From NCBI RefSeq assembly GCF_039536205.1, contig NZ_BAAAYL010000001.1, positions 6,386,001 to 6,450,000 of the forward strand: 64,000 nt of DNA, given 5' to 3'. Position 1 is the first letter of the stretch; each line of letters begins with the position of its first letter. The notes under the pieces were generated by a model that was not told the origin of the DNA, ran no database searches, and worked only from the letters and a program-made list of their open reading frames with translations. Below are positions 1 to 64,000 of this stretch, in pieces. The translations under genes were made by a program, and so were the position numbers. Source of the stretch: Streptomyces sannanensis. Lineage in GTDB: Bacteria > Actinomycetota > Actinomycetes > Streptomycetales > Streptomycetaceae.

Positions 1-1086
1 CCCGCGGATCTCCGGCGCGACATGGACGTCCCGCACCGCCGACCGCAGTAGTTCCGTGCCACCGGCCCGGTTGTCGATCCGGGCGTAGGCATAGCCGATC
101 AGCGTGACCGTCCTGCCGTCCTCACGCGGAAACACCAGCTCGGGCCTGATCGACTGGTGCACGATGCGCCGGGCGTGCTGGTCGGCGATCGTGCGCAGCA
201 GAGCGAGGGAGTGGCCCAGCGCTTCGGAGGTGCTCAGTCCGGCGTCCAGCCGGGCGGCCAGGTGGTTGCCTGGCGGCAATGGCAGGGGAACGACGATCCG
301 GGTGCCGTTCTCCGTGGTGAAGGGGGCGAGGGTCGGGCCGGAGGCCGACTGGTGCACCACGTCGTACTCGCGGTGGGGACCGTATCGGCTGTCCGCGTTG
401 TTGGGGCCCATGACCAGGGCCACCCGGCTGTCCTGTCCGGCGGGGTCGATGTGCCTGCCCTCGTGCACGACCCAGGTGTCCTGATAGCTGATCACACGAC
501 CGCAGCGGTATCCGTTGTCGGGCCAGGACTCGGGCAGCCGGCGGACCAGCCTGTTGCGGAGCCGGTCGGTCGTCTCCATCTGCCGGCCCGGCGCGATGCC
601 CGCAAGGCAAGTGTCGAGCGCGCTCAACGGCACAAGCCGGTGCCCGAGGTCCAGCTCCACCGAAGCCACGTCCACGTCGTCGTGGTGGACCACCACGCCC
701 TCGGTTCTGACTTTGCGGCCCAGCTTGGAGTACAGGACCGACTGCTTCTGCCGGATCCGGGCGAACGGATTGGGCACGGCGGTCCGCGTGGTGCCCAGTT
801 CATGGTGCCAGTGGTACGCCGCGAAGTGGCCCAGCATTCGGCCGCCGACGGCCGGCAGGAGGTGCACGACCACCGCGACCCCCGGAAGGAGCACGATGGC
901 GTCGTCCTCCGTCGGATAGGCGTAGGACGCCTGCTCACCGGCGGGTGAGTGGTACGGCAGTACGGTGCGGTCGGGCCTGGCGGGCAGCGCCGCGGACAGC
1001 CGGGCGGGCCAGTCGCGGCCGGCGGCGTGGCCACGTGCAGGCCCCGGGCGGGGACCGGGCACCGGGCGAGGGGTGGGTGCTGTCAT
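1..1086 (-). CDS. NERD-like domain plus degenerate protein-kinase domain protein (3' end beyond window)
   Basis: An uninterrupted minus-strand frame of 362 codons runs off the left edge. Its ATG overlaps the stop of the giant upstream gene (ATGA), so translation is probably coupled. Residues about 60-130 resemble a NERD (nuclease-related) domain: a hydrophobic LLPGVAVVVHLLP strand, then NPF at 106-108 and a basic helix. The second half looks like a protein kinase. VHQSIRPE at 309-316 takes the place of the HRDxKPEN catalytic loop, with the catalytic Asp replaced by Ser312, and APE is seen near residue 357. It is therefore probably a pseudokinase. NERD-kinase fusions are known in bacteria, PglW-type proteins being one example. 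The NERD call rests on motif shape only; the kinase-like call is firmer. The missing C-terminus could hold further domains. Confidence 0.6.
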   Translation of the reverse strand, partial: MTAPTPRPVPGPRPGPARGHAAGRDWPARLSAALPARPDRTVLPYHSPAGEQASYAYPTEDDAIVLLPGVAVVVHLLPAVGGRMLGHFAAYHWHHELGTTRTAVPNPFARIRQKQSVLYSKLGRKVRTEGVVVHHDDVDVASVELDLGHRLVPLSALDTCLAGIAPGRQMETTDRLRNRLVRRLPESWPDNGYRCGRVISYQDTWVVHEGRHIDPAGQDSRVALVMGPNNADSRYGPHREYDVVHQSASGPTLAPFTTENGTRIVVPLPLPPGNHLAARLDAGLSTSEALGHSLALLRTIADQHARRIVHQSIRPELVFPREDGRTVTLIGYAYARIDNRAGGTELLRSAVRDVHVAPEIRG

Positions 1087-4000
1087 GGTTGAGCGGCTCT
1101 CCTCAGTTCGGCTGCCAGTTCTGCCGCGTCCTGGAATCGGCGGGCCGGGGGTGCGAGCAGCGCCTTGCGCAGGGCGCCCGACAGGGCCAACGACGCGCAG
1201 CCTTCGATCTCGTAGATCTGGTCCTCCTTCTCCAGCGGCTCGTAGGAGCTGAGGGGCCTGCGTTCGGGGTGGACGAGCTCGAACAGTGTTGCGGCGAGGG
1301 AGTAGGCGTCATCCTCGGCGAGCGCGCCCCTCTCCCCCTCGATGTCGTAGAGCAACCCCTCCGCGGCGTACCGCTGGTCACCGGCGTGGTCGCGGAAGAG
1401 GGGGCTGACCTGGCCGTCGAGGCTGCCGCCGCCCCAGTCCAGCACCGTCACCCGGCTGTGGTCGGGTGCCAGGACGATGTTCTCGGGCTTGACATCGCCG
1501 TGGGTGAGACCGCCGGCGCGGTATACGCGGGCCACGATGTCCGCCGCCTCCGCGATCCAGGCCACCGCCTGCTGCCAGTGGTACTGCCGGCGGTCGTACC
1601 GTCGGGCGACCTCGGCCAGGGTGATGCCTTCCACCCAGTCGAAGACGAACCACTTTCCGTCCACCACCCCGCGCTCCTGGAGCAGTTGGGGCACCCCGCC
1701 GCTCACGCTCCTGCGGATTGCGTCAAACCGGTCCTCCAGGGCCTGGCACTTGAACGTGTCCCCGTCGGGGTTGAGCAGCTTGGCCACCGCGGTGCGGCCG
1801 TTCAGACTCACCTTCCGCACCGTGGCGAAGCCGTCGATCGTCTGCCGTCCCAGCTCCTCGCCCAGGACGAACCCCGCCTCCCGGAGCGCCTCGGCAGGAT
1901 CCTTCACCTCCGCCGGTTCAAGGGCAGTGGCAGCCGGCCGCTCCGCCTCCCTCGCCCGCTGCTTGCGTTGCAGTCGGGCGTGCCGTTCCTTCAGCCACAG
2001 GTAGATCAGCATGTTCGACCAGACCCAGTCGCTGTGTCCGTCGCGCCGGATCAGACCGAGTTCCCTGATCCTGCCGAGGCCGCGGTCGACCTCCGGATCC
2101 GTCGCCATCTCCACCGCGTCGCCGTCGATGGTCGTCTCATCGGGACCGGTGGCGTTCTCCAGCAGGTGGGCGACGGCCTTCTCCACTCCCGGCTCGTTCT
2201 GCAGGTCGGCGATCGGCTTGATCACCTCGGGTCTCTCCACCAGCGCGACGGCAGCGGCCTCCACGTCCTCGGGGGTGATGACGGAGACCCGCCGGCCCTC
2301 CAGCAGCTTCACCAGCTCCTCGCCCATGCAATGGACGTGGTACGGGTAGCCACCCGTGTACTCGACCACACGCTCGACCACCGCCTGTTGCAGGAACACG
2401 CCGTCGTCGAATCCCCGCTGGAAGATCAACCGGGCCTGGTCGGGCTCCATGAAGCCCACCGGGAACTCCCTGATCTCATCGGTGAGGTTGCTCCGGTGGG
2501 GAAGGAGCCGAGCCTTCAGGCTCTCGAAGCTGCAGGAACCCAGCGTCAGCAGCAGGAGCGGTACGGCCGGGCTGCTTGCCATGGCCCGCAACTGGTCGCC
2601 CAGGTGGGCGATCGGCATTCCGGAGTCGGACACCCGGTCGAGAAGCGTCTGGAACTCGTCGACCATGAGCAGCAGGCGCCACTGATCCAGGCCCTCCATC
2701 CGCATGCCGGTCAGCCACTTGCGGAAGTCGTAGGCGGTGGCAGGCAGCGGGCCCGTGCTGTGCGTTCCCCTTGGCCAGGACCTCTGCAGCCCGTCGAGGA
2801 CCTGCTCGGCGAGCCACTCCCAGAGGGGCGGGTGGCCGAGGTGGCTCCACTCCTCGCCGTTGATCTCCACGGCGAGCACGCCGGGCAGCGGCCACTCGGC
2901 CGGGTCCTCCGGAAGCGGGTGAACCGACAGCGAACGGGCCAGAGTGGTCTTGCCCACCTGCCGTGGCCCGTGCAGGAAGCGCACAGGAGCCGCCGGGCGG
3001 CCAGTGTAGTGGTTGCGCAAGAGGGCGAGTTCGGCCTCGCGGGGCACCCGGATCCGGTCATTGGCGGGGCTGCCGGCGGCGAAGGCGTGCCTGCCGAGTT
3101 CCCCGGGCCACGGCCGGTCCTCCACCGGATAGGAGATCCGCAGCATCTCCATCTCCACTCCGGGGCGGTAGACCCGGAACTCCAGCTCCGCCTGGTCGAC
3201 CTCGAACAACTCGTCCACGCGGAAGACGACCTGGTGGCTCCGCCCGCGGCTCAGGCGCACCCGGGCGGGCGACGAACCGTTCCAGCCGATCTCGACCTGG
3301 CCCCCGTCCAGTTGCGGTTCCACCGTCAGCCGGACATGAACCGGTCCCGTCCCGTAGCGCCAGAGCTCCGCCCCGGTCACGGTGAACGGCTCCTCGACCC
3401 GAGGCGGCAGCAGCCGACGCCCGGACTCCTCCCAGAGCTGGTAGGTGACCACACTGACCCTCTGCACCGCGTCGCGCAGGACGGGATCGCCGACCCGTCG
3501 GCTCAGTTCCTGGGCCTGCTTCCGCAGCGCCATCAGCCGTTCGCGGCCCTCGTCGCTGTCGATGTCCTGTGCGAGCTGGTGGTACCAGACGTCCGCGAGC
3601 TGTTCGGTCGTCACCTCGTCGTCGCCGCCGGAGGCCAGGGAACGCACCGTCTCCACGATCCGGTCCAGCCGGTGTACCGCCTCCAGCGGCGCCTCGACCA
3701 CATCGGCCGCTTCGAACGAGACCAGGTCCGCGGTCAGGTCCAGGAGCAGGCTTTCGGGCGCCACGTCGTCACCGCGGAGAATCTCCAGCTCCCGGGTACG
3801 CAGCGGCAGACCCAGATCCTGCTTCCCGGCCAGCGCCGCTCGGTGCAGAGCCGTGTCGCCGCTGCTGCGGGCGGCCTGGATCCACTCCTCCACCGCGGCG
3901 GCGAGACGCGGTCGGCCGGGCTTGGCCGCCAACTCCTGGGCCACCGCCCGGTATTCCAGCGTGGCCGCGGCACTCTCCCCGTCCTGCCACAGTGTCCTGG

Positions 4001-7000
4001 CCCAGTGCCACCGCGCATTGGGCGAGCTGCCCCGCCGTTGCTCGAGCACGGTGCGCAGCAGCTGCAGCCTGCGGTGCGACGGCGGATCCCGCCGGAGCTC
4101 CGTCGAACGTGCGTTCGCCACCTTGCCGAGGATGTTGCCCCTGAGCAGACCCGGGACCAGCAGGAGATGGTCCGGCCGGCGCTCCCGCAGTGCCGCCTGC
4201 ACCACCTCGCCGACCGGCGGCAGTTGGCGCATGAAGCACTGGTGAGCCCCGTCGACCAGCGTGTCGTCGTCGGCTTCCTGACCGAGCAGCAGAGCCACGG
4301 CGGCGAACATCCGTCCGAGACCGGGTGGGCGGTCGGTGGCGACGGACAGCAGGGTGCGCGCGGCCGCTCCCGGGGCGCTCAGATGGTGGAGTTCGAAGCC
4401 GGCCTGTGCCAGAGGCAGTTCGGTCCGGCCGAGGGCGAGGTCCTCGGCGCGCATACGAGTGATCTCCGCGACAGCCGCGGCGCTGCCACCGGACGCATAC
4501 GCCACCGCCGCCCGGAGCTGGATGAAGTGGCTGCTGAACGCGAACCCGCCCACCAACTGCCCGGCGAGTGTCTGCTCCCCGGTCATCAGCAGGGACAGGG
4601 CCAGATTGGCCGCCACCACCTCGTTGCGGGGGTGCCGGTCGTACGTGCCGCGCCAGGCGCGCGCCGCCTCCTGCCATCGACCTCCTTGAGCCGCCGCGAG
4701 CCCCTCGGCGAACGACGCCTGCGCATCGGTGGTCATCCGTTCGAGTTGCGCGGGGGCGATCGACCGGGGCGCCGGGCGGGCGAAGCGCTCCGCCTCGGCC
4801 GCCAGTCCGTCGATCAGGCGGCCGCACGCCCCGCGCATCGCATCGGTCCGCCGGCCGAAGTCGGGCGAACCGGGGACGCTGCCCGACAGGTCGGTCCGGA
4901 GGGCATCGGACCAGGTGCGGTTCTCCCATTCGATCGGTTTGACCCGTGCGGAGGCCTTGCCGGCCGGGCCTGCGGGGGCGGCGCGAACGCCCTGGTCCGG
5001 TGGGGGAGCCGTGGGGGCCGGTCCCGCGACGACGGCGGCGCTGTTCTCGGTGAGGAGGCTCCCGGGGGACGGCCGGCCCTCGGCCCGGAAGATCTCGTCC
5101 CGGCGGGCCCGGTCCTCGGGTGCCGGTGCCGTCCAGTTGCTGATCTGGGCCTCGTACTCCAGGGTGTCCGCCGCCTCGGACAGCAGTCCGAGGCCGGCGT
5201 AGGCGGCGGCGATGTTCCAGGCCGTCGAGGAGCCGGTCCAGAGCTGCTCGGCGTACCGTCGGTACAGCTCCAGGGCCTCTTCGGGACGGTCCGCGGCCAC
5301 CAGGGCGCCCAAGGCGTGCGGATACGCGAGGACGTGGCCGGCGTCCAGTGCGGCGCACCAGGTGTCGGCCGCCGGGCCGTGACCGTGCAGTTGGTCCAGT
5401 TCGTGAGCCTGTTGAAGCAGCGAAGGTGAGCCGTCCGGGTTCGAGGGCAGCACGAGGGCCGTGAACCGCGGATTGAGCGGCACTGCCCGGCCGGGCTCGG
5501 GTTCCAGCGGTCTCGGGGGCAAGGGGGGCGAGGTGCGGGCAGCGAGTGCATCGGCTTCGTCGTTCAGCCCGCGGCGGCGCTGCAGTTGCATCAGTTGGTG
5601 CCAGATTCTCGGACGTTGGTTCGGCCGGCACCGCTCGGCGAAGTCGCCCAGCAGTTGGGCGGCGCCCACGTCGTCACCGGAGGCTTCGAGGGCCGCGGCG
5701 AGACGGCCCACCAGCTTGGCGTCCCCACTGGCGACGACCCGGTCGCCGAGTTCGCTCGGGGCTTCGCGGTCCGCCTGCTGGGCGATGCGGTCGATCAGCA
5801 GATCGAGGAGGGTCAGGCCGGCCCACGGGGCGGTGCGCTCCAGTTGCCGGGCCACCGAGAGGACGGACGACGGACCCTGTTCGTCGAGCAGCTGCCGGGC
5901 CGACCCCAGGAGAGCGGCCTTGTTCTGCGGGCCGCTCAGCGCGCGCTGGACGATGAGCTGCTCCGGTGCCACGAACCTGGATCTGGTGTCGGACACCGGA
6001 GGCATCGGGGGCCCCTGGGTACCGATCTTCCGATCCAGCTGGGCGAGCCAGTCGGCGGCCCCGCCCAGCCCGGCGACCCTCTGCCGCATGTCGAGGGCGA
6101 CGTCCTGGCGCCCCGCCGCGACGGCCACCAGCCCGGTCTCGTAGTAGAGCCTCCAGTCCTCTTCTCCGAGAGCGCGCCGACGCGAGACCAGAGCGAGTGC
6201 GTCGTCGAGTCGCCGTTCCTCGCGCCAGATCTTCATCAGGAGCAGGCGGCCCGGAGTCCTGGGAGCCGCCTCGACGAGGGCGCGCAGCAGCCACTCCGCG
6301 TCGGACCGGTGGCCGGCCTCGTACATCCTCTTGGCCAGCGACTCGAAGGTCTGCGACGCCGTGAGGGCGATCCGAGCGGGCGGCGGAGGGCCGGTCCGGA
6401 CGGCGGCGTACGGGGAGGAGGGAACCGGACGGCCCGCCGCGGCCAGCCGCTCGGCGGCCACGGACCACACGGCCTGCGGCGGCTGGTCGCCGCTGTCCAG
6501 CGCCTGCTCCAGCGTGCGGGCGGCGCCGTCCGGATCGCCGAGCAGATCGAGGGCGCACGCACGGTTCCACAGCAGCCAGCCGGTGGCGTCGGCGGGCAGC
6601 AGGCTGTCCGTCCAGCCCGCCGCGAGTTCGGCGTCACCGGCCCGGCATGCCCACCCGATGGCGCAGACCGCGGCGGCCTGCGCGGCGAGGCCGGTCGCGA
6701 CGGCGGACCAGTCGGCGAAGGCGTGCGCAGCCTCCAGCGGACTCTCCGTCCTCATCAACGCGGCCTGCAACCCGTCCGGCAGGCTGACCGACGTCGGAGG
6801 AAGCAGGTCCTCATGGAGCAGGATCGGCGGCAGGACGTCGAGGCGGGGCGGTTGCCCCGGGCGCGGCGCGACCGGCCCGGACACCGCCGGGCGGGCGGAC
6901 AGATCGTGCGTCAGCCGGCGGTCCAGCTGCACCAGGTGCTGGGCCGGTGCCCCCAAGGCCACCAGCCGGTCCCGTAGTTCACACGCCCTCGGCGCGTCGC

Positions 7001-9089
7001 CGCTCGCGACTGCGACCAGGGCGAGGTCGAAGTCCAGCATCCAGTCGGCGGCGCCGCGTGAGCGCACTCGCTCCACGAACTGCTCGGCGTCGGCCAGCCG
7101 GCGCTCCTCCCGGTAGATCTTCATCAGCAGCGAGCGCCCGGGCGCCGTCGGCGACACCTCCGTCAGTGTCTCCAGAAGCAGCTCGGCGTCGGCGGTGCGT
7201 CCGCTCAGCCGGAGCTGCTTCGCGGTGGCTTCGAATCGCTGTGCGGCGAAGGCGTCGATCCGAGCCTCCGGCGCCGGGCCCTGCCTGAGCGGCTCGCGGA
7301 ACGGGGAGGGCCGCCCGGCGGCCCGGAAGAGGTCCACCACCGGCTGCAGGACCAGCTGGGGCGGACTGTCCCCCAGCCGGGCGACGGCCTCGAAGGCGGT
7401 GACGGCGCCGTCGATGTCACCGAGCGCGCCGCGCGCACATCCCTCGTTCCAGTACCGGGTCGCCGAACGGCCGGCCCGAGCTGCCAGACGCCCGTGCTGC
7501 TCCAGCGCGTGCTCCGGGCGCCCGTCGAGGACAGCCCACCCCATGGCACAGACCGCGGCGGCCTGCTGCACCGGACCCGAGCCCGTGGACGCCAGCGCTT
7601 CGAATGCCTCTGCCGCCTTCCGCGGATCGGTGACGCTGCGGAGCGCGGTGGACAGCAGCGGGTGCCATGTGTCCTCCAGCAACTCCGAGAGCAGGACGAT
7701 CGGCGGGACCGCAGCCGGTCCTGAGCCATGTCGGGGGTAGGTCGCCTCGGCGGGCGTGCGCACCCCGAGTGTTACGCCGGCGGCGGTCTTCGGGGGAGCC
7801 AGCCGGGCCGCCGACTCCTCTGCCAAGGCCAGCAATTGCGCTGCGGCGTCCTCGTCGTCCGTCCGCTCGGCCGTATCGACGATCGATACGAGGCGGGCCA
7901 GACCGGAGCTCAACTCCTCGTCGCGTTCGACGCCCGCGGCCGGCTCGGCCAGCTCGGCCAGCTTGGCACGCAGCGCACTGGTCCGCTCCAGACGCTCGCC
8001 CCGCAGCACCAGTGGCCGGGCCAGGTCCAGAAGGGAGTCGACCTGCCCGGTCCACCCCTGCGCCACCTGGCCGCGGACCTCCTTCAGCAGCTCCAGCAGT
8101 TCAGGGCTTCTCCCGATATGACGTGCAATGCCGTCGAGGCGGCTGCGGAGCGATTTCAGGTACCGCTGAACCTCGGCCACCGCGCCGCCCTCGCGCCCGG
8201 TCTCTCCGAGCACCAGGGCAGGACGAAGGATCTGGTCCGTCTCGAGGGGGGACAGGTGCTCCTCGAGCAGATCCAGTACGGGAGCCGCGTCGAAAACGTC
8301 GGTGCCGTCGTCGGTGAGGTCCAGCAGGACCATGGGGAGGAGAATGCGGGCCGACTCGGGCAGCTGCGCGGTTTCACCGTCGCCGAGCTGCAACGCCGGT
8401 GGCGGCGGAGCCTCTTGTACGACATCGGCGAGCGCCACCACCTCTCGCATGCGGGCAGCGATGCGGGCGGCGGCATCCACCGCTTGCTGCCAGCGGAGCC
8501 CGCCCACGGCCAGGGATTTGGGCAGGGAGTTGTTGACCGACCTGACGGCGTCGGCCGGGGACCTGGTCAGCAGAAGGCAGGCGGACGGCCCCTCTTCGGA
8601 TAATTCCTGCAGCGGGCGCAGAAACAACTCCTTGCCCAGCACGCGGTCTGCGGCCGCCGCGTCCCGGACCTCTCCGGCGAGCCTGCGTTCGGCCTCGCGC
8701 AGCAGCCTGCCCTGGGCGGCCCGGAGCGCCGGCCGCCCGCCTGCTGACACGACCGTCTGCAGGGCCGACTTCAACGAACGGGGCAGGGCTTCGTCTCCGA
8801 GGAAGCCGCCGGTGGCGAAGCGGCCGGTCCATGCGAAGTACCAGAAGTCGAGCAACGCCCCGATGCCGTTCCGGTCGTCGGCGGTGAAGGCGCGGGCCAG
8901 GGACTCCACGTGGCGTACGGCGAGGGATTCGTCCGGCGTGACGGCGTAGGCGTGGGAAAGCGCCTCTCTGGCCATGACCACTGCGACCGGCGCGGCGGCC
9001 GCCGCGAGACCGGGCTCCAGTGAGGCGTCGGTGGAGAGCGACGTCGCGTAGCGGTCGGCAGCCGATGCCCACTCGATGATCTCGCTCAC
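1083..9089 (-). CDS. Giant helical-repeat / STAND-like P-loop ATPase / serine-threonine kinase protein (2668 aa)
   Basis: The N-terminal 450 residues are alpha-helical and unrecognised. Residues about 461-725 and 751-1020 are two copies of one TPR-like module, with a degenerate third copy near 1190-1340 and more helical repeats to about 1890. A beta-sandwich-like stretch lies at about 1895-1990. A P-loop ATPase follows: Walker A GPRQVGKTT at 2041-2049 and Walker B LLLMVDEF with D2144-E2145, consistent with a STAND or AAA_22-type switch. The C-terminus (about 2395-2665) is a protein kinase: lysine in TAVAKLL near 2436, HGDVKPEN at 2530-2537 and DWG (for DFG) at 2551-2553, so the catalytic residues are kept. 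The start is GTG at 9089 behind a weak GGGGG element. It is the first gene of an operon with the NERD/pseudokinase gene. The domain calls are good; the biological role (phage defence, developmental or stress signalling) is inference. Confidence 0.85.
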   Translation of the reverse strand: MSEIIEWASAADRYATSLSTDASLEPGLAAAAAPVAVVMAREALSHAYAVTPDESLAVRHVESLARAFTADDRNGIGALLDFWYFAWTGRFATGGFLGDEALPRSLKSALQTVVSAGGRPALRAAQGRLLREAERRLAGEVRDAAAADRVLGKELFLRPLQELSEEGPSACLLLTRSPADAVRSVNNSLPKSLAVGGLRWQQAVDAAARIAARMREVVALADVVQEAPPPPALQLGDGETAQLPESARILLPMVLLDLTDDGTDVFDAAPVLDLLEEHLSPLETDQILRPALVLGETGREGGAVAEVQRYLKSLRSRLDGIARHIGRSPELLELLKEVRGQVAQGWTGQVDSLLDLARPLVLRGERLERTSALRAKLAELAEPAAGVERDEELSSGLARLVSIVDTAERTDDEDAAAQLLALAEESAARLAPPKTAAGVTLGVRTPAEATYPRHGSGPAAVPPIVLLSELLEDTWHPLLSTALRSVTDPRKAAEAFEALASTGSGPVQQAAAVCAMGWAVLDGRPEHALEQHGRLAARAGRSATRYWNEGCARGALGDIDGAVTAFEAVARLGDSPPQLVLQPVVDLFRAAGRPSPFREPLRQGPAPEARIDAFAAQRFEATAKQLRLSGRTADAELLLETLTEVSPTAPGRSLLMKIYREERRLADAEQFVERVRSRGAADWMLDFDLALVAVASGDAPRACELRDRLVALGAPAQHLVQLDRRLTHDLSARPAVSGPVAPRPGQPPRLDVLPPILLHEDLLPPTSVSLPDGLQAALMRTESPLEAAHAFADWSAVATGLAAQAAAVCAIGWACRAGDAELAAGWTDSLLPADATGWLLWNRACALDLLGDPDGAARTLEQALDSGDQPPQAVWSVAAERLAAAGRPVPSSPYAAVRTGPPPPARIALTASQTFESLAKRMYEAGHRSDAEWLLRALVEAAPRTPGRLLLMKIWREERRLDDALALVSRRRALGEEDWRLYYETGLVAVAAGRQDVALDMRQRVAGLGGAADWLAQLDRKIGTQGPPMPPVSDTRSRFVAPEQLIVQRALSGPQNKAALLGSARQLLDEQGPSSVLSVARQLERTAPWAGLTLLDLLIDRIAQQADREAPSELGDRVVASGDAKLVGRLAAALEASGDDVGAAQLLGDFAERCRPNQRPRIWHQLMQLQRRRGLNDEADALAARTSPPLPPRPLEPEPGRAVPLNPRFTALVLPSNPDGSPSLLQQAHELDQLHGHGPAADTWCAALDAGHVLAYPHALGALVAADRPEEALELYRRYAEQLWTGSSTAWNIAAAYAGLGLLSEAADTLEYEAQISNWTAPAPEDRARRDEIFRAEGRPSPGSLLTENSAAVVAGPAPTAPPPDQGVRAAPAGPAGKASARVKPIEWENRTWSDALRTDLSGSVPGSPDFGRRTDAMRGACGRLIDGLAAEAERFARPAPRSIAPAQLERMTTDAQASFAEGLAAAQGGRWQEAARAWRGTYDRHPRNEVVAANLALSLLMTGEQTLAGQLVGGFAFSSHFIQLRAAVAYASGGSAAAVAEITRMRAEDLALGRTELPLAQAGFELHHLSAPGAAARTLLSVATDRPPGLGRMFAAVALLLGQEADDDTLVDGAHQCFMRQLPPVGEVVQAALRERRPDHLLLVPGLLRGNILGKVANARSTELRRDPPSHRRLQLLRTVLEQRRGSSPNARWHWARTLWQDGESAAATLEYRAVAQELAAKPGRPRLAAAVEEWIQAARSSGDTALHRAALAGKQDLGLPLRTRELEILRGDDVAPESLLLDLTADLVSFEAADVVEAPLEAVHRLDRIVETVRSLASGGDDEVTTEQLADVWYHQLAQDIDSDEGRERLMALRKQAQELSRRVGDPVLRDAVQRVSVVTYQLWEESGRRLLPPRVEEPFTVTGAELWRYGTGPVHVRLTVEPQLDGGQVEIGWNGSSPARVRLSRGRSHQVVFRVDELFEVDQAELEFRVYRPGVEMEMLRISYPVEDRPWPGELGRHAFAAGSPANDRIRVPREAELALLRNHYTGRPAAPVRFLHGPRQVGKTTLARSLSVHPLPEDPAEWPLPGVLAVEINGEEWSHLGHPPLWEWLAEQVLDGLQRSWPRGTHSTGPLPATAYDFRKWLTGMRMEGLDQWRLLLMVDEFQTLLDRVSDSGMPIAHLGDQLRAMASSPAVPLLLLTLGSCSFESLKARLLPHRSNLTDEIREFPVGFMEPDQARLIFQRGFDDGVFLQQAVVERVVEYTGGYPYHVHCMGEELVKLLEGRRVSVITPEDVEAAAVALVERPEVIKPIADLQNEPGVEKAVAHLLENATGPDETTIDGDAVEMATDPEVDRGLGRIRELGLIRRDGHSDWVWSNMLIYLWLKERHARLQRKQRAREAERPAATALEPAEVKDPAEALREAGFVLGEELGRQTIDGFATVRKVSLNGRTAVAKLLNPDGDTFKCQALEDRFDAIRRSVSGGVPQLLQERGVVDGKWFVFDWVEGITLAEVARRYDRRQYHWQQAVAWIAEAADIVARVYRAGGLTHGDVKPENIVLAPDHSRVTVLDWGGGSLDGQVSPLFRDHAGDQRYAAEGLLYDIEGERGALAEDDAYSLAATLFELVHPERRPLSSYEPLEKEDQIYEIEGCASLALSGALRKALLAPPARRFQDAAELAAELRRAAQP

Positions 9090-9720
9090 CGTGCCCCCGT
9101 GCGAGTGAAGCGTAGGACTGACGAACGGTGCCTGGGGTCATGGCTTCCCGCATCTTGTGGCACCGCTGCGCCGACGGACAGCTGAGGCGCAGTCAGTCGA
9201 ACCTACCAGCTCCTTCGTACCGCACACCCGGCGGGGCTGCCTCGGAGGTGCGCTCACGACGAGCGTGGATCGGGCGGGTCTGGACCATCGTACGGCTGCT
9301 CTCCGAGCGTGGCAGGAGTCGGCTGTACCCGGTCGCCGGGTAGAGCCGGCTCCTGGCCATCGTCATGCGGCGCGTTGACGCCGCGGGCGCGGACGGTCAG
9401 AGGTGGCGTGCCACGAAATCGGCCACGTGCCCGCCGAGTTGTTGGCCGGCGCGGCGGTCAACGTCGCCGAGGCGGCCGGACTGGCCGTGACAGCCTGTCG
9501 AGCGCAGGTAAGAACGGGACTTGTCCCGGCACAGCGCGGTGAAGCAGGAACCCGCCGAGACGGTCAACGGGTGGCGCGCACGGTGGCCGGGGTGAGGATC
9601 AGGGCAGGGACCGTACCGGCGCCCATCGCGTCGCTCGACGCGGCCTCACCGGCCGGCTGACCTTCACGGAACGCGACCGGGCCGTCCGGAACGCGCCGCC
9701 TCGCCGACACGGCCCGGGGC
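9090..9720. other. 631-bp gene-poor gap
   Basis: No convincing gene is seen. It must contain the promoter of the giant operon at its left end. A small hairpin with GCGGCG/CGCCGC arms lies near 9366-9383, and the minus strand just left of 9440 reads as a short run ending in HVADFVARHL before a stop. That run resembles the C-terminal tail of many alpha/beta hydrolases and could be the remnant of a decayed gene, but it is too short to prove this. The plus-strand frames here have no recognisable family. Confidence 0.5.
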
Positions 9721-10644
9721 TCAGCCCCGGGCGGCCGTTCCGGGCCGTCCGGTCGCCCGCCGGTGCACTTCCCGTACGGCCTCCACCAGCACCGGGGCGT
9801 GCGGTGCGAGCACACTGTCGCGGTGCCATGCCAGCAGCAGCCGCATCCGCACGGACCCGCCGGCGATGGGCCGCACCGCGATGCCCTCGCCGCCCCTGTA
9901 CGAGGCCTGGCAGGCGGAGACCGCGCGCCCGGCCGCGACCAGCTCCGTCCGCATGCCGGTCTGCTCCAGCCGGTAGCGCGCACGCGGGCGGAAGCCCGCG
10001 CGTTCGCACTCGTCCAGCAGATGCTCGGGCCAGCCGGTGCCGTCCGAAGGTGACAGCACCCAGTCCTCGTCGGCGAGATCCGCGAGCCTCACCTCCTCCT
10101 GGGCGGCCGCCGGGTGCCCGGCGGGCAGTGCCACATGGACGGGCTCCGTGGTCACCTCGGCGTACCGCACGACCGGCTGCGGGCGCAGCTCGAAGCCCGG
10201 GTAGTCGGCGAGCATCGCGCCGTCGAGCCGGCCGGTGGCGATACGGTCGAGCAGCCGCCCGGTGTAGTAGGCGACCTGGAGCTCGGTGCGGGCCCCGGGC
10301 AGCAGCGCCGCTATCCGCTCCATGACCTCCAGCGTCAGCGGACTCTCGTACGCGCCGAAGCGCACCACCGACTGCGGCCCGGCCTGCCCCGGGGCGCGGT
10401 CCAGCAGGTCGTCGATGTTGCGGAGAGCCGCGCGCGTACGCGACATCACGTACTCGCCGAACGGCGTCGGCCGCACCCCGTGCCGCCCCCGTGTGAACAC
10501 CTCTCCGTCCAGGAACGCCTCGATACGACGGAGTTGGGAGCTCAACGCGGGCTGCGAGATGCCCAGCGCCGCGGCGGCCCGGGTGACGCTGCCGTGCTCG
10601 GCGATGGCGCTGAGCGCCCGGAGGTGTCGTATTTCGAGTTGCAC
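9721..10644 (-). CDS. LysR-family transcriptional regulator
   Basis: This 307-residue protein has the usual LysR length. Residues 1-60 form the winged HTH (LRALSAIAEHGSVTRAAAALGISQPALSSQLRRIE), followed by a linker helix and a periplasmic-binding-fold effector domain. It is divergent from the secreted peptidase gene, the classic LysR arrangement, so the peptidase is its probable target alongside itself. The effector ligand cannot be told. A dyad in the shared promoter region is a candidate binding site. Confidence 0.93.
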   Translation of the reverse strand: MQLEIRHLRALSAIAEHGSVTRAAAALGISQPALSSQLRRIEAFLDGEVFTRGRHGVRPTPFGEYVMSRTRAALRNIDDLLDRAPGQAGPQSVVRFGAYESPLTLEVMERIAALLPGARTELQVAYYTGRLLDRIATGRLDGAMLADYPGFELRPQPVVRYAEVTTEPVHVALPAGHPAAAQEEVRLADLADEDWVLSPSDGTGWPEHLLDECERAGFRPRARYRLEQTGMRTELVAAGRAVSACQASYRGGEGIAVRPIAGGSVRMRLLLAWHRDSVLAPHAPVLVEAVREVHRRATGRPGTAARG

Positions 10645-10662
10645 GGATGCACCCTAACTTTC

Positions 10663-10682
10663 CATAACTCCTTGGTGTTATG
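10663..10682. promoter_or_regulatory. Candidate LysR operator dyad
   Basis: CATAAC and GTTATG form a perfect 6-bp inverted repeat separated by 8 bp. It lies 19 bp upstream of the LysR start and about 85 bp upstream of the peptidase start. AT-rich dyads like this are typical LysR sites, and there is no other strong dyad in this intergenic region. Confidence 0.4.
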
Positions 10683-10765
10683 ACGGTTTGGGATTACTCG
10701 CGGGACACGTGGTGAGGCAAGGTCAGCCGAACACCCCGCGCCGCCCAGAGAAACAGGAGGCCAGA

Positions 10766-12100
10766 GTGCGCATGCGCACGATCCCCACCCTGCTGCTGTC
10801 CGCCGCCCTCACGGCGGGCGTCCTCGCCACCACCGTGGCGCCCGCCACCGCCGCGGACACGGCTGCCACCGCCGCGGCGTCCTTCGAGGACGAGCTGCGC
10901 GCGATACCCGGTGTGACCGTCACCGGCGTCACCGACAAGGGCGGCTTCCCGCTCTACTCGCTCACCATCACGCAGCCGATCGACCATGGCAAGCCCGAGC
11001 TCGGCACCTTCGAGCAGCGCTTCACCCTCTGGCACAAGTCGGCCGGCAAGCCCGTCGTCTTCTACACCGGCGGCTACGGCCTCTCCAGCTCCACCCGTGA
11101 GCCCACCGCGATCCTCGACGCCAACCAGCTCAGTGTCGAGCACCGCTTCTTCGGTCCCTCCCGGCCCGCCGACGTCGACTGGTCGAAGATGACCGTCTGG
11201 CAGGAGGCGAGCGACGAGCACGCCATCGTCGAGGCGATCCGCCCGCTGTACGACAAGAGCTCCAAGTGGCTCGGCACCGGTGGCAGCAAGGGCGGCATGA
11301 CGCAGACCTATCACCGCCGCTACTACCCCGACGACCTCGACGCGGTCGTCGCCTACGTCGCTCCCAACGATGCCAACAACAGTGACGACAACGGCTATGA
11401 GCGGTTCTTCGAGACCGTCGGTACGAAGGAGTGCCGCGACGCGCTGAACGCGGTCCAGCGCGCGATGCTCGAACGCCGGGACACCCTGCTGCCCAAGTTC
11501 GAGGCGACGGCGAAGGAGAAGGGCTACACCTTCTCCAACACTCTCGGCACCACCGACCGTGCCTACGAGTTCGCCGTCCTGGACCAGGTCTGGAACTTCT
11601 GGCAGTCCGGCACCGCCGCCGACTGCCCGACCGTCCCCGACGCCGGGACCGTGTCCGACGACGACCTCTACAAGTGGTCGCTCGGCCATGGCCTGTCCGT
11701 CTACGAGGACAGCTCACTCGGCGCCAACGGCTCCGGCCCCTACTACCGGCAGGCCGCCGCTCAGCTGGGCTGGGCCGACCTGAAGTTCAAGCACCTCAAG
11801 GGCGTCCGCCACTATCCGGACATCTACCAGCCCAATTCGGTGCTGCCCGCCGACATGCGCACCGATTACAGCGGCAAAGCAATCTCCGACGTCGACAAGT
11901 GGGTGCGGACCGACTCCGAGCGCATGATGTTCGTCTACGGGCAGAACGACCCGTGGAGTGCCGAGCAGTTCGAGCCGAGCTCCCACGATTCGTACAAGTA
12001 CGTCGTTCCCGGTTCCAACCACGGCGCCCGTATCTCCGCCCTGCCCGCCGACCAGCGGGACGAGGCAATCGCCACGCTCGAGCGCTGGGCCGGACAGTGA
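10766..12100 (+). CDS. Secreted S28-family (prolyl tripeptidyl) aminopeptidase
   Basis: This is a 444-residue exported serine peptidase. The GTG start at 10766 is preceded by AGGAGG with a 5-nt gap; the ATG six bases later is possible. The N-terminus is a clear signal peptide, with Arg residues, a hydrophobic core and an APATAA cleavage region ending near residue 30. The nucleophile elbow GTGGSKGG carries the catalytic Ser, and NDPW and SNHGAR near the C-terminus fit the acid and His of the triad. The architecture matches Streptomyces S28 tripeptidyl aminopeptidases, which release Xaa-Yaa-Pro tripeptides outside the cell. Expression is probably controlled by the divergent LysR gene. Confidence 0.92.
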   Translation: MRMRTIPTLLLSAALTAGVLATTVAPATAADTAATAAASFEDELRAIPGVTVTGVTDKGGFPLYSLTITQPIDHGKPELGTFEQRFTLWHKSAGKPVVFYTGGYGLSSSTREPTAILDANQLSVEHRFFGPSRPADVDWSKMTVWQEASDEHAIVEAIRPLYDKSSKWLGTGGSKGGMTQTYHRRYYPDDLDAVVAYVAPNDANNSDDNGYERFFETVGTKECRDALNAVQRAMLERRDTLLPKFEATAKEKGYTFSNTLGTTDRAYEFAVLDQVWNFWQSGTAADCPTVPDAGTVSDDDLYKWSLGHGLSVYEDSSLGANGSGPYYRQAAAQLGWADLKFKHLKGVRHYPDIYQPNSVLPADMRTDYSGKAISDVDKWVRTDSERMMFVYGQNDPWSAEQFEPSSHDSYKYVVPGSNHGARISALPADQRDEAIATLERWAGQ

Positions 12101-12204
12101 GAGTTCGTCCGCTGGACGTCCGACGTCCGTCGCAGGTAGGGAGTTGTTGTCGAAAGCGTGATCCTGATCAGTTTCAGGCAAGCCTGGTCAGCCCCCGCAT
12201 CGCA

Positions 12205-12215
12205 AGGTTAGGCTC
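12205..12215 (+). promoter_or_regulatory. Possible half iron box (Fur/DmdR-like)
   Basis: AGGTTAGGCTC matches the left half and centre of the actinobacterial iron box (TTAGGTTAGGCTCACCTAA), but the right half does not match. It sits 110 bp upstream of the first gene of the natural-product cluster. A true site would link the cluster to iron status. The imperfect match makes this weak. Confidence 0.25.
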
Positions 12216-12263
12216 CACTCTGATCGCTCACGATCTGCTGTGATCACGTCTGACAACTTCGTG

Positions 12264-12297
12264 CCGCAGCCGGCCACCTACCCGTGGCCGGCTGCGG
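12264..12297 (+). terminator. 14-bp perfect hairpin between peptidase gene and cluster
   Basis: The arms CCGCAGCCGGCCAC and GTGGCCGGCTGCGG pair perfectly around the loop CTACCC. The right arm ends 28 nt before the ATG of the next gene. It could be the terminator of the peptidase transcript or a 5' leader attenuator of the cluster. No U-tract follows, as is usual in Streptomyces. Confidence 0.65.
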
Positions 12298-12324
12298 TGC
12301 GCCTGCCCCCTGGGAGGCGATGCG

Positions 12325-14306
<1,982 letters not shown>

Positions 14307-14314
14307 GCGAGAGC

Positions 14315-15256
14315 ATGGAGATCCGTGATCTCTACGGCCTGACGGTCGCCCTGATCGGGCCGGCCGAGCTGGCCGACGAGCCGTGGACCCGGGCGCCGGA
14401 GCACATCGATGTGGTCCGGATGCCCGAGCCCCCGGCCGACTGCTGGGCCGGCCTCGCAAGCAGGGGATTCGTCCGCAAGCCGACCACGGTGACCTGGGCT
14501 GCCGAACTCAGGGCCGACGAGGCGGAGTTCATGGCCCGGCTGGAGCGCAGCGGCCGCAGGGACATCCGCAGGGCCCGGGGGCGGGCGAAGGAGGCCGATC
14601 TGCGCCAGGTGACCGAGGACCCGGTGTCCGAGGCCACACTCGACGCGTTCCTGAAGCTCTACGAGGAACGGGTCGGCGACATGCGCTTCGGGGTCCCCTT
14701 CGCCCTTCAGTACCGGGACGTCATCCTGCACGGGCCGGACAAGTTCTTCGGTGTGTTCGCCTTCGAGGGGGACGAACTGGTCGGGGGCACCCTGGTGCTG
14801 GAGCGCCCCGCGGACGACACGGCCGTGCTGCGCTTCTCGGCCGTCAGCGCGGAATGGCGCAAGGTCAGCCTGGCCCGTTGTCTCTACCCCGCGGCCATGG
14901 ACATCGCCCGCGCCAAGGGCTACACGCGGGCGACGCTGGGGAACGAGCCCAATCTGCTGGGCCATCTCACCCGGCCAGGGCTGCTGGTCTTCAAGACCGA
15001 CCTGGGATTCCGGGCCGTCCCCTCGCAGGACTTCGCCGACCCGCAGGACACCGACGAGGCGGATCTCGTCCTGAGCCTGGCCGCCTTGAACGACCCGACG
15101 CTGATCCTGGGCTACGCCGACCAGGCCGACCCGGCGGAGCGCCGTCTCGCGGGGTACCTTGTGTCCGAGGCGCCGGTGGACCCCGCGGTGTACGCGGCGC
15201 CGTTCCTGACCGCGATGCACCAGCAGCGCCCGGGGGGACGGGCCGGTCCGGGGTGA
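14315..15256 (+). CDS. GNAT / FemAB-like acetyl- or aminoacyltransferase
   Basis: This 313-residue protein starts at ATG 14315, 8 nt after the upstream stop. The central part (FEGDELVGGTLVLERP, then LRFSAVSAEWRKVSLARCLYPAAMDIARAKGYTRATLG, read in pieces) has the beta-bulge and helix pattern of the GNAT fold. The LERSGRRDIRRARGRAKEADL segment resembles the substrate-binding helix of FemAB/MprF-associated GNATs. It probably acylates an amine or hydroxyl of the pathway intermediate using acyl-CoA or aminoacyl-tRNA. It is the last gene of the 12325-15256 plus-strand unit and converges with the ATP-grasp gene. Confidence 0.75.
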   Translation: MEIRDLYGLTVALIGPAELADEPWTRAPEHIDVVRMPEPPADCWAGLASRGFVRKPTTVTWAAELRADEAEFMARLERSGRRDIRRARGRAKEADLRQVTEDPVSEATLDAFLKLYEERVGDMRFGVPFALQYRDVILHGPDKFFGVFAFEGDELVGGTLVLERPADDTAVLRFSAVSAEWRKVSLARCLYPAAMDIARAKGYTRATLGNEPNLLGHLTRPGLLVFKTDLGFRAVPSQDFADPQDTDEADLVLSLAALNDPTLILGYADQADPAERRLAGYLVSEAPVDPAVYAAPFLTAMHQQRPGGRAGPG

Positions 15257-15301
15257 CCGGCCACGCCGGGCGGACCGGAGTTCCGTCCTCGGAACGCAGG
15301 G

Positions 15302-15336
15302 CGGGCCGTCGGCCGACACGGAGTCGGCGGGGCCCG
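15302..15336. terminator. Bidirectional terminator hairpin
   Basis: CGGGCC...GGCCCG outside and GCCGAC...GTCGGC inside form a nested stem in the 101-bp gap between the convergent acetyltransferase and ATP-grasp genes. Confidence 0.55.
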
Positions 15337-15357
15337 ATCCGGCTTACGGGAGGTTGC

Positions 15358-16254
15358 CTACTCAGCCGTCTCCGCGATGCGTGCCTCGGCCCAGTCGAAG
15401 ACGCCGCCGAGCACCTGCCGGTGCTGCTCCTTCCCCATCAGGTCGAGGAAGCCCGGAACGGGGTTCACCTCGAGGACCAGGTAACCGCTGTCATGCGGAA
15501 GGATGTCGAGACCGGCCAGGGTCAGGCCCATGGCGCGGGTGGCGCGCAGGGAGAGCTCGACGAGTTCGTCCGGTGCGTCGAGCCGCTCGAAGCTCGACCC
15601 CTCCATGGTCTTGCAGCGCCAGGAGCCGGCGGCCGGGAGCTTGAGGGTGTTCAGAGGTGTCGCGGTTCCCGCCACGGTGATCCGGTACTCGCCGCCCGCG
15701 GTCGAGTAATAGGGCTGGCAGACCAGGGTGGGGAACCGGGACAGCAGGTCCTCCACGATCGCCTTGTCCGCCGTGAGGTCGGCTATCCGCTCCACATCGT
15801 TGCCGCGGTAGCCGAAGGACGGCTTCAGGACGAGCGGCCCCCACTCCTGGTACGCGGCCTCGACATCGGCGAGCGTGACCGCCGACCGTATGGGCGGTAC
15901 GGGGATTCCGGCCGCGGCCAGCCGCTGGGCCATCTGGAACTTGCTGTACCCGGTCACCCAGGCGTCCGCGGGGTCGAAGAGCCGCAGACCGGGGACGTTG
16001 CTGAGCATGCTCAGCCGCTCCACACGGTCCTGCCAGTCGTCGCCGTAGAGCTTGGAACGGTTGATGACCGCGTCGAAGGAAGCCGCCGGCTCGCCGCCGA
16101 GGCCGATCTCGACGCCATTCGTGCCCGAGCGATAGGTGATTTCTTCAAGAGTGAAGAAAGTCATCTCATGCCCGCGCTCGCGCCCGAATTCCATCAGGGC
16201 CGGGCCATCGGGGTCAATGCCGGAGTAGTCCCAGCCCAGCAAGCCGATCTTCAC
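15358..16254 (-). CDS. ATP-grasp ligase (RimK/LysX-like)
   Basis: This 298-residue protein starts at GTG 16254 with MKIGLLGWDYSG, a normal N-terminus for the family; an upstream ATG at 16323 is less likely. The ATP-grasp elements are in order: VLKPSFGYRGNDV (phosphate-loop lysine and glycine-rich loop), CQPYY, EYRITVAG and LEVNPVPGF (Mg-binding Glu/Asn). RimK/LysX relatives join an amino group to a carboxylate through an acyl phosphate, often Glu or another amino acid. No amino-group carrier protein gene of the LysW type is visible nearby, so the substrate is open. It is divergent from the acyl-AMP ligase gene. Confidence 0.88.
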   Translation of the reverse strand: MKIGLLGWDYSGIDPDGPALMEFGRERGHEMTFFTLEEITYRSGTNGVEIGLGGEPAASFDAVINRSKLYGDDWQDRVERLSMLSNVPGLRLFDPADAWVTGYSKFQMAQRLAAAGIPVPPIRSAVTLADVEAAYQEWGPLVLKPSFGYRGNDVERIADLTADKAIVEDLLSRFPTLVCQPYYSTAGGEYRITVAGTATPLNTLKLPAAGSWRCKTMEGSSFERLDAPDELVELSLRATRAMGLTLAGLDILPHDSGYLVLEVNPVPGFLDLMGKEQHRQVLGGVFDWAEARIAETAE

Positions 16255-16524
16255 ACTTCCCCCAAGGGTGCGGATGTATGCCGCACAGAGATCCGGATTT
16301 TCATGCAGCCTTGCCGGGAGCATCACCACTGTCAAGTGCGATGGCTCCTGGCGGACTTGAGGAGAACTTGTCGATGATGAGGCACTCTGTCGGATTTCAT
16401 GCGGCATAAACCGGTGGAGCGTCGAATGCCTGAAGCGGAATACCGAGTTCAGGCCTACCGTGGCCACTCCTTCATCATCTAGGCTCGGCAGCCGGATTCG
16501 CTCTCGAGTGCGAAGGGTGTTGTC
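16255..16524. promoter_or_regulatory. Divergent promoter region inside the biosynthetic cluster
   Basis: This relatively AT-rich 270-bp region separates the ATP-grasp gene (minus) from the ligase-to-cysN unit (plus). On the minus strand TTGACA (16332-16337) is a good -35 element. On the plus strand TAGGCT near 16480 is a plausible -10. No pathway-specific regulator gene lies in the cluster, so any control protein must act from elsewhere. Confidence 0.45.
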
Positions 16525-18174
16525 GTGGGGAAGTGGGAGACGCTCGTCCGGCCGGAGCCCGCACAGGCCGATCACTATCGGGCAGAAGGCTGGTGGCGGG
16601 AATCGACATTCCTCGACGATCTCGCTGAAGCCGCCCGCGCCAAGGGCGGTCATCCGGCGCTCATCGCCTACGAGGGGCGGGAATTGGCCCGTACCGTCTC
16701 CTACTCCGAACTTCACCGGTACGTCGAGCGATTCGCCGCCGCACTCGCCGAACTCGGTGTCACCCGGGGAGACGTGGTGGCTCTCTACCTGCCGAACCGC
16801 TGGGTGCTCACCCCGCTCTACCTCGCCTGTCACCGCCTCGGCGCGGTCGCCTCGCCCGTCATACCCGCGCTCGACGTCCGTGAACTGGCCTTCGTGCTGC
16901 AGGAGAGCAAGGCGAAGGTCTGCGTGACCGTCGACCGCTTCAACGACGCCGACTACGGCGCCCGCCTGGCCGAAGCGGTACCGGACTCCCTCGCCCACCG
17001 TGTGGTGATCGGTGATGCCGCGGCCACCGGCGCGGTCGACTTCGACGAGTTCTTCGTACGTACGCCCTGGGAGGAGCGCCGGCAGGTCGACCCGGCGGAC
17101 CGGCTCGGCCCGGACGACCCGTCGCTGCTGCTCTACACCTCCGGCACCACCGGCCGGATGAAGGGTGTCGTGCACACCCAGAACACCCTGCACGCGGCGG
17201 TGCTCGCGGTCAGCGTGCCGCACGGGGTCACCGGCGACGACGTCATCTCCATCCCGAACTACACGACGCACATGGCGGGTCTGACCTACGCCTGCTACAT
17301 GCCGCTGCTGCTGGGGGCCACCTGTGTCCTGCAGGAGGCGAACCGGGACATGGAGCTGTTCCTCGACGCCATCGCGAAGCATCGCATCACCTGGGCGTAC
17401 GCCTCGCCCGTCTATCTCGTGGACATGCTCGCCGTACAGGCGAAGGAGCCGCGCGACACCTCCAGCGTGGTGCAGATCGTGTCCGGTTCCGCGCCGATCC
17501 AGCCGCAGCTCATCGCGCAGATGCGGGAGGTCTTCGACATCCCGGTCCGGGCCCTGTGGGGCATGACCGAGAACGGCGCGGTCACCGTCACCAGGCCGGA
17601 CGACCCGGAAGGCTGGGCCGGCAACAGTGACGGCCGCTCGGAACCCTCCATGGAGATCCGCGTCGACGCCGAGCCGGGCGAGGTGGGACGGCTGCTGGTC
17701 CGCGGGGCCTCACAGTGCCTCGGCTACCTCGGCCAGCGCGACGTCTACCTGGCCTGCCTGGACGAGGACGGCTGGTTCGACACCGGCGACCTCGCCCGGG
17801 AGGACGGCCGTGGCGGCATCCGGATCACCGGCCGGCGGGCCGACCAGATCAACCGGTCCAGCGGTCAGAAGATCTCCACACTCGAGGTGGAATCCGTGCT
17901 GACCCGGCACCCCGGCATCAAGGACGTGGCACTCGTCGGCTACCCCGACCCTGCCGTCGTCGGCGCGGAACTGGTCTGCGCCGTGGTGGTGCCGGAAGGG
18001 GAGCCGATCACCCTCGAGGCGCTGCACGCCCATCTGGCCGAGGAGCGGATGGCCCAGGTGCTGTGGCCCGACCGGGTCCAGTTCGTATGGGAGCTTCCCA
18101 AGAACTCCCTGGGCAAGGTGCTGCGGCATCCGCTGCGCGAGCGTCTCGAGATCGAATACGCCGCACGCCGGTGA
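16525..18174 (+). CDS. Acyl-AMP ligase / acyl-CoA synthetase family protein
   Basis: This 549-residue ANL-superfamily enzyme starts at GTG 16525, with AAGGG 7 nt upstream. Motif LLLYTSGTTGRMKGV is the AMP/phosphate loop (A3). WGMTENGAVTVT corresponds to A5, GWFDTGDLAREDG to A7, ITGRRADQINRSSGQKIS to A8, and NSLGKVLRHPLR carries the A10 lysine. It activates a carboxylic acid as acyl-AMP for CoA or another nucleophile. It overlaps the next gene by 4 nt (GTGA), so it is co-translated with the exporter. Confidence 0.92.
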   Translation: MGKWETLVRPEPAQADHYRAEGWWRESTFLDDLAEAARAKGGHPALIAYEGRELARTVSYSELHRYVERFAAALAELGVTRGDVVALYLPNRWVLTPLYLACHRLGAVASPVIPALDVRELAFVLQESKAKVCVTVDRFNDADYGARLAEAVPDSLAHRVVIGDAAATGAVDFDEFFVRTPWEERRQVDPADRLGPDDPSLLLYTSGTTGRMKGVVHTQNTLHAAVLAVSVPHGVTGDDVISIPNYTTHMAGLTYACYMPLLLGATCVLQEANRDMELFLDAIAKHRITWAYASPVYLVDMLAVQAKEPRDTSSVVQIVSGSAPIQPQLIAQMREVFDIPVRALWGMTENGAVTVTRPDDPEGWAGNSDGRSEPSMEIRVDAEPGEVGRLLVRGASQCLGYLGQRDVYLACLDEDGWFDTGDLAREDGRGGIRITGRRADQINRSSGQKISTLEVESVLTRHPGIKDVALVGYPDPAVVGAELVCAVVVPEGEPITLEALHAHLAEERMAQVLWPDRVQFVWELPKNSLGKVLRHPLRERLEIEYAARR

Positions 18175-19616
18175 CGGCGTCCCCGCAGTCCGCTGTCGGC
18201 GCCTCGGAGCGTGAGGAAGACAGGCAGCGGCGATCCGTCGCGCTCGCGGTCATCTCCGCGGCCCAGCTGATGTTTCTGCTCGACGCCACCATCGTCAATG
18301 TCGCGCTGCCCAGCATCCAGCGCTCGCTGCGGCTGAGCGGCTCGCACCTCGAGTGGGTCGTCGCCTCGTACTCGATCGCCTTCGGCGGCCTGCTGATGCT
18401 GGGCGGCCGCGCCGGCGACATCCTCGGCAGGCGACGGGTGTTCACCGCCGGAGTGGCGCTGTTCACCGCTGCCTCGCTGCTGGGCGGGTTCGCCGCGGAG
18501 CCCTGGCTGCTCACTGTCTGTCGCATCCTGCAGGGAGTGGGCGCCGCCGCGGCCTCGCCGGCCGCGCTGTCGCTCATTGCCGTGACCTTCCCCGAAGGCC
18601 CGGAGCGCAACCGGGCGGTCGGCTGGTACACGGCGACGGCCACCGCCGGCGGCGGTGTGGGCATCCTGGCGGGCGGACTGATCGCCGCCTATCTGTCCTG
18701 GCGCTGGGTGTTCTTCGTCAACGTCCCGATCGGACTGGTGGTCATCGCCGCCACCCGGCGCGTGATGCCCGAAACGCCCCGGCAGCGCGGGGCGTTCGAC
18801 GCGGCCGGGGCGCTCACCGGCACACTGGCCGCGCTGCTGCTGGTGTACGGACTGATCGACGGCGCACAGGGCGGCGGCAACTGGTCGTCCTGGCGCGTGC
18901 TCGCCGCACTCGGTGCCGCCGCCGTTCTGGCGCCGGCGTTCGTGGTGCTCGAACGGCGCCACCCGCAACCCCTGGTGCCGCTGAGGCTGTTCGCCGACCG
19001 GACCCGCCTCGGTGTCTACGCCGTGCTGGCGCTCACCGGCACCGCCATGTTCGGCATCTTCTTCTTCCTCACTCTCTTCCTGCAGCAGGTCTGGGACTAC
19101 AGCGCGCTGCACACCGCTCTCGTCTACATTCCGCTGACCTGCCTGCTGGTCCTGGGAGCGAAGACCAGCTCCTGGCTCTTCGCCCGGCTCGGCGCCCGGA
19201 CGCTGGTCTGCGGCGGTCTGCTGACCGCGGCGGCCGGGATGCTGTGGCTCTCCCGGATCGGGGACTCGGCCGGCTACGCGACCGGAATGCTCGTGCCGAC
19301 CGTGCTCACGTATGCCGGACTCGGCGTCACCGGCGTGCCGTTGACGCTCTCGGCCCTCGCGCGGGTCGCCGACGAGGACTCCGGTGCCGCCTCCGGCTTG
19401 TTCAGCATGGCCCGCCAGATAGGCGGCGCCACGGGGCTCGCCGTGCTCGGCACGGTCGTCTGGTCGGTGGTCGCCTCGGCGGCGCCCGGCACCCCCGCCT
19501 GGGAGGCGCTGTCCGAAGGCGCCTCCCAGGGATTCGTGGTGGCGGCCGCGATCACCGCGCTCGCTCTGCTGGTGGCGCTCGTCACCGTGCCCGGGAAGGA
19601 GCGGACAGTCATATGA
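18171..19616 (+). CDS. MFS drug/product exporter (DHA2, 14-TM type)
   Basis: This 481-residue membrane protein has about 14 hydrophobic segments. LDATIVNVALPSIQ in TM1 and GGRAGDILGRRRVF between TM2 and TM3 are hallmarks of the EmrB/QacA proton-antiporter group. It is encoded inside the operon with GTGA and ATGA overlaps at its two ends and probably exports the product or gives self-resistance. Confidence 0.92.
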   Translation: MTASPQSAVGASEREEDRQRRSVALAVISAAQLMFLLDATIVNVALPSIQRSLRLSGSHLEWVVASYSIAFGGLLMLGGRAGDILGRRRVFTAGVALFTAASLLGGFAAEPWLLTVCRILQGVGAAAASPAALSLIAVTFPEGPERNRAVGWYTATATAGGGVGILAGGLIAAYLSWRWVFFVNVPIGLVVIAATRRVMPETPRQRGAFDAAGALTGTLAALLLVYGLIDGAQGGGNWSSWRVLAALGAAAVLAPAFVVLERRHPQPLVPLRLFADRTRLGVYAVLALTGTAMFGIFFFLTLFLQQVWDYSALHTALVYIPLTCLLVLGAKTSSWLFARLGARTLVCGGLLTAAAGMLWLSRIGDSAGYATGMLVPTVLTYAGLGVTGVPLTLSALARVADEDSGAASGLFSMARQIGGATGLAVLGTVVWSVVASAAPGTPAWEALSEGASQGFVVAAAITALALLVALVTVPGKERTVI

Positions 19617-20734
19617 ACGACTTCCTCGTCATCGGGGGCGGCATCGCCGGCGCCGCCGCCGGTTACTTCCTCGGCCCGCGCGGCAGGGTGACCTTGCTGG
19701 AGGCCGAGCGGACTCCTGGCGTGCACTCGACCGGCCGGTCCGCGGCATTGTTCTCGGAGTACTACGGAAACGACTGTGTCCGATCCTTGACACGCGCCTC
19801 ACGCGCCTTCTACGAGACACCGCCACCCGGTTTCGCGGTCGCCCCGCTGCTCACCCCGCGCGGGGTGCTCGCACTGGAGACCCCCGGCACGGCCGAGCTG
19901 TTCGAGGCCGCGAAGGAATCGGGAGCGCACGCCCCCCAGCCCGTCGCCGAACTGGACCGGGCGCAAGCACTGCGCCTGTGCCCGGTGCTGTGGCCCGGCA
20001 CCTTCGGCCGTGTCCTGCACAGACCCGGTGCCTGCGACATCGATGTGGACGCGGCCCACCAGGGCTTCCTGCGCGGGCTGCGGTCCGCCGGCGGCACTGT
20101 GGTCACCGACGCCAGGGTCCTCGGACTGGAGCGGCGGCACGGCCGCTGGTACGCGGACACCACGGCGGGGGAGTTCAGCGCACGCGTCGTGGTGAACGCC
20201 GCCGGCGCCTGGGCGGACGAGATCGCCCGGCTGGCCGGCGTCCACCCGGCCGGACTGGTGCCGCGCCGCCGTACCGCGGCGCTCGCCAAACTGCCGCCCG
20301 GAATCGACGCCACCACCTGGCCGATGATCTGCGACGTGGCGGGCACCTTCTACGCCAAGCCGGAGGCGGGCGGTCTCCTGCTCTCCCCGTTGGACGCCGA
20401 ACCCGCCCCGCCGGGGGACGTACGGCCCGACGCTCTCGACATCGCCCTGGCCGTCGAGCGCCTGGAAGCGGTGACCACCCTGCGCATCCGGCACATCAGC
20501 CACGCCTGGGCGGGACTGCGCACCGCGCCCGCCGACGACACGCCCGTCATCGGCCCGGACCCGGTCGAGTCCGGCTTCTGCTGGCACGCCGGCCTCGGCG
20601 GATACGGCATCCAGACCGCCCCCGCGGCAGGCGCGCTGCTCGCGGCGCTCGCCGCGGGGGAAGCACCGCCACCCGAGCTCACCTCCGCCGTCCCGGGCGT
20701 CACCCCTGCCCGGGACCGCGGACAGCCTCTCTAG
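19613..20734 (+). CDS. FAD-dependent amino acid oxidase-like oxidoreductase (DAO family)
   Basis: This is a 373-residue protein. The N-terminus FLVIGGGIAGAAAGYFL is the Rossmann FAD-binding loop, the middle has VVNAAGAWADEIARLAG and the C-terminus GLGGYGIQTAPAAG, matching glycine/D-amino-acid oxidase and sarcosine oxidase relatives. It probably oxidises a C-N bond of an amine or amino acid to an imine. ATG overlaps the exporter stop (ATGA). Confidence 0.9.
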   Translation: MNDFLVIGGGIAGAAAGYFLGPRGRVTLLEAERTPGVHSTGRSAALFSEYYGNDCVRSLTRASRAFYETPPPGFAVAPLLTPRGVLALETPGTAELFEAAKESGAHAPQPVAELDRAQALRLCPVLWPGTFGRVLHRPGACDIDVDAAHQGFLRGLRSAGGTVVTDARVLGLERRHGRWYADTTAGEFSARVVVNAAGAWADEIARLAGVHPAGLVPRRRTAALAKLPPGIDATTWPMICDVAGTFYAKPEAGGLLLSPLDAEPAPPGDVRPDALDIALAVERLEAVTTLRIRHISHAWAGLRTAPADDTPVIGPDPVESGFCWHAGLGGYGIQTAPAAGALLAALAAGEAPPPELTSAVPGVTPARDRGQPL

Positions 20735-20771
20735 TGATCCCCACCCCTCACCAGCAGAGAGTCCGGAGGAT

Positions 20772-23700
20772 ATGTCGGAAGCGATCTGGCAGTTGGCCGG
20801 CAGCGCCGTCGATCACGGCCCGTACCGGCCAGTGGCCGCCCTCATCGAGGACCAGACCGACCGAACCCCCGACCGCCCGGCCGTCATCCACCGGTCGTCG
20901 AGGGAGACGACCCTGACCTACGCGGAGTTCGACGCTCTGGCCAACGGGCTCGCCGCGGAGCTGACGGCGACCGGACTGGGCACCGGCGACATGGTGCCGG
21001 TCGTGATCGGCAACAGCGAGGAACTGCCGCTGTGCATGGTGGCGCTGATGAAGATCGGCGCGGTGTTCACCCTCTGCGACCCGGCCTGGCCCGAGGAGCG
21101 GCTGCGCGCGGTCCTGGAGGTGCTGGCCCCCAAGCTGGTGCTGACCTCGGGCTGCGCCGTACGCACCGAACTGCCGGTGCGTGTCGTGTCGGCGCGCGAC
21201 ATCACGCCGAGCCCGCACCGCCCCGGCCTCCTGCCGGGCCCCGACCAGCCGGTCTACGGCGTCTTCACCTCGGGCACCACCGGCACCCCCAAGTGCGCCG
21301 TCAATCTGCACGGCGGGCTGACCAACCGCTTCCGCTTCATGTCCCGGCACTTCCGGGCCAACGGCGAAGAGGTGGTGCTGCAGAACAGCCGGCACACCTT
21401 CGACTCGGCCATCTGGCAACTGCTGTGGCCGCTGACCACCGGCGGCCGCACGGTCATTCCCGAGCCGGGTGAGTTCCTCGACCTGGAGCGGACGGTCGAG
21501 ACCATCGACCGCTACCGGGTGACGGTCACCGACTTCGTCCCGGCGATCCTCGGCATGCTCGTCACCCTGCTCGAGGCCGTCCCGGAATCCGTGGCCAAGG
21601 TCGCCTCACTGCGGCATCTGGTGGTGGGCGGAGAAGAGATCATCCCCCATGCCGCGCACCGGCTGAGGGCCCTGGTCCGCGGTCTGGAGATATCCAACGG
21701 ATACGGTCCCTCCGAAGCCTCGATCGGCATGGTCTTCCACCGCATCGACGGCACCGAGGGCGACCGCATCCCGCTCGGCCGGCCGATCGACAACTGCTAT
21801 GCCGTCGTCACCGACGAGGAACTGCGCCCGCTCCCGCCGGGCAGCACCGGGGAGATCCTGATCGGCGGTGCCTGCATCGGCGCCGGATATCTGGGCGATC
21901 CGGACCGTACGGCGGAGGTCTTCGTCCCCAACCCCTTCCCCGCCGTTCCGGGCGAGCGTCTGTATCGCACCGGCGACCTCGGCTGGTACGACGAAGAAGG
22001 CCTCCTGCGCTTCACCGGCCGCCGCGACCGGCAGACCAAGGTGGACGGCGTCCGCATCGAACTCGCCGAGATCGAGACCACCGCCGAGGGCTGCCCCGGT
22101 GTCGTCCAGGCCAAGGCACTCACCGTGCGCCGCGCGGGACGCAACCGGCTGGTGGTCGCCGCGGCGGCGGAGGAGAACACGACTCCGGCCGTGCTCCGGG
22201 CTCATCTGGCCGCCCGGCTGCCACGCGTCCAGGTGCCGCAGCACTGCTTCGTACTGCAGTCCCTGCCGCTCACCGACAACGGCAAGGTCGACCTCGGCGC
22301 GCTGCGCGGCCTGGTCGAGGAGAAGCTCGAATCCGAGACCAGACCCGCGACGCACTACGGCGACGCGCTCGAGGAGCGCATCGCGAAGGTGCTCTGCGAT
22401 GTGCTCGGCCTGCCGCACTTCGATGCCCGCGACGACTTCCTCGCCCAAGGCGGCGACTCGCTGTCCGCGCTCGGCGCCGCCATCCGCATCCGGGACGAGC
22501 TCGGTGTGCAGCTCGGCATCTCCGACCTGTACCGGCACCGAACCCCCGCCGCGCTGGCCGCGGCCCTGTCCGGAAGCGCCCCGCAGGCCGGCCAGGACAC
22601 CGACACCGGGGCGCTGATGGAACGCGATGCTGCACTCGACGTCGAGCTGACGGAGCTTGCCAAGGCGGCAGTCGGCCGGACCGTCACGGCCCCGCCGGGC
22701 ACCGTCCTGGTCACCGGCGGGGCCGGCTTCGTCGGCGCACGGACCGTGCACCGCCTCCTCACCTCGACCGAGGCACGAGTGATCTGCCTGGTGCGGGGAC
22801 GCGACGACGCACACGCCCGGGACCGGGTCGTCCACACCCTGCGGTCCCAGGGGCTGTGGGACGAGTCTCTCGCCGGACGCCTCGAGGTGCACCGGGGCGA
22901 CCTCGGCGAACCCTTGTTCGGCTGGGCGCCGGAAACCTGGGACAGCCTCGCGGCGGACTGCGACGCCGTCCTGAACATCGCGGCGATGGTCAACTTCCTG
23001 CTCGACTACCGCGCACACCGCCCGGCCAATGTGCACGGCACGGCGGAGGTGCTCCGCTTCGCGCTGACCGGACGGCCGAAACCGCTCCACCACGTCTCCA
23101 CCCTGGGCGTACTCGATCACCACGCCGTCCGGTCGGACCGGCCCCTGGACGAGGACTTCGACCCGTCGGACGCGCCGGCCCCCACGAGCGGCTACAGCAG
23201 GTCCAAATGGGTGGCCGAACGGATGCTGCTGGAAGCCCGGCGGCTCGGCGCCCCCGTCACGCTCTACCGGCTGGGCGAGGTGATGCCGGCCGCCGACAAC
23301 GGCGTACCCAACCGGAAGGCGCTGACCCATCTGCTGCTGTCGGCCTTCCACCGGCTGGAGCTGCGGCCCTCCGTGCCCATGTACTCCGACTACACGCCCG
23401 TCGACTTCACCGCGGAACGACTGGTCTGCGGACTGCTGGAGCCGGCCCCCGCGGCGGTCCACCACATATTCCGGCCGGGCAGCGTCGACTTCACCGCGTC
23501 CGACCCTGCCGACACAGGCCCGGCGGGCACTTCCCGCCCGGTTCCGCCGGCCGAGTTCATGGCCGCGCTGAGTGCGGAGGCGGAGCGCGAACAGGGCTCC
23601 GCCGCGGCCGTGCTGCACGCGCTGCTCACGACGCTGCCCGTCACCGGCGCCGACGGCCTGCCGGAGTTCGGCCGGCTTCTCGCCGACAACTCCGCCCTGT

Positions 23701-23801
23701 TCACCCGTGATTCCTGTGCCGCGCTCGAAGCTCGGCACGGCCTGACCGAGCGGCCGCTGGCAGCAGCGATCGCCGCGTACCGCAGCACACTCACCGCCTG
23801 A
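20772..23801 (+). CDS. Adenylation-thiolation-reductase (A-T-R) NRPS-like protein
   Basis: This 1009-residue protein has three domains. The adenylation domain (about 1-510) has FTSGTTGTPKCAV, NGYGPSEAS, YRTGDLGWYDEEG and the NGKVDLGAL A10 lysine. The carrier domain (about 535-605) has FLAQGGDSLSAL with S563 as the phosphopantetheine site. The reductase domain (from about 645) has TVLVTGGAGFVG for NADPH and GYSRSKWVAE with the Tyr/Lys pair. Such proteins load an acid or amino acid and release it as an aldehyde without a condensation domain. A GGAGG element lies only 2 nt before ATG. The aldo/keto reductase that follows is the natural next enzyme. I did not derive the substrate code. Confidence 0.95.
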   Translation: MSEAIWQLAGSAVDHGPYRPVAALIEDQTDRTPDRPAVIHRSSRETTLTYAEFDALANGLAAELTATGLGTGDMVPVVIGNSEELPLCMVALMKIGAVFTLCDPAWPEERLRAVLEVLAPKLVLTSGCAVRTELPVRVVSARDITPSPHRPGLLPGPDQPVYGVFTSGTTGTPKCAVNLHGGLTNRFRFMSRHFRANGEEVVLQNSRHTFDSAIWQLLWPLTTGGRTVIPEPGEFLDLERTVETIDRYRVTVTDFVPAILGMLVTLLEAVPESVAKVASLRHLVVGGEEIIPHAAHRLRALVRGLEISNGYGPSEASIGMVFHRIDGTEGDRIPLGRPIDNCYAVVTDEELRPLPPGSTGEILIGGACIGAGYLGDPDRTAEVFVPNPFPAVPGERLYRTGDLGWYDEEGLLRFTGRRDRQTKVDGVRIELAEIETTAEGCPGVVQAKALTVRRAGRNRLVVAAAAEENTTPAVLRAHLAARLPRVQVPQHCFVLQSLPLTDNGKVDLGALRGLVEEKLESETRPATHYGDALEERIAKVLCDVLGLPHFDARDDFLAQGGDSLSALGAAIRIRDELGVQLGISDLYRHRTPAALAAALSGSAPQAGQDTDTGALMERDAALDVELTELAKAAVGRTVTAPPGTVLVTGGAGFVGARTVHRLLTSTEARVICLVRGRDDAHARDRVVHTLRSQGLWDESLAGRLEVHRGDLGEPLFGWAPETWDSLAADCDAVLNIAAMVNFLLDYRAHRPANVHGTAEVLRFALTGRPKPLHHVSTLGVLDHHAVRSDRPLDEDFDPSDAPAPTSGYSRSKWVAERMLLEARRLGAPVTLYRLGEVMPAADNGVPNRKALTHLLLSAFHRLELRPSVPMYSDYTPVDFTAERLVCGLLEPAPAAVHHIFRPGSVDFTASDPADTGPAGTSRPVPPAEFMAALSAEAEREQGSAAAVLHALLTTLPVTGADGLPEFGRLLADNSALFTRDSCAALEARHGLTERPLAAAIAAYRSTLTA

Positions 23802-23824
23802 GCGCAGGGAACGAGAGGAAACTC

Positions 23825-24808
23825 GTGCACTACCGAACGATGGGCCGCCTCGGCTGGCAGGTCAGCGAGATCGGCTACGGAATGTGGGGCATCGGCGGCG
23901 GCCCCGGAGGGTTCACCGGCTGGGACTACGACGTGGCGCCGGACTGCCTGGACCTCGCCGTCGACCAGGGCTGCACCTTCTTCGACACTGCCTGGGTCTA
24001 CGGCCGCGGCGTCAGCGAGCAGATGCTGGGCGCGCTGCTGCGCAGACACAGCGGCCGGCGTCTGTACACCGCCACCAAGGTCCCGCCGCTCAACCGGGAA
24101 TGGCCCCCACGCCCGGACGACACCCTCGACGACGTCTTCCCGGCCCACCACATCCGCGAGTACGTCCACCGCAGCCTGGAGAACCTCGGCACGGACCGGA
24201 TCGACCTGCTGCAGTTCCATGTCTGGGAGGACCGCTGGAGCGGCGACGAGCGCTGGCAGCAGGTCATCGCCGACCTCAAGGCCGAGGGCGTGATCGAGGG
24301 CTTCGGCCTCAGCGTGAACCGCTGGGAGCCGGCCAACTGCCTGCGCGCCCTCGACACCGGACTCGTCGACGTCGTCCAGGTCATCTACAACATCTTCGAC
24401 CAGGCCCCCGAGGACGAGCTCTTCGAACGGGCCCAGCGCGACGGTATCGGGATCATCGCCCGTGTCCCCTTCGACGAGGGCGGACTCACCGGGACGCTCA
24501 CCCGCGACACGGTCTTCCCCGAGGAGGACTGGCGTTCCGTCTACTTCGGCCCCGAGAACCTGGGCCCCACGGTCGACCGGGCCGAGCGGCTGAAGAAGGC
24601 GCTGCCCGACGGCATGGAACTGCCCGAGCTCGCCCTCCGGTTCATCCTGCATCACCCCGCCGTGAGCACCGTCATCCCCGGCATGCGCAAGCCCGCTCAC
24701 GTCCGCGCCAACCTGGGCGTATCCGGGAAGCCGCCGCTCGCCCCCGAGCTCCTGGACGAGCTGCGCGGCCACCGTTGGGACCGGCAGCCGACGGAGTGGT
24801 CGATGTGA
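23825..24808 (+). CDS. Aldo/keto reductase
   Basis: This 327-residue TIM-barrel reductase has the AKR tetrad motifs: FFDTAWVYGRGVSEQMLG (Asp/Tyr), TATKVPP (Lys), LLQFHVWE (His) and a C-terminal VIPGMRKPAHVRAN NADPH-binding segment. GTG 23825 follows GAGAGGAAACTC. It likely reduces the aldehyde released by the A-T-R protein to an alcohol, or another carbonyl in the pathway. It overlaps the sulfotransferase start by 4 nt. Confidence 0.9.
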   Translation: MHYRTMGRLGWQVSEIGYGMWGIGGGPGGFTGWDYDVAPDCLDLAVDQGCTFFDTAWVYGRGVSEQMLGALLRRHSGRRLYTATKVPPLNREWPPRPDDTLDDVFPAHHIREYVHRSLENLGTDRIDLLQFHVWEDRWSGDERWQQVIADLKAEGVIEGFGLSVNRWEPANCLRALDTGLVDVVQVIYNIFDQAPEDELFERAQRDGIGIIARVPFDEGGLTGTLTRDTVFPEEDWRSVYFGPENLGPTVDRAERLKKALPDGMELPELALRFILHHPAVSTVIPGMRKPAHVRANLGVSGKPPLAPELLDELRGHRWDRQPTEWSM

Positions 24809-25524
24809 GCGTCATCGCGATGTGGGCACACCCCCGAGCGGTCTCCACCGCGTTCCTGCGCATGATGATCGAGCGTGGGGACGTCACCGTCGTGCACGAG
24901 CCCCTGGTCCTGCTCACGGACCACGGCCGGATGGAACTCCCCGGCACCGACGGCGGAACGACGACCGTGCTTACGACCGGCGATCTGCTGGACCGTCTGA
25001 CGGAACTCGGCGCCCGGCGCCCGGTGTTCTTCAAGGACACGCTCGAATACCACCACCAGTATCTGTTCGACCACCCCGAGGCCATCGCCGGATTCCGGCA
25101 TACCTTCATCGTCCGTGAGCCGGCCCGGACGATCGCCTCGCACCACGCGGTCAAGCCCGAACTGGCCTGCCACGAGGTCGGCTACGAGCACCAGCACGCC
25201 CTCTTCGAGCTGGCCTGGAAGACCACCGGCACACGCCCCGTGGTCATCAGCGCCGAGCGCCTGCTCAAGGACCCGGCCCCCGTGGTCGAGGCGTACTGCG
25301 CCGCCGTCGGCCTGCCCCATCTGCCGGAAGCCCTGAGCTGGCAGCCGGGCGAGCGCGTCGAATGGCAGCAGAACCGGCGCTGGCACGTCGACGCCATCGC
25401 CAGCGCGGGCTTCCGACTGCCCGAGAAGGAGTACGCGGTCACCGTCGAGAACGACGGGCGCCTGCGCGGCTACTACGAGCACCACCTTCCGTACTACGAA
25501 CGGCTCATCGAGCACGCCCTCTGA
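24805..25524 (+). CDS. Sulfotransferase family protein
   Basis: This is a 239-residue PAPS-dependent sulfotransferase. MWAHPRAVSTAF near the N-terminus is a 5'-phosphosulfate-binding loop of the PRSxST type, and FIVREPARTIASHH is the 3'-phosphate-binding strand-turn-helix. It transfers sulfate to a hydroxyl or amine. The shell-protein and PAPS-synthesis genes follow directly, which strongly supports a working sulfation step. Overlap with the reductase (GTGA) suggests that the alcohol made upstream is the acceptor. Confidence 0.82.
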   Translation: MSVIAMWAHPRAVSTAFLRMMIERGDVTVVHEPLVLLTDHGRMELPGTDGGTTTVLTTGDLLDRLTELGARRPVFFKDTLEYHHQYLFDHPEAIAGFRHTFIVREPARTIASHHAVKPELACHEVGYEHQHALFELAWKTTGTRPVVISAERLLKDPAPVVEAYCAAVGLPHLPEALSWQPGERVEWQQNRRWHVDAIASAGFRLPEKEYAVTVENDGRLRGYYEHHLPYYERLIEHAL

Positions 25525-25559
25525 TTCGCTGATCCAGCCACCACAGGAGTGCCCCCACC

Positions 25560-26363
25560 ATGACCGAGACTCCCGGCAAGCGGTTCGCCCACGCCTTCGT
25601 CGCCGACCCCGAACACGCCCAGGTCGACTTCGACTTCACCCTCAGCGACGCCTTCCAGCCCACGAACGACCGGCCGCGCCTCACCGTACGCAACCTCTTC
25701 CGCAAGCAGCGCGCCGACTCCGGCACGGTCCGGTCCTGGTTCGAGACCAGGCCGGGCGCGGACGCGGCGGGGCGGGACGGCAGGCTGCGCGAGGCCGCAT
25801 TCCGGTTCTCGGTGGCCGAATACGGCGTGCGGCCGATCACGGGCTGGGTGCAGGTACCTGAAGACCTCGCCAAGGAACCGGAAGGCCTGGCCTCCTTCAT
25901 CGACCGACGCCTGATGGTCCGTCTCGGCACCGCGGAGAACCTGGCGCTCACCCGTGAACTGCTGAGCCACCCCGATGTGGCGCCTCTGCCCTTCAAGGGC
26001 TCGTACACGGCGGGCGTACTCGCCGCCTTCGAGGAGATCGAGCAGACCGGCGGCACCGGTCACGCCATGATCGTGAATCCGGCGGACTACTACGGTGAGT
26101 TGGTCGGCGCGGGCAGTGTGCTCCAGGACCTCGCCCGGGAGAAGGTGATGATCTGCCGCAACCGTCACGTGGCCCCGGGGCACGCACTGGTCGGCGACTT
26201 CGCCATGGCCGCCCGGCTGCTCGAGGCGGGCCATTCGGTGATCAAGGTCGCCGAGCCGCCGGAGGGGACCTTCGACCAGCCCGGCACAGCGGTCTGCGCG
26301 GAGGTCTACGAAGGCGTCGCCGTGCAGCTGCCCACCCACTTCTTCCACGTCGTACCGGCATGA
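25560..26363 (+). CDS. HK97-fold shell protein, Family 3 (natural-product) encapsulin-like
   Basis: This 267-residue protein starts at ATG 25560 behind AGGAG. It reads like an HK97 capsid protein rather than an enzyme. A flexible N-terminal arm is followed by the extended-loop region (about 40-75). The P-domain run FRFSVAEYGVRPITGWVQVP then EDLAKEPEGLASFIDRRL forms the strand and long spine helix. MIVNPADYYGEL begins the A-domain, and HSVIKVAEPPEG and a C-terminal YEGVAVQLPTHFF strand complete the fold. No catalytic motif is visible. Family 3 encapsulins were described computationally in Streptomyces biosynthetic clusters, often with sulfotransferase genes, and this setting matches. It probably assembles into a closed compartment for pathway enzymes; which enzyme is cargo is unknown. 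It is co-translated with cysC (ATGA). Confidence 0.78.
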   Translation: MTETPGKRFAHAFVADPEHAQVDFDFTLSDAFQPTNDRPRLTVRNLFRKQRADSGTVRSWFETRPGADAAGRDGRLREAAFRFSVAEYGVRPITGWVQVPEDLAKEPEGLASFIDRRLMVRLGTAENLALTRELLSHPDVAPLPFKGSYTAGVLAAFEEIEQTGGTGHAMIVNPADYYGELVGAGSVLQDLAREKVMICRNRHVAPGHALVGDFAMAARLLEAGHSVIKVAEPPEGTFDQPGTAVCAEVYEGVAVQLPTHFFHVVPA

Positions 26364-26896
26364 GCGATGGCGCCACGGTCTGGCTGACCGGTCTGCCGAG
26401 CGCGGGCAAGACCACGATCGCGTACGAGCTGGCGGGCCGGCTGCGTGAGGAGGGGCACCGGGTGGAGGTGCTCGACGGTGACGAGGTCCGCGAGTTCCTC
26501 TCCGCGGGCCTGGGTTTCAGCCGTGAGGACCGGCACACCAATGTGCAGCGGATCGGCTTCGTCGCCGAGCTGCTGGCGAGCAACGGCGTGAAGGCGCTGG
26601 TGCCGGTGATCGCGCCGTACGCGGACAGCCGCGAGGCCGTGCGCAAGCGCCATGACGCCGCGGGCACCACGTATGTCGAGGTGCACGTCGCGACACCGGT
26701 GGAGGTGTGCTCGGTGCGTGATGTGAAGGGCCTGTACGCCAAGCAGGCCTCAGGCGAGATCAGCGGGCTGACCGGCGTCGACGACCCCTACGAGGCCCCC
26801 GAGACACCCGACCTCCGGATCGAGTCGCACCGGCAGACCGTCCAGGAGTCCGCGGCCGCGCTGCACGCGCTGCTCACCGAGAAGGGACTGGCCTGA
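26360..26896 (+). CDS. cysC: Adenylylsulfate (APS) kinase
   Basis: This is a 178-residue P-loop kinase with Walker A GLPSAGKTT near residue 15, then LDGDEVREFLS and LGFSREDRHTNVQRI, which bind APS, and VKGLYAKQASGEI, the lid. It makes PAPS from APS. ATG overlaps the shell-protein stop and its own stop overlaps cysD, so the shell, cysC and cysD form one coupled unit. A reductase gene (cysH) is absent, so the pathway serves sulfation rather than cysteine synthesis. Confidence 0.95.
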   Translation: MSDGATVWLTGLPSAGKTTIAYELAGRLREEGHRVEVLDGDEVREFLSAGLGFSREDRHTNVQRIGFVAELLASNGVKALVPVIAPYADSREAVRKRHDAAGTTYVEVHVATPVEVCSVRDVKGLYAKQASGEISGLTGVDDPYEAPETPDLRIESHRQTVQESAAALHALLTEKGLA

Positions 26897-27852
26897 TGAC
26901 GACCGCCCCTGTCACCGAGACCACCGACAACGCTCCCCCAGCCTCCGGCCGGGGGTACCCCCAGCTGTCGCATCTGGACGTTCTGGAATCCGAGGCGGTG
27001 CACATCTTCCGTGAGGTGGCGGGTGAGTTCGAGCGGCCGGTGATCCTGTTCTCCGGCGGCAAGGACTCCATCGTCATGCTGCACCTGGCGCTGAAGGCGT
27101 TCGCCCCGGCGCCGGTACCGTTCTCGCTGCTGCACGTGGACACCGGGCACAACTTCCCCGAGGTCATCGACTACCGCGACCGAACGGTCGCGGCGCACGG
27201 GCTGCGGCTGCATGTCGCCTCGGTGCAGGAGTACATCGACAACGGCCGGCTGCGTGAACGCCCCGACGGCACCCGCAACCCGCTGCAGACCGTGCCGCTG
27301 ACCGAGAAGATCGCCGCCGAGCGGTTCGACGCGGTCTTCGGCGGGGGCCGCCGCGACGAGGAGAAGGCCCGCGCCAAGGAGCGGGTGTTCTCGCTGCGCG
27401 ACGAGTTCTCCCAGTGGGACCCGCGCCGCCAGCGCCCCGAGCTGTGGCAGCTCTACAACGGCCGGCACGCCCCCGGCGAGCACGTCCGGGTCTTCCCGCT
27501 GTCGAACTGGACCGAGCTGGACGTGTGGCAGTACATCGCCCGCGAGAAGATCGAACTCCCTCGGATCTACTACGCACACGAGCGTGAGGTCTTCCGGCGG
27601 GGCGGCATGTGGCTGACCGCCGGCGAGTGGGACGGCCCCAAGGAGGGCGAGACCACCGAGACCCGGCTCATCCGCTACCGCACGGTCGGCGACATGTCCT
27701 GCACCGGCGCCGTCGACTCCGACGCGGCCACGATCGAGCAGGTCATCGCCGAGATCGCCGCCTCCCGGCTCACCGAACGGGGCGCCACCCGCGCCGACGA
27801 CAAGCTGTCCGAAGCCGCGATGGAAGACCGCAAGCGCGAAGGGTACTTCTAG
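26896..27852 (+). CDS. cysD: Sulfate adenylyltransferase subunit 2
   Basis: This 318-residue protein is the catalytic subunit of ATP sulfurylase. It is a PP-loop ATP pyrophosphatase: ILFSGGKDSIVMLHLA is the SGGxDS loop, followed by VDTGHNFPEVI and a C-terminal region ending EDRKREGYF, typical of CysD. It forms APS from sulfate and ATP together with CysN. The spacing to cysN is 2 nt. Confidence 0.97.
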   Translation: MTTAPVTETTDNAPPASGRGYPQLSHLDVLESEAVHIFREVAGEFERPVILFSGGKDSIVMLHLALKAFAPAPVPFSLLHVDTGHNFPEVIDYRDRTVAAHGLRLHVASVQEYIDNGRLRERPDGTRNPLQTVPLTEKIAAERFDAVFGGGRRDEEKARAKERVFSLRDEFSQWDPRRQRPELWQLYNGRHAPGEHVRVFPLSNWTELDVWQYIAREKIELPRIYYAHEREVFRRGGMWLTAGEWDGPKEGETTETRLIRYRTVGDMSCTGAVDSDAATIEQVIAEIAASRLTERGATRADDKLSEAAMEDRKREGYF

Positions 27853-27854
27853 TC

Positions 27855-29138
27855 ATGACCACCACCACCATCGACACCAGCGCCACCTCGCTGCTGCGTT
27901 TCGCCACCGCCGGTTCCGTCGACGACGGCAAGTCCACCCTGGTCGGGCGGCTGCTGCACGATTCGAAGTCCGTCCTGGCCGACCAGCTGGAGGCCGTGGA
28001 GACGGCATCCCGCAACCGGGGCCAGCAGGCCCCGGACCTGGCACTGCTCACCGACGGACTGCGCGCCGAACGGGAACAGGGCATCACCATCGATGTCGCC
28101 TACCGCTACTTCGCCACGCCCCGGCGCCGGTTCATCCTGGCCGACACCCCCGGGCATGTGCAGTACACCCGCAACATGGTCACCGGCGCCTCCACCGCCG
28201 AACTGACCATCATCCTGGTCGACGCCCGCAACGGCGTCGTCGAACAGACCCGCCGCCACGCCGCCGTCGCCGCCCTCCTGCGCGTCCCGCACATCGTGCT
28301 GGCCGTCAACAAGATGGACCTCGTCGACCACGCCGAGCCCGTCTTCGCGCGCATCGCCGAGGAGTTCACCGCCTACGCCACCCAACTCGGCTTGCCGGAG
28401 GTCACTGCGATCCCGATCTCCGCGCTGAACGGCGACAACGTGGTGGAGCCCTCCGCCCACATGGACTGGTACGGCGGCCCCACCGTGCTGGAACACCTGG
28501 AGACCGTGCCCGTCGGCACGGACCCCTCCGACGCCCCGGCCCGCTTCCCGGTCCAGTACGTCATCCGCCCGCAGACCGCCGCACACCCCGACTACCGCGG
28601 CTACGCCGGCCAGATCGCCTCCGGCGTGCTCCGCGTCGGCGACCGGGTGAGCGTCCTGCCCTCGGGCCTGACCTCCACCATCACCGGCATCGACGCACTC
28701 GGCCGGGCCATGGACGTGGCCTGGGCCCCGCAGTCGGTGACCCTGCTGCTGGCCGACGACGTCGACATCTCCCGCGGCGACCTGATCACCCCCACGGCCG
28801 CCGCCCCGACGACCACCCAGGACGTCGAAGCCACCGTCTGCCACCTGCACGAACGTCCGCTCAAGGTCGGCGACCGGGTGCTGCTCAAACACACCACCCG
28901 CACCGTCAAGGCGATCGTGAAGGACATTCCCTCCCGGCTGACGCTGGAGGACCTGTCCCAGGACGCTTCGCCCGGCGCGCTCGCCATCAACGACATCGGC
29001 CGGGTGGTCATCCGCACCGCGGAGCCACTGCCCATCGACGCCTACGCCGACTTCCGGCGCACCGGTTCCTTCCTGCTGATGGACCCGGCGGACGGCACCA
29101 CGCTCACCGCGGGGATGGCGGAGCGCCCTGCCTCGTAA
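27855..29138 (+). CDS. cysN: Sulfate adenylyltransferase subunit 1 (GTPase)
   Basis: This 427-residue EF-Tu-like GTPase drives APS formation by CysD. G1 is AGSVDDGKST, G2 lies around EREQGITIDVAYRYF, G3 is ADTPGHVQYTRNM, G4 is NKMD, and two beta-barrel domains follow. It is the end of the cluster and of its operon. The next gene is convergent, only 4 bp away, with no obvious terminator in between. Confidence 0.97.
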   Translation: MTTTTIDTSATSLLRFATAGSVDDGKSTLVGRLLHDSKSVLADQLEAVETASRNRGQQAPDLALLTDGLRAEREQGITIDVAYRYFATPRRRFILADTPGHVQYTRNMVTGASTAELTIILVDARNGVVEQTRRHAAVAALLRVPHIVLAVNKMDLVDHAEPVFARIAEEFTAYATQLGLPEVTAIPISALNGDNVVEPSAHMDWYGGPTVLEHLETVPVGTDPSDAPARFPVQYVIRPQTAAHPDYRGYAGQIASGVLRVGDRVSVLPSGLTSTITGIDALGRAMDVAWAPQSVTLLLADDVDISRGDLITPTAAAPTTTQDVEATVCHLHERPLKVGDRVLLKHTTRTVKAIVKDIPSRLTLEDLSQDASPGALAINDIGRVVIRTAEPLPIDAYADFRRTGSFLLMDPADGTTLTAGMAERPAS

Positions 29139-29142
29139 ATCG

Positions 29143-29502
29143 TCAGGCGCGAAGCCGGAACACGGGCAGACCGGTGGGGGAGTCGCCCTCGTCGGTCAGG
29201 CGTGCCGTCGCTCCCACGTAGATGTCGCCGGGGCGTTCGCAGACGACGGTGGCGCGCACATGGAAGCCTTCGGGCATTCCGATGACCGCGGTGCAGTGCC
29301 TGGTGTCCGCGGGGCGGGGGCCGCTGATGATCCGCAGTACGGATCCGACGCCCTCGCTGTGTTCCCACTGCATGTCCGTCGATCCGCAGACCTGACACAG
29401 AAGGCGCTGGAACTGCGGGGTATGACACCAGAGGCAACGCTGGAAGAGGAGCTCACTGTGCTGCTGCGTGTCGACGCAGACATTTCCCGGGTTCTGGAAC
29501 AC
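29143..29502 (-). CDS. Zinc-ribbon OB-fold protein (DUF35 type)
   Basis: This protein is about 119 residues. RCLWCHTPQFQRLLCQVCG gives two CxxC pairs of a rubredoxin-like zinc ribbon, followed by an OB-fold (SVLRIISG, GFHVRATVVCERPGDIYVGATA). GTG 29502 is chosen because AGGGAG lies 8 nt upstream; GTG 29520 is the alternative. Such proteins bind acyl-CoA and usually accompany thiolases or ketosynthases, but no thiolase is adjacent here. The divergent promoter side carries a copy of the TetR-site sequence, so it is probably controlled by the TetR protein next door. Confidence 0.78.
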   Translation of the reverse strand: MFQNPGNVCVDTQQHSELLFQRCLWCHTPQFQRLLCQVCGSTDMQWEHSEGVGSVLRIISGPRPADTRHCTAVIGMPEGFHVRATVVCERPGDIYVGATARLTDEGDSPTGLPVFRLRA

Positions 29503-29564
29503 GATGCCGTCTCCCTGCACTCGGCCGAGGTTTGCCAGAGCTGTGGCGCGACCTCGAATGTAGC

Positions 29565-29594
29565 ACTGAGTGCCATCGGATGGGGCACTTAGTT
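29565..29594. promoter_or_regulatory. Candidate TetR operator upstream of the OB-fold gene
   Basis: ACTGAGTGCCAT at 29565-29576 is repeated exactly at the other end of the tetR gene. Its partner GGCACTTAGT lies about 8 bp further right and matches the reverse complement with one mismatch, giving an inverted repeat. It is 60 bp upstream of the OB-fold gene start and just past the tetR stop. Confidence 0.6.
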
Positions 29595-29598
29595 CCTT

Positions 29599-30285
29599 CT
29601 AGTGGTCCTGACCCGTGGCCGTCTGGATCTCCCGTACCACCCGCCAGAGCGGAGTGGAGCGCTTCGTGATCACGACGACGGTGTCCTCGTCCTCGCTGCC
29701 CTCGCCTTCCGCGCCCCATGTGCCGCGGACGAACTCCAGCGCGTGGTTCACATCGGCCGACGCGTCGCCCTCGCCGCCGGAGCGGAGCCATGAGCGCAGG
29801 GCGTTGTTGTGGGCCGCGACCACGGCCGCCGCGATCACGTCGGCCCGCAGGGATCCGTCGCCACGGTTCGCGAACCGGCCGCGCAGGTAGTTCGCCATGG
29901 CCCGCTCATAGCGCCAGACCACGGACAGCTCGTGATTGCGGAGTCCGGGGACGCTCTTGGTGAGCCGGTACCGCTGGACGGAGAAGGTCGGATTGTCCGT
30001 GTACATCCGCAGAACCAGGCGCGCCGCGCCGCACACCCGGGCGACGGGCTCGTCGTCGCTCTCCGCGTCGAGGAACGCGATCATCTCGGCGAGGCACCGG
30101 TCGTGGTCGGGGAAGACCACGTCCTCCTTCGAGGGGAAGTAGCGGAAGAAGGAACGTCGCCCGACGCCGGCCCGCGTGACGATGTCGTCGATCGTGGTCG
30201 CCTCGAAGCCGGAGCTCAGGAAGAGATCGAAGGCGGCCGCGACGAGGGCCTCGCGCATGGGAGGTCTGGTCGTCTCCTCTGTCAT
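29599..30285 (-). CDS. TetR-family transcriptional regulator
   Basis: This regulator is 228 residues from ATG 30285; longer starts exist but lack support. The N-terminal HTH reads AAFDLFLSSGFEATTIDDIV then RAGVGRRSFFRYFPSKEDVV, a standard TetR DNA-binding domain, and the C-terminal ligand domain resembles those of fatty-acid or acyl-CoA responsive regulators. The same 12-bp operator arm occurs on both sides of the gene. It therefore probably represses itself, the OB-fold gene and etfBA, and may sense an acyl-CoA. Confidence 0.9.
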   Translation of the reverse strand: MTEETTRPPMREALVAAAFDLFLSSGFEATTIDDIVTRAGVGRRSFFRYFPSKEDVVFPDHDRCLAEMIAFLDAESDDEPVARVCGAARLVLRMYTDNPTFSVQRYRLTKSVPGLRNHELSVVWRYERAMANYLRGRFANRGDGSLRADVIAAAVVAAHNNALRSWLRSGGEGDASADVNHALEFVRGTWGAEGEGSEDEDTVVVITKRSTPLWRVVREIQTATGQDH

Positions 30286-30326
30286 GCCGGGAACATAACA
30301 CCGCGACCGCGATGGGGCTGCGCGCG

Positions 30327-30366
30327 ATGGCACTCAGTGTGCATAATTCGGGGTACTGAGTGCCAT
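30327..30366. promoter_or_regulatory. Candidate TetR operator between tetR and etfB
   Basis: ATGGCACTCAGT (30327-30338) and ACTGAGTGCCAT (30355-30366) are perfect 12-bp inverted arms separated by 16 bp that include TGCATAAT, a good -10-like element. The site lies between the divergent tetR and etfB starts and could regulate both. Confidence 0.7.
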
Positions 30367-30382
30367 GAAAGGGTCGAAGCTG

Positions 30383-31162
30383 ATGAGGATCGTTGTCTGT
30401 GTGAAGTACGTGCCCGACGCCACCGGCGACCGGCACTTCGCCGAGGACCTGACCGTCGACCGTGACGACGTGGACGGTCTGCTCTCGGAGCTGGACGAGT
30501 ACGCGGTCGAGCAGGCGCTGCAGATCGCCGACGAGGCGGACGACGCGGAGATCACCGTGCTGACCGTCGGTCCGGAGGACGCCAAGGACGCGCTGCGCAA
30601 GGCGCTGTCGATGGGTGCGGACAAGGCTGTCCACGTCGAGGACGACGATCTGCACGGCACGGATGTCATGGGTACTTCGCTGGTGCTGGCCAAGGCGATC
30701 GAGAAGACCGGCTACGACCTGGTCGTCTGCGGCATGGCGTCGACGGACGGCACGATGGGCGTGCTGCCGGCGCTGCTGGCCGAGCGTCTGGGTGTTCCGC
30801 AGGTCACGCTGCTGTCCGAGGTCTCGGTCGAGGACGGTGTCGTCAAGGGCCGTCGTGACGGTGATACGGCGTCGGAGCAGCTGGAGGCGTCCCTGCCGGC
30901 CGTGGTGTCCGTGACGGATCAGTCGGGTGAGGCCCGTTACCCGTCGTTCAAGGGGATCATGGCGGCGAAGAAGAAGCCGGTGGAGTCCCTGGATCTGTCC
31001 GACCTGGAGATCGAGGCGGACGAGGTCGGCCTGGAGGGCGCCTGGACCGCGGTCGACGCGGTCGTGGAGCGTCCGGCCCGTACCGCGGGCACGATCGTCA
31101 AGGACGAGGGCGAGGGCGGCAAGCAGCTCGCTGCCTTCCTCGCGGAGCGCAAATTCATTTGA
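30383..31162 (+). CDS. etfB: Electron transfer flavoprotein beta subunit
   Basis: This 259-residue protein starts at ATG 30383 (MRIVVCVKYVPD), with AAAGGG upstream; an ATG 18 bases earlier overlaps the operator. VLTVGPEDAKDALRKALSMGADKAVHV and the LPAVVSVTD/RYPSFKGIMAAKKKP signature identify ETF-beta. With EtfA it passes electrons from acyl-CoA dehydrogenases to the quinone pool. It may also feed redox enzymes elsewhere, including the nearby cluster, though nothing shows that. Confidence 0.97.
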   Translation: MRIVVCVKYVPDATGDRHFAEDLTVDRDDVDGLLSELDEYAVEQALQIADEADDAEITVLTVGPEDAKDALRKALSMGADKAVHVEDDDLHGTDVMGTSLVLAKAIEKTGYDLVVCGMASTDGTMGVLPALLAERLGVPQVTLLSEVSVEDGVVKGRRDGDTASEQLEASLPAVVSVTDQSGEARYPSFKGIMAAKKKPVESLDLSDLEIEADEVGLEGAWTAVDAVVERPARTAGTIVKDEGEGGKQLAAFLAERKFI

Positions 31163-31228
31163 GGCAGCCTCGCGAGCCAGAAGTTCGTCCAGTCCCCGGC
31201 CCTTTCGCATTCGCAGGAGAGCAATCCC

Positions 31229-32191
31229 ATGGCTGAAGTTCTCGTCTATGTCGACCACGTGGACGGTGCCGTCCGCAAGCCCACCCTGGAGCTGCTGACT
31301 CTGGCCCGCCGGATCGGTGAGCCGGTCGCGGTCGCCCTCGGTTCTGGTGCGGAGGCCACCGCCGGCACGCTGGCCGAGCACGGTGCGACCCGGGTGCTGA
31401 CCGCCGAGGCCCCGGAGTTCGCCGATTATCTGGTCGTGCCGAAGGTGGACGCGCTGCAGGCCGCGTACGAGGCCGTCTCGCCGGCCGCGGTGCTGGTGCC
31501 GTCCTCCGCGGAGGGCAAGGAGATCGCCGCGCGTCTGGCGGTCCGGATCGGCTCGGGCATCGTCACCGACGCCGTCGACCTGGAGGCCGGCGAGCAGGGC
31601 CCGGTGGCGACCCAGTCGGTGTTCGCCGCGTCGTTCACCACCAGGTCCCGTGTCTCGAAGGGCACTCCGGTCATCACTGTGAAGCCGAACTCGGCGCCGG
31701 TCGAGGCCGCCCCGGCGGCCGGTGCGGTCGAGGCGCTGAGCGTGTCCTTCTCCGCGCAGGCCACCGGCACGAAGGTCGTCTCGCGTGTGCCGCGTGAGTC
31801 GACGGGCCGTCCGGAGCTGACCGAGGCCGCGATCGTGGTCTCCGGCGGCCGTGGTGTGGGCGGTGCGGAGAACTTCGCGGTCGTGGAGGCGCTGGCCGAC
31901 TCGCTCGGTGCCGCGGTGGGCGCGTCGCGTGCGGCGGTGGACGCGGGCTGGTACCCGCACTCCAGTCAGGTCGGCCAGACCGGTAAGAGTGTGTCGCCGC
32001 AGCTGTACATCGCGACGGGTATCTCGGGTGCGATCCAGCACCGGGCGGGTATGCAGACGTCGAAGACGATCGTGGCGATCAACAAGGACGCCGAGGCGCC
32101 GATCTTCGATCTGGTCGATTACGGCGTGGTCGGCGACCTGTTCGAGGTCGTCCCGCAGCTGACCGAGGAGATCAAGACCCGCAAGGGCTGA
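31229..32191 (+). CDS. etfA: Electron transfer flavoprotein alpha subunit
   Basis: This 320-residue protein has the C-terminal FAD-binding signature intact: [39 protein letters not shown] and [12 protein letters not shown]. The N-terminal domain pairs with EtfB. The 66-bp gap to etfB has no terminator, so the two are co-transcribed. A strong terminator follows. Confidence 0.97.
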
Positions 32192-32211
32192 CCCTCCACA
32201 CGATCGGGCCC

Positions 32212-32243
32212 GGGGCCGCGCGGTGCATCCACCGCGCGGCCCC
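32212..32243 (+). terminator. Terminator of etfBA
   Basis: GGGGCCGCGCGGTG and CACCGCGCGGCCCC are a perfect 14-bp stem with the loop CATC, 20 nt after the etfA stop. Confidence 0.9.
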
Positions 32244-32310
32244 GGCCGCTTTCGAGCAACCATTGACGCAGATCAGTTGTCCCGACTAACTTCGCCATGC
32301 GGATTATTGA

Positions 32311-32325
32311 TTCCGTTAAGCGGAA
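32311..32325. promoter_or_regulatory. Palindromic operator candidate (IclR-like) before the aldolase-like gene
   Basis: TTCCG-TTAAG-CGGAA is a perfect 5-bp dyad placed 15 bp before the start codon and downstream of a possible promoter (TTGACG at 32263, TAACTT at 32287). TTCC/GGAA dyads are known for IclR-type regulators such as AllR of the purine/glyoxylate pathways. The regulator assignment is inference. Confidence 0.45.
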
Positions 32326-32340
32326 GTGGAGGGTCTGGTC

Positions 32341-33642
32341 ATGGGGCAGCAGGAGAAGGTGGCAACGAGCCTCGCAGGCGCGGTCAGTGAGGGCATCAGT
32401 GCCTCCCTCGCAGCGGTGGACGCGGAACTCGCGCGCCGCTACCCGGGAGACCCCGGTACCCGCCAGCCCATCCACACCGTCTACGTCCCCGGTGACATCT
32501 TCGACGCCGGCACCATCCGCTCCTGGGGCGACGAGGCACTCGCCGCCCTCGACGAGCACGCCCCCGACGCTGCGACCCTCGCCCGGGTCCTCGGCCTCTC
32601 CGAGGAGCTTGCCGAGCCCGTGTACACACGCGTACGCGCCAAGCTGGAGCGCGAGCCCATTGAAGACCTGCGCATCGACTTCGAGGACGGCCTCGGCCCG
32701 CGCCCCGAGGCCGAGGAGGACGAGATCGCCGCCAGGGCCGCACGTCTCGTCTCGGAGGCATACGCCGACGGCACCGCTGCCCCGTACATGGGCATCCGCA
32801 TGAAGTGCATGGAGGCCGCCGTACGCGAGCGTGGTATCCGCACCACCGACATCTTCCTCACCGGCCTCATGGAGCACGGCGGCCTGCCCGAGGGCCTCGT
32901 CCTCACCCTGCCCAAGGTCACCTATGCCGAGCAGGTCAGCGCCTTCGTCCGGCTGCTGGAGGCCTTCGAGAAGACCCACGGTCTGCCCTGCGGCCGGCTC
33001 GGCTTCGAGATCCAGATCGAGACCAGCCAGGCCATCCTCGCCGCCGACGGCACCGCCACCGTCGCCCGTATGATCGACGCCGCGGAGGGCCGGGCCACCG
33101 GCCTCCACTACGGGACCTTCGACTACAGCGCCTGCGTCGGCGTCAGCGCCGCCTACCAGTCCAGCGACCATCCGGCCGCCGACCACGCCAAGGCCGTCAT
33201 GCAGGTCGCGGCCGCGGGCACCGGCGTACGCGTCTCGGACGGGTCCACCAACGTCCTCCCGGTCGGCCCGACCCCGAAGGTCCACGAGGCCTGGAAGCTC
33301 CACTACGGCCTCACCCGCCGCGCCCTGGCCCGCGCCTACTACCAGGGCTGGGACATGCACCCGGGCCACCTGCCGACCCGCTACGCCGCCGTTTTCGCCT
33401 TCTACCGCGAGGGCCTGGAGCAGGCCGCCTCGCGCCTGAAGGCCTACGCCGCCAAGATCAGCGGCGATGTGATGGACGAGCCCGCCACCGCCAAGGCGCT
33501 CAGCAGCTACCTGGTGCGCGGCCTGGACTGCGGTGCCGTCGACAACGAAGAGGTCACCCGGCTCACCGGCCTGACCCGCGCCGAGATGGACGCCTTCGCG
33601 GTCCCGCGCCGCTCCGCCACGCTGTCGGCCGGCACGAAGTGA
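32341..33642 (+). CDS. HpcH/HpaI aldolase- or citrate-lyase-like protein (DUF6986 type)
   Basis: This is a 433-residue TIM-barrel protein. ATG 32341 has GGAGGG 7 nt upstream. LRIDFEDGLGPRPEAEED and GFEIQIETSQAILAADG contain the acidic metal ligands and Glu seen in the CitE/HpcH and malate-synthase group, and GLHYGTFDYSA follows. It probably cleaves or forms a C-C bond with glyoxylate, pyruvate or acetyl-CoA. A link to purine-derived glyoxylate metabolism is suggested by relatives and by the operator type, not shown by neighbours here. Confidence 0.8.
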   Translation: MGQQEKVATSLAGAVSEGISASLAAVDAELARRYPGDPGTRQPIHTVYVPGDIFDAGTIRSWGDEALAALDEHAPDAATLARVLGLSEELAEPVYTRVRAKLEREPIEDLRIDFEDGLGPRPEAEEDEIAARAARLVSEAYADGTAAPYMGIRMKCMEAAVRERGIRTTDIFLTGLMEHGGLPEGLVLTLPKVTYAEQVSAFVRLLEAFEKTHGLPCGRLGFEIQIETSQAILAADGTATVARMIDAAEGRATGLHYGTFDYSACVGVSAAYQSSDHPAADHAKAVMQVAAAGTGVRVSDGSTNVLPVGPTPKVHEAWKLHYGLTRRALARAYYQGWDMHPGHLPTRYAAVFAFYREGLEQAASRLKAYAAKISGDVMDEPATAKALSSYLVRGLDCGAVDNEEVTRLTGLTRAEMDAFAVPRRSATLSAGTK

Positions 33643-33744
33643 CGGTTCGCGCGGCGTGAGGTGCGGCGAGGGCCTGGTTACCGTGGTCGGGGAAAACGTT
33701 CCCCGTACATTGTGAGCCCCCGTCCGACCGGAGATCCGAGACCG

Positions 33745-34680
33745 ATGCCCCCCGACTCCGTCGTCGCCGCGCTCGACATCGGCGGTACCAAGATCGCCGG
33801 AGCCCTGGTGGACGACAGCGGCCGGATCCTCGTGCGGTCCCAGGACCCGACGCCCGCCCGGGAGGACGGCGAGACGGTGATGCGTGCCGTCGGCGGGGTG
33901 CTCGCCGAACTGGCCGCGTCCCCGCTGTGGTCGCAGGTGACGGGGGTGGGCATCGCCGCCGCCGGTCCCGTCGACGTGTCGGTCGGCACGGTCAGCCCGG
34001 TCAACATCCCCGGATGGCGCGGCTTCCCGCTGGTCGAGCGGGTACGCGCCGCCGTCGGCGGCATGCCGGCCGTGCTGATCGGCGACGGTGTCGCCATGGC
34101 CGCGGGTGAGCACTGGCTGGGTGCGGCGCGCGGCCGGGACAACGCACTGTGCATGGTGGTCTCCACCGGCGTCGGAGGCGGTCTGGTCCTCGGCGGCCGG
34201 GTCCACCTCGGCCCCACCGGCAATGCGGGCCACATCGGGCACATCAGTGTGGAACTGGACGGTGACCCGTGCCCCTGTGGCTCGCGCGGCTGCGTGGAAG
34301 GCATCGCCGGCGGGCCCGGCATCGCCCGCAGGGCGCTCGAGCACGGCTGGACGTCGGGACCCGACGGCGACACCTCGGCCGCCGCGGTGGCCGGGGCCGC
34401 CCGCGCCGGTCACCCCGTCGCCCGCGCCTCGTTCGAGCGGGCGGCGCGCGCGCTGGCCGCCGGGATCGCCGCGACCGCGGCCCTCGTCGAGATCGAGATC
34501 GCGGTCGTCGGCGGGGGAGTCGCGGGCGCGGGCGACGTGCTGTTCACCCCGCTGCGCCGCACCCTGCGCGACTACGCCACGCTTGCCTTCGTACGGGACA
34601 TCGAGGTCGTCCCCGCACTGATGGGCGCGGACGCGGGCCTGCTGGGCGCGGCCGCCGCGGCCTTCACCTGGCCGGACTGA
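33745..34680 (+). CDS. ROK-family sugar kinase (glucokinase-like)
   Basis: This 311-residue protein starts at ATG 33745 behind GGAG. The N-terminal ALDIGGTKIAGALVDDSG is the ATP phosphate loop. Zinc ligands sit in GHIGHISVELDGDPCPCGSRGCVEG (His plus three Cys), the ROK signature. There is no HTH, so it is a kinase rather than a repressor. It sits beside an alpha-galactosidase remnant and, across the insert, a sugar permease remnant, so it probably belonged to a sugar-use locus. Confidence 0.92.
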   Translation: MPPDSVVAALDIGGTKIAGALVDDSGRILVRSQDPTPAREDGETVMRAVGGVLAELAASPLWSQVTGVGIAAAGPVDVSVGTVSPVNIPGWRGFPLVERVRAAVGGMPAVLIGDGVAMAAGEHWLGAARGRDNALCMVVSTGVGGGLVLGGRVHLGPTGNAGHIGHISVELDGDPCPCGSRGCVEGIAGGPGIARRALEHGWTSGPDGDTSAAAVAGAARAGHPVARASFERAARALAAGIAATAALVEIEIAVVGGGVAGAGDVLFTPLRRTLRDYATLAFVRDIEVVPALMGADAGLLGAAAAAFTWPD

Positions 34681-34705
34681 ATCCCGGGAGCAGGGACGCC
34701 CTGCG

Positions 34706-35720
34706 TCAGCAGCTCAGCTTCGCGTCCGCCCAGTCGGCGTGGTCGTAGTCGATGCCGTCCCCGCCGTCCGTGATCACCAGGCGTACGGTCCGCGCACCTG
34801 TGACATCGGCCGTGAGCGCTTGCGCGGGCGCGGCGTTGGTGAGTACGTCCGTCGACGCGGCCTTCCGGCCGTCGGCCCAGATCTCGAAGGCGACCGAGCC
34901 GCGCGTGCCGGACTCGTCGTCGAGGCCGACCATGGCGCTCACGGTCGTGCAGGCGCCGCCCGTGTAGAACTCGACGTCGCTCTGGGCGTGCGCGCCGAGC
35001 CCCTTGGCGAAGACCGTGCCGCCGATGGTGAGCGGGCGGCCGTCACCGGCCCCGCTCTCGCCGTTGCTGGTGTCGCGTTCCACCGGCCCCCAGCCGTTGG
35101 TGGCCGCGAGCCACGGACGGTCGCTCAGGTACGACGTCCCGGCAGGCGGTGCCGTCACCACATGGGCCCGCACGGGCAGTACGGAGCGCGCGGCCACGCC
35201 TTGCGGCGAGCGGTAGTCCGCGGTCAGGGTGAGGGGGTACGCACCGGTGGGTGTGCCCGCCGGTGCGGTGAGCCGCCATGTGGTCGCCAGCGACGTGCCC
35301 GTGGGCACTGCCTTGGCGGCCCTCGGCGTGGCCGCCTTGATCCGCCAGCCGGCCGGGCCGGTGAGCTTGACGGACAGGTCCCGTGCCGGGGTGCGGCCGA
35401 GGTCGGTGACCGTGGTGGTCAGCTTCGCGGTCCGGCCGGCCTCCAGCAGCGGATTGACGTCGAGGGTGGCTTCGACAGCCGGCGGGTACGACGCCCACTT
35501 GTCGTCGACGGAGACGCGCAGCAGCACCGTGCCATGGGCGGGTACGGTCGCGGAGAGGGTCCCCGCGGTGTTGGTGGTCGTGTGCTGCCAGAGGTCGCGC
35601 ACCGCATAGGCGTCGGCCCCCGGCAGCCCTGCCGCGCGCGCCGTGGTGGTGATGCGCTGGGCGGAGCCCGTCTCGTTGAACAGCGCGACGGCGCGGCCCG
35701 CGCCGAGCGCGACCAGGCCC
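34706..35720 (-). pseudogene. Truncated alpha-galactosidase (C-terminal part with NPCBM domain)
   Basis: The minus-strand frame keeps the C-terminal end of a secreted GH27-type alpha-galactosidase. AVALFNETGSAQRITTTARAAG and VRDLWQH form the beta-sandwich after the catalytic barrel, a NEW3-like domain follows, and the NPCBM carbohydrate-binding domain closes it (GLGAHAQSDVEFYTGG ... VRLVITDGGDGIDYDHADWADAKLSC, read in pieces). The catalytic barrel and signal peptide are missing. Upstream of about 35720 the same frame turns into unrelated sequence, while the plus strand there reads as a fragment containing RLEQETARLEAELDKYVG. It is therefore a 5'-deleted gene at the left edge of an insert. Confidence 0.8.
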
Positions 35721-35856
35721 GCGACATCGCGGTCCGGCTGGAGCAGGAGACCGCCCGCCTCGAAGCCGAGCTCGACAAGTACGTCGGCGTGCGCTCCGCC
35801 TCGTGGCCTTACCCCATAACCTGTCAGTGTCGAGCTGCACAGGAAGGGGCAAGGCC

Positions 35857-37107
35857 GTGTCACCTGATGCTACCCCGGACCCGTTCGTCGAACCGATGGC
35901 GTTCGGGCAACGCATGCAAATCCTCCGCCAACGCCGCGGCATGAGCCGCCCCGTTCTCGCCGGCCTCGTCGGCATGTCGCCGTCGTGGGTGAAGCAAATC
36001 GAGACGGGCCAGATCCAGGTACCGAAACTGCCCATGATCCTGCGCATCGCGGAACTCCTCCGCGTCCGCGACCTCTCCGACCTGACGGGCGACCAGACCA
36101 TGCCCGTCGACCTGTTCATTGGCCCCGGCCACGAGTGCCTGCCCGCGGTACGGGACGCCATCAACGCGTTCCCGTTCACCGCGGACCGCGAGGCGCCGCC
36201 GACAGCGCACCTGCAGGCGCGCCTTGCCCGCGCCTGGGATGCCCGGCACGAGGCCCCCAACCACCGCGAAGTCGTCGGCAAGCTCCTGCCTGACCTCATC
36301 CGCGACGCCCAGCTCACCGTCCACCAGGCCGACAGCGCAGCCGACCGGCGCGCCGCGCAGGCGGCGCTGAGCGAGGTCTACAGCCTCGCCCAGTTCTTCG
36401 TCGCCTACCAGCCCGACTCGTCTCTGCTGTGGCGGGTCGCCGAGCGCGGCATGGTCGCCGCCCAGGACTCCGAAGACCCCCACGCCATCGGCGTCGCCGC
36501 CTGGCTGACCGCACAAGCACACCGCGACTCCGGCCCCAGCCACTTCGAAGCCGCCGACGCTGTCAACCTCCAGACCCTGAACTACCTCGAGCCCCTGCTG
36601 CCGGACGCGCCCGACGAGGTGCTCGCCATCGCCGGGGCCCTGCAGTTCGAAGCCGGGTACACCGCAGCCCGCCGCGGCGAAACGGCCACCGCCTGGGGCT
36701 GGTGGGACAAGGCGAAGAAGGTATCGAAGCGCCTGCCTGCGGACTACTTCCACCCGGTGACGAGCTTCGGACGGGCCATCATGGGCGCCCACGCCGTCAC
36801 CGTCGCTGTCGAGCTGCATGCCGGCCCGGAGTCAGTGCGTCAGGCGGCACGCGCCGATCGGACAACGATCCCGTCCCGGCCGCGCCGGGCCCGGCACCGC
36901 ATCGAGGAGGCCCGCGGCTACCAGCTCGACGGGCAGGCCGATGTTGCACTGGCGACGCTGGACAAGGCGCATGAGGCGGCGCCGGAGACGATCCGCTACA
37001 ACGGCTATGCGAGGCGGATCATCCTGGAGGAGACCGAGGCGAAGAGCCCGGAGCGGCGCCGCCGGGCTGCGGAACTGGCGGTGAAGGTGGGCCTGTTGAC
37101 CGCCTGA
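35857..37107 (+). CDS. XRE-family regulator with helical-repeat C-terminal domain
   Basis: This is a 416-residue protein. GTG 35857 is chosen for GGAAGGGG about 10 nt upstream; ATG 35896 is possible. The HTH is at about 15-70 (MQILRQRRGMSRPVLAGLVG, SPSWVKQIETG). The remaining 340 residues are TPR-like helices ending in YARRIILEETEAKSPERRRRAAELAVKVG. Streptomyces has many such regulators next to small accessory genes. Here it precedes tiny zinc-ribbon genes and the peptide-modification genes and probably controls them. Confidence 0.85.
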   Translation: MSPDATPDPFVEPMAFGQRMQILRQRRGMSRPVLAGLVGMSPSWVKQIETGQIQVPKLPMILRIAELLRVRDLSDLTGDQTMPVDLFIGPGHECLPAVRDAINAFPFTADREAPPTAHLQARLARAWDARHEAPNHREVVGKLLPDLIRDAQLTVHQADSAADRRAAQAALSEVYSLAQFFVAYQPDSSLLWRVAERGMVAAQDSEDPHAIGVAAWLTAQAHRDSGPSHFEAADAVNLQTLNYLEPLLPDAPDEVLAIAGALQFEAGYTAARRGETATAWGWWDKAKKVSKRLPADYFHPVTSFGRAIMGAHAVTVAVELHAGPESVRQAARADRTTIPSRPRRARHRIEEARGYQLDGQADVALATLDKAHEAAPETIRYNGYARRIILEETEAKSPERRRRAAELAVKVGLLTA

Positions 37108-37126
37108 CAAAGCGAACGTGTGAGCG

Positions 37127-37147
37127 AGGGGCAGGATTCCTGCCCCT
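37127..37147 (+). terminator. Terminator after the XRE gene
   Basis: AGGGGCAGG and CCTGCCCCT pair perfectly around the loop ATT, followed by TCTCTATTTCC. It separates the regulator from the small-gene operon. Confidence 0.8.
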
Positions 37148-37170
37148 TCTCTATTTCCAGCACCCCTACG

Positions 37171-37194
37171 GTCAGCGACAAGACGGTCACTGAC
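37171..37194. promoter_or_regulatory. Candidate operator of the small-gene operon
   Basis: GTCAGCGAC and GTCACTGAC form a 9-bp inverted repeat with one mismatch and 6-bp spacing, 17 bp before the first small gene. It is the likely promoter zone and a plausible site for the XRE protein. Confidence 0.45.
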
Positions 37195-37211
37195 ACGCAG
37201 GGGAGCCCGTG

Positions 37212-37394
37212 ATGCCGGTCGTAGAACTGCCTGATGTAGGGACGCTGTCGCAGGACCAGCAGCGCGGCAGGGCCTGCGTGTGGTGCGGCGTCATACTCGA
37301 CAACGGCACCGCCCGCGACCTCGGCATGCGGCGCACCGCTGGCGTCCGCTGGTTTCCCCGCGCCTGCCCCCAGCACGCTGAGGCCAAGTCGTGA
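37212..37394 (+). CDS. Small zinc-ribbon protein 1 (60 aa)
   Basis: ATG 37212 is 6 nt after GGGGAG. ACVWCGVILDNGTARDLG supplies one CxxC pair, and a later Cys-Pro-x-His (RACPQHAEAK) could complete a metal site. It overlaps the next gene by 4 nt. No known enzyme motif is present; it resembles the next protein around CVWCG, so the two may be paralogues. The role is unknown; a metal-binding adaptor or DNA-binding role is possible. Confidence 0.65.
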   Translation: MPVVELPDVGTLSQDQQRGRACVWCGVILDNGTARDLGMRRTAGVRWFPRACPQHAEAKS

Positions 37395-37588
37395 CCGCCG
37401 CCCGCACCATCCCCGCCGCCGAGGACCTCACATACGGCCAGGCCAAGGGATGGAACTGCGTCTGGTGCGGCTGCCGCCTCGACAAAGGCGCCGTCAGCGT
37501 CGGCTGGGCGTGCGGACGGGAAGGCGACCTCGACCTCGACTGCGAAGTGTTCGCCTGCCCCGCCTGCGGGAAGGGCGGCCCGTCATGA
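37391..37588 (+). CDS. Small zinc-ribbon protein 2 (65 aa)
   Basis: GTG 37391 overlaps the upstream stop (GTGA). GWNCVWCGCRLDKGAVSVGW gives a CxxC pair, repeating the CVWCG element of protein 1, and FACPACGKGG near the C-terminus gives the second pair, so a four-Cys zinc ribbon is complete. It overlaps the next tiny gene by 4 nt. Function unknown. Confidence 0.7.
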   Translation: MTAARTIPAAEDLTYGQAKGWNCVWCGCRLDKGAVSVGWACGREGDLDLDCEVFACPACGKGGPS

Positions 37589-37716
37589 TCTGCGGCCGCT
37601 GCGACCAGCACATCCGGCCCGGCGAGCCGTACACCGAGCACCCCGTGCACGCCGCCTCCGCGGCCGGCACGACCATCTACCGGCACGACGTCTGCCCGCC
37701 GGCGAGGCGGGCCTGA
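37585..37716 (+). CDS. Small Cys/His protein 3 (43 aa)
   Basis: ATG 37585 overlaps the upstream stop (ATGA). MICGRCDQHIRPGEPY starts with CxxC, and YRHDVCPPARRA holds a His and a Cys, giving a possible fourth-ligand metal site. The chained overlaps argue that all three small genes are translated together. Function unknown. Confidence 0.65.
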   Translation: MICGRCDQHIRPGEPYTEHPVHAASAAGTTIYRHDVCPPARRA

Positions 37717-37824
37717 GACTCCCCGTCCCGGCCGTCGAGATCTGCCAGGAACCGCGGCCGAGACGGGGCGCAACCCTGCGCCGCAGCGGTGCGGGGCCGA
37801 CCTTTCGTGAAGGGAAGAAATCCC

Positions 37825-37911
37825 ATGCCCGACAACATCCAGGTCAGCAACCTCACCCGGCGTCTGGACCACTCCGTCCCGGACTTCGCACCCGAGGGCA
37901 CCGAGGTCTGA
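37825..37911 (+). CDS. 28-residue candidate RiPP precursor peptide
   Basis: ATG has AAGGGA about 9 nt upstream, and 25 of 27 sense codons after the start end in G or C, as expected for a real Streptomyces gene. The peptide begins MPDNIQVSNLTRRL and ends DHSVPDFAPEGTEV, acidic with two Asn, three Asp and one His, residues that are known hydroxylation targets in peptides. It is followed by a strong hairpin, then by two oxygenase-like genes on the same strand. That arrangement (short peptide, attenuating hairpin, modifying enzymes) is typical of RiPP loci. Precursor status is inference. Confidence 0.55.
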   Translation: MPDNIQVSNLTRRLDHSVPDFAPEGTEV

Positions 37912-37947
37912 CCCCGGCTCTGAACTGATGTCGACGCGTTGACATCA

Positions 37948-37988
37948 CGGCGGGCCGGCCTGGCTGTTCCTCCAGAGCCGGCCCGCCG
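37948..37988 (+). terminator. 12-bp hairpin between peptide gene and modifying enzymes
   Basis: CGGCGGGCCGGC and GCCGGCCCGCCG pair perfectly with a 17-nt loop. It lies 37 nt after the peptide stop and 42 nt before the HExxH gene, so it could set a high peptide-to-enzyme transcript ratio by partial termination. Confidence 0.75.
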
Positions 37989-38030
37989 CTCCGCACCCAC
38001 CCCACACATCTCGGCCAAGGAGAGTCCACA

Positions 38031-38957
38031 GTGCAGACCACCATCGCCACCAGCGTCGAGGCCGGCTCCTTCTGCGACCTCCGACGGAAGGACCCGGTGC
38101 TGACGCTTCTGCGGGAGGGCGGCGCCGAGTGGGCGCTCCCGTTCGCCCTCATGGAGCGCCTCGTGAAGTCCGGCACCCCATACGCGGAGCACGCCCGCGC
38201 CCTACGCAGCGAGAGCGTGAACGTGTCCGGGGCCGGCTTCGACTGGTTCGACGCCGAGCTGCCCGGTCAGATCGCTGACGAGATCAGCCTGTCGGACTAC
38301 GAGATCGTCGAGCACACCGACGAGCGCCGTGCGGCGCTGTCCCAGGCGCTGGAGCGGCTGGCCTCGGTCCACCCCCAGGGCTTCGCCCGCGTGCGGGAGT
38401 TCGTCCGGGGACTCCTGTGGGTGGGCCTCAAGCCCGGCGTCCGCACCTCCTCCCTGACCAGCTCCAGCGACCCGGCGCTGCCCTACGTCATCGTGTTCTC
38501 CGAGAAGGCGCGGCACCACATCCCTCCGAACACCGTCAGCCCGGAGCCGTCCCACCTCTTCCTCGCGGAGAACATCCTGCACGAGGGAACTCACCAGTCG
38601 ATCAGCTTCCACGTCCTCCAGCACCAGGTCTTCGCCGACGGGTACTCCTCCAAGACCTCCCCCAAGATCGAGATCGCGTGGCGTGCCACGCAGGGCGTGG
38701 CCCGCAACCAGTTCTGGGAGGTGGACCGGGCCTTCCATGCGACCTGCGTGTACAACCAGCTGCTGCGGTTCCGCCGGGTCGAACTCGACCGCGACGACCT
38801 GACCACCAACGAGCGTGCGTGCTTCCAGGCCGCCTACGACGAGGGCATGCAGGCCGTCCGCTACCTCATGGACCGGCTCGAAGCGCTGGGTGAACACTTC
38901 GCCGTGCACGGCAGGGAGCTGCTGGTCGACCTGCGTCACCAGACCGACGAGCTATAG
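38031..38957 (+). CDS. HExxH-type putative peptide-modification enzyme
   Basis: This 308-residue protein starts at GTG 38031 with AAGGAGAG upstream. ILHEGTHQSISFH contains H184-E185-x-x-H188, in a sequence context like the HExxH family found next to RiPP precursors (named aKG-HExxH peptide beta-hydroxylase in recent annotation, as far as I recall). The rest is helical with no signal peptide, unlike secreted metalloproteases. Directly after it, with the ribosome site overlapping its stop, is a 2OG-Fe(II) oxygenase-like gene. A role in modifying the 28-residue peptide is inferred from position and family. Confidence 0.68.
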   Translation: MQTTIATSVEAGSFCDLRRKDPVLTLLREGGAEWALPFALMERLVKSGTPYAEHARALRSESVNVSGAGFDWFDAELPGQIADEISLSDYEIVEHTDERRAALSQALERLASVHPQGFARVREFVRGLLWVGLKPGVRTSSLTSSSDPALPYVIVFSEKARHHIPPNTVSPEPSHLFLAENILHEGTHQSISFHVLQHQVFADGYSSKTSPKIEIAWRATQGVARNQFWEVDRAFHATCVYNQLLRFRRVELDRDDLTTNERACFQAAYDEGMQAVRYLMDRLEALGEHFAVHGRELLVDLRHQTDEL

Positions 38958-38966
38958 GAGGGGCGA

Positions 38967-40280
38967 GTGCTCCAGCACCTCATCACACAGGACGAGGGCC
39001 TGCGCATGGTCCCCGCCGACCGCGACAAGCTGGCCTCTGCGGTCGAAGGGCTCCGCGAGGATCTGCGGACGCTGCCCGAAGGCGCGGATGCCGACCGGAC
39101 CCGGGTTCTGACCCGCTGGATCGGCATTGGCCTGGTGGTCCTGGGCGACTACGACGACGGGCGCGCGTTTCTGCGGCAGGCACTCGACCTTGCCGTAGCC
39201 GCCGACAACAGCCGGTCCGTCATCGCCACCAAACTCAACCTGGGCGATGCGCACCGCTACGCTGGCGAGTTGGAGACCGCGGACGCGCTATACCGTGGTG
39301 CCCTAGACGCGGCCCGCGAGCACCCGGAACTTGTCGACTTCGCTCTCCAGCACTTCGGCAAGCACCTGATGGAGAAGGGCGAACTCGCTGCGGCCCGCAC
39401 CCACCTCCAGGAGTCCATGCGCCTTCGGCTCGCCAAGGGGGACGCCGAGCTGATCGAGTCCACTGGGGCCGCGCTCCGCCGCGTCGAGCTGCTGATCGGC
39501 CGGACGGGTGCCGGCGACGAGGAAGCGGCGCGCAGGAGTCAGCAGTGGAACTCGTGGCTCCAGGCTCGCACCACGGCCCGCACCCCGGACCGGTGGGCTG
39601 AGGACTTCCCCGCCATCCGGGACGCGGTGCGGGACATCACCGAGCACCAGAGGGTGCGGCCTGTCCACCTGCGCGACCAGCCGTTCCCCGCCGGGCTGAT
39701 CGCCGCCATGGCGGACGAGGCCGAGAAGGCCGTAGCCACTGACGGGTACCTGCACAACGGCAAGTGGAACGCGGCCGTGGGCGACGCGGCGAACCGCTTC
39801 GCCGGGCAGGTCGACCTCGCCGCAGTCGTGGAGCGGGCCACCGTCCTGGAGGTGGAACAGCCGCACACCGCCGTCTACATCGCCTACGCGGAGGAGGGGC
39901 AGTTCCTCGACTTCCACGTGGACAAATTCGGCTTCGGTGAGGCCAGCCTGATCCTGTGCCTCAAGCACGACCGCTCCACCACCGCCCCAACGGTGAGCAC
40001 CACCGTCTTCATCGACGCCAATGGCTACCTCGAATGCGATCTCGCATCGGGAGGCTGCGTCGTGTTCGACGGAGCGCTCACGCCGCACGGCCGGACGCCC
40101 CTCGGCGCCGGAGAGAGCATCATCCTCATCAGCTTCGGCTTCCGCGCGCGTGATCAGGCTCCGCGTATGGTCACCCATCTCCCGCCGGTCCCGCGCTGCG
40201 GCTACCAGGTCAGCGGCCAGATCAAGCAGGCCCCCGAACCCCCTGTCTACGACGCGACGATCCTCCGACCCAAGTCCTGA
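38967..40280 (+). CDS. TPR - 2OG-Fe(II) oxygenase fusion protein
   Basis: This 437-residue protein starts at GTG 38967 behind AGGAGGGG. Residues about 30-190 are TPR repeats (ALDLAVAADNSRSVIATKLN, GDAHRYAGELETADALYRGA), usually for protein or peptide binding. The C-terminal half is a double-stranded beta-helix: FLDFHVDKFGF gives H317-x-D319, and LTPHGRTPLG gives H374 with R376 for 2-oxoglutarate, so the facial triad is complete. It probably hydroxylates a peptide or protein side chain, the peptide gene upstream being the obvious candidate. Another possibility is modification of a host protein. Confidence 0.72.
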   Translation: MLQHLITQDEGLRMVPADRDKLASAVEGLREDLRTLPEGADADRTRVLTRWIGIGLVVLGDYDDGRAFLRQALDLAVAADNSRSVIATKLNLGDAHRYAGELETADALYRGALDAAREHPELVDFALQHFGKHLMEKGELAAARTHLQESMRLRLAKGDAELIESTGAALRRVELLIGRTGAGDEEAARRSQQWNSWLQARTTARTPDRWAEDFPAIRDAVRDITEHQRVRPVHLRDQPFPAGLIAAMADEAEKAVATDGYLHNGKWNAAVGDAANRFAGQVDLAAVVERATVLEVEQPHTAVYIAYAEEGQFLDFHVDKFGFGEASLILCLKHDRSTTAPTVSTTVFIDANGYLECDLASGGCVVFDGALTPHGRTPLGAGESIILISFGFRARDQAPRMVTHLPPVPRCGYQVSGQIKQAPEPPVYDATILRPKS

Positions 40281-40282
40281 CA

Positions 40283-40501
40283 CTGTCCCTACTGGACGAG
40301 GTCGGCGAGCCGAGGCCGTCATGGGGGGCGACTGCCTGCAATCCGCGCAAGGGCAACAGCCACACCTGGGAGGACGTCCAGAGCGAACTCTGCGACGTCA
40401 TCCTCACCGCCATGGTCGCCCTGCGGACCATCACGCCCGATGCGGGAAAGGTGTTCGCCGAACGGCTCGAGCACGTTGCCGACCGCTCCCTCACAGGGTA
40501 A
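40283..40501 (+). pseudogene. MazG-like pyrophosphohydrolase remnant
   Basis: The frame reads LDEVGE, then GATACNPRKGNSHTWEDV, then ELCDVILTAMVALRTITPDA to a stop. This matches the C-terminal half of Streptomyces MazG-like proteins. There is no start codon, and the N-terminal helix is missing or damaged after LDEVGE. It is a decayed fragment directly behind the oxygenase gene. Confidence 0.7.
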
Positions 40502-40516
40502 GACGGTCCTCCCTCT

Positions 40517-40590
40517 GCCCCGGCCGGCACCGCCTGGCCGGGGCTAGGCATGACCGGACCCGCCGCGTGGTCTGCGCCACGTGGCGGGTT
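40517..40590 (+). terminator. Two adjacent hairpins ending the peptide-modification operon
   Basis: GCCCCGGCC/GGCCGGGGC (40517-40544) and ACCCGCC-CGTGG/CCACG-GGCGGGT (40558-40589, followed by TTTGG) are two consecutive stems between the MazG remnant and the convergent small XRE gene. Confidence 0.65.
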
Positions 40591-40668
40591 TGGCCATGTG
40601 TCACACGCGGGGACGACAGTTACACAATGATCTTTTTAATGGTGAGGCTGACGGGACGGCCGGTGTCC

Positions 40669-40905
40669 TCACAGCTCGTGGAGGAGATCGGTGACCGGGA
40701 TGTTGAGAGTGAGGGCGATCCGCAGGAGGTGGCTGACTTTAGCGTCGGCGCCGGCCTCGAGTCGCTGGACCGTGGACCGGTCGATGCCAGCTTGCTCGGC
40801 GAGCTCCTCCTGGGTCATGTCCCGCCACATCCTGGTGTCGCGGATGCGGTCGCCGAGGGCTCGACGGGCGTCGAGGATCCATGGCGGCTGGGCGGCGGCG
40901 GGCAC
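40669..40905 (-). CDS. Small XRE-family HTH protein (78 aa)
   Basis: The protein is almost entirely a lambda-repressor-like HTH: RDMTQEELAEQAGIDRSTVQ, then RLEAGADAKVSHLLRIALTL. It resembles Cro/C.-type or plasmid-style repressors, which fits an accessory insert. Any target is unknown; a 9-bp inverted repeat just upstream of its start is a candidate autoregulatory site. Confidence 0.88.
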   Translation of the reverse strand: MPAAAQPPWILDARRALGDRIRDTRMWRDMTQEELAEQAGIDRSTVQRLEAGADAKVSHLLRIALTLNIPVTDLLHEL

Positions 40906-40924
40906 TCGACAAACGCTCTAAGCA

Positions 40925-40971
40925 GCAAGATCATAAGGCAGCAGCTACTTTGCGGCTTTTTTTGATCTTGC
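40925..40971. repeat. Inverted repeat in AT-rich promoter region
   Basis: GCAAGATCA (40925-40933) and TGATCTTGC (40963-40971) are perfect 9-bp arms, 29 bp apart, around a T-rich stretch unusual for this genome. It is probably an operator for the small XRE gene; a related TGATCTTTTT occurs at the other end of that gene near 40628. Confidence 0.5.
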
Positions 40972-41090
40972 ACTCCCCCTTCCATCCACCGGGACACTCC
41001 TCGGCGTAGCCCCGCCCGTGTCGGGCCCGAGTCGCTCAAGACCGGCTCACCTTCGGCTCACCCCGGACCACCCCTCTCAGGAGACGGCGC

Positions 41091-41331
41091 ATGGACAGCG
41101 AGACGATCCTCACGCGTTACGACTGGACGCCCGGCATCTGCTTCCGGCACCCGAGCCGCGGACAGACCGACACCACGAGGATCAAAGACGATTCACCCGA
41201 TCGCCGAGCCGGCGCAGGAACTGCGCGCCTGCCGGGACTGCGTCCTCGAGTTGGAGGGCATGAGGAGACGGGCGGCGGAGCGGGGTGGGCGTGAGTACGT
41301 CCCCGGCCTGGTGGCTGACGCTGAGCCGTGA
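41091..41331 (+). pseudogene. Frameshifted small Streptomyces protein
   Basis: The first part reads MDSETILTRYDWTPGICFRH and DTTRIK. The continuation HPIAEPAQELRACRDCVLEL then EGMRRRAAERGGREYVPG is in another frame, beginning near 41187. Joined, the two make a plausible cysteine-containing protein of about 80 residues, so a one-base shift has broken the gene (or the sequence has an error there). I do not recognise its function. Confidence 0.5.
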
Positions 41332-41529
41332 TGTTTGCACAGCTGAGAGCCTGTTGCCGGGGGTCTCCGCCGGGGAGTGTGTGGGGAGAATCGCGGACTG
41401 GGAGCAACCAGGGAGCGCCAGGCGTCGCGCTCAATCACACTCAGTCGCAATCAAGGTGAACAGATATCAGCAGTTCACAGGGCCGCAGGTGTGACCGCGT
41501 ACCGTCACGCCTGCTCGCGGAAATCAAGC

Positions 41530-41661
41530 GGCCAGTTCTTCACGGACTACAACCTCCTGGCCGCGGGATCCGTGATCGTGGCCCTCCCGACGGTGCTCGT
41601 CTTCCTGTTGCTGCAACGCCACTTCATCGCGGGCCTCACCCTCGGTGCGGGCAAGGGGTGA
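41530..41661 (+). pseudogene. 3' remnant of a sugar ABC transporter permease (MalG type)
   Basis: The frame ends in [39 protein letters not shown] and a stop. This is the last transmembrane segment and tail of carbohydrate permeases of the MalG/BPD family. Everything upstream, including the EAA loop, is missing, and the sequence before about 41530 is unrelated. It marks the right edge of the insert. Confidence 0.82.
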
Positions 41662-41695
41662 GGGACGTTCGACAAAGCTTCAGCATGACGCGCTG

Positions 41696-42220
41696 TCAGG
41701 CGGACTGGACCTTGAGTATCGCCTCGCCGGCATCGGCAGCCGCCGAGAAGAAGCCCTGGAGCTCGAGGAGGTCGGCGACCAGCGAGGCCGACCACTCCGT
41801 GCTCCACGGAGTGCTGAAGCCCAGGGCAGCGGCCTGCGCCGCGAGCAACGGGTCCGAGGCCTTCACCAGGTCGTGTACGGGCACGTCTCGCAGAAAGGCG
41901 GCGGCCCGCCGGACCTGCCGCGGTTCCAGCACGCACACTTCGAATTCTGCGACCAGCCCGTACTCGGTGTCCTCCTCCTCCGTCCGCAGCTCGCCACCGA
42001 AGACCGGCAACCGGGCCGATTCGTCGGCGATCGAGCCGCCCGCTGTCAGCACGAAGTCCATGAGCGAGCCGTTGTTCTCCACGGCCATCACGAGCCCGGC
42101 CTTGCGAAGAACGCCGAACTCGTCGTCGAACCAATGCGGCACCATCCCGCGCAGCCGTTTCGCCGACGGTTCGGCCGCCACCGCCCCCGGCACCCGACGC
42201 CAGAAGAAGTCCACGCCCAC
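41696..42220 (-). CDS. DUF1877-like protein
   Basis: This 174-residue soluble protein has a C-terminal helix region (LELQGFFSAAADAGEAILKV) resembling the DUF1877/YfbM family, while the N-terminus (MGVDFFWRRVP) and the YGLVAEFEVCVLEPRQVRRA strand-helix also fit. Function is not known for the family. It stands alone between a pseudogene and a small hypothetical gene. Confidence 0.6.
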   Translation of the reverse strand: MGVDFFWRRVPGAVAAEPSAKRLRGMVPHWFDDEFGVLRKAGLVMAVENNGSLMDFVLTAGGSIADESARLPVFGGELRTEEEDTEYGLVAEFEVCVLEPRQVRRAAAFLRDVPVHDLVKASDPLLAAQAAALGFSTPWSTEWSASLVADLLELQGFFSAAADAGEAILKVQSA

Positions 42221-42302
42221 CCTGTCACCCCGCCCATGTCTCGACCTGGCATCTCCAGTGCCCGGACGGAGTCAGGGTAGGCGATCGCACTGACATCGCG
42301 GA

Positions 42303-42479
42303 TCAGTGCGCCGGTTCGGGTGTCTGCCGTGTCACGACGACCAGGAAGGCATCCGACTCCAGGTCCATCACGACCTCGGCATCGGTTCCCTCGTCCCGGC
42401 GTGCCCGGGCGAAATCCTCGGCCGGCCAACTGCCCCACGGCCCACCTGCGGGAAATCGTTCCAACACCGTATGACTCAT
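42303..42479 (-). CDS. Small hypothetical protein (58 aa)
   Basis: ATG 42479 has GGAGGGG just upstream, which decides the start over the longer frame. The sequence (MSHTVLERFPAGGPWGSWPA, later VVMDLESDAFLVVVTRQ) is a plausible small alpha/beta protein without recognisable motif. Confidence 0.55.
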   Translation of the reverse strand: MSHTVLERFPAGGPWGSWPAEDFARARRDEGTDAEVVMDLESDAFLVVVTRQTPEPAH

Positions 42480-42708
42480 GCCGTATCCCCTCCAACAGTC
42501 CGGCAGTCGCACAACGACGCCCCCGCCGTGCGCGTTACGGCCCCCGTGATTGCCGGTGCGAGACGCCGCGGGGCAAGGGCCCGGTGCGGTGAACCTGCAA
42601 TGGCAAGGCCACAGTTGTATCCGGGGCCGGGCGGCCTCCCGGCCGAAGATGGTTTCCGTGGCAGGGTGATGCGGGCAAGCCACATGGGGCTATCCGAGAG
42701 GGGGAACC

Positions 42709-43743
42709 GTGATCGTCTGGATCAACGGTGCGTTCAGCGCCGGCAAGACCAGCACCGCGCGCGAGCTGGTCGAACTGATCCCTAACAGCACTCTTTACGA
42801 CCCAGAGGTAATCGGCGGCAGCCTGCCGTATCTGCTGCCGCAGAAGCACCTCGACGAGGTGACCGACTTCCAGGACCTGCCGATCTGGCGGCGCCTGGTC
42901 GTGGATGCCGCCGCGGCGATGCTGGCCGAGCTGGGCGGTGTGCTGGTCGTGCCGATGACACTGTTGCGCCAGGAGTACCGCGACGAGATCTTCGGCGGGC
43001 TCGCCTCACGACGTATCCAGGTGCGTCATGTGCTGCTCACTCCCGAGGAAACGATCCTGCGGCAACGCATCGCAGGGCGTGAGGACCCGGAGTTCCCAGA
43101 CACCCAGGACCGGATCCGGCAGTGGGCGTACGACCACATCGAGCCCTACAAGGAGGCGCTCGGCTGGCTCGTCCCGGACGCGTACATCGTCGACAACACT
43201 CACATCACCCCGCGTGAGACCGCCGAGCGCATCGCCGAAGCAGCACGCACCGGCGCCGCCCCGGTCTGCCGGATCGTGCAGACACCCGAACCGACCCGGG
43301 AGACCGTGGCCGCCGGAGTGCTGCTCTTCGACGAACAGGACCGGGTACTGCTCGTCGACCCCACCTACAAGCCGGGATGGGAGTTCCCGGGCGGAGTCGC
43401 CGAATCGGGCGAGGCGCCGGCCCGCGCCGGAGTGCGAGAGGTGGCCGAGGAACTCGGCGTCCGGCTGGAGCGGGTACCGCGGCTGCTGGTCGTCGACTGG
43501 GAGCCGCCACGGCCGCCCGGCTTCGGCGGGCTGCGGCTGATCTTCGACGGCGGCCGGCTGACCGCCGACGAGGCGGGCCGGCTGCTGCTGCCCGGCGCGG
43601 AGCTGCGTGGCTGGCGCTTCGTCACCGAGGAGGAGGCCGCCGGGCTGCTGCCGCCCGCGCGTTACGAGCGGCTGCGCTGGGCACTGCGCGCCCGGGAGCG
43701 GTCAACCGTGCTCAACCTGGAGGCCGGAGTCCCGGTCGGCTGA
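42709..43743 (+). CDS. P-loop kinase-NUDIX hydrolase fusion
   Basis: This is a 344-residue, two-domain protein. GTG 42709 follows GAGAGGGGG. Residues 1-190 are a nucleotide or antibiotic kinase-like P-loop domain (INGAFSAGKTST Walker A, a DPEVIGG motif, RIAGREDPE lid). Residues about 205-320 are a NUDIX domain with the box GGVAESGEAPARAGVREVAE then ELG, in which the catalytic REVxEELG glutamates are kept. It could phosphorylate and clean up nucleotide derivatives or act in RNA repair; the substrate is unknown. The last 42 bases overlap the convergent MBL gene. Confidence 0.88.
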   Translation: MIVWINGAFSAGKTSTARELVELIPNSTLYDPEVIGGSLPYLLPQKHLDEVTDFQDLPIWRRLVVDAAAAMLAELGGVLVVPMTLLRQEYRDEIFGGLASRRIQVRHVLLTPEETILRQRIAGREDPEFPDTQDRIRQWAYDHIEPYKEALGWLVPDAYIVDNTHITPRETAERIAEAARTGAAPVCRIVQTPEPTRETVAAGVLLFDEQDRVLLVDPTYKPGWEFPGGVAESGEAPARAGVREVAEELGVRLERVPRLLVVDWEPPRPPGFGGLRLIFDGGRLTADEAGRLLLPGAELRGWRFVTEEEAAGLLPPARYERLRWALRARERSTVLNLEAGVPVG

Positions 43744-44412
43744 CGCACGCATCGCCGCCGCCGCGTCGGCGGTCAGCGGATCACCGTGCCCGAAGCAGAC
43801 GACGGCCGGGGCGAGCGCGGCCAGCCGCCGGAACGAGGTCACTGCCCGCTCCCGGTCCGTGTTGAAAACGCCCACCATCGCCTGGCCCACTCCCGCGACC
43901 GCGTCACCGGTGAACAGCACACCATGGCGCGGGAGATGGACCGAGATCGAGCCGTCGGTGTGACCGGGGGAGTACACCACGACGGCCCCGTCGCCGAAGC
44001 CGAGCGCCTCGCCGTCCTCGACCTCACGGTCGACCCGGGTCGGCGGGGCCTCCGGCACCGTGAGGCCATGGGCGTACAACGGACGCTCCCAGTCGAGCAG
44101 TACGGGCTCGGGGACCGGCTGCTCGCCGCGGATCACCGCGGCTTCCAGCCGGTGCGCCAGCACCTCGGCGCCGTAGCGGTCCGCCAGTTCCTCGGCGGCA
44201 CCGACATGGTCGCGGTGGCAGTGGGTGAGGACGATGCGGCGGATATTTCCCGGGTCGAGTCCCAGGCCTCGTATCGCGTCTTCGATCTCGGCCGCGGCAT
44301 TCACGTTCCCGGCGTCGATCAGAGTCAGTTCGTCACCGTCGCGCCAGAGATATGCCTGGCCGATCGGGAAGCGGAACATGTGCAGTCGGGGAAGCACTTC
44401 GACGAGATCCAT
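43702..44412 (-). CDS. Metallo-beta-lactamase-fold hydrolase
   Basis: This 236-residue protein has LTHCHRDHVGAAEELA (HxHxDH), SPGHTDGSISVHLP, FTGDAVAG and FGHGDPL, giving the complete binuclear zinc ligand set of glyoxalase II-like MBL proteins. The reaction is probably thioester or ester hydrolysis. Its 3' end overlaps the kinase-NUDIX gene tail to tail. Confidence 0.93.
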   Translation of the reverse strand: MDLVEVLPRLHMFRFPIGQAYLWRDGDELTLIDAGNVNAAAEIEDAIRGLGLDPGNIRRIVLTHCHRDHVGAAEELADRYGAEVLAHRLEAAVIRGEQPVPEPVLLDWERPLYAHGLTVPEAPPTRVDREVEDGEALGFGDGAVVVYSPGHTDGSISVHLPRHGVLFTGDAVAGVGQAMVGVFNTDRERAVTSFRRLAALAPAVVCFGHGDPLTADAAAAMRASADRDSGLQVEHG

Positions 44413-44487
44413 GCGGCGAACGTACGGCGTACGTCACGGCCGCCGCACGGATCTACGCTTTGCGCGAGTTCCGCTCTCGGCGGACCG

Positions 44488-45864
44488 TCAGTTCGCCTTG
44501 GACTCGGCGTAGTTGACGAGGAACAGCGCCTCGGCGACGGACAGCCGCTCCAGCTCCTCGGGCGAGACGCTCTCGTTCACCGCGTGGATCTGCGCCTCCG
44601 GCTCGCTCAGACCGATCAACAGGATCTCCGCCTCGGGGTAGAGCGTGCCGAGCGTGTTGCACAGGGGGATCGAGCCACCCATGCCCGCCGACTGCATCTC
44701 CACACCCTCGTACGCAACCCGCATCGCGTCGGCCATCGCGCTGTACGCCGGGCTGGAGGTGTCCGCCTGGAACGCCTGGCCCTGGCCCACCTGCTCCACG
44801 GAGACCTTCGCGCCCCACGGGGTGTGCGCTTCCAGGTGCGCGGTCAGCAGCTTGGTGGCCTCGGCGGCGTCCTGGCCCGGCGGCACCCGGAGGCTGATCT
44901 GCGCCCGGGCGCTCGCCTGCACGGACGGCGTGGCGCCGGCCACCGACGGGCAGTCGATGCCGATGACCGTGACCGCCGGACGCGCCCAGATACGGTCGGC
45001 GACCGTGCCGCGGCCGATCAGCTCCACGCCGTCCAGCACCTTGGCGTCCTTGCGGAAGTCGGCCTCCGGGTACTGGATGCCCTGCCAGTCGGTGTCGGTG
45101 GCCAGCCCTTCGACGGTCGTCGAGCCGTCCTCGGAGCGCAGCGAGTCCAGGACGCGGATCAGCGCGGCCAGCGCGTCCGGCGCCGCGCCACCGAACTGGC
45201 CCGAGTGCAGGTTACCTTCGAGGGTGTCGACCTGGATGCGCAGCATCGTCATGCCGCGCAGCGTCGCGGTGACGGTGGGCAGGCCGACCTGGAAGTTGCC
45301 GGCGTCGCCGATCACGATGGCGTCGGCGGTCAGCAGCTCCGGGTGCGCCTCGGCGTACCGCTCCAGGCCGCCGGTGCCCTGCTCCTCGGAGCCCTCGGCG
45401 ATCACCTTGACCGTCACCGGGATGCCACCGTTGGCCTTCAGGGCGCGCAGTGCGAGCAGGTGCATGATGAAGCCGCCCTTGCAGTCGGCGGCGCCGCGCC
45501 CGTACCAGCGGCCGTCACGCTCGGTCAGCTCGAACGGCGGGGACACCCACGCGGCCTCGTCGAGCGGCGGCTGCACATCGTAGTGGGCGTACAGCAGCAC
45601 GGTCGGCGCGCCCGCCGGGCCGGGAAGGAGGCCGTACACCGACTGGGTGCCGTCAGGGGTGTCGAGAAAAGCGACGTCCTGGAAGCCCTCGGCGCGCAGT
45701 GCGTCGGCCACCCAGTTGGCGGCGGCCTCGCACTCGCTCTTCGGGAACTGCTCCGGGTCCGCCAACGCCACCGACCGGAAGGTCACCAGCTCCGTCAGCT
45801 CGGCCTTGGCCCGGGGCATCAGGGCGGCGACGGTCTCGGCGATCGGATTCGCGGTCATGGGCAC
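44488..45864 (-). CDS. M20-family dipeptidase
   Basis: This 458-residue zinc peptidase has LLYAHYDVQPP (first metal His and Asp), YGRGAADCKGGF (bridging Asp), EGSEEQGTGGLE (catalytic Glu pair), VIGDAGN and a C-terminal GGSIPLCNTL region. The length and dimerisation domain in the middle match the cytosolic PepV/CNDP-type dipeptidases of actinobacteria. It is divergent from the geranylgeranyl reductase-like gene. Confidence 0.93.
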   Translation of the reverse strand: MPMTANPIAETVAALMPRAKAELTELVTFRSVALADPEQFPKSECEAAANWVADALRAEGFQDVAFLDTPDGTQSVYGLLPGPAGAPTVLLYAHYDVQPPLDEAAWVSPPFELTERDGRWYGRGAADCKGGFIMHLLALRALKANGGIPVTVKVIAEGSEEQGTGGLERYAEAHPELLTADAIVIGDAGNFQVGLPTVTATLRGMTMLRIQVDTLEGNLHSGQFGGAAPDALAALIRVLDSLRSEDGSTTVEGLATDTDWQGIQYPEADFRKDAKVLDGVELIGRGTVADRIWARPAVTVIGIDCPSVAGATPSVQASARAQISLRVPPGQDAAEATKLLTAHLEAHTPWGAKVSVEQVGQGQAFQADTSSPAYSAMADAMRVAYEGVEMQSAGMGGSIPLCNTLGTLYPEAEILLIGLSEPEAQIHAVNESVSPEELERLSVAEALFLVNYAESKAN

Positions 45865-46022
45865 GCTCCTCTTGAGTGCGGCGTTGATGTACAGGGGCGT
45901 ACGTGCAGGTGTACGTACGTCGCAGGCGTGATCGATCCTCCCACAGCGGACGGAGCCGGTCCGCGCCGTAGGATGCCGGGGACAACACGGGCCACTGGTC
46001 GGACGGGGAGCAGAAGCACATC

Positions 46023-47252
46023 GTGAGCAGCGAGAACGCAGACGCCGGGGCTCAAGCCGGAGAAGAGCGTGTCGGGTCGGTGTGGGACGTCGTCGTGGTC
46101 GGCGCCGGGCCCGCAGGTGCCTCGGCGGCCTATGCCGCCGCAGTGGCCGGGCGGCGGGTGCTGCTGTTGGAGAAGGCCGAACTGCCTCGCTACAAGACGT
46201 GCGGCGGCGGCATCATCGGGCCTTCGAGGGACGCCCTGCCGCCCGGCTTCGAGCTGCCGCTACGGGACCGGGTGCACGCGGTGACCTTCTCGCTCAACGG
46301 CCGGCTGGCACGTACCCGCCGTTCCAAGGGGATGCTGTTCGGCCTGATCAACCGCCCCGAGTTCGACGCCGGGCTGGTGGAGCAGGCGCAGAAGGCGGGT
46401 GCCGTGCTGCGCACCGGTGCGATGGTGTCGCGGGTCGAGCAGCACGGTCCCGCGGTGCCGGACCGGCGCATGGTGGCGGTCGTGCTGGCGAGCGGCGAAA
46501 CGGTGCTGGCCAGGGCGGTCGTCGGTGCCGACGGCAGCGCGAGCCGGATAGGGGCACATGTCGGGGTGAAGCTCGACCAGGTGGACCTCGGGCTGGAGGC
46601 GGAGATCCCGGTGCCGCCCACCGTGGCGGAGGACTGGGCGGGCCGCGTACTCATCGACTGGGGCCCGATGCCCGGAAGTTACGGCTGGGTGTTCCCGAAG
46701 GGCGACACACTCACGGTCGGCGTGATCTCGGCGCGCGGCGAGGGCTCGGCCACCAAGCGCTATCTGGACGACTTCATCGCCCGGCTGGGGCTCGCCGGGT
46801 TCGAGCCGGCGATCTCCTCGGGGCATCTGACGCGCTGCCGTACCGACGACTCGCCGCTGTCCCGCGGCCGGGTGCTGGTGTGCGGCGACGCGGCGGGGCT
46901 GCTGGAACCGTGGACTCGCGAGGGCATCTCGTTCGCGCTGCGCTCGGGGCGGCTGGCGGGCGAGTGGGCGGTGCGTATCGCCGAGTCCCAGGCCGCGGTG
47001 GACGCCCGCAGGCAGGCACTCAATTACGCCTTCGCCATCAAGGCGGGGCTGGGTGTGGAGATGGGCGTGGGGCGGCGGCTGCTCGCTGCCTTCGAGCGTC
47101 GGCCCGGGCTGTTCCACGCGGCGATCACCGGTTTCCGGCCCGCCTGGAACATGTTCGTGGGGATAGTGCGCGGCTCGACCTCGCTCGCCGGGATCGTACG
47201 CAACAGCCCGGTGGTGCGGCGCGTCCTGACCGCGCTGGACGACCGGTCCTGA
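46023..47252 (+). CDS. Geranylgeranyl reductase-family FAD oxidoreductase
   Basis: This 409-residue protein has VWDVVVVGAGPAGASAAYAA for FAD binding, PRYKTCGGG (active-site Cys motif of the family), VVGADGSASRIG and VLVCGDAAGLLEPWTREGIS for the second FAD contact. Such enzymes saturate isoprenoid side chains of menaquinone or lipids; related ones act on other isoprenoid groups. No quinone or isoprenoid gene is nearby, so the substrate is open. Confidence 0.9.
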   Translation: MSSENADAGAQAGEERVGSVWDVVVVGAGPAGASAAYAAAVAGRRVLLLEKAELPRYKTCGGGIIGPSRDALPPGFELPLRDRVHAVTFSLNGRLARTRRSKGMLFGLINRPEFDAGLVEQAQKAGAVLRTGAMVSRVEQHGPAVPDRRMVAVVLASGETVLARAVVGADGSASRIGAHVGVKLDQVDLGLEAEIPVPPTVAEDWAGRVLIDWGPMPGSYGWVFPKGDTLTVGVISARGEGSATKRYLDDFIARLGLAGFEPAISSGHLTRCRTDDSPLSRGRVLVCGDAAGLLEPWTREGISFALRSGRLAGEWAVRIAESQAAVDARRQALNYAFAIKAGLGVEMGVGRRLLAAFERRPGLFHAAITGFRPAWNMFVGIVRGSTSLAGIVRNSPVVRRVLTALDDRS

Positions 47253-47392
47253 TTCGGTGACGTTTCGTCGTCCCGGCGCCTGAGCAAGGGCGGACACCGG
47301 GCCGCCCCCCCCGGGCCCGCCCGGGCTCCGGTGCGCACCTGGGTGCCCGAACGCAGCACGCCGAGCCGTATCAACGGACTGTCGGTGTGCAG

Positions 47393-47405
47393 TGCAGTAT
47401 ATGCA
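47393..47405. promoter_or_regulatory. Candidate MarR operator
   Basis: TGCAGTATATGCA is an inverted TGCA...TGCA element in an unusually AT-rich promoter region (47395-47470) before the MarR gene. A further TGCA (ATTAGATGCA) follows within 15 bp. Confidence 0.4.
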
Positions 47406-47473
47406 CATACATTAGATGCAGACACATTTAATTCCGATGCAACGAAAAGCGTGATTTCTGCTAACGTGCGCTC

Positions 47474-47866
47474 ATGGGCGCGAACAAGTCCGAGCGGGTG
47501 CTCGTGGAGGAATGGCGGGACATCCTCGACGTACATGCCCGCACGATGTGCGAGCTCGACCGCGAGCTCCATCCGCACGGCCTCGGCGCCAGCGACTTCG
47601 AGGTCCTCGACGTACTCGCGGAAGGCGTGGCGCAGGACGGCGGCTGCTCGTACCGGGTCCAGGAGCTGGCTGCCCGGGTCCACCTCAGCCAGAGCGCCCT
47701 CTCCCGGCTGATCGCCCGCCTGGAGAAGGACGGCCTGGTGACACGTGGGATGTGCACGGAGGACCGCCGCGGTGTACGGGTCGCCCTCACCGACGAAGGC
47801 CGTGCACGCCACGCCGAGGTGCAGCCGCTGCAGCGGGCCGTGCTCGGCCGGATGCTGGAGCGCTGA
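47474..47866 (+). CDS. MarR-family transcriptional regulator
   Basis: This 130-residue protein has the winged HTH VQELAARVHLSQSALSRLIA then RLEKDGLVTRGMCTEDRRG, with dimerisation helices at the ends. The promoter region contains an inverted repeat, so autoregulation is likely. No divergent target gene is present; the ADP-ribosylglycohydrolase gene lies convergent downstream. Confidence 0.92.
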   Translation: MGANKSERVLVEEWRDILDVHARTMCELDRELHPHGLGASDFEVLDVLAEGVAQDGGCSYRVQELAARVHLSQSALSRLIARLEKDGLVTRGMCTEDRRGVRVALTDEGRARHAEVQPLQRAVLGRMLER

Positions 47867-47893
47867 CGGCCCGCCGGGCGGCTCTCCCGGTGG

Positions 47894-48823
47894 TCAGACC
47901 GCGAGCCGGTGTGCGAGGTCGAGCAGCTGGGGCAGCGTCAGGACGCGCCCACTGAAGCCCGGGAGCGGTACGTGCAGGGAGTCGGCCCAGCGTGTGGGGA
48001 TCGCGTCCAGCCCGTAGTACGCGCCCGCGAGGCCGCCCGTGACCGCGGCGACGGTGTCCGTGTCGCCGCCGAGATCGACCGCGGCGCGTATCGCGTCCTC
48101 GTAGGAGGTGGTGGTACGCAGCGCCCAGACGGCGGAGCCCAGACATGGCCAGACGGCCCCGTTGAACTCGGTGGCCCGGTCCGGGTGCCAATCGGCGGCG
48201 AGGACAGTGGCGTACCGCCTGCGGTGATCGGGGTGGACGAGGGCGAGTGCGCCCGGGATGGCGGTGAGGGGATCGGCCCCCTCCAGCGCGACGCGCACCA
48301 GCTCGTGGAAGATCGCGGTGCCTTCCCAGGCGGCGCGGTCGCCGTGGGTGAGGGCGGCGATGCGGCGGGCCGCGTCCATGGTGGCTTCTCGGCCGTCGCG
48401 CGCGAAGCGGACCGCAGGAGTGGAAGCCCGCATCAAGGCGCCGTTGCCCGCCGCATATCGGTTGACCTGGAAGTGGACCGCGGCGGCCAGGTCCCAGGGC
48501 ATGCCGTTGGTCAGGACGTCCTCGGTCTGCAGTCCGATGTCCTTTGGCTCGGACGTGGCCCATCGTTGGAAGCGGGCGAACACGTCCGGCAGATCCAGCC
48601 CGCCGCACTCCAGCAGCGACTCGGCGACCAGAACCGCCATCTGCGTGTCGTCCGTGGCCTCGCCCGGGTCCCAGCCACCGCCTCCGCACATCTCGCGCCC
48701 CGGATCGGCCACCGGGAACCGCGCGGAGAACGCCCCCGCGGGACCGAACTCGAAGGGCGCGCCCAGCGCGTCACCCACCGCCGAGCCGATGACCGCGCCG
48801 GCGGCGCGCTGAGTGCGATTCAC
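47894..48823 (-). CDS. ADP-ribosylglycohydrolase family protein
   Basis: This 309-residue all-helical protein has GSAVGDALGAPFEF at the N-terminus, TDDTQMAVLVAESLL with the metal-binding TDDT, and DLGGDTDTVAAVTGGLAGAYYG with the second GGDTDT Mg site. It removes ADP-ribose from proteins (DraG type) or cleaves related compounds. No ADP-ribosyltransferase gene is adjacent. Confidence 0.95.
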   Translation of the reverse strand: MNRTQRAAGAVIGSAVGDALGAPFEFGPAGAFSARFPVADPGREMCGGGGWDPGEATDDTQMAVLVAESLLECGGLDLPDVFARFQRWATSEPKDIGLQTEDVLTNGMPWDLAAAVHFQVNRYAAGNGALMRASTPAVRFARDGREATMDAARRIAALTHGDRAAWEGTAIFHELVRVALEGADPLTAIPGALALVHPDHRRRYATVLAADWHPDRATEFNGAVWPCLGSAVWALRTTTSYEDAIRAAVDLGGDTDTVAAVTGGLAGAYYGLDAIPTRWADSLHVPLPGFSGRVLTLPQLLDLAHRLAV

Positions 48824-49003
48824 GCCGACAGGCTAGCGGTGCATGCAGGTAATACGCAGAAGCGGCAATCTTCGTCACGCCCGGCGGGCAGGGAGTGCAG
48901 ACGGGGGCATCGAAGACGGCCGGCGTGAACGCCGGGGCATCCTCGCCAGAACCAGGTGAAATCCGGTACCGGCAGCCGGTTCGCCGGGCCTAGCATCCCG
49001 TTC

Positions 49004-49225
49004 ATGCCACGACCTCAAGGATTCAGCTACACGCGCCGTGCGGACGGCACCGTCGTCATCACCCACCTCAGCCGCAACGCCGGGACACTGCGTGGCGGCC
49101 GCGCCGAGCAGTTCCTCGCGGAGGTGGAGTCCGGCGACGCGCAGCTGGTGATGGCCCGTTGGACCGGAGCGTACAAACACGGCAACGAACGCATCGCGCG
49201 GAACCATCCGCGGAGTCGCCGCTGA
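49004..49225 (+). CDS. Small hypothetical protein (73 aa)
   Basis: ATG 49004 begins MPRPQGFSYTRRADGTVVIT, then HLSRNAGTLRGGRAEQFLAE and a basic end. It looks like a compact beta-alpha protein with good codon use. Similar short unannotated proteins are common in Streptomyces; the function is unknown. Confidence 0.65.
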   Translation: MPRPQGFSYTRRADGTVVITHLSRNAGTLRGGRAEQFLAEVESGDAQLVMARWTGAYKHGNERIARNHPRSRR

Positions 49226-49345
49226 CCGGGCCGGTCACGCACAGGCGTCGGTCCCGACTGAACGGGTAAGCCCCTCCGTCCGTTGGACGTCACCCCCGCA
49301 GAAAACGGGATGCAACCGGGCCTGGCTGATCCCTACGCTGAAACG

Positions 49346-50236
49346 ATGGATCCTGTGCAGGTCAGGCCGATGTGCGAGGGCGATCTCGCGTCGGCGGAAC
49401 GGGCCTCGGCGGTGACGTTCTTCGAGGCGGAGCGGAGTACCAGGCGAGTCAGCGATCCGGAGATCGAGCCGCGTTCGGCAGTCGCCTCGAAGCAGTGGAT
49501 CGACCGGATGCGCTTCTTCCTGAACCTCGACCCGGGAGGGTGCTGGGTCGCAGTGCGGGACGATGCGGGCGTCGGCGAAGTAGTCGGATTCGCCATCTCG
49601 CAGAACCGCGGACGTCTGTGGTTCCTCGCGACCTACGGTGTGCTGCCGAGCCATCGGAGACTGGGCATCGGCAAGCGCCTGATGGACGCCGCTCTCGCTC
49701 ATGCCGGGGGTCGCCCCGGCATCTTCTCCTCCAGTGTCCACCCAGGCGCCACCCGTCGGTACCGGCTGGCGGGTTTCTCCCTCCACCCGCAGATGCGGAT
49801 GATCGGCACCGTCGACCGGTCCACGCTCCCCATGGTCGACGGCCTCCAGGAGGGCCGGGCGGACGACTTCGAGTGGATGGACCGCCTGGACCAGGATCTG
49901 CGTGTCGCGGGCCACGGCCCCGACCACGGCTACATGCTCGGCACCCTGCGGCTTGTCGTGTCCCGGGACAGGGCGAGGCCCGGATACGTCTACCTCGACG
50001 ATCACGGGCGGGCGTCGCTGCTGGCTGCCGCGCACCCGGAGACCGCACAGAAGCTGTTGTGGGAAGCCCTGGCCGTGTCACAAGGAAGAACCTTGGTCAA
50101 CTGCATCACCACCCCCAATGAGTGGGCGATCGACGTCGGCCTGGCCGCCCGTCTCGACATCGGCCAAGAGGGGTACATCGCCGTCCGTGGCATGCCGGTC
50201 CCGGCACCGTACCTCGCCAGCGGGCACCTCCTCTGA
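49346..50236 (+). CDS. GNAT N-acetyltransferase
   Basis: This 296-residue protein begins at ATG 49346. The first 150 residues are a GNAT domain (VVGFAISQNRGRLWFLATYGV, LPSHRRLGIGKRLMDAALAH with the R/Q-x-x-G-x-G/A acetyl-CoA loop). The second half may be a degenerate second GNAT domain (RPGYVYLDDHGRASLL). Substrate unknown. Confidence 0.88.
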   Translation: MDPVQVRPMCEGDLASAERASAVTFFEAERSTRRVSDPEIEPRSAVASKQWIDRMRFFLNLDPGGCWVAVRDDAGVGEVVGFAISQNRGRLWFLATYGVLPSHRRLGIGKRLMDAALAHAGGRPGIFSSSVHPGATRRYRLAGFSLHPQMRMIGTVDRSTLPMVDGLQEGRADDFEWMDRLDQDLRVAGHGPDHGYMLGTLRLVVSRDRARPGYVYLDDHGRASLLAAAHPETAQKLLWEALAVSQGRTLVNCITTPNEWAIDVGLAARLDIGQEGYIAVRGMPVPAPYLASGHLL

Positions 50237-50257
50237 CCGTTGTGCACATGCGTCGCC

Positions 50258-51208
50258 TCAATGGCGGGTGGTCGACCGCGCGATGCTGTCGATCAGTTCG
50301 CGTGCTCCCTGCCGCAGCAGCGCCACCGCGACGGAGGTGCCGAGTGTTGCCGGGTCCAGCGGGCCGGCCCACTCATGGGCGTTGAGGACCGTCTTGCCGT
50401 CCGGGCTGAAGACACAGGCGCGCAGTGACAGATCGCCGTTGCGTTCGGAGCGGGCGTAACCGGCGATGGGGGAGTTGCAGTGGCCCTGGAGGACATGGAG
50501 GAGCATTCGCTCGGCGGTGGCTTCGCGCCAGGCGTTCCGGTCACCGAGGGCGGACACCGTGTCGATGGTGGCAGTGTCGTCCTCGCGGCACTGCAGGGCC
50601 AGGATGCCCGCTCCGATGGGCGGGCACATCGTCTCGACCGAGAGGATCTCGGTGATCACGTCGCCACGGCCGATGCGTTGGAGTCCGGAGGTGGCGAGCA
50701 GCAGGGCGTCCGCGTCGCCCGCGGCGAGTTTCTCCAGCCGGCGGTTGGCGTTACCGCGCATCGGTACGCACTTCAGGTGCGGGTGGGAGGCGGCCAGTTG
50801 AGCGACTCGGCGTACGGATGAGGTGCCGATCCGGGTCCCTGGGGGCAGCTCGTCCAGGGTGAGCCCGTCCGGGTGAACGAGGGCGTCTCGGATGTCGTCG
50901 CGTTTGAGGAAGGCGACGAAGGCGGTGCCGGCCGGGAGCGGCCGGTCCGCGGGGATGTCCTTGACGCAGTGCACGGCCAGGTCCGCGTCACCGGCGAGAA
51001 GGGCGGCGTCGACTTCCTTGGTGAACGCGCCCTTGCCGCCGAGCTTGGACAGGTCACCGAGCCAGCGGTCGCCGGAGGTGGTGACGGGGACGACTTCGGT
51101 GGTGATCCCGGGGTGGAGCGCGGCGAGTTCGGTACGGACACGCTCCGCCTGGGCCAGGGCCATCGGTGAGGAACGGGAGACGATACGGATCGGATCGGGT
51201 GAGGCCAT
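50258..51208 (-). CDS. hemC: Hydroxymethylbilane synthase (porphobilinogen deaminase)
   Basis: This 316-residue enzyme starts at ATG 51208. [54 protein letters not shown] and [10 protein letters not shown], which carries the Cys that holds the dipyrromethane cofactor, are all present. It makes hydroxymethylbilane for tetrapyrroles. No other hem gene is nearby. Streptomyces genomes often carry a hemC paralogue in addition to the one in the main hem operon, so this is likely the extra copy. Confidence 0.95.
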
Positions 51209-51343
51209 GGCGCCCACCATAGGGGGTCGGCCGGGCACGTCTGTCGCCTGTGATATCAGAGGAGTTGAGGATTCGGATGTCCGTGCGAGGGGTCGTGCGG
51301 CCGTTCGCGAGCCCGCAGCCGCGAGCGCGGGAACGCGGCCCTG

Positions 51344-52444
51344 TCAGACACCGACGGCCTCCTCCATCTCCTCCTCGGCCTCGGTGCGGGCCTCGACGGG
51401 GCGGGCGACGGGGGTGTGCGTCGCGATGCGCTGCCGTCGCTCGTAGGCGCCCGCGATCGTCAGCAGGACGAGGCCGGCCGCGAACCACAGGGTCAGCGTC
51501 AGCAGATGGCCCGCCAAGCCCGCCCCGCCGTCGAAGTACAGCACGCTGCGGGTGCCTTCGAGGAAGCCGGCACCGTTCCAGAAGGCATGCAGGGCGCCGA
51601 AGAAGCCGTTCTGCAGTTCCGGGCGGTAGATGCCGCCGGAGCTGGTGAAGTTCAGCATCACGAACAGCACCATCAGTGTCAGTGTCGTCCAGCGCTTGAG
51701 GAATGTGTGCAGGCCGACGCCGATCGCGATGATGCCTGCCGAGTAGAGCCAGCCCATCGCCCATACGGCGGCGTAGTCGTGATCCACGATGTGGAAGAGC
51801 GGACCAGCTGTCACGATGCCGATGATGCTGACGGCGAGCGAGGTGACCAGTCCGATCGCGGCGCGGACCGGCATGCGCACCGAGGCCCCCGCGGTTCCGA
51901 TGACCGCGACGCTGCCGTACGAGCCGATGCTCAGCGCCACGAGCAGGAAGAACAGCCCCTGGCCGGTCGGGTCCCCGCTGTCTGTCGGGGCGATGTCGGT
52001 CACCGTGAGCGGGACGCCCTGCTTGGCGGTGACGGTCTGGAAGACCGCCTCCGCGGCCATGGCGGAGGTGTCGGAGTTGGCCTTGGCCACGATCAGCTCC
52101 GGCGCGGTGGCGTCCGGGACGAACGCGCCGACCAGCTGCCGGTCGCGCAGCTGCTCCTCGGCCGCGTCACGCGTCGGCAGCGCGGTCACGTCCAGCGCGT
52201 CGCCCGCCTTGTCCTTGACGGTCTGGGCGAGGATCCGCGCCTGCGGAGTGGTGCCGACGACCGCGACCTCGAGGTGATGGGGCTCGGGCTTGTGGAACGC
52301 CCCCTGGTAGGCCAGGGCCATGCCGAGGCACATCAGCAGCGGGGTCAGCAGATGGACGGCGATGTGCCGGAGGGAGTGCTGCAGGCCCGGTGCGCGGTGG
52401 GTGCTGCCGTGGGCGGCAGGCGGGGTGCCGTGTGAGGTGGTCAT
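51344..52444 (-). CDS. ABC-2/YhgE-like membrane protein
   Basis: This 366-residue membrane protein starts at ATG 52444. There is one N-terminal transmembrane helix (TPLLMCLGMALAYQGAF), an extracytoplasmic domain of about 140 residues (VAVVGTTPQARILAQTVKDK), and five to six helices in the C-terminal half, ending in an acidic tail. This topology matches YhgE/Pip and DUF3533 proteins, relatives of ABC-2 permeases. It is divergent from a MarR gene that probably represses it, so a role in drug or metabolite efflux is likely, but no ATPase gene is adjacent. Confidence 0.8.
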   Translation of the reverse strand: MTTSHGTPPAAHGSTHRAPGLQHSLRHIAVHLLTPLLMCLGMALAYQGAFHKPEPHHLEVAVVGTTPQARILAQTVKDKAGDALDVTALPTRDAAEEQLRDRQLVGAFVPDATAPELIVAKANSDTSAMAAEAVFQTVTAKQGVPLTVTDIAPTDSGDPTGQGLFFLLVALSIGSYGSVAVIGTAGASVRMPVRAAIGLVTSLAVSIIGIVTAGPLFHIVDHDYAAVWAMGWLYSAGIIAIGVGLHTFLKRWTTLTLMVLFVMLNFTSSGGIYRPELQNGFFGALHAFWNGAGFLEGTRSVLYFDGGAGLAGHLLTLTLWFAAGLVLLTIAGAYERRQRIATHTPVARPVEARTEAEEEMEEAVGV

Positions 52445-52492
52445 GTTCGGGGGGCCTTCGTTCAGATCAGGTCCGGTGCGAGTGCACGAGTT

Positions 52493-52530
52493 GGTTGGTA
52501 GATGCAACCATATCGATGTACTATACAACC
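52493..52530. promoter_or_regulatory. Operator region between the membrane protein and MarR genes
   Basis: GGTTG (52493) faces CAACC copies at 52505-52509 and 52526-52530 in an AT-rich stretch, and the last copy abuts the marR start. This is a candidate shared MarR site for both genes. Confidence 0.4.
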
Positions 52531-52971
52531 ATGACTGTGGACAACCCCCACACCACCCGCGACGAGGCGATCGGCATCATCCAGCGCGAGCTCACCGCGT
52601 TCTCCCGGCGCGCCCGCAGCAAGTCCGCCGAGATGCACCCCGAACTGTCCCTGGTGGCCTTCAGCATCCTGGACCTGCTCGCCCAGCGCGGCGGCTGCCG
52701 TGGCAGCGAGCTCGCCACCCACTTCCGGCTCGACAAGTCCACGGTGAGCCGCCAGGTCGCCGACTTGGAGCGCCGCGGTCTCCTGGTCAGGGAAACCGCC
52801 GCCGACGATCACCGGGGCCAGACCCTGCGCCCGTCGGCCGCCGGACTGCGTGCCGTGAGCGACGCGGCGGAGCGCCGCCGCAAGGCCTTCGCAGTCCGCT
52901 TCACGGACTGGGGCGACGACGAACTCGACCAGTTCGCCCGCTGCTTGGAGCGCTACAACGCCGTGCCGTAG
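52531..52971 (+). CDS. MarR-family transcriptional regulator
   Basis: This is a 146-residue protein. The winged HTH is GSELATHFRLDKSTVSRQVA then DLERRGLLVRETAADDHRGQ, flanked by dimer helices. ATG 52531 is directly preceded by the AT-rich inverted-repeat region, so the transcript may be nearly leaderless. It probably represses the divergent membrane-protein gene. Confidence 0.93.
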   Translation: MTVDNPHTTRDEAIGIIQRELTAFSRRARSKSAEMHPELSLVAFSILDLLAQRGGCRGSELATHFRLDKSTVSRQVADLERRGLLVRETAADDHRGQTLRPSAAGLRAVSDAAERRRKAFAVRFTDWGDDELDQFARCLERYNAVP

Positions 52972-53041
52972 ATCATCCGTGCGCGACGGGCCCCGAGGTC
53001 ACGGGCCGCGGCGTTGATCATGGGCGGTACAGTCGGCGGCC

Positions 53042-55771
53042 ATGACGACGGACCTGCTGGTGGGGCGAGCCACCGAGTGCGAGGCGATCGATGCGTTCCT
53101 GGCGCGGCTTCGGGCCGGAGACGGCGGAGTCCTCGTCCTGCGCGGCGAACCCGGGGCCGGGAAGTCGGCCCTGCTGCGGTATGCCACCCGGGCAGCCGGT
53201 CCGGCCCGCGTGCTCCGGGTCGTCGGTGCCGAGCCCGAGGCCGGAATGGCCTTCGCCGCTCTGCATCAACTCCTCCTGCCCGTAGTGGAGTTCGCCGACG
53301 GGCTGCCCGAGGTTCAGCGGGAGGCCGTGCGTGGCGCCCTCGGACTGGCCGCGGCCACCGGAGCCCAGGACCGGTTCCTCGTCTCCGCCGGGGTGCTGTC
53401 CCTGCTCGCGGAGGCCGCGGGGTCACAAGGGCTGCTCTGCGTCGTCGACGACTTCCAGTGGGTCGACCGGGCCTCCGCCGACGCCCTGCTGTTCGCCGCC
53501 CGCCGTCTCGGCGCGGACCGGGTCGGGCTGATCGTCGCCACCCGGGAGACCGCGGAAGCACGCCACGCCCTGCGCGGAATGCCGGACCTGCGGCCGGCGG
53601 GGCTGGACGCGGAAGGCGCGGCCCAGGTGCTTGCCGCCCGGGTGGCGGTATCGCCGGCGCCGGACGTCGTCGCCCGGATCACCGCCGCCACCGGCGGCAA
53701 TCCGCTCGCCCTGCACGAGACCGCCATGCTTCTGACGGAAGATCAGCTGATCGGGCGTGCGGCGTTGCCGGACCCCCTGCCGCTCGGTGACGGCAGCCAC
53801 GCCGTCTACGGCGAACAGATCGAACAGCTCCCCGACGACACCCGCCTCGTCCTCCTTGCCGCCGCCCTCGAAGGCCGGGGCGAGCCCGGAGTGATCTTCG
53901 ACGCGGCCGGACGGCTCGGTGTACCACCGGGGGCCCTGGACGCCGCCGAGGCGGCCGGTCTTGTGGTGGCCGACCCGGCGCAGGTCAGGTTCCGGCACCC
54001 GCTGATCCGCGCCGCCGTGCACGAGGCTGCGAGCCCCCCGGAGCGCCGCGCGGCTCACACCGCACTGGCCGAGGCCCTTGCGGCGGCCGGGGACACCGAC
54101 CGGCAGGCCAGGCACCGGGGCGCCGCCGCGCTCGGCCCGGACGAGAGCATCGCCGCGGAACTGGCGGCGGCGGCCCACCGGGACCGCGAACGGGGAGGCT
54201 ACGCGAGCGCCGCCGAAGCCCTGCAGTGGTCCGCCCGGCTGACACCCGACGAGGGCACACGGGCCCGTCGGCTGACGGACGCGGCGGCCGCGGCATGGCT
54301 CAGTGGCCGACCCGGCCAGGCGCAGAGCGCACTGGCCAAGGCCCGCGAGGTGGCCCGCGAACCAGGCCTGCTCGCCGAACTCGGCGGTCTGCGGGGCCGG
54401 TTCGAACTCATTTCGGGAGATGCGGCGGAGGCCCTGCGTGTCCTCCTGGCCGCGGCCGACCAGGCCCTGGATGCCGGAGCCAGGGGCCTCGGGCTGCTGG
54501 GCGACGCCGCCGAGGCCGCGTTCTGCGTCGGTGACCTCGACGCTTTCGTACGGATCGGCCGACGCGCCGAGACACTGTCCGAGGTGTTCCTGCGCGATGT
54601 CCTGGCCGGGGCCGGGGCCCTGCTGGGCGGGGATGCCGGAGGTGGCGTCCCCCTGCTGCGCCGGGCCCTCGCGGCGGTGCGGGAGGACGAGCCCGACGCC
54701 GCGACCCTGCTGTGGGCTGCCACAGCGGCAAGCCTTCTGGGCGAGACCGACACCGCGGCCGGGTTCGGCGCCCGGGCGGGGCGGGTGGCCAGAGTGTCCG
54801 GGATGGCGGGGACGCTGCCGGTCGTTCTGGAGACCTCGGCCACAGCCGAACGTATGAACAGCCGGTTCGCGCTCAGCGCCGCGCTCTCCGAGGAGGGCCT
54901 GGCCCTGGCCCGGGAAACCGGTGTCACCAACTCCGCCGCCGCGCATCTGGCGAACCTGGCGGTCTGCGCCGCCCTGCGCGGCCACGAGGACGACTGCCGC
55001 TCGTACGCCCAGCAGGCCCTGGCCGTCGCCATCCCGCACCGGCTCGGGCTGCGCGTCGGTGTCGCCTCCTACGCGCTGGGACTGCTCGACCTCGGTCTCG
55101 GCCGGTTCGAGCAGGCCCATGAACGGTTCACCGCCCTCACCCAGGCAGGCCCCGGCGCCGGGCACCCGGTCGCCGTCTGGGGTTCCACCGCCGACCGGGT
55201 CGAGGCCGCGGTGGCCGCCGGGGAGCACGAGGAGGCCCGTACGGCCGTGGCGTTCCTGGAGCAGTGGTCGGCCCATGCTGCGTCCCCGCGCGCACGGGCG
55301 CTGCTCGCCCGCTGCCGGGCCCTGGTCACGGACGACGAGTCCGCCGTGCCGAAGCTCGAGGAGGCGATCGCGCTGCTCGCCGGCGACGCGGGGGCCGAGT
55401 ACGACCGCGCCCGCACCGCGCTGCTCCTCGGTGAGCGGCTGCGCCGGGACCGCCGGGCCACGGACGCCCGCCCGCATCTGCGGCTCGCCGCGGAGACCTT
55501 CCGACGGCTCGGCGCCGCCTCGTGGGAGAGCCGCGCCGAAGGCGAGCTGCGGGCGGCCGGTGAGGCCGCGGTCCGCGCCGAGCCGGCGGCACTCGGCGAA
55601 CTCACCCCGCAGGAGCTGCGGATCGCCCGGCTGGTCGCCGAGGGCGCCTCCAACAGGGATGTGGCGGCACGGCTGTTCCTCAGCCCGCGCACCGTCGAGT
55701 ACCACCTGTACAAGGTCTATCCGAAGCTCGGTATCTCCTCGCGTACGGATCTCGCCCGGCTGTTCCGGTAG
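53042..55771 (+). CDS. Large LuxR-family regulator (LAL) with N-terminal ATPase
   Basis: This 909-residue protein has Walker A LRGEPGAGKSALLRYA near residue 35 and Walker B LLCVVDDFQWVDRAS near 140, so it has a STAND/AAA_16 module. Helical TPR-like repeats fill the middle. The C-terminal LuxR HTH is LTPQELRIARLVAEGASNRD then VAARLFLSPRTVEYHLYKVY. LAL proteins are ATP-dependent activators of catabolic or secondary-metabolite genes. The adjacent alpha/beta hydrolase is the nearest candidate target. Confidence 0.93.
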   Translation: MTTDLLVGRATECEAIDAFLARLRAGDGGVLVLRGEPGAGKSALLRYATRAAGPARVLRVVGAEPEAGMAFAALHQLLLPVVEFADGLPEVQREAVRGALGLAAATGAQDRFLVSAGVLSLLAEAAGSQGLLCVVDDFQWVDRASADALLFAARRLGADRVGLIVATRETAEARHALRGMPDLRPAGLDAEGAAQVLAARVAVSPAPDVVARITAATGGNPLALHETAMLLTEDQLIGRAALPDPLPLGDGSHAVYGEQIEQLPDDTRLVLLAAALEGRGEPGVIFDAAGRLGVPPGALDAAEAAGLVVADPAQVRFRHPLIRAAVHEAASPPERRAAHTALAEALAAAGDTDRQARHRGAAALGPDESIAAELAAAAHRDRERGGYASAAEALQWSARLTPDEGTRARRLTDAAAAAWLSGRPGQAQSALAKAREVAREPGLLAELGGLRGRFELISGDAAEALRVLLAAADQALDAGARGLGLLGDAAEAAFCVGDLDAFVRIGRRAETLSEVFLRDVLAGAGALLGGDAGGGVPLLRRALAAVREDEPDAATLLWAATAASLLGETDTAAGFGARAGRVARVSGMAGTLPVVLETSATAERMNSRFALSAALSEEGLALARETGVTNSAAAHLANLAVCAALRGHEDDCRSYAQQALAVAIPHRLGLRVGVASYALGLLDLGLGRFEQAHERFTALTQAGPGAGHPVAVWGSTADRVEAAVAAGEHEEARTAVAFLEQWSAHAASPRARALLARCRALVTDDESAVPKLEEAIALLAGDAGAEYDRARTALLLGERLRRDRRATDARPHLRLAAETFRRLGAASWESRAEGELRAAGEAAVRAEPAALGELTPQELRIARLVAEGASNRDVAARLFLSPRTVEYHLYKVYPKLGISSRTDLARLFR

Positions 55772-55906
55772 TTGCCCGTGGCGGCCAGTGGCCGGCCACC
55801 CATGGGCCACCAGTGGTTCCACGGATGGCACCAGTGGCCCCGCCCGGCAGAGTTCTTCTCACCGGGACGACAACGGCCCGGACAACACGCGGAGAAAGAG
55901 GCAGGG

Positions 55907-56821
55907 TTGACTGCTGAAGGACAGCTGATCGAGGTCGGCGGCGTCGAACTGTGGGCGGAGGAGTTCGGTGATCCGTCCCACCCGGCGGTGTTCCTCATAC
56001 CGGGCTCGATGAGCCAGGGCGTGCTGTGGCCCGACAAACTCGTGGGACGGATCGCGGCCGCGGGCCACCGGGTGATCCGGTACGACCACCGGGACACCGG
56101 CCGCTCCACGGCCTTGGACTTCGACACCTACCCGTACACCTGGGCGGCCCTCAAGGACGACGCCGTGGGACTGCTCGACGCCCTCGGCATCGAGCGTGCC
56201 CATGTCGTCGGCCACTCGGCGGGCGGCCTGCTCGCCCAGTGGATCGCCGACGAGCACCCCGAGCGGGTGCGGTCGCTCACCGTGATCGGCTCCTCCCCAC
56301 TCGGTGACCGCGAGGGCCAGGTGATCGTACGGGCGATGCTGGGGGAGCCACAGCCCGAGGGCAGCCTGCCGGAACCGCTCCCGGCGTTCCTGGAGATGCT
56401 CCGGAAGATGGCCGTGGACCCGCCACCGGTCACCCGTGCCGAGATGATCGACTTCGGGATCGAGATGGCGCGGGTGCTCCACGGTGACGTTCTGCCGTTC
56501 GACGAGGACGCCCAGAGGCGCCTCGAGGAGCGGGTGTACGACCGGGCCCGTGACCCGCGCTCCACGGCGAACCACCAGCGGGCGGCGATGGCGGACATGG
56601 AGTTCGAGCCGACCGGCGCACTGGAGAAGGTGACGGCACCGACGCTCGTCGTCGAGGGCACGTGCGAGCCCGTCAAGCCGGGGCACGGTCGGCTCATCGC
56701 CGAAGCGATCGCCGGGGCCCGGCTGGTGATGATCCCCGGCATGGGGCACATGATCACGCCGGAGACGGCCGGCCCTGTGACGGACGTGGTACTGGCGCAC
56801 CTGGCCGCGGCGGTCCGCTGA
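55907..56821 (+). CDS. Alpha/beta hydrolase
   Basis: This is a 304-residue protein. The TTG at 55907 is preferred because AGAGG lies 6 nt upstream and homologous proteins start at about this point; GTG/ATG starts up to 135 bp upstream are possible. HVVGHSAGGLLAQW gives the nucleophile Ser, and GMGHMITPE gives the catalytic His with an acid in between. The oxyanion region is LIPGSMSQGVLW. It resembles epoxide-hydrolase or ester-hydrolase relatives; the substrate is unknown. Confidence 0.88.
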   Translation: MTAEGQLIEVGGVELWAEEFGDPSHPAVFLIPGSMSQGVLWPDKLVGRIAAAGHRVIRYDHRDTGRSTALDFDTYPYTWAALKDDAVGLLDALGIERAHVVGHSAGGLLAQWIADEHPERVRSLTVIGSSPLGDREGQVIVRAMLGEPQPEGSLPEPLPAFLEMLRKMAVDPPPVTRAEMIDFGIEMARVLHGDVLPFDEDAQRRLEERVYDRARDPRSTANHQRAAMADMEFEPTGALEKVTAPTLVVEGTCEPVKPGHGRLIAEAIAGARLVMIPGMGHMITPETAGPVTDVVLAHLAAAVR

Positions 56822-56858
56822 GCCCGCGCGGTGACCGGAACATGGAAGACTCGCACCC

Positions 56859-58085
56859 ATGAACGGCAAGGAGACGACCACCCGGACGAGACTGGAGAGG
56901 GGCCGGAGCGCACTCGGCCCCGCGCTCGAACTGGTCCACACGGGCCGCGCCCCCACCCGTGCCGTTCTCACCGCGGAACTCGGTGTCACGCGCGCCACCG
57001 CGGGCGCGGTCGCTGCCGAGCTGGAGGCGCTCGGCCTCATCCAGGTCGACTCCCGGCCCGGCTCGGCCGCAGGCTCGCAGGGCCGTCCCTCGCACCGGCT
57101 CGCCGTGAACGACAAGGGGCCCGTCGTGCTCGCCGCCCAGGTGCACACGGACGGCTTCCGGGCCGCGTTGGTCGGCCTCGGCGGGCGGATCGTGGCGACC
57201 GCGCCCGGCAGCATGACCGTCTCGGAGGACCCCGCCCAGGTCCTGGAGGCGGTGGTCGACGCCGGCGCCACGCTCCTGAAGGGCACCGGGAGGCGCTGCC
57301 TGGGCGCCGGACTGGCCGTGCCGTCCGCCGTGGCCGAGCCGGAGGGCACCGCCCTGAACCCGCTCCATCTGGCCTGGCGGGCGGGTGCGCCCGTACGGGA
57401 CATCTTCGCGGAGCGGGTCCGGGCCGCGGGCATCACAGGCCCCGTCCCCGCCTTCGCCGGCAACGACATCAACCTCGCCGCCCTGGCCGAGCACCGGCAC
57501 GGGGCCGGGCGCGGCGCCCGCCATCTGCTCTGCGTGGCCACCGGTCACCGGGGCGTCGGCGGCGCCCTGGTCCTCGACGGGCGGCTGCATTCCGGCAGTT
57601 CCGGCCTGGCCCTGGAGGTCGGCCACCTCACCGTCAACCCGGAGGGGCGCCCCTGCCACTGCGGAAGCCGGGGCTGCCTCGATGTCGAGACGGACCCGCT
57701 GGCCTTCCTCACGGTGGCGGGGCGCCGTCCGGGCCCGGAGGTCTCCCTGCTCCAGCAGTCCCGCGATCTGCTCCGTACGGAGTACGACGACCCGGCCGTA
57801 CGGGCCGCCGCCGAGGAACTGATCGACCGCCTGGGCCTCGGGCTCGCGGGCCTGGTCAACATCCTCAACCCGGACCGCATCATCCTCGGCGGACTTCACC
57901 GTGCGCTGCTCGACGCCGACCCGGAGCGGCTGCGTGCCGTTGTCGCCGACCACAGCCTGTGGGGGCGCAGCGGCAGCGTGCCCATCCTGGCCTGCACGCT
58001 CGACCACAACAGCCTGGTGGGCGCCGCCGAACTGGCCTGGCAGCCGGTGCTGGACGATCCACTTGCCGTAGTCGCCCAGAGCTAG
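56859..58085 (+). CDS. ROK-family (NagC-like) transcriptional regulator
   Basis: This 408-residue protein has an N-terminal winged HTH (APTRAVLTAELGVTRATAGA) followed by the ROK domain, with zinc ligands in EVGHLTVNPEGRPCHCGSRG then CLD. In contrast to the ROK kinase at 33745, the HTH identifies this one as a sugar-responsive repressor. No sugar operon adjoins it; a MITE-like element lies directly after its stop. Confidence 0.92.
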   Translation: MNGKETTTRTRLERGRSALGPALELVHTGRAPTRAVLTAELGVTRATAGAVAAELEALGLIQVDSRPGSAAGSQGRPSHRLAVNDKGPVVLAAQVHTDGFRAALVGLGGRIVATAPGSMTVSEDPAQVLEAVVDAGATLLKGTGRRCLGAGLAVPSAVAEPEGTALNPLHLAWRAGAPVRDIFAERVRAAGITGPVPAFAGNDINLAALAEHRHGAGRGARHLLCVATGHRGVGGALVLDGRLHSGSSGLALEVGHLTVNPEGRPCHCGSRGCLDVETDPLAFLTVAGRRPGPEVSLLQQSRDLLRTEYDDPAVRAAAEELIDRLGLGLAGLVNILNPDRIILGGLHRALLDADPERLRAVVADHSLWGRSGSVPILACTLDHNSLVGAAELAWQPVLDDPLAVVAQS

Positions 58086-58087
58086 CT

Positions 58088-58286
58088 AGTGCTGTGGCCG
58101 GAAAGGTTCACCGGCTCACGACGTCCAGCATGGCACCTCTCCCCCGTAGCCCTTCGGGCACGGGAGGTACCCCCAGCGTTGTCGCATCGCGCGAGTACGG
58201 CCGAGTACGAGCTGCGATGCTCCGCCTTGCGATTGCACGCACCGGACGCCGCTCCTTGACGGGCAAACGTTGCCGGTCGCGGCACT
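58088..58286. mobile_element. MITE-like element with terminal inverted repeats
   Basis: AGTGCTGTGGCCGG (58088-58101) at the left and CCGGTCGCGGCACT (58273-58286) at the right are imperfect inverted ends, and the similarity continues inward for about 27 bases (AAAGGTTCACCGG against AACGTTTGCCCG in reverse). The 199-bp interior has no gene but a small hairpin (CTCCCCCG...). The sequence type (a stretch with CGAGTACGGCCGAGTACGAG) recurs in Streptomyces intergenic regions as I recall. It lies two bases after the ROK stop codon. Confidence 0.6.
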
Positions 58287-58296
58287 GGGATTCCGC

Positions 58297-58327
58297 CCCG
58301 GCCCGCCGGTGACACCGGCGGGCCGGG
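58297..58327. terminator. 31-bp near-perfect palindrome
   Basis: CCCGGCCCGCCGGTG and CACCGGCGGGCCGGG surround a single A. As RNA it would fold as a hairpin with a shorter stem. It is probably the ROK regulator's original terminator, now separated from the gene by the MITE. Confidence 0.7.
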
Positions 58328-58330
58328 CCC

Positions 58331-58453
58331 GTGGACCTCCCGGTGATCTGGGCGGCCGTGGTCGTCGGTGTTCACGACGAGGACGAGTGCTGGCATCGGC
58401 TGTCCGTCCTCGACGAGCAGTTCGGCCGCCACATCACGGACGGTGCGCCATGA
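58331..58453 (+). CDS. Possible 40-residue protein or gene remnant
   Basis: A GTG-started frame right behind the palindrome reads VDLPVIWAAVVVGVHDEDEC then WHRLSVLDEQFGRHITDG. The codon use is coding-like, but there is no ribosome site because the palindrome ends 3 nt before it. It may be the tail of a truncated gene. The region from here to 58520 otherwise shows nothing. Confidence 0.3.
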   Translation: MDLPVIWAAVVVGVHDEDECWHRLSVLDEQFGRHITDGAP

Positions 58454-58520
58454 CCACGCTCATGCCCTCGGCGTTTGCCGTTCGGGCGCCGGGCGGGCCC
58501 GTCGCCCGGTTGCCGCCCGG

Positions 58521-59033
58521 TCAGCGCACCACGGCCGACCGCGCGGCGAGCCTGCGCGCCCGGGCGGGTTCCTCGACCTCGGCGAACGGGCCTTCGGCGA
58601 CCGCCCCGTACAGCGGGCGGGAGGGCCGCGACGTCAGCGGCGACGGGGCGCGCAGGGCGAACCACACGGTCTTGCCCTCGTCGCGCGGTCGTACGCCCCA
58701 GCTGTCGCTGAGCGCGGCGACGAGCGTGAGGCCACGGCCCGAGGTGGACAGGGGCTCGGAGTCTGGTACGTCGGGCACGCGTGGGTCGTGGTCGTGGACG
58801 GACACCGTGAGCTGGTCGAGCAGCAGCTCGATGTCGACGGTGCAGATCTTGTCCGGCTGGGCGTGCAGATGCACGTTGGTGAGCAACTCGGTGACGCCCA
58901 GGGTGGCTTGCTCGATCAGTGGATCGAGATGCCAGTAGCGCAACTGCGCCGATACGATTCTGCGGACTTGACCGATCCGCGACGGCAGGGCCTGGAGCTC
59001 CACCGTGCAGTGCCCGCTCGGCTGGCTGATCAC
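58521..59033 (-). CDS. ATP-binding HATPase protein (anti-sigma/SpoIIAB-like)
   Basis: This 170-residue protein starts at GTG 59033, with GGGGAG 8 nt upstream. LGVTELLTNVHLHA is the N box, DHDPRVP the D box and STSGRGLTLVAAL the G box of the GHKL ATPase fold. Stand-alone domains of this kind are RsbW/SpoIIAB-like kinases or regulators, very numerous in Streptomyces. No anti-anti-sigma partner is adjacent. The C-terminal tail of about 45 residues is unusual and Arg/Ala-rich. Confidence 0.88.
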   Translation of the reverse strand: MISQPSGHCTVELQALPSRIGQVRRIVSAQLRYWHLDPLIEQATLGVTELLTNVHLHAQPDKICTVDIELLLDQLTVSVHDHDPRVPDVPDSEPLSTSGRGLTLVAALSDSWGVRPRDEGKTVWFALRAPSPLTSRPSRPLYGAVAEGPFAEVEEPARARRLAARSAVVR

Positions 59034-59218
59034 GGCTGCGACTCCCCGAATGAGGTCCGGAAGAAGACGAAGGATCGGATCCAGCAGTGGCTCGCTGCTG
59101 TATGGACTGGCCCCGGCGGACCTGGATCTCAGCGTAACCGCCGGTGAACCCTCAGTGATGTGAGACCAATGTGGCTCAGGGCTTGCCTGTCCGCAACTTG
59201 CGCCCTGTCGACCTGCCG

Positions 59219-59548
59219 TCACGTGGGCGGGCGTGCGGGGCCGTGCGCCCTGCGTATGGTCTCCAGGAAGCGTCCGGCCGTCTCCTCGGCGCGGCGCGGG
59301 CTGCCGCCCCGCTGGCCCATGGTCAGCCGGTACCGGTGGCCGTTGACGGTGGCCACCGTGCTGTCGTCCCCGGCGAACCAGCGCCTGCCCGCGCTGACCG
59401 AGTCCAGCGGGGCACTGTCGATCTCCTGACCGCCACTGGTCAGCAGGGACAGCCTGCCGTCCTTGATGCGGATCTGCCCTGCCTTGGTGAGCGAACGGGA
59501 CCACCGGTCGATGCGTACACCCGTGGCACTGAATTCCGGCTCCTTCAT
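59219..59548 (-). CDS. Hypothetical beta-rich protein (109 aa)
   Basis: ATG 59548 begins [20 protein letters not shown]; the strand-rich body ([21 protein letters not shown], later [17 protein letters not shown]) and a final helix with FLETIRRAH look like a small PH-like or barrel fold. Short proteins like this are common in actinobacteria without known function. It is divergent from the cysteine synthase-like gene. Confidence 0.7.
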
Positions 59549-59729
59549 TGCGATTCCGCCCCCTTCGCGCCGGGTCTTCTGGTGGGAAGTCTGCACAACC
59601 AGCGCCGCCCGCACCAGTGCGCGAGGCGAGAAGGCTGGGCTATGGAAGATCAAAGCGAACGTTTGTGCAGGTGGGAGGCTTATGGTGGGTGGTGGGGGAG
59701 TGAAGCCGGAATCACGAGGAGAGGCTCGG

Positions 59730-60863
59730 ATGGGTACCACCGGACAGGTACGCGACAGCTCGGCGACGGCCACTGTCGACGTGGATCGCAGCGACCCGGA
59801 GTACCGGGCCTGGCTCAAGGAGGCCGTGCGCAAGGTGCAGGCCGACGCCAACCGATCGGCCGACACCCATCTGCTGCGTTTCCCGCTTCCCGAGCAATGG
59901 GGCATCGACCTGTACCTGAAGGACGAGTCCACCCATCCGACCGGCAGTCTCAAGCACCGTCTGGCGCGCTCGCTCTTCCTGTACGGCCTGTGCAACGGCT
60001 GGATCCGGCCGGGCAAGCCGGTCATCGAGGCGTCCAGTGGATCGACCGCGGTCTCCGAGGCGTACTTCGCGAAGCTGATCGGGGTGCCGTTCATCGCGGT
60101 GATGCCGCGCACCACCAGCCCCGAGAAGTGCAGGCTGATCGAGTTCCACGGCGGGCAGTGTCACTTCGTGGACGACTCCCGGAAGTTGTACGAGGAGTCC
60201 GCCGCCCTCGCCGACCGGACCGGTGGCCATTACATGGACCAGTTCACCTACGCCGAGCGGGCCACCGACTGGCGCGGCAACAACAACATCGCCGAATCGA
60301 TCTATCAGCAGCTGAAGCTGGAGCGCTACCCGGAACCCGCCTGGATCGTCGCCACGGCCGGCACCGGCGGCACCTCGGCGACCGTTGCGCGCTACGTCCA
60401 CTACATGCAGTACGACACCCGGGTCTGCGTCCCCGACCCCGAGAACTCCTGCTTCTTCGAGGGCTGGACCACCCACAACCCGTACGCCACCAGCGACTGC
60501 GGCTCCCGTATCGAGGGCATCGGACGGCCCCGGATGGAGCCCAGCTTCCTACCCGGCGCCATAGACCGCATGATGAAGGTCCCGGACGCGGCCAGTGTCG
60601 CCGCCGTGCGCGCGCTGGAGGCGGCCATCGGCCGCAAGGCGGGCGGTTCCACCGGTACCGGGCTGTGGAGCTCGCTGAAGATCGTCGCGGAGATGGTGGC
60701 CGAGGGGCGCAAGGGCAGTGTGGTCACCCTGCTCTGCGACCCGGGCGACCGCTACCTCGACAAGTACTACTCCGACGACTGGCTCGCCGAACAGGGTCTG
60801 GACATCGCTCCGTACACCGAGGCGATCGACCATTTCCTCGCCACGGGGATCTGGCAGGACTGA
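59730..60863 (+). CDS. PLP-dependent cysteine synthase-family protein (Cds1-like desulfhydrase)
   Basis: This 377-residue fold-type II PLP enzyme starts at ATG 59730 behind [19 protein letters not shown] contains the PLP lysine K75, and [20 protein letters not shown] and [15 protein letters not shown] form the substrate and phosphate loops. Length and motifs match mycobacterial Cds1 (Rv3684), an L-cysteine desulfhydrase, better than CysK. It likely releases hydrogen sulfide, pyruvate and ammonia from cysteine. Confidence 0.85.
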
Positions 60864-60883
60864 CGGACGCCCGGCCGGCGCAG

Positions 60884-61354
60884 TCACCCGCCCAGCCGGC
60901 GGTCGAGCTTTCGCACGCCGTCGCGGAAGGACCGGCCGAGAGCCGCCCGGCCGAGCCGCGCCGTGAACAGGAACGGGGCCGTGCCGGCCGCGGCGAGGGT
61001 CCACTGCACCCGGGTGCCGGTGCCGGTGGACCTCAGCCGCCACTCCTCCAGCAAGGCGTGCGTACCCGGCACATTGGTCACATCGACCCGGTAGGCGTAC
61101 CGTTCCGCGGGCTCCCTGGCCATGATCGTCTCCCGGGAGCGGGCACCGCCCCTGAGCCAGACCTCGCGGCCCGAGCCGTCCGGGTACGGGCGGATCCGGG
61201 TCACTGCGCTCCACCACGCGGGCCAGGTCTCGACGTCGTCGACCAATGCTTCGTACACCGCCCCGGCGTCGGCGGAGACCTCCACGGCGAAGACGAGGCG
61301 CAGCGGCGCCGACTCGACGAAGTCGAGCGCCACGGAACGGAGTCGGTGAGCCAT
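60884..61354 (-). CDS. SRPBCC-family (polyketide cyclase-like) protein
   Basis: This 156-residue START-like fold protein starts at ATG 61354, with AGGAGG 8 nt upstream. VFAVEVSADAGAVYEALVDD then WPAWWSAV and a C-terminal helix (SFRDGVRKLDRRL) are typical. Such proteins bind hydrophobic ligands. No partner genes indicate its role. Confidence 0.88.
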   Translation of the reverse strand: MAHRLRSVALDFVESAPLRLVFAVEVSADAGAVYEALVDDVETWPAWWSAVTRIRPYPDGSGREVWLRGGARSRETIMAREPAERYAYRVDVTNVPGTHALLEEWRLRSTGTGTRVQWTLAAAGTAPFLFTARLGRAALGRSFRDGVRKLDRRLGG

Positions 61355-61413
61355 CGGCCGTACCTCCTGGCGGTGTGCGGGCGCGGGATCCGCACACCAT
61401 AACCGCCGGACCG

Positions 61414-62289
61414 TCAGTTGTCTGCGGGGCCTTTCCGTTTTTCCGCCACCACCAGGCCGGGCACATGCTCGGCGATCTCCGCACGCGCCTCGGCGGACAG
61501 ACCCGAGTCCGTGACGAATGTGTCGACCTCGTCCAGCGTCGCGAAGGAACTCAGCCCCACCGTCCCCCACTTGGTGTGGTCCGCCACCACGACCACCCGG
61601 CGGGCCGACCGCACCATCCGCCGGTTGGTCTCCGCCTCCGCGAGATTCGGGGTGGAGAGTCCTGCCTCGGCCGATATGCCGTGCACCCCGAGGAACAGCA
61701 CATCGAAGTGGAGCGAACGGATCGCCTGGTCCGCGACCGGGCCGACCAGCGAGTCCGACGGAGTGCGCACACCACCGGTGAGCACCACCGTGGCGGCCCC
61801 CGGCCGCTGCCCGCCGCCTCCGCGTTCCACCGAATGGAACACATCGGCGACCCGTACCGAGTTCGTCACCACCGTCAGGTCCGGTACCTCGAGGAGATGC
61901 CGGGCCAGCGCGTACGTCGTGGTCCCACCGGACAGCGCGATCGCCGAGCCCGGTACGATCAGTGCGGCCGCCGCCCGCGCGATGTCGTCCTTGGCGCTCA
62001 GTTCCAGGCCCGACTTGGCTTCGAAACCCGGCTCGTGCGTACTCGGCTCCATCACCGGCACCGCACCGCCGTGCACCTTCTCGATCGCTCCCTGGCGCGC
62101 CAGCGCGTCCAGGTCCCGGCGGATCGTCATGTCCGAGACACTGAGCTTCCGCGTGAGCTCATTGACCCGGACCCCGCCGCGCCGTCTGACCTCCTCGAGG
62201 ATCAGGGCACGACGCTGCTCCGCGAGCAGATTCTGATTCTCGCTCACCGCAGGGGCCGGTCCTTCCACGTCACCTTCACCGATTGTCAT
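61414..62289 (-). CDS. DeoR-family transcriptional regulator
   Basis: This 291-residue protein starts at ATG 62289. The DeoR HTH is RRALILEEVRRRGGVRVNEL then TRKLSVSDMTIRRDLDALAR, followed by a sugar-phosphate-sensing domain (ALSGGTTTYALARHLLE, DVLFLGVHGIS). It normally represses sugar catabolism. No target operon adjoins it. Confidence 0.94.
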   Translation of the reverse strand: MTIGEGDVEGPAPAVSENQNLLAEQRRALILEEVRRRGGVRVNELTRKLSVSDMTIRRDLDALARQGAIEKVHGGAVPVMEPSTHEPGFEAKSGLELSAKDDIARAAAALIVPGSAIALSGGTTTYALARHLLEVPDLTVVTNSVRVADVFHSVERGGGGQRPGAATVVLTGGVRTPSDSLVGPVADQAIRSLHFDVLFLGVHGISAEAGLSTPNLAEAETNRRMVRSARRVVVVADHTKWGTVGLSSFATLDEVDTFVTDSGLSAEARAEIAEHVPGLVVAEKRKGPADN

Positions 62290-62391
62290 GGTCAGGGTAC
62301 GGGGAGATTCTGTGAGGGCGGCACGGCAGGCGGGCCGGACCTGTGATCCTGACGCCGGCCCCGGTCCTGCCCCACGAGAGCGAGGTGCCGA

Positions 62392-62986
62392 AGTGCGCGA
62401 CGGTGTTGCCCTGGAACTGCTGGTCCACGGCGCACCCTTCGCCCCGCCCTGCTGCGCCGAGCGCGCGGTTCCGGACCTCGTCCGGCGCATGCACACCTGG
62501 ACCGAGCGTACCGGCGGACGGCTTGTCATCTCGGGCCACTCGCAGGGCAGCGTGCTGTCGGCCGCCGCCGTCTGGCAGTTGCCCGCCGGAAGTCGCGGCC
62601 GGGTCGCGCTGCTGACCTGCGGCTCACCGCTGGAGCTGTTCTAAGTGCGCTGGTTCCCGGCGTACTTCGGTCTGGTTCCCCTGGCCCCACTCCATCGTGA
62701 CGTGCACTGCCGGCGCAATCTGTGGCGGGCCACCGACCGGATAGGAGGGTCCGTCCTGGTGGCGGCCGGCGACGATGGCCGGGCGGTCGGCCGGGGCCCG
62801 CTCCAGGACCCGCTCGCCCACGGCCGTACGGACCGGCCCCCGCTGCCGGCGCCGCTGCTCGGACACTGCGACTACTGGGCGGACCCTGCCTTCGATGAGG
62901 AGCACACCGGACTGCTGGACCGGCTGCCGCCCGCGCTGCCCCGGCCGCGGCAGTCTCAGGGAAGCTCCGGCAGGTCCTCCGGGTAG
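62392..62986 (+). pseudogene. Truncated lipase-like/membrane protein with in-frame TAA
   Basis: One frame runs from about 62392 to the TAG at 62986, broken only by a TAA at 62642-62644. Before the stop it reads GGRLVISGHSQGSVLSAAAV (alpha/beta hydrolase nucleophile elbow), and after it RWFPAYFGLVPL, CRRNLWRATDRIGG and DPLAHGRTDRPPL, the expected continuation of a Streptomyces lipase-like protein. In such proteins the broken position is a Tyr, so TAC changed to TAA. The 5' half is also absent. Confidence 0.7.
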
Positions 62987-64000
62987 AGCAGGGTGAGGTC
63001 GTCGGTGCTGGCGTCGTGCAGCCGGGCGACCCGGCCGGCGTGCCGTTCCACCATCGACTCGAAGGTCTGACGGGCGGTACGGCCGTTGCCGAAGCCGGGC
63101 CCCTTGGGCAGCTCGGTGAAGTACTTCAGCAGGGCCTCCGCCGCTCCGGCGCCCAGCCGGTACTCGTGCTCCTCGGCCTGCTGCTCGACGATCCGCAGCA
63201 GCTCGTCCGGGGTGTAGTCGCCAAAGGTGATGGTTCGTGAGAAACGGGAGGCCACGCCCGGGTTGACCTGCAGGAAGCGTTCCATCTCCGTGGTGTAGCC
63301 GGCGACGATCACCACCACCGCTTCGCGGTGGTCCTCCATCAGTTTCACCAGCGTGTCGATGGCCTCGCGGCCGAAGTCCCGGCCGGAGTCCTCCGGGGCG
63401 AGTGCGTACGCCTCGTCGATGAAGAGCACTCCGCCGCGCGCCCGGTCGAACGCCTCCTGGGTACGGATCGCCGTGGAGCCGATGTGTTCGCCGACCAGGT
63501 CCACCCGGGACACCTCGACGAGATGGCCCCGCTCCAGCACGCCCAGCGAGGCCAGGATCTCGCCGTAGAGCCGGGCGACCGTCGTCTTGCCGGTGCCGGG
63601 GGAGCCGGTGAAGACCAGGTGGCGCCGCACCGAGGCCGCTTTCAGGCCTGCCTCCCGGCGGCGCCGGCCCACCTCGATCATGTCGGTGAGGGCGCGTACC
63701 TCACGCTTGACGCTGTCCAGGCCCACCAGGGCGTCGAGTGCGCCGAGCACCGCCCGGGAGGCGCGGGCCGGGGGAGCGGCGGCCGGGGCCTGGCCGGGGA
63801 CCGTGCCGAGCAGACCGGCCGGCTGGGGGGCTTGCCGGGGAGCCTGCTGGGTGGCCGTCAGCATGGGCGCGGGGGCGGCTTCCCGTGCGGTTCCGCGCAG
63901 AGTGCTCTCGTCGCTCGTACAGTCCTCGACGACCGGGCCACCGCCGCTGCCCGCGGCGTGGGAGGTGACGCCTTCGGAGAACTCGTAGCCGCCGCGGGCA
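62956..64000 (-). CDS. AAA+ ATPase (CbbX/SpoVK-like), 5' end beyond the window
   Basis: The coding frame is open to the right edge. GSPGTGKTTVARLYGEIL is Walker A, GGVLFIDEAYALAP Walker B, and TAIRTQEAF, RFSRTITF and GNGRTARQTFESMV (sensor and arginine regions) complete a CbbX/EccA-type AAA+ domain. Upstream of the ATG at 63864 the frame continues with ARGGYEFSEGVTSHAAG and VVEDCTSDES, which resembles the end of a beta-helix repeat domain; Streptomyces has such beta-helix-AAA fusions. The overlap with the lipase-like pseudogene at the 3' end is tail to tail. Confidence 0.85.
   Translation of the reverse strand, partial: ARGGYEFSEGVTSHAAGSGGGPVVEDCTSDESTLRGTAREAAPAPMLTATQQAPRQAPQPAGLLGTVPGQAPAAAPPARASRAVLGALDALVGLDSVKREVRALTDMIEVGRRRREAGLKAASVRRHLVFTGSPGTGKTTVARLYGEILASLGVLERGHLVEVSRVDLVGEHIGSTAIRTQEAFDRARGGVLFIDEAYALAPEDSGRDFGREAIDTLVKLMEDHREAVVVIVAGYTTEMERFLQVNPGVASRFSRTITFGDYTPDELLRIVEQQAEEHEYRLGAGAAEALLKYFTELPKGPGFGNGRTARQTFESMVERHAGRVARLHDASTDDLTLLYPEDLPELP

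Follow-up and report, generated by a model that had tools for sequence, protein, structure and literature searches.

The window analysed here is a stretch of 64,000 nucleotides from Streptomyces sannanensis (NCBI RefSeq assembly GCF_039536205.1, contig NZ_BAAAYL010000001.1, positions 6,386,001 to 6,450,000 of the forward strand), and coordinates below are those of the window unless stated otherwise. Its central feature is a gene for a capsid-like shell protein, lying within an operon whose genes are given below with the matches by which they were named.

12325 to 13437, + strand: DUF6421 protein, PolE-like Fe/pterin oxidase, 370 aa (Pfam DUF6421, E 2.9e-12, over part of the protein; HEYHH at residues 202-206, E230)
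13464 to 14306, + strand: DUF6202 protein, PolF-like diiron oxidase (HDO) of the azetidine-forming family (Pfam, E 4.7e-139; PolF structures)
14315 to 15256, + strand: GNAT/FemAB-like transferase, start estimated (Pfam Acetyltransf_6, E 3.6e-6)
15358 to 16323, - strand: RimK-like ATP-grasp ligase, start estimated (NCBIfam rimK_fam, E 1e-23, below cut-off; Pfam RimK, 4e-14)
16525 to 18174, + strand: stand-alone AMP-forming ligase (Pfam AMP-binding, E 7e-76)
18171 to 19616, + strand: MFS transporter, start estimated (Pfam MFS_1, E 1.6e-50)
19613 to 20734, + strand: FAD-dependent (DAO-type) oxidoreductase (Pfam DAO, E 1.3e-50; best NCBIfam match glycine oxidase ThiO, below cut-off)
20772 to 23801, + strand: A-T-R carboxylic acid reductase, with adenylation, carrier and thioester reductase domains (Pfam AMP-binding, PP-binding and NAD_binding_4; Thioester-redct over cut-off)
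23825 to 24808, + strand: aldo/keto reductase (Pfam, E 8e-49), its stop overlapping the sulfotransferase GTG start
24805 to 25524, + strand: sulfotransferase, 239 aa from the GTG (Pfam Sulfotransfer_5, E 3.8e-15)
25560 to 26363, + strand: Family 3 encapsulin shell protein, 267 aa (NF041188, HK97 profile match, AlphaFold/Foldseek)
26360 to 26896, + strand: cysC, APS kinase (Pfam APS_kinase, E 2e-57)
26896 to 27852, + strand: cysD, ATP sulfurylase small subunit (Pfam PAPS_reduct domain, 2e-44)
27855 to 29138, + strand: cysN, ATP sulfurylase GTPase subunit (Pfam GTP_EFTU, 2.4e-41)

The enzyme set listed in the original prediction (HDO-like protein, HExxH protein, ATP-grasp ligase, A-T-R enzyme, aldo/keto reductase, and sulfotransferase) is present in full, with the ATP-grasp gene on the minus strand, and its placing of the shell gene between an upstream sulfotransferase and the downstream PAPS-synthesis genes cysC, cysD and cysN is borne out by the Pfam matches. 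To that list we add the GNAT/FemAB-like protein, the AMP-ligase, the MFS transporter and the FAD (DAO-type) oxidoreductase. No nucleoside genes were recognised among the scanned neighbours, a PADLOC defence search of three proteins gave no match, and a promoter/terminator scan returned matches no more often than chance. Elsewhere in the window, a single ORF of 2668 aa (1083-9089, minus strand) shows no more than a weak match to protein kinases close to its C-terminus, scoring under the Pfam cut-off; and ARAGORN calls a tRNA-Ser(cga) at 47060-47130 (plus strand) inside a FAD-monooxygenase-like ORF (46023-47252), which puts one of the two, the tRNA call or the end of the ORF, in doubt.

The shell ORF spans exactly 25560-26363 on the plus strand, starting with an ATG that is preceded by AGGAG, and its stop overlaps the cysC start in the predicted ATGA (26360-26363). 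Its third-position GC of 0.89 is typical for genes of this 70.6% GC window. NCBIfam model NF041188 (family 3 encapsulin nanocompartment shell protein) matched positions 1-266 with 324.5 bits against a cut-off of 180 (E 4.1e-97), in agreement with the original assignment to Family 3, and a Pfam scan gave no match at E up to 1, PF05065 included. As for that Pfam family, the text of PMC8346489 cited here assigns it to Family 3 once, speaks elsewhere of "some members", and gives no Pfam designation in its methods. PHROGs yielded only a weak match to a major head family (E 0.0034), and the single shell sequence reached HK97 gp5 only at E ~0.005; a profile of 14 shell relatives, by comparison, matched HK97 gp5 in the PDB over positions 35-258 at E 8e-19. 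At E up to 10, the shell-family profile found nine phage capsid sequences and one chance-level ribosomal protein in the PDB, and at E < 1e-3 the solved structures matched were phage capsids only; thus, no Family 3 shell seems to have been solved in the PDB copy searched. We had also considered the shell protein as itself an aziridine-forming enzyme of the AziU3/U2 kind, and dropped this because the family profile finds phage capsids in the PDB.

That the protein is an HK97-type shell rather than an enzyme had been proposed from the sequence, with structure prediction and fold comparison as the check and an unrelated fold as the outcome that would speak against it. An AlphaFold model built from a 54-sequence alignment (mean pLDDT 90.7, pTM 0.88) comprises an N-terminal helix (residues 5-15), an E-loop hairpin (56-89) and a long spine helix (107-135), the element names being assigned by us. 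In Foldseek searches with this model, HK97 prohead I ranked first (E 4.7e-18, TM 0.70), all 50 matches listed were HK97-type capsids, and a search of viral models returned HK97-type capsids, none of them closer. The 50 include the Pyrococcus encapsulin 2e0z (TM 0.62/0.71) and Myxococcus EncA (0.47-0.58). The NF041188 score, the HK97 gp5 profile match and the predicted structure therefore agree, and the product of 25560-26363 is, as judged from sequence and modelled fold, an HK97-fold Family 3 encapsulin shell protein. Relative to the HK97 major capsid protein it has the same fold with about 19% identity but is shorter, and no protease, portal or terminase gene was recognised adjoining it; with the Family 1 encapsulins 2e0z and EncA it shares the fold (TM about 0.5-0.7) at 10-12% identity, and no ferritin-like or peroxidase gene was found among the scanned shell neighbours.

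The reductase-sulfotransferase-shell arrangement recurs in 8 of 392 Streptomyces-genus genomes, and in six of these (G000, the window's genome, and G184, G248, G228, G391 and G214) the whole operon is present, in the same order up to the shell gene. A seventh, G105, keeps of the window's genes only those for the DAO-type oxidoreductase, the A-T-R enzyme, the aldo/keto reductase, the sulfotransferase and the shell. The eighth, G145, has the reductase, sulfotransferase and shell genes with an A-T-R fragment among runs of N, one of which interrupts its shell gene, which scores in two pieces. NF041188 itself was passed in 16 of the 392 genomes, seven of which have the window's gene set, and in a phylum-wide sample in 2 of 396, the window's genome among them. 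A scan of genome contigs gave 67 named Family 3 loci, twelve of which (L076-L087) belong to the window class, including those of S. smaragdinus, S. gossypii, S. barkulensis, S. radiopugnans, S. pini and S. caniscabiei. Since L084, L086 and L087 lie on the same contigs as G214, G391 and G248, the window class is represented here by 17 distinct strains, in all of which the reductase-sulfotransferase-shell order is held. In a 55-row tree the shells of this class (11 rows) form one clade with 100/99 support, in a topology whose long branches meet at the base and whose root and placement of the distant G588 are unsure.

As the gene order recurs in other Streptomyces genomes, chance is excluded as its explanation. 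The same conservation brings close to refuted a reading of the gene as a prophage capsid relic that plays no part in the cluster, to which similarity to the HK97 capsid would otherwise lend itself. Besides the order held across 17 strains, no phage genes occur among the annotated neighbours of the shell gene, no plasmid match was found at 1e-5, and a tblastn search of phages returned 33 records within an E-value limit of 0.01, of which the ten listed had 21-23% identity and E-values of 2e-3 or weaker.

The genes immediately upstream of the shell gene would form a reduction and sulfation module. The aldehyde that A-T-R enzymes release is converted to the alcohol by aldo/keto reductases. In the window's A-T-R protein, the serine motif of the carrier is present, as is YSRSK in the reductase domain; the nine adenylation specificity residues, located by motif and general position rules, read DSWDVGGIG and are identical in 16 of 16 sequences. 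Together, the A-T-R enzyme, aldo/keto reductase and sulfotransferase suggest a route from aldehyde to amino alcohol to sulfate ester. In G248 (L062/L063) and G228 (L066/L067), the DUF6421 gene is immediately preceded by an additional A-T-R-like ORF, which scores 243-253 bits against that of the window.

At the reductase/sulfotransferase junction, the sequence TGGTCGATGTGA (24797-24808), which contains the overlapping stop and GTG start, is invariant in 19 of 19 readable rows, and in all of 20 rows, from 17 strains, the GTG inside the reductase stop leads into the frame of the sulfotransferase; this overlap suggests translational coupling. Orthologues of the sulfotransferase (67-100% identity) occur in exactly 8 of the 392 genomes, the next matches having at most 49%. 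All eight carry a window-class shell, so that in this sample the sulfotransferase is never found without the shell. The protein itself has little outside its Pfam domain (9-227 of 244).

The PAPS genes behind the shell gene occur twice in the genome. The segment 26369-29119 aligns over 2758 columns with a second cysCDN copy at ~5.517 Mb of the same genome at 97.6% identity, the duplicated block beginning 9 bases into cysC and ending 19 bases before the cysN end, with the second cysD copy (G000:C1:5517403) at 100% identity; it reflects either a recent duplication or gene conversion. We rejected the idea that the PAPS genes are a mere adjacent housekeeping operon because of this near-identical second copy. 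In S. smaragdinus the corresponding position is taken by cysDN with 85% identity to the window's copy, and two more strong cysD matches lie elsewhere; no PAPS genes were found behind the shell gene in other class members within the stretches read. Local PAPS supply is thus not a trait of the class, and was so added, or homogenised by gene conversion, in the window's sublineage.

Across Family 3, the window class included, all 67 named loci have a sulfotransferase gene in the vicinity of the shell gene, a count taken over 10-kb flanks (some contigs being short) at a low phmmer threshold, as were the other 67-locus counts, in loci found with the family's own patterns. As measured to the best matched segment of three queries (the sulfotransferases of the window, L117 and L090), the distance is at most 300 bp in 50 loci (49 within 200 bp, one at 286 bp), 0.8-0.9 kb in 10, and 4.6-5.1 kb on the other strand in the remaining 7. 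These enzymes differ in family: the window's is a Sulfotransfer_5 protein, and those of L117 and L090 match Sulfotransfer_3 (L090 just under the cut-off). At a phmmer E of 1e-4, the window query found nothing in loci of the other classes, nor did the L117 query in those of the window class, indicating that the pairing of sulfotransferase and shell is not simply one inherited gene pair.

The accompanying genes differ as well. LysX, LysY, LysZ-LysK and transketolase matches were each found in 37 of the 67 loci, not always the same ones, an SDR in 53 of 67, and PAPS genes above 100 bits in 31 of 67; many of L088-L142 combine the shell with LysX/LysY/LysZ-LysK, transketolase, an SDR and a second sulfotransferase type. 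Among the matches listed for the 12 window-class loci, none to LysX/LysY/LysZ or transketolase exceeded 40 bits and an SDR appeared in one (L078), and the window's annotated neighbours include no LysY, LysZ or transketolase. Sulfation next to an amine looks to be the step common to the Family 3 classes, one that the window class would reach by another route.

The two genes at the upstream end of the operon, described in the original prediction as HDO-like and HExxH, are identified here, by sequence and motif comparison, as homologues of PolF and PolE, respectively. Compared with crystal structures, the DUF6202 protein matched SaPolF 9j27 at E 1.8e-123 and PolF 9prr at E 7e-111. In the DUF6421 protein, HEYHH at 202-206 and E230 make up the motif HE/DxxHx(21-23)E, identical in 6 of 6 class sequences, and the portions of PMC12614342 drawn on here give this motif for PolE and name Glu230. 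According to the same portions, in polyoxin biosynthesis PolE desaturates L-Ile, and PolF, which acts alone in vitro, converts L-Ile or L-Val to azetidine amino acids. By similarity, then, the window's homologues would make an azetidine. DUF6202 is rare, occurring in 9 of the 392 genomes, of which six belong to the window class. The remaining three (G005, G019 and G073; loci L149-L151) have DUF6202, of the PolF family, without the shell cluster.

If the PolE/PolF oxygenases were the cargo, the shell would serve azetidine formation. Both are in the same operon as the shell in 6 of the 8 class genomes, as that reading would have it, but no DUF6202 match was found in the G105 genome, which has shell and core, and DUF6202 is absent from 9 of 9 genomes with other-class shells over the cut-off; together with the in vitro activity of PolF on its own reported in PMC12614342, this makes PolE/PolF cargo very improbable. 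The G105 arrangement indicates, moreover, that it is the reduction/sulfation core, and not azetidine formation, with which the shell is associated.

We therefore favour, with a probability of roughly 0.5, a reading in which the Family 3 ("natural product") encapsulin, a domesticated HK97-type capsid, serves as the operon's nanocompartment for the aldehyde and sulfation steps. The assembly, cargo, substrate and product that we infer would be as follows. The PolE/PolF homologues would turn L-Ile or L-Val into an azetidine amino acid by desaturation and cyclisation, and the AMP-ligase, ATP-grasp and GNAT proteins would join or protect building blocks. The A-T-R enzyme would load the amino acid (or a peptide) and release an aldehyde, which the aldo/keto reductase would convert to a beta-amino alcohol and the sulfotransferase, supplied by the local cysCDN, to an O-sulfate ester; the MFS transporter would export the product. 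Shell subunits would form an icosahedral compartment around the late steps, with the sulfotransferase as the most likely cargo, together with or near the reductive enzymes, and the compartment would shield the cytosol from the amino aldehyde, which is reactive, and from the beta-amino alkyl sulfate, an electrophile.

No cargo-type tail or domain was found when protein ends were compared within the class and for chosen loci across classes, and the sulfotransferase C-termini inspected in other classes had no evident motif in common with the window's. The aldo/keto reductase ends in PTxWSM within the class, relative to NFYS, NFYA or NFYG in its nine nearest non-cluster homologues. This tail was rejected as a cargo tag because WSM-stop is the invariant TGGTCGATGTGA holding the sulfotransferase GTG start, and because the whole reductase is about 90% conserved; an AlphaFold model of the reductase (pLDDT 54.5) was too poor for use.

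A shell holding no enzyme cargo, and instead binding or storing the product or an intermediate for self-protection or acting as a scaffold, would be in keeping with the lack of a recognised conserved targeting tail in the class proteins inspected. We rate it an unlikely explanation, as it leaves the tight link to the sulfotransferase gene unexplained, and Family 1 and 2 shells hold enzyme cargo according to the text of PMC8346489.

Alternatively, a true Family 3 shell might contain the FAD (DAO-type) oxidase, confining hydrogen peroxide and a reactive imine rather than sulfation. The DAO gene is retained in the reduced core of G105 and in six other class genomes, as well as in 11 of the 12 named class loci (the exception being a short contig end), and in the distant G588 the shell gene is followed by an ORF that matches DAO weakly (41.5 bits); an oxidase cargo would also fit the oxidative-stress theme of some other encapsulins. 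Among the matches listed in the 55 other-class loci, however, none to DAO exceeded 40 bits, as against a sulfotransferase in all 67 loci, and we regard oxidase cargo as unlikely.

Returning to containment of the aldehyde and sulfation steps, a bolder version covering all of Family 3 would have the beta-amino alkyl sulfate closed to an aziridine (Wenker-type) inside the shell, keeping an alkylating intermediate off DNA. In the window class, the A-T-R enzyme and aldo/keto reductase would then stand in for LysZ/LysY and transketolase, with a sulfotransferase of a different family, and the PolE/PolF azetidine would lead to two strained N-rings or their ring-opened forms. We consider this extension doubtful, with the odds heavily against it. 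A PF06224 DNA glycosylase, a self-resistance lead for an alkylating product in the portion of PMC9040887 drawn on, was found in all 9 genomes searched and also in 5 of the 14 controls, and none of the matches listed for the window's genome falls inside the window, which argues mildly against a DNA-alkylating (aziridine) end product, although not against a transient aziridine.

Because the cluster is compact and collinear and recurs in 17 strains, and because an azetidine pathway solved recently has counterparts of two of the cluster's enzymes, substrate, cargo and product lend themselves to direct tests. The link between sulfotransferase and shell across sulfotransferase families provides a concrete cargo hypothesis for the whole of Family 3. 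If true, a capsid domesticated from a virus would be what bacteria use to confine a sulfate ester that is electrophilic.

In the survey of Andreas and Giessen 2021 (PMC8346489), whose text describes 132 Family 3 shells in six classes, Family 3 clusters contain sulfotransferase/SDR pairs and LysW-type carriers, and containment of aldehyde or ketone intermediates is proposed; the function of Family 3 shells is raised there and left unanswered. Like those clusters, the window combines a shell with a biosynthetic cluster holding a sulfotransferase and an NRPS-type enzyme; unlike Family 3 as described in that text, the window class has its own shell clade, PolE/PolF homologues, an A-T-R enzyme and an aldo/keto reductase. 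The suggestion that this enzyme set may be a new combination thus stands as regards a distinct clade with its own gene set, and among the papers listed in the literature searches none joins encapsulins with PolE/PolF, azetidine or aziridine; it is weakened in that, by comparison with the survey's text alone, the gene set may be one of the six classes, there without the azetidine reading.

The azinomycin/vazabitide route, in which, according to the portion of PMC9570651 cited, sulfation of an amino alcohol is followed by attack of the adjacent amine, which expels the sulfate and so forms an aziridine, has in common with the window the logic of amino aldehyde, amino alcohol and sulfate ester. 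Other Family 3 loci, with their LysX/LysY/LysZ-LysK, transketolase, SDR and sulfotransferase genes, resemble this route; in the window class neither transketolase nor LysY or LysZ was matched, and no gene dedicated to aziridine formation was recognised. With the polyoxin PolE/PolF pathway, as given in the portions of PMC12614342 cited above, the window cluster has the DUF6202 and DUF6421 homologues in common; in the window, in contrast, these adjoin a shell and sulfation genes. The shell family has been known since 2021, and the azetidine reading rests on work of 2025.
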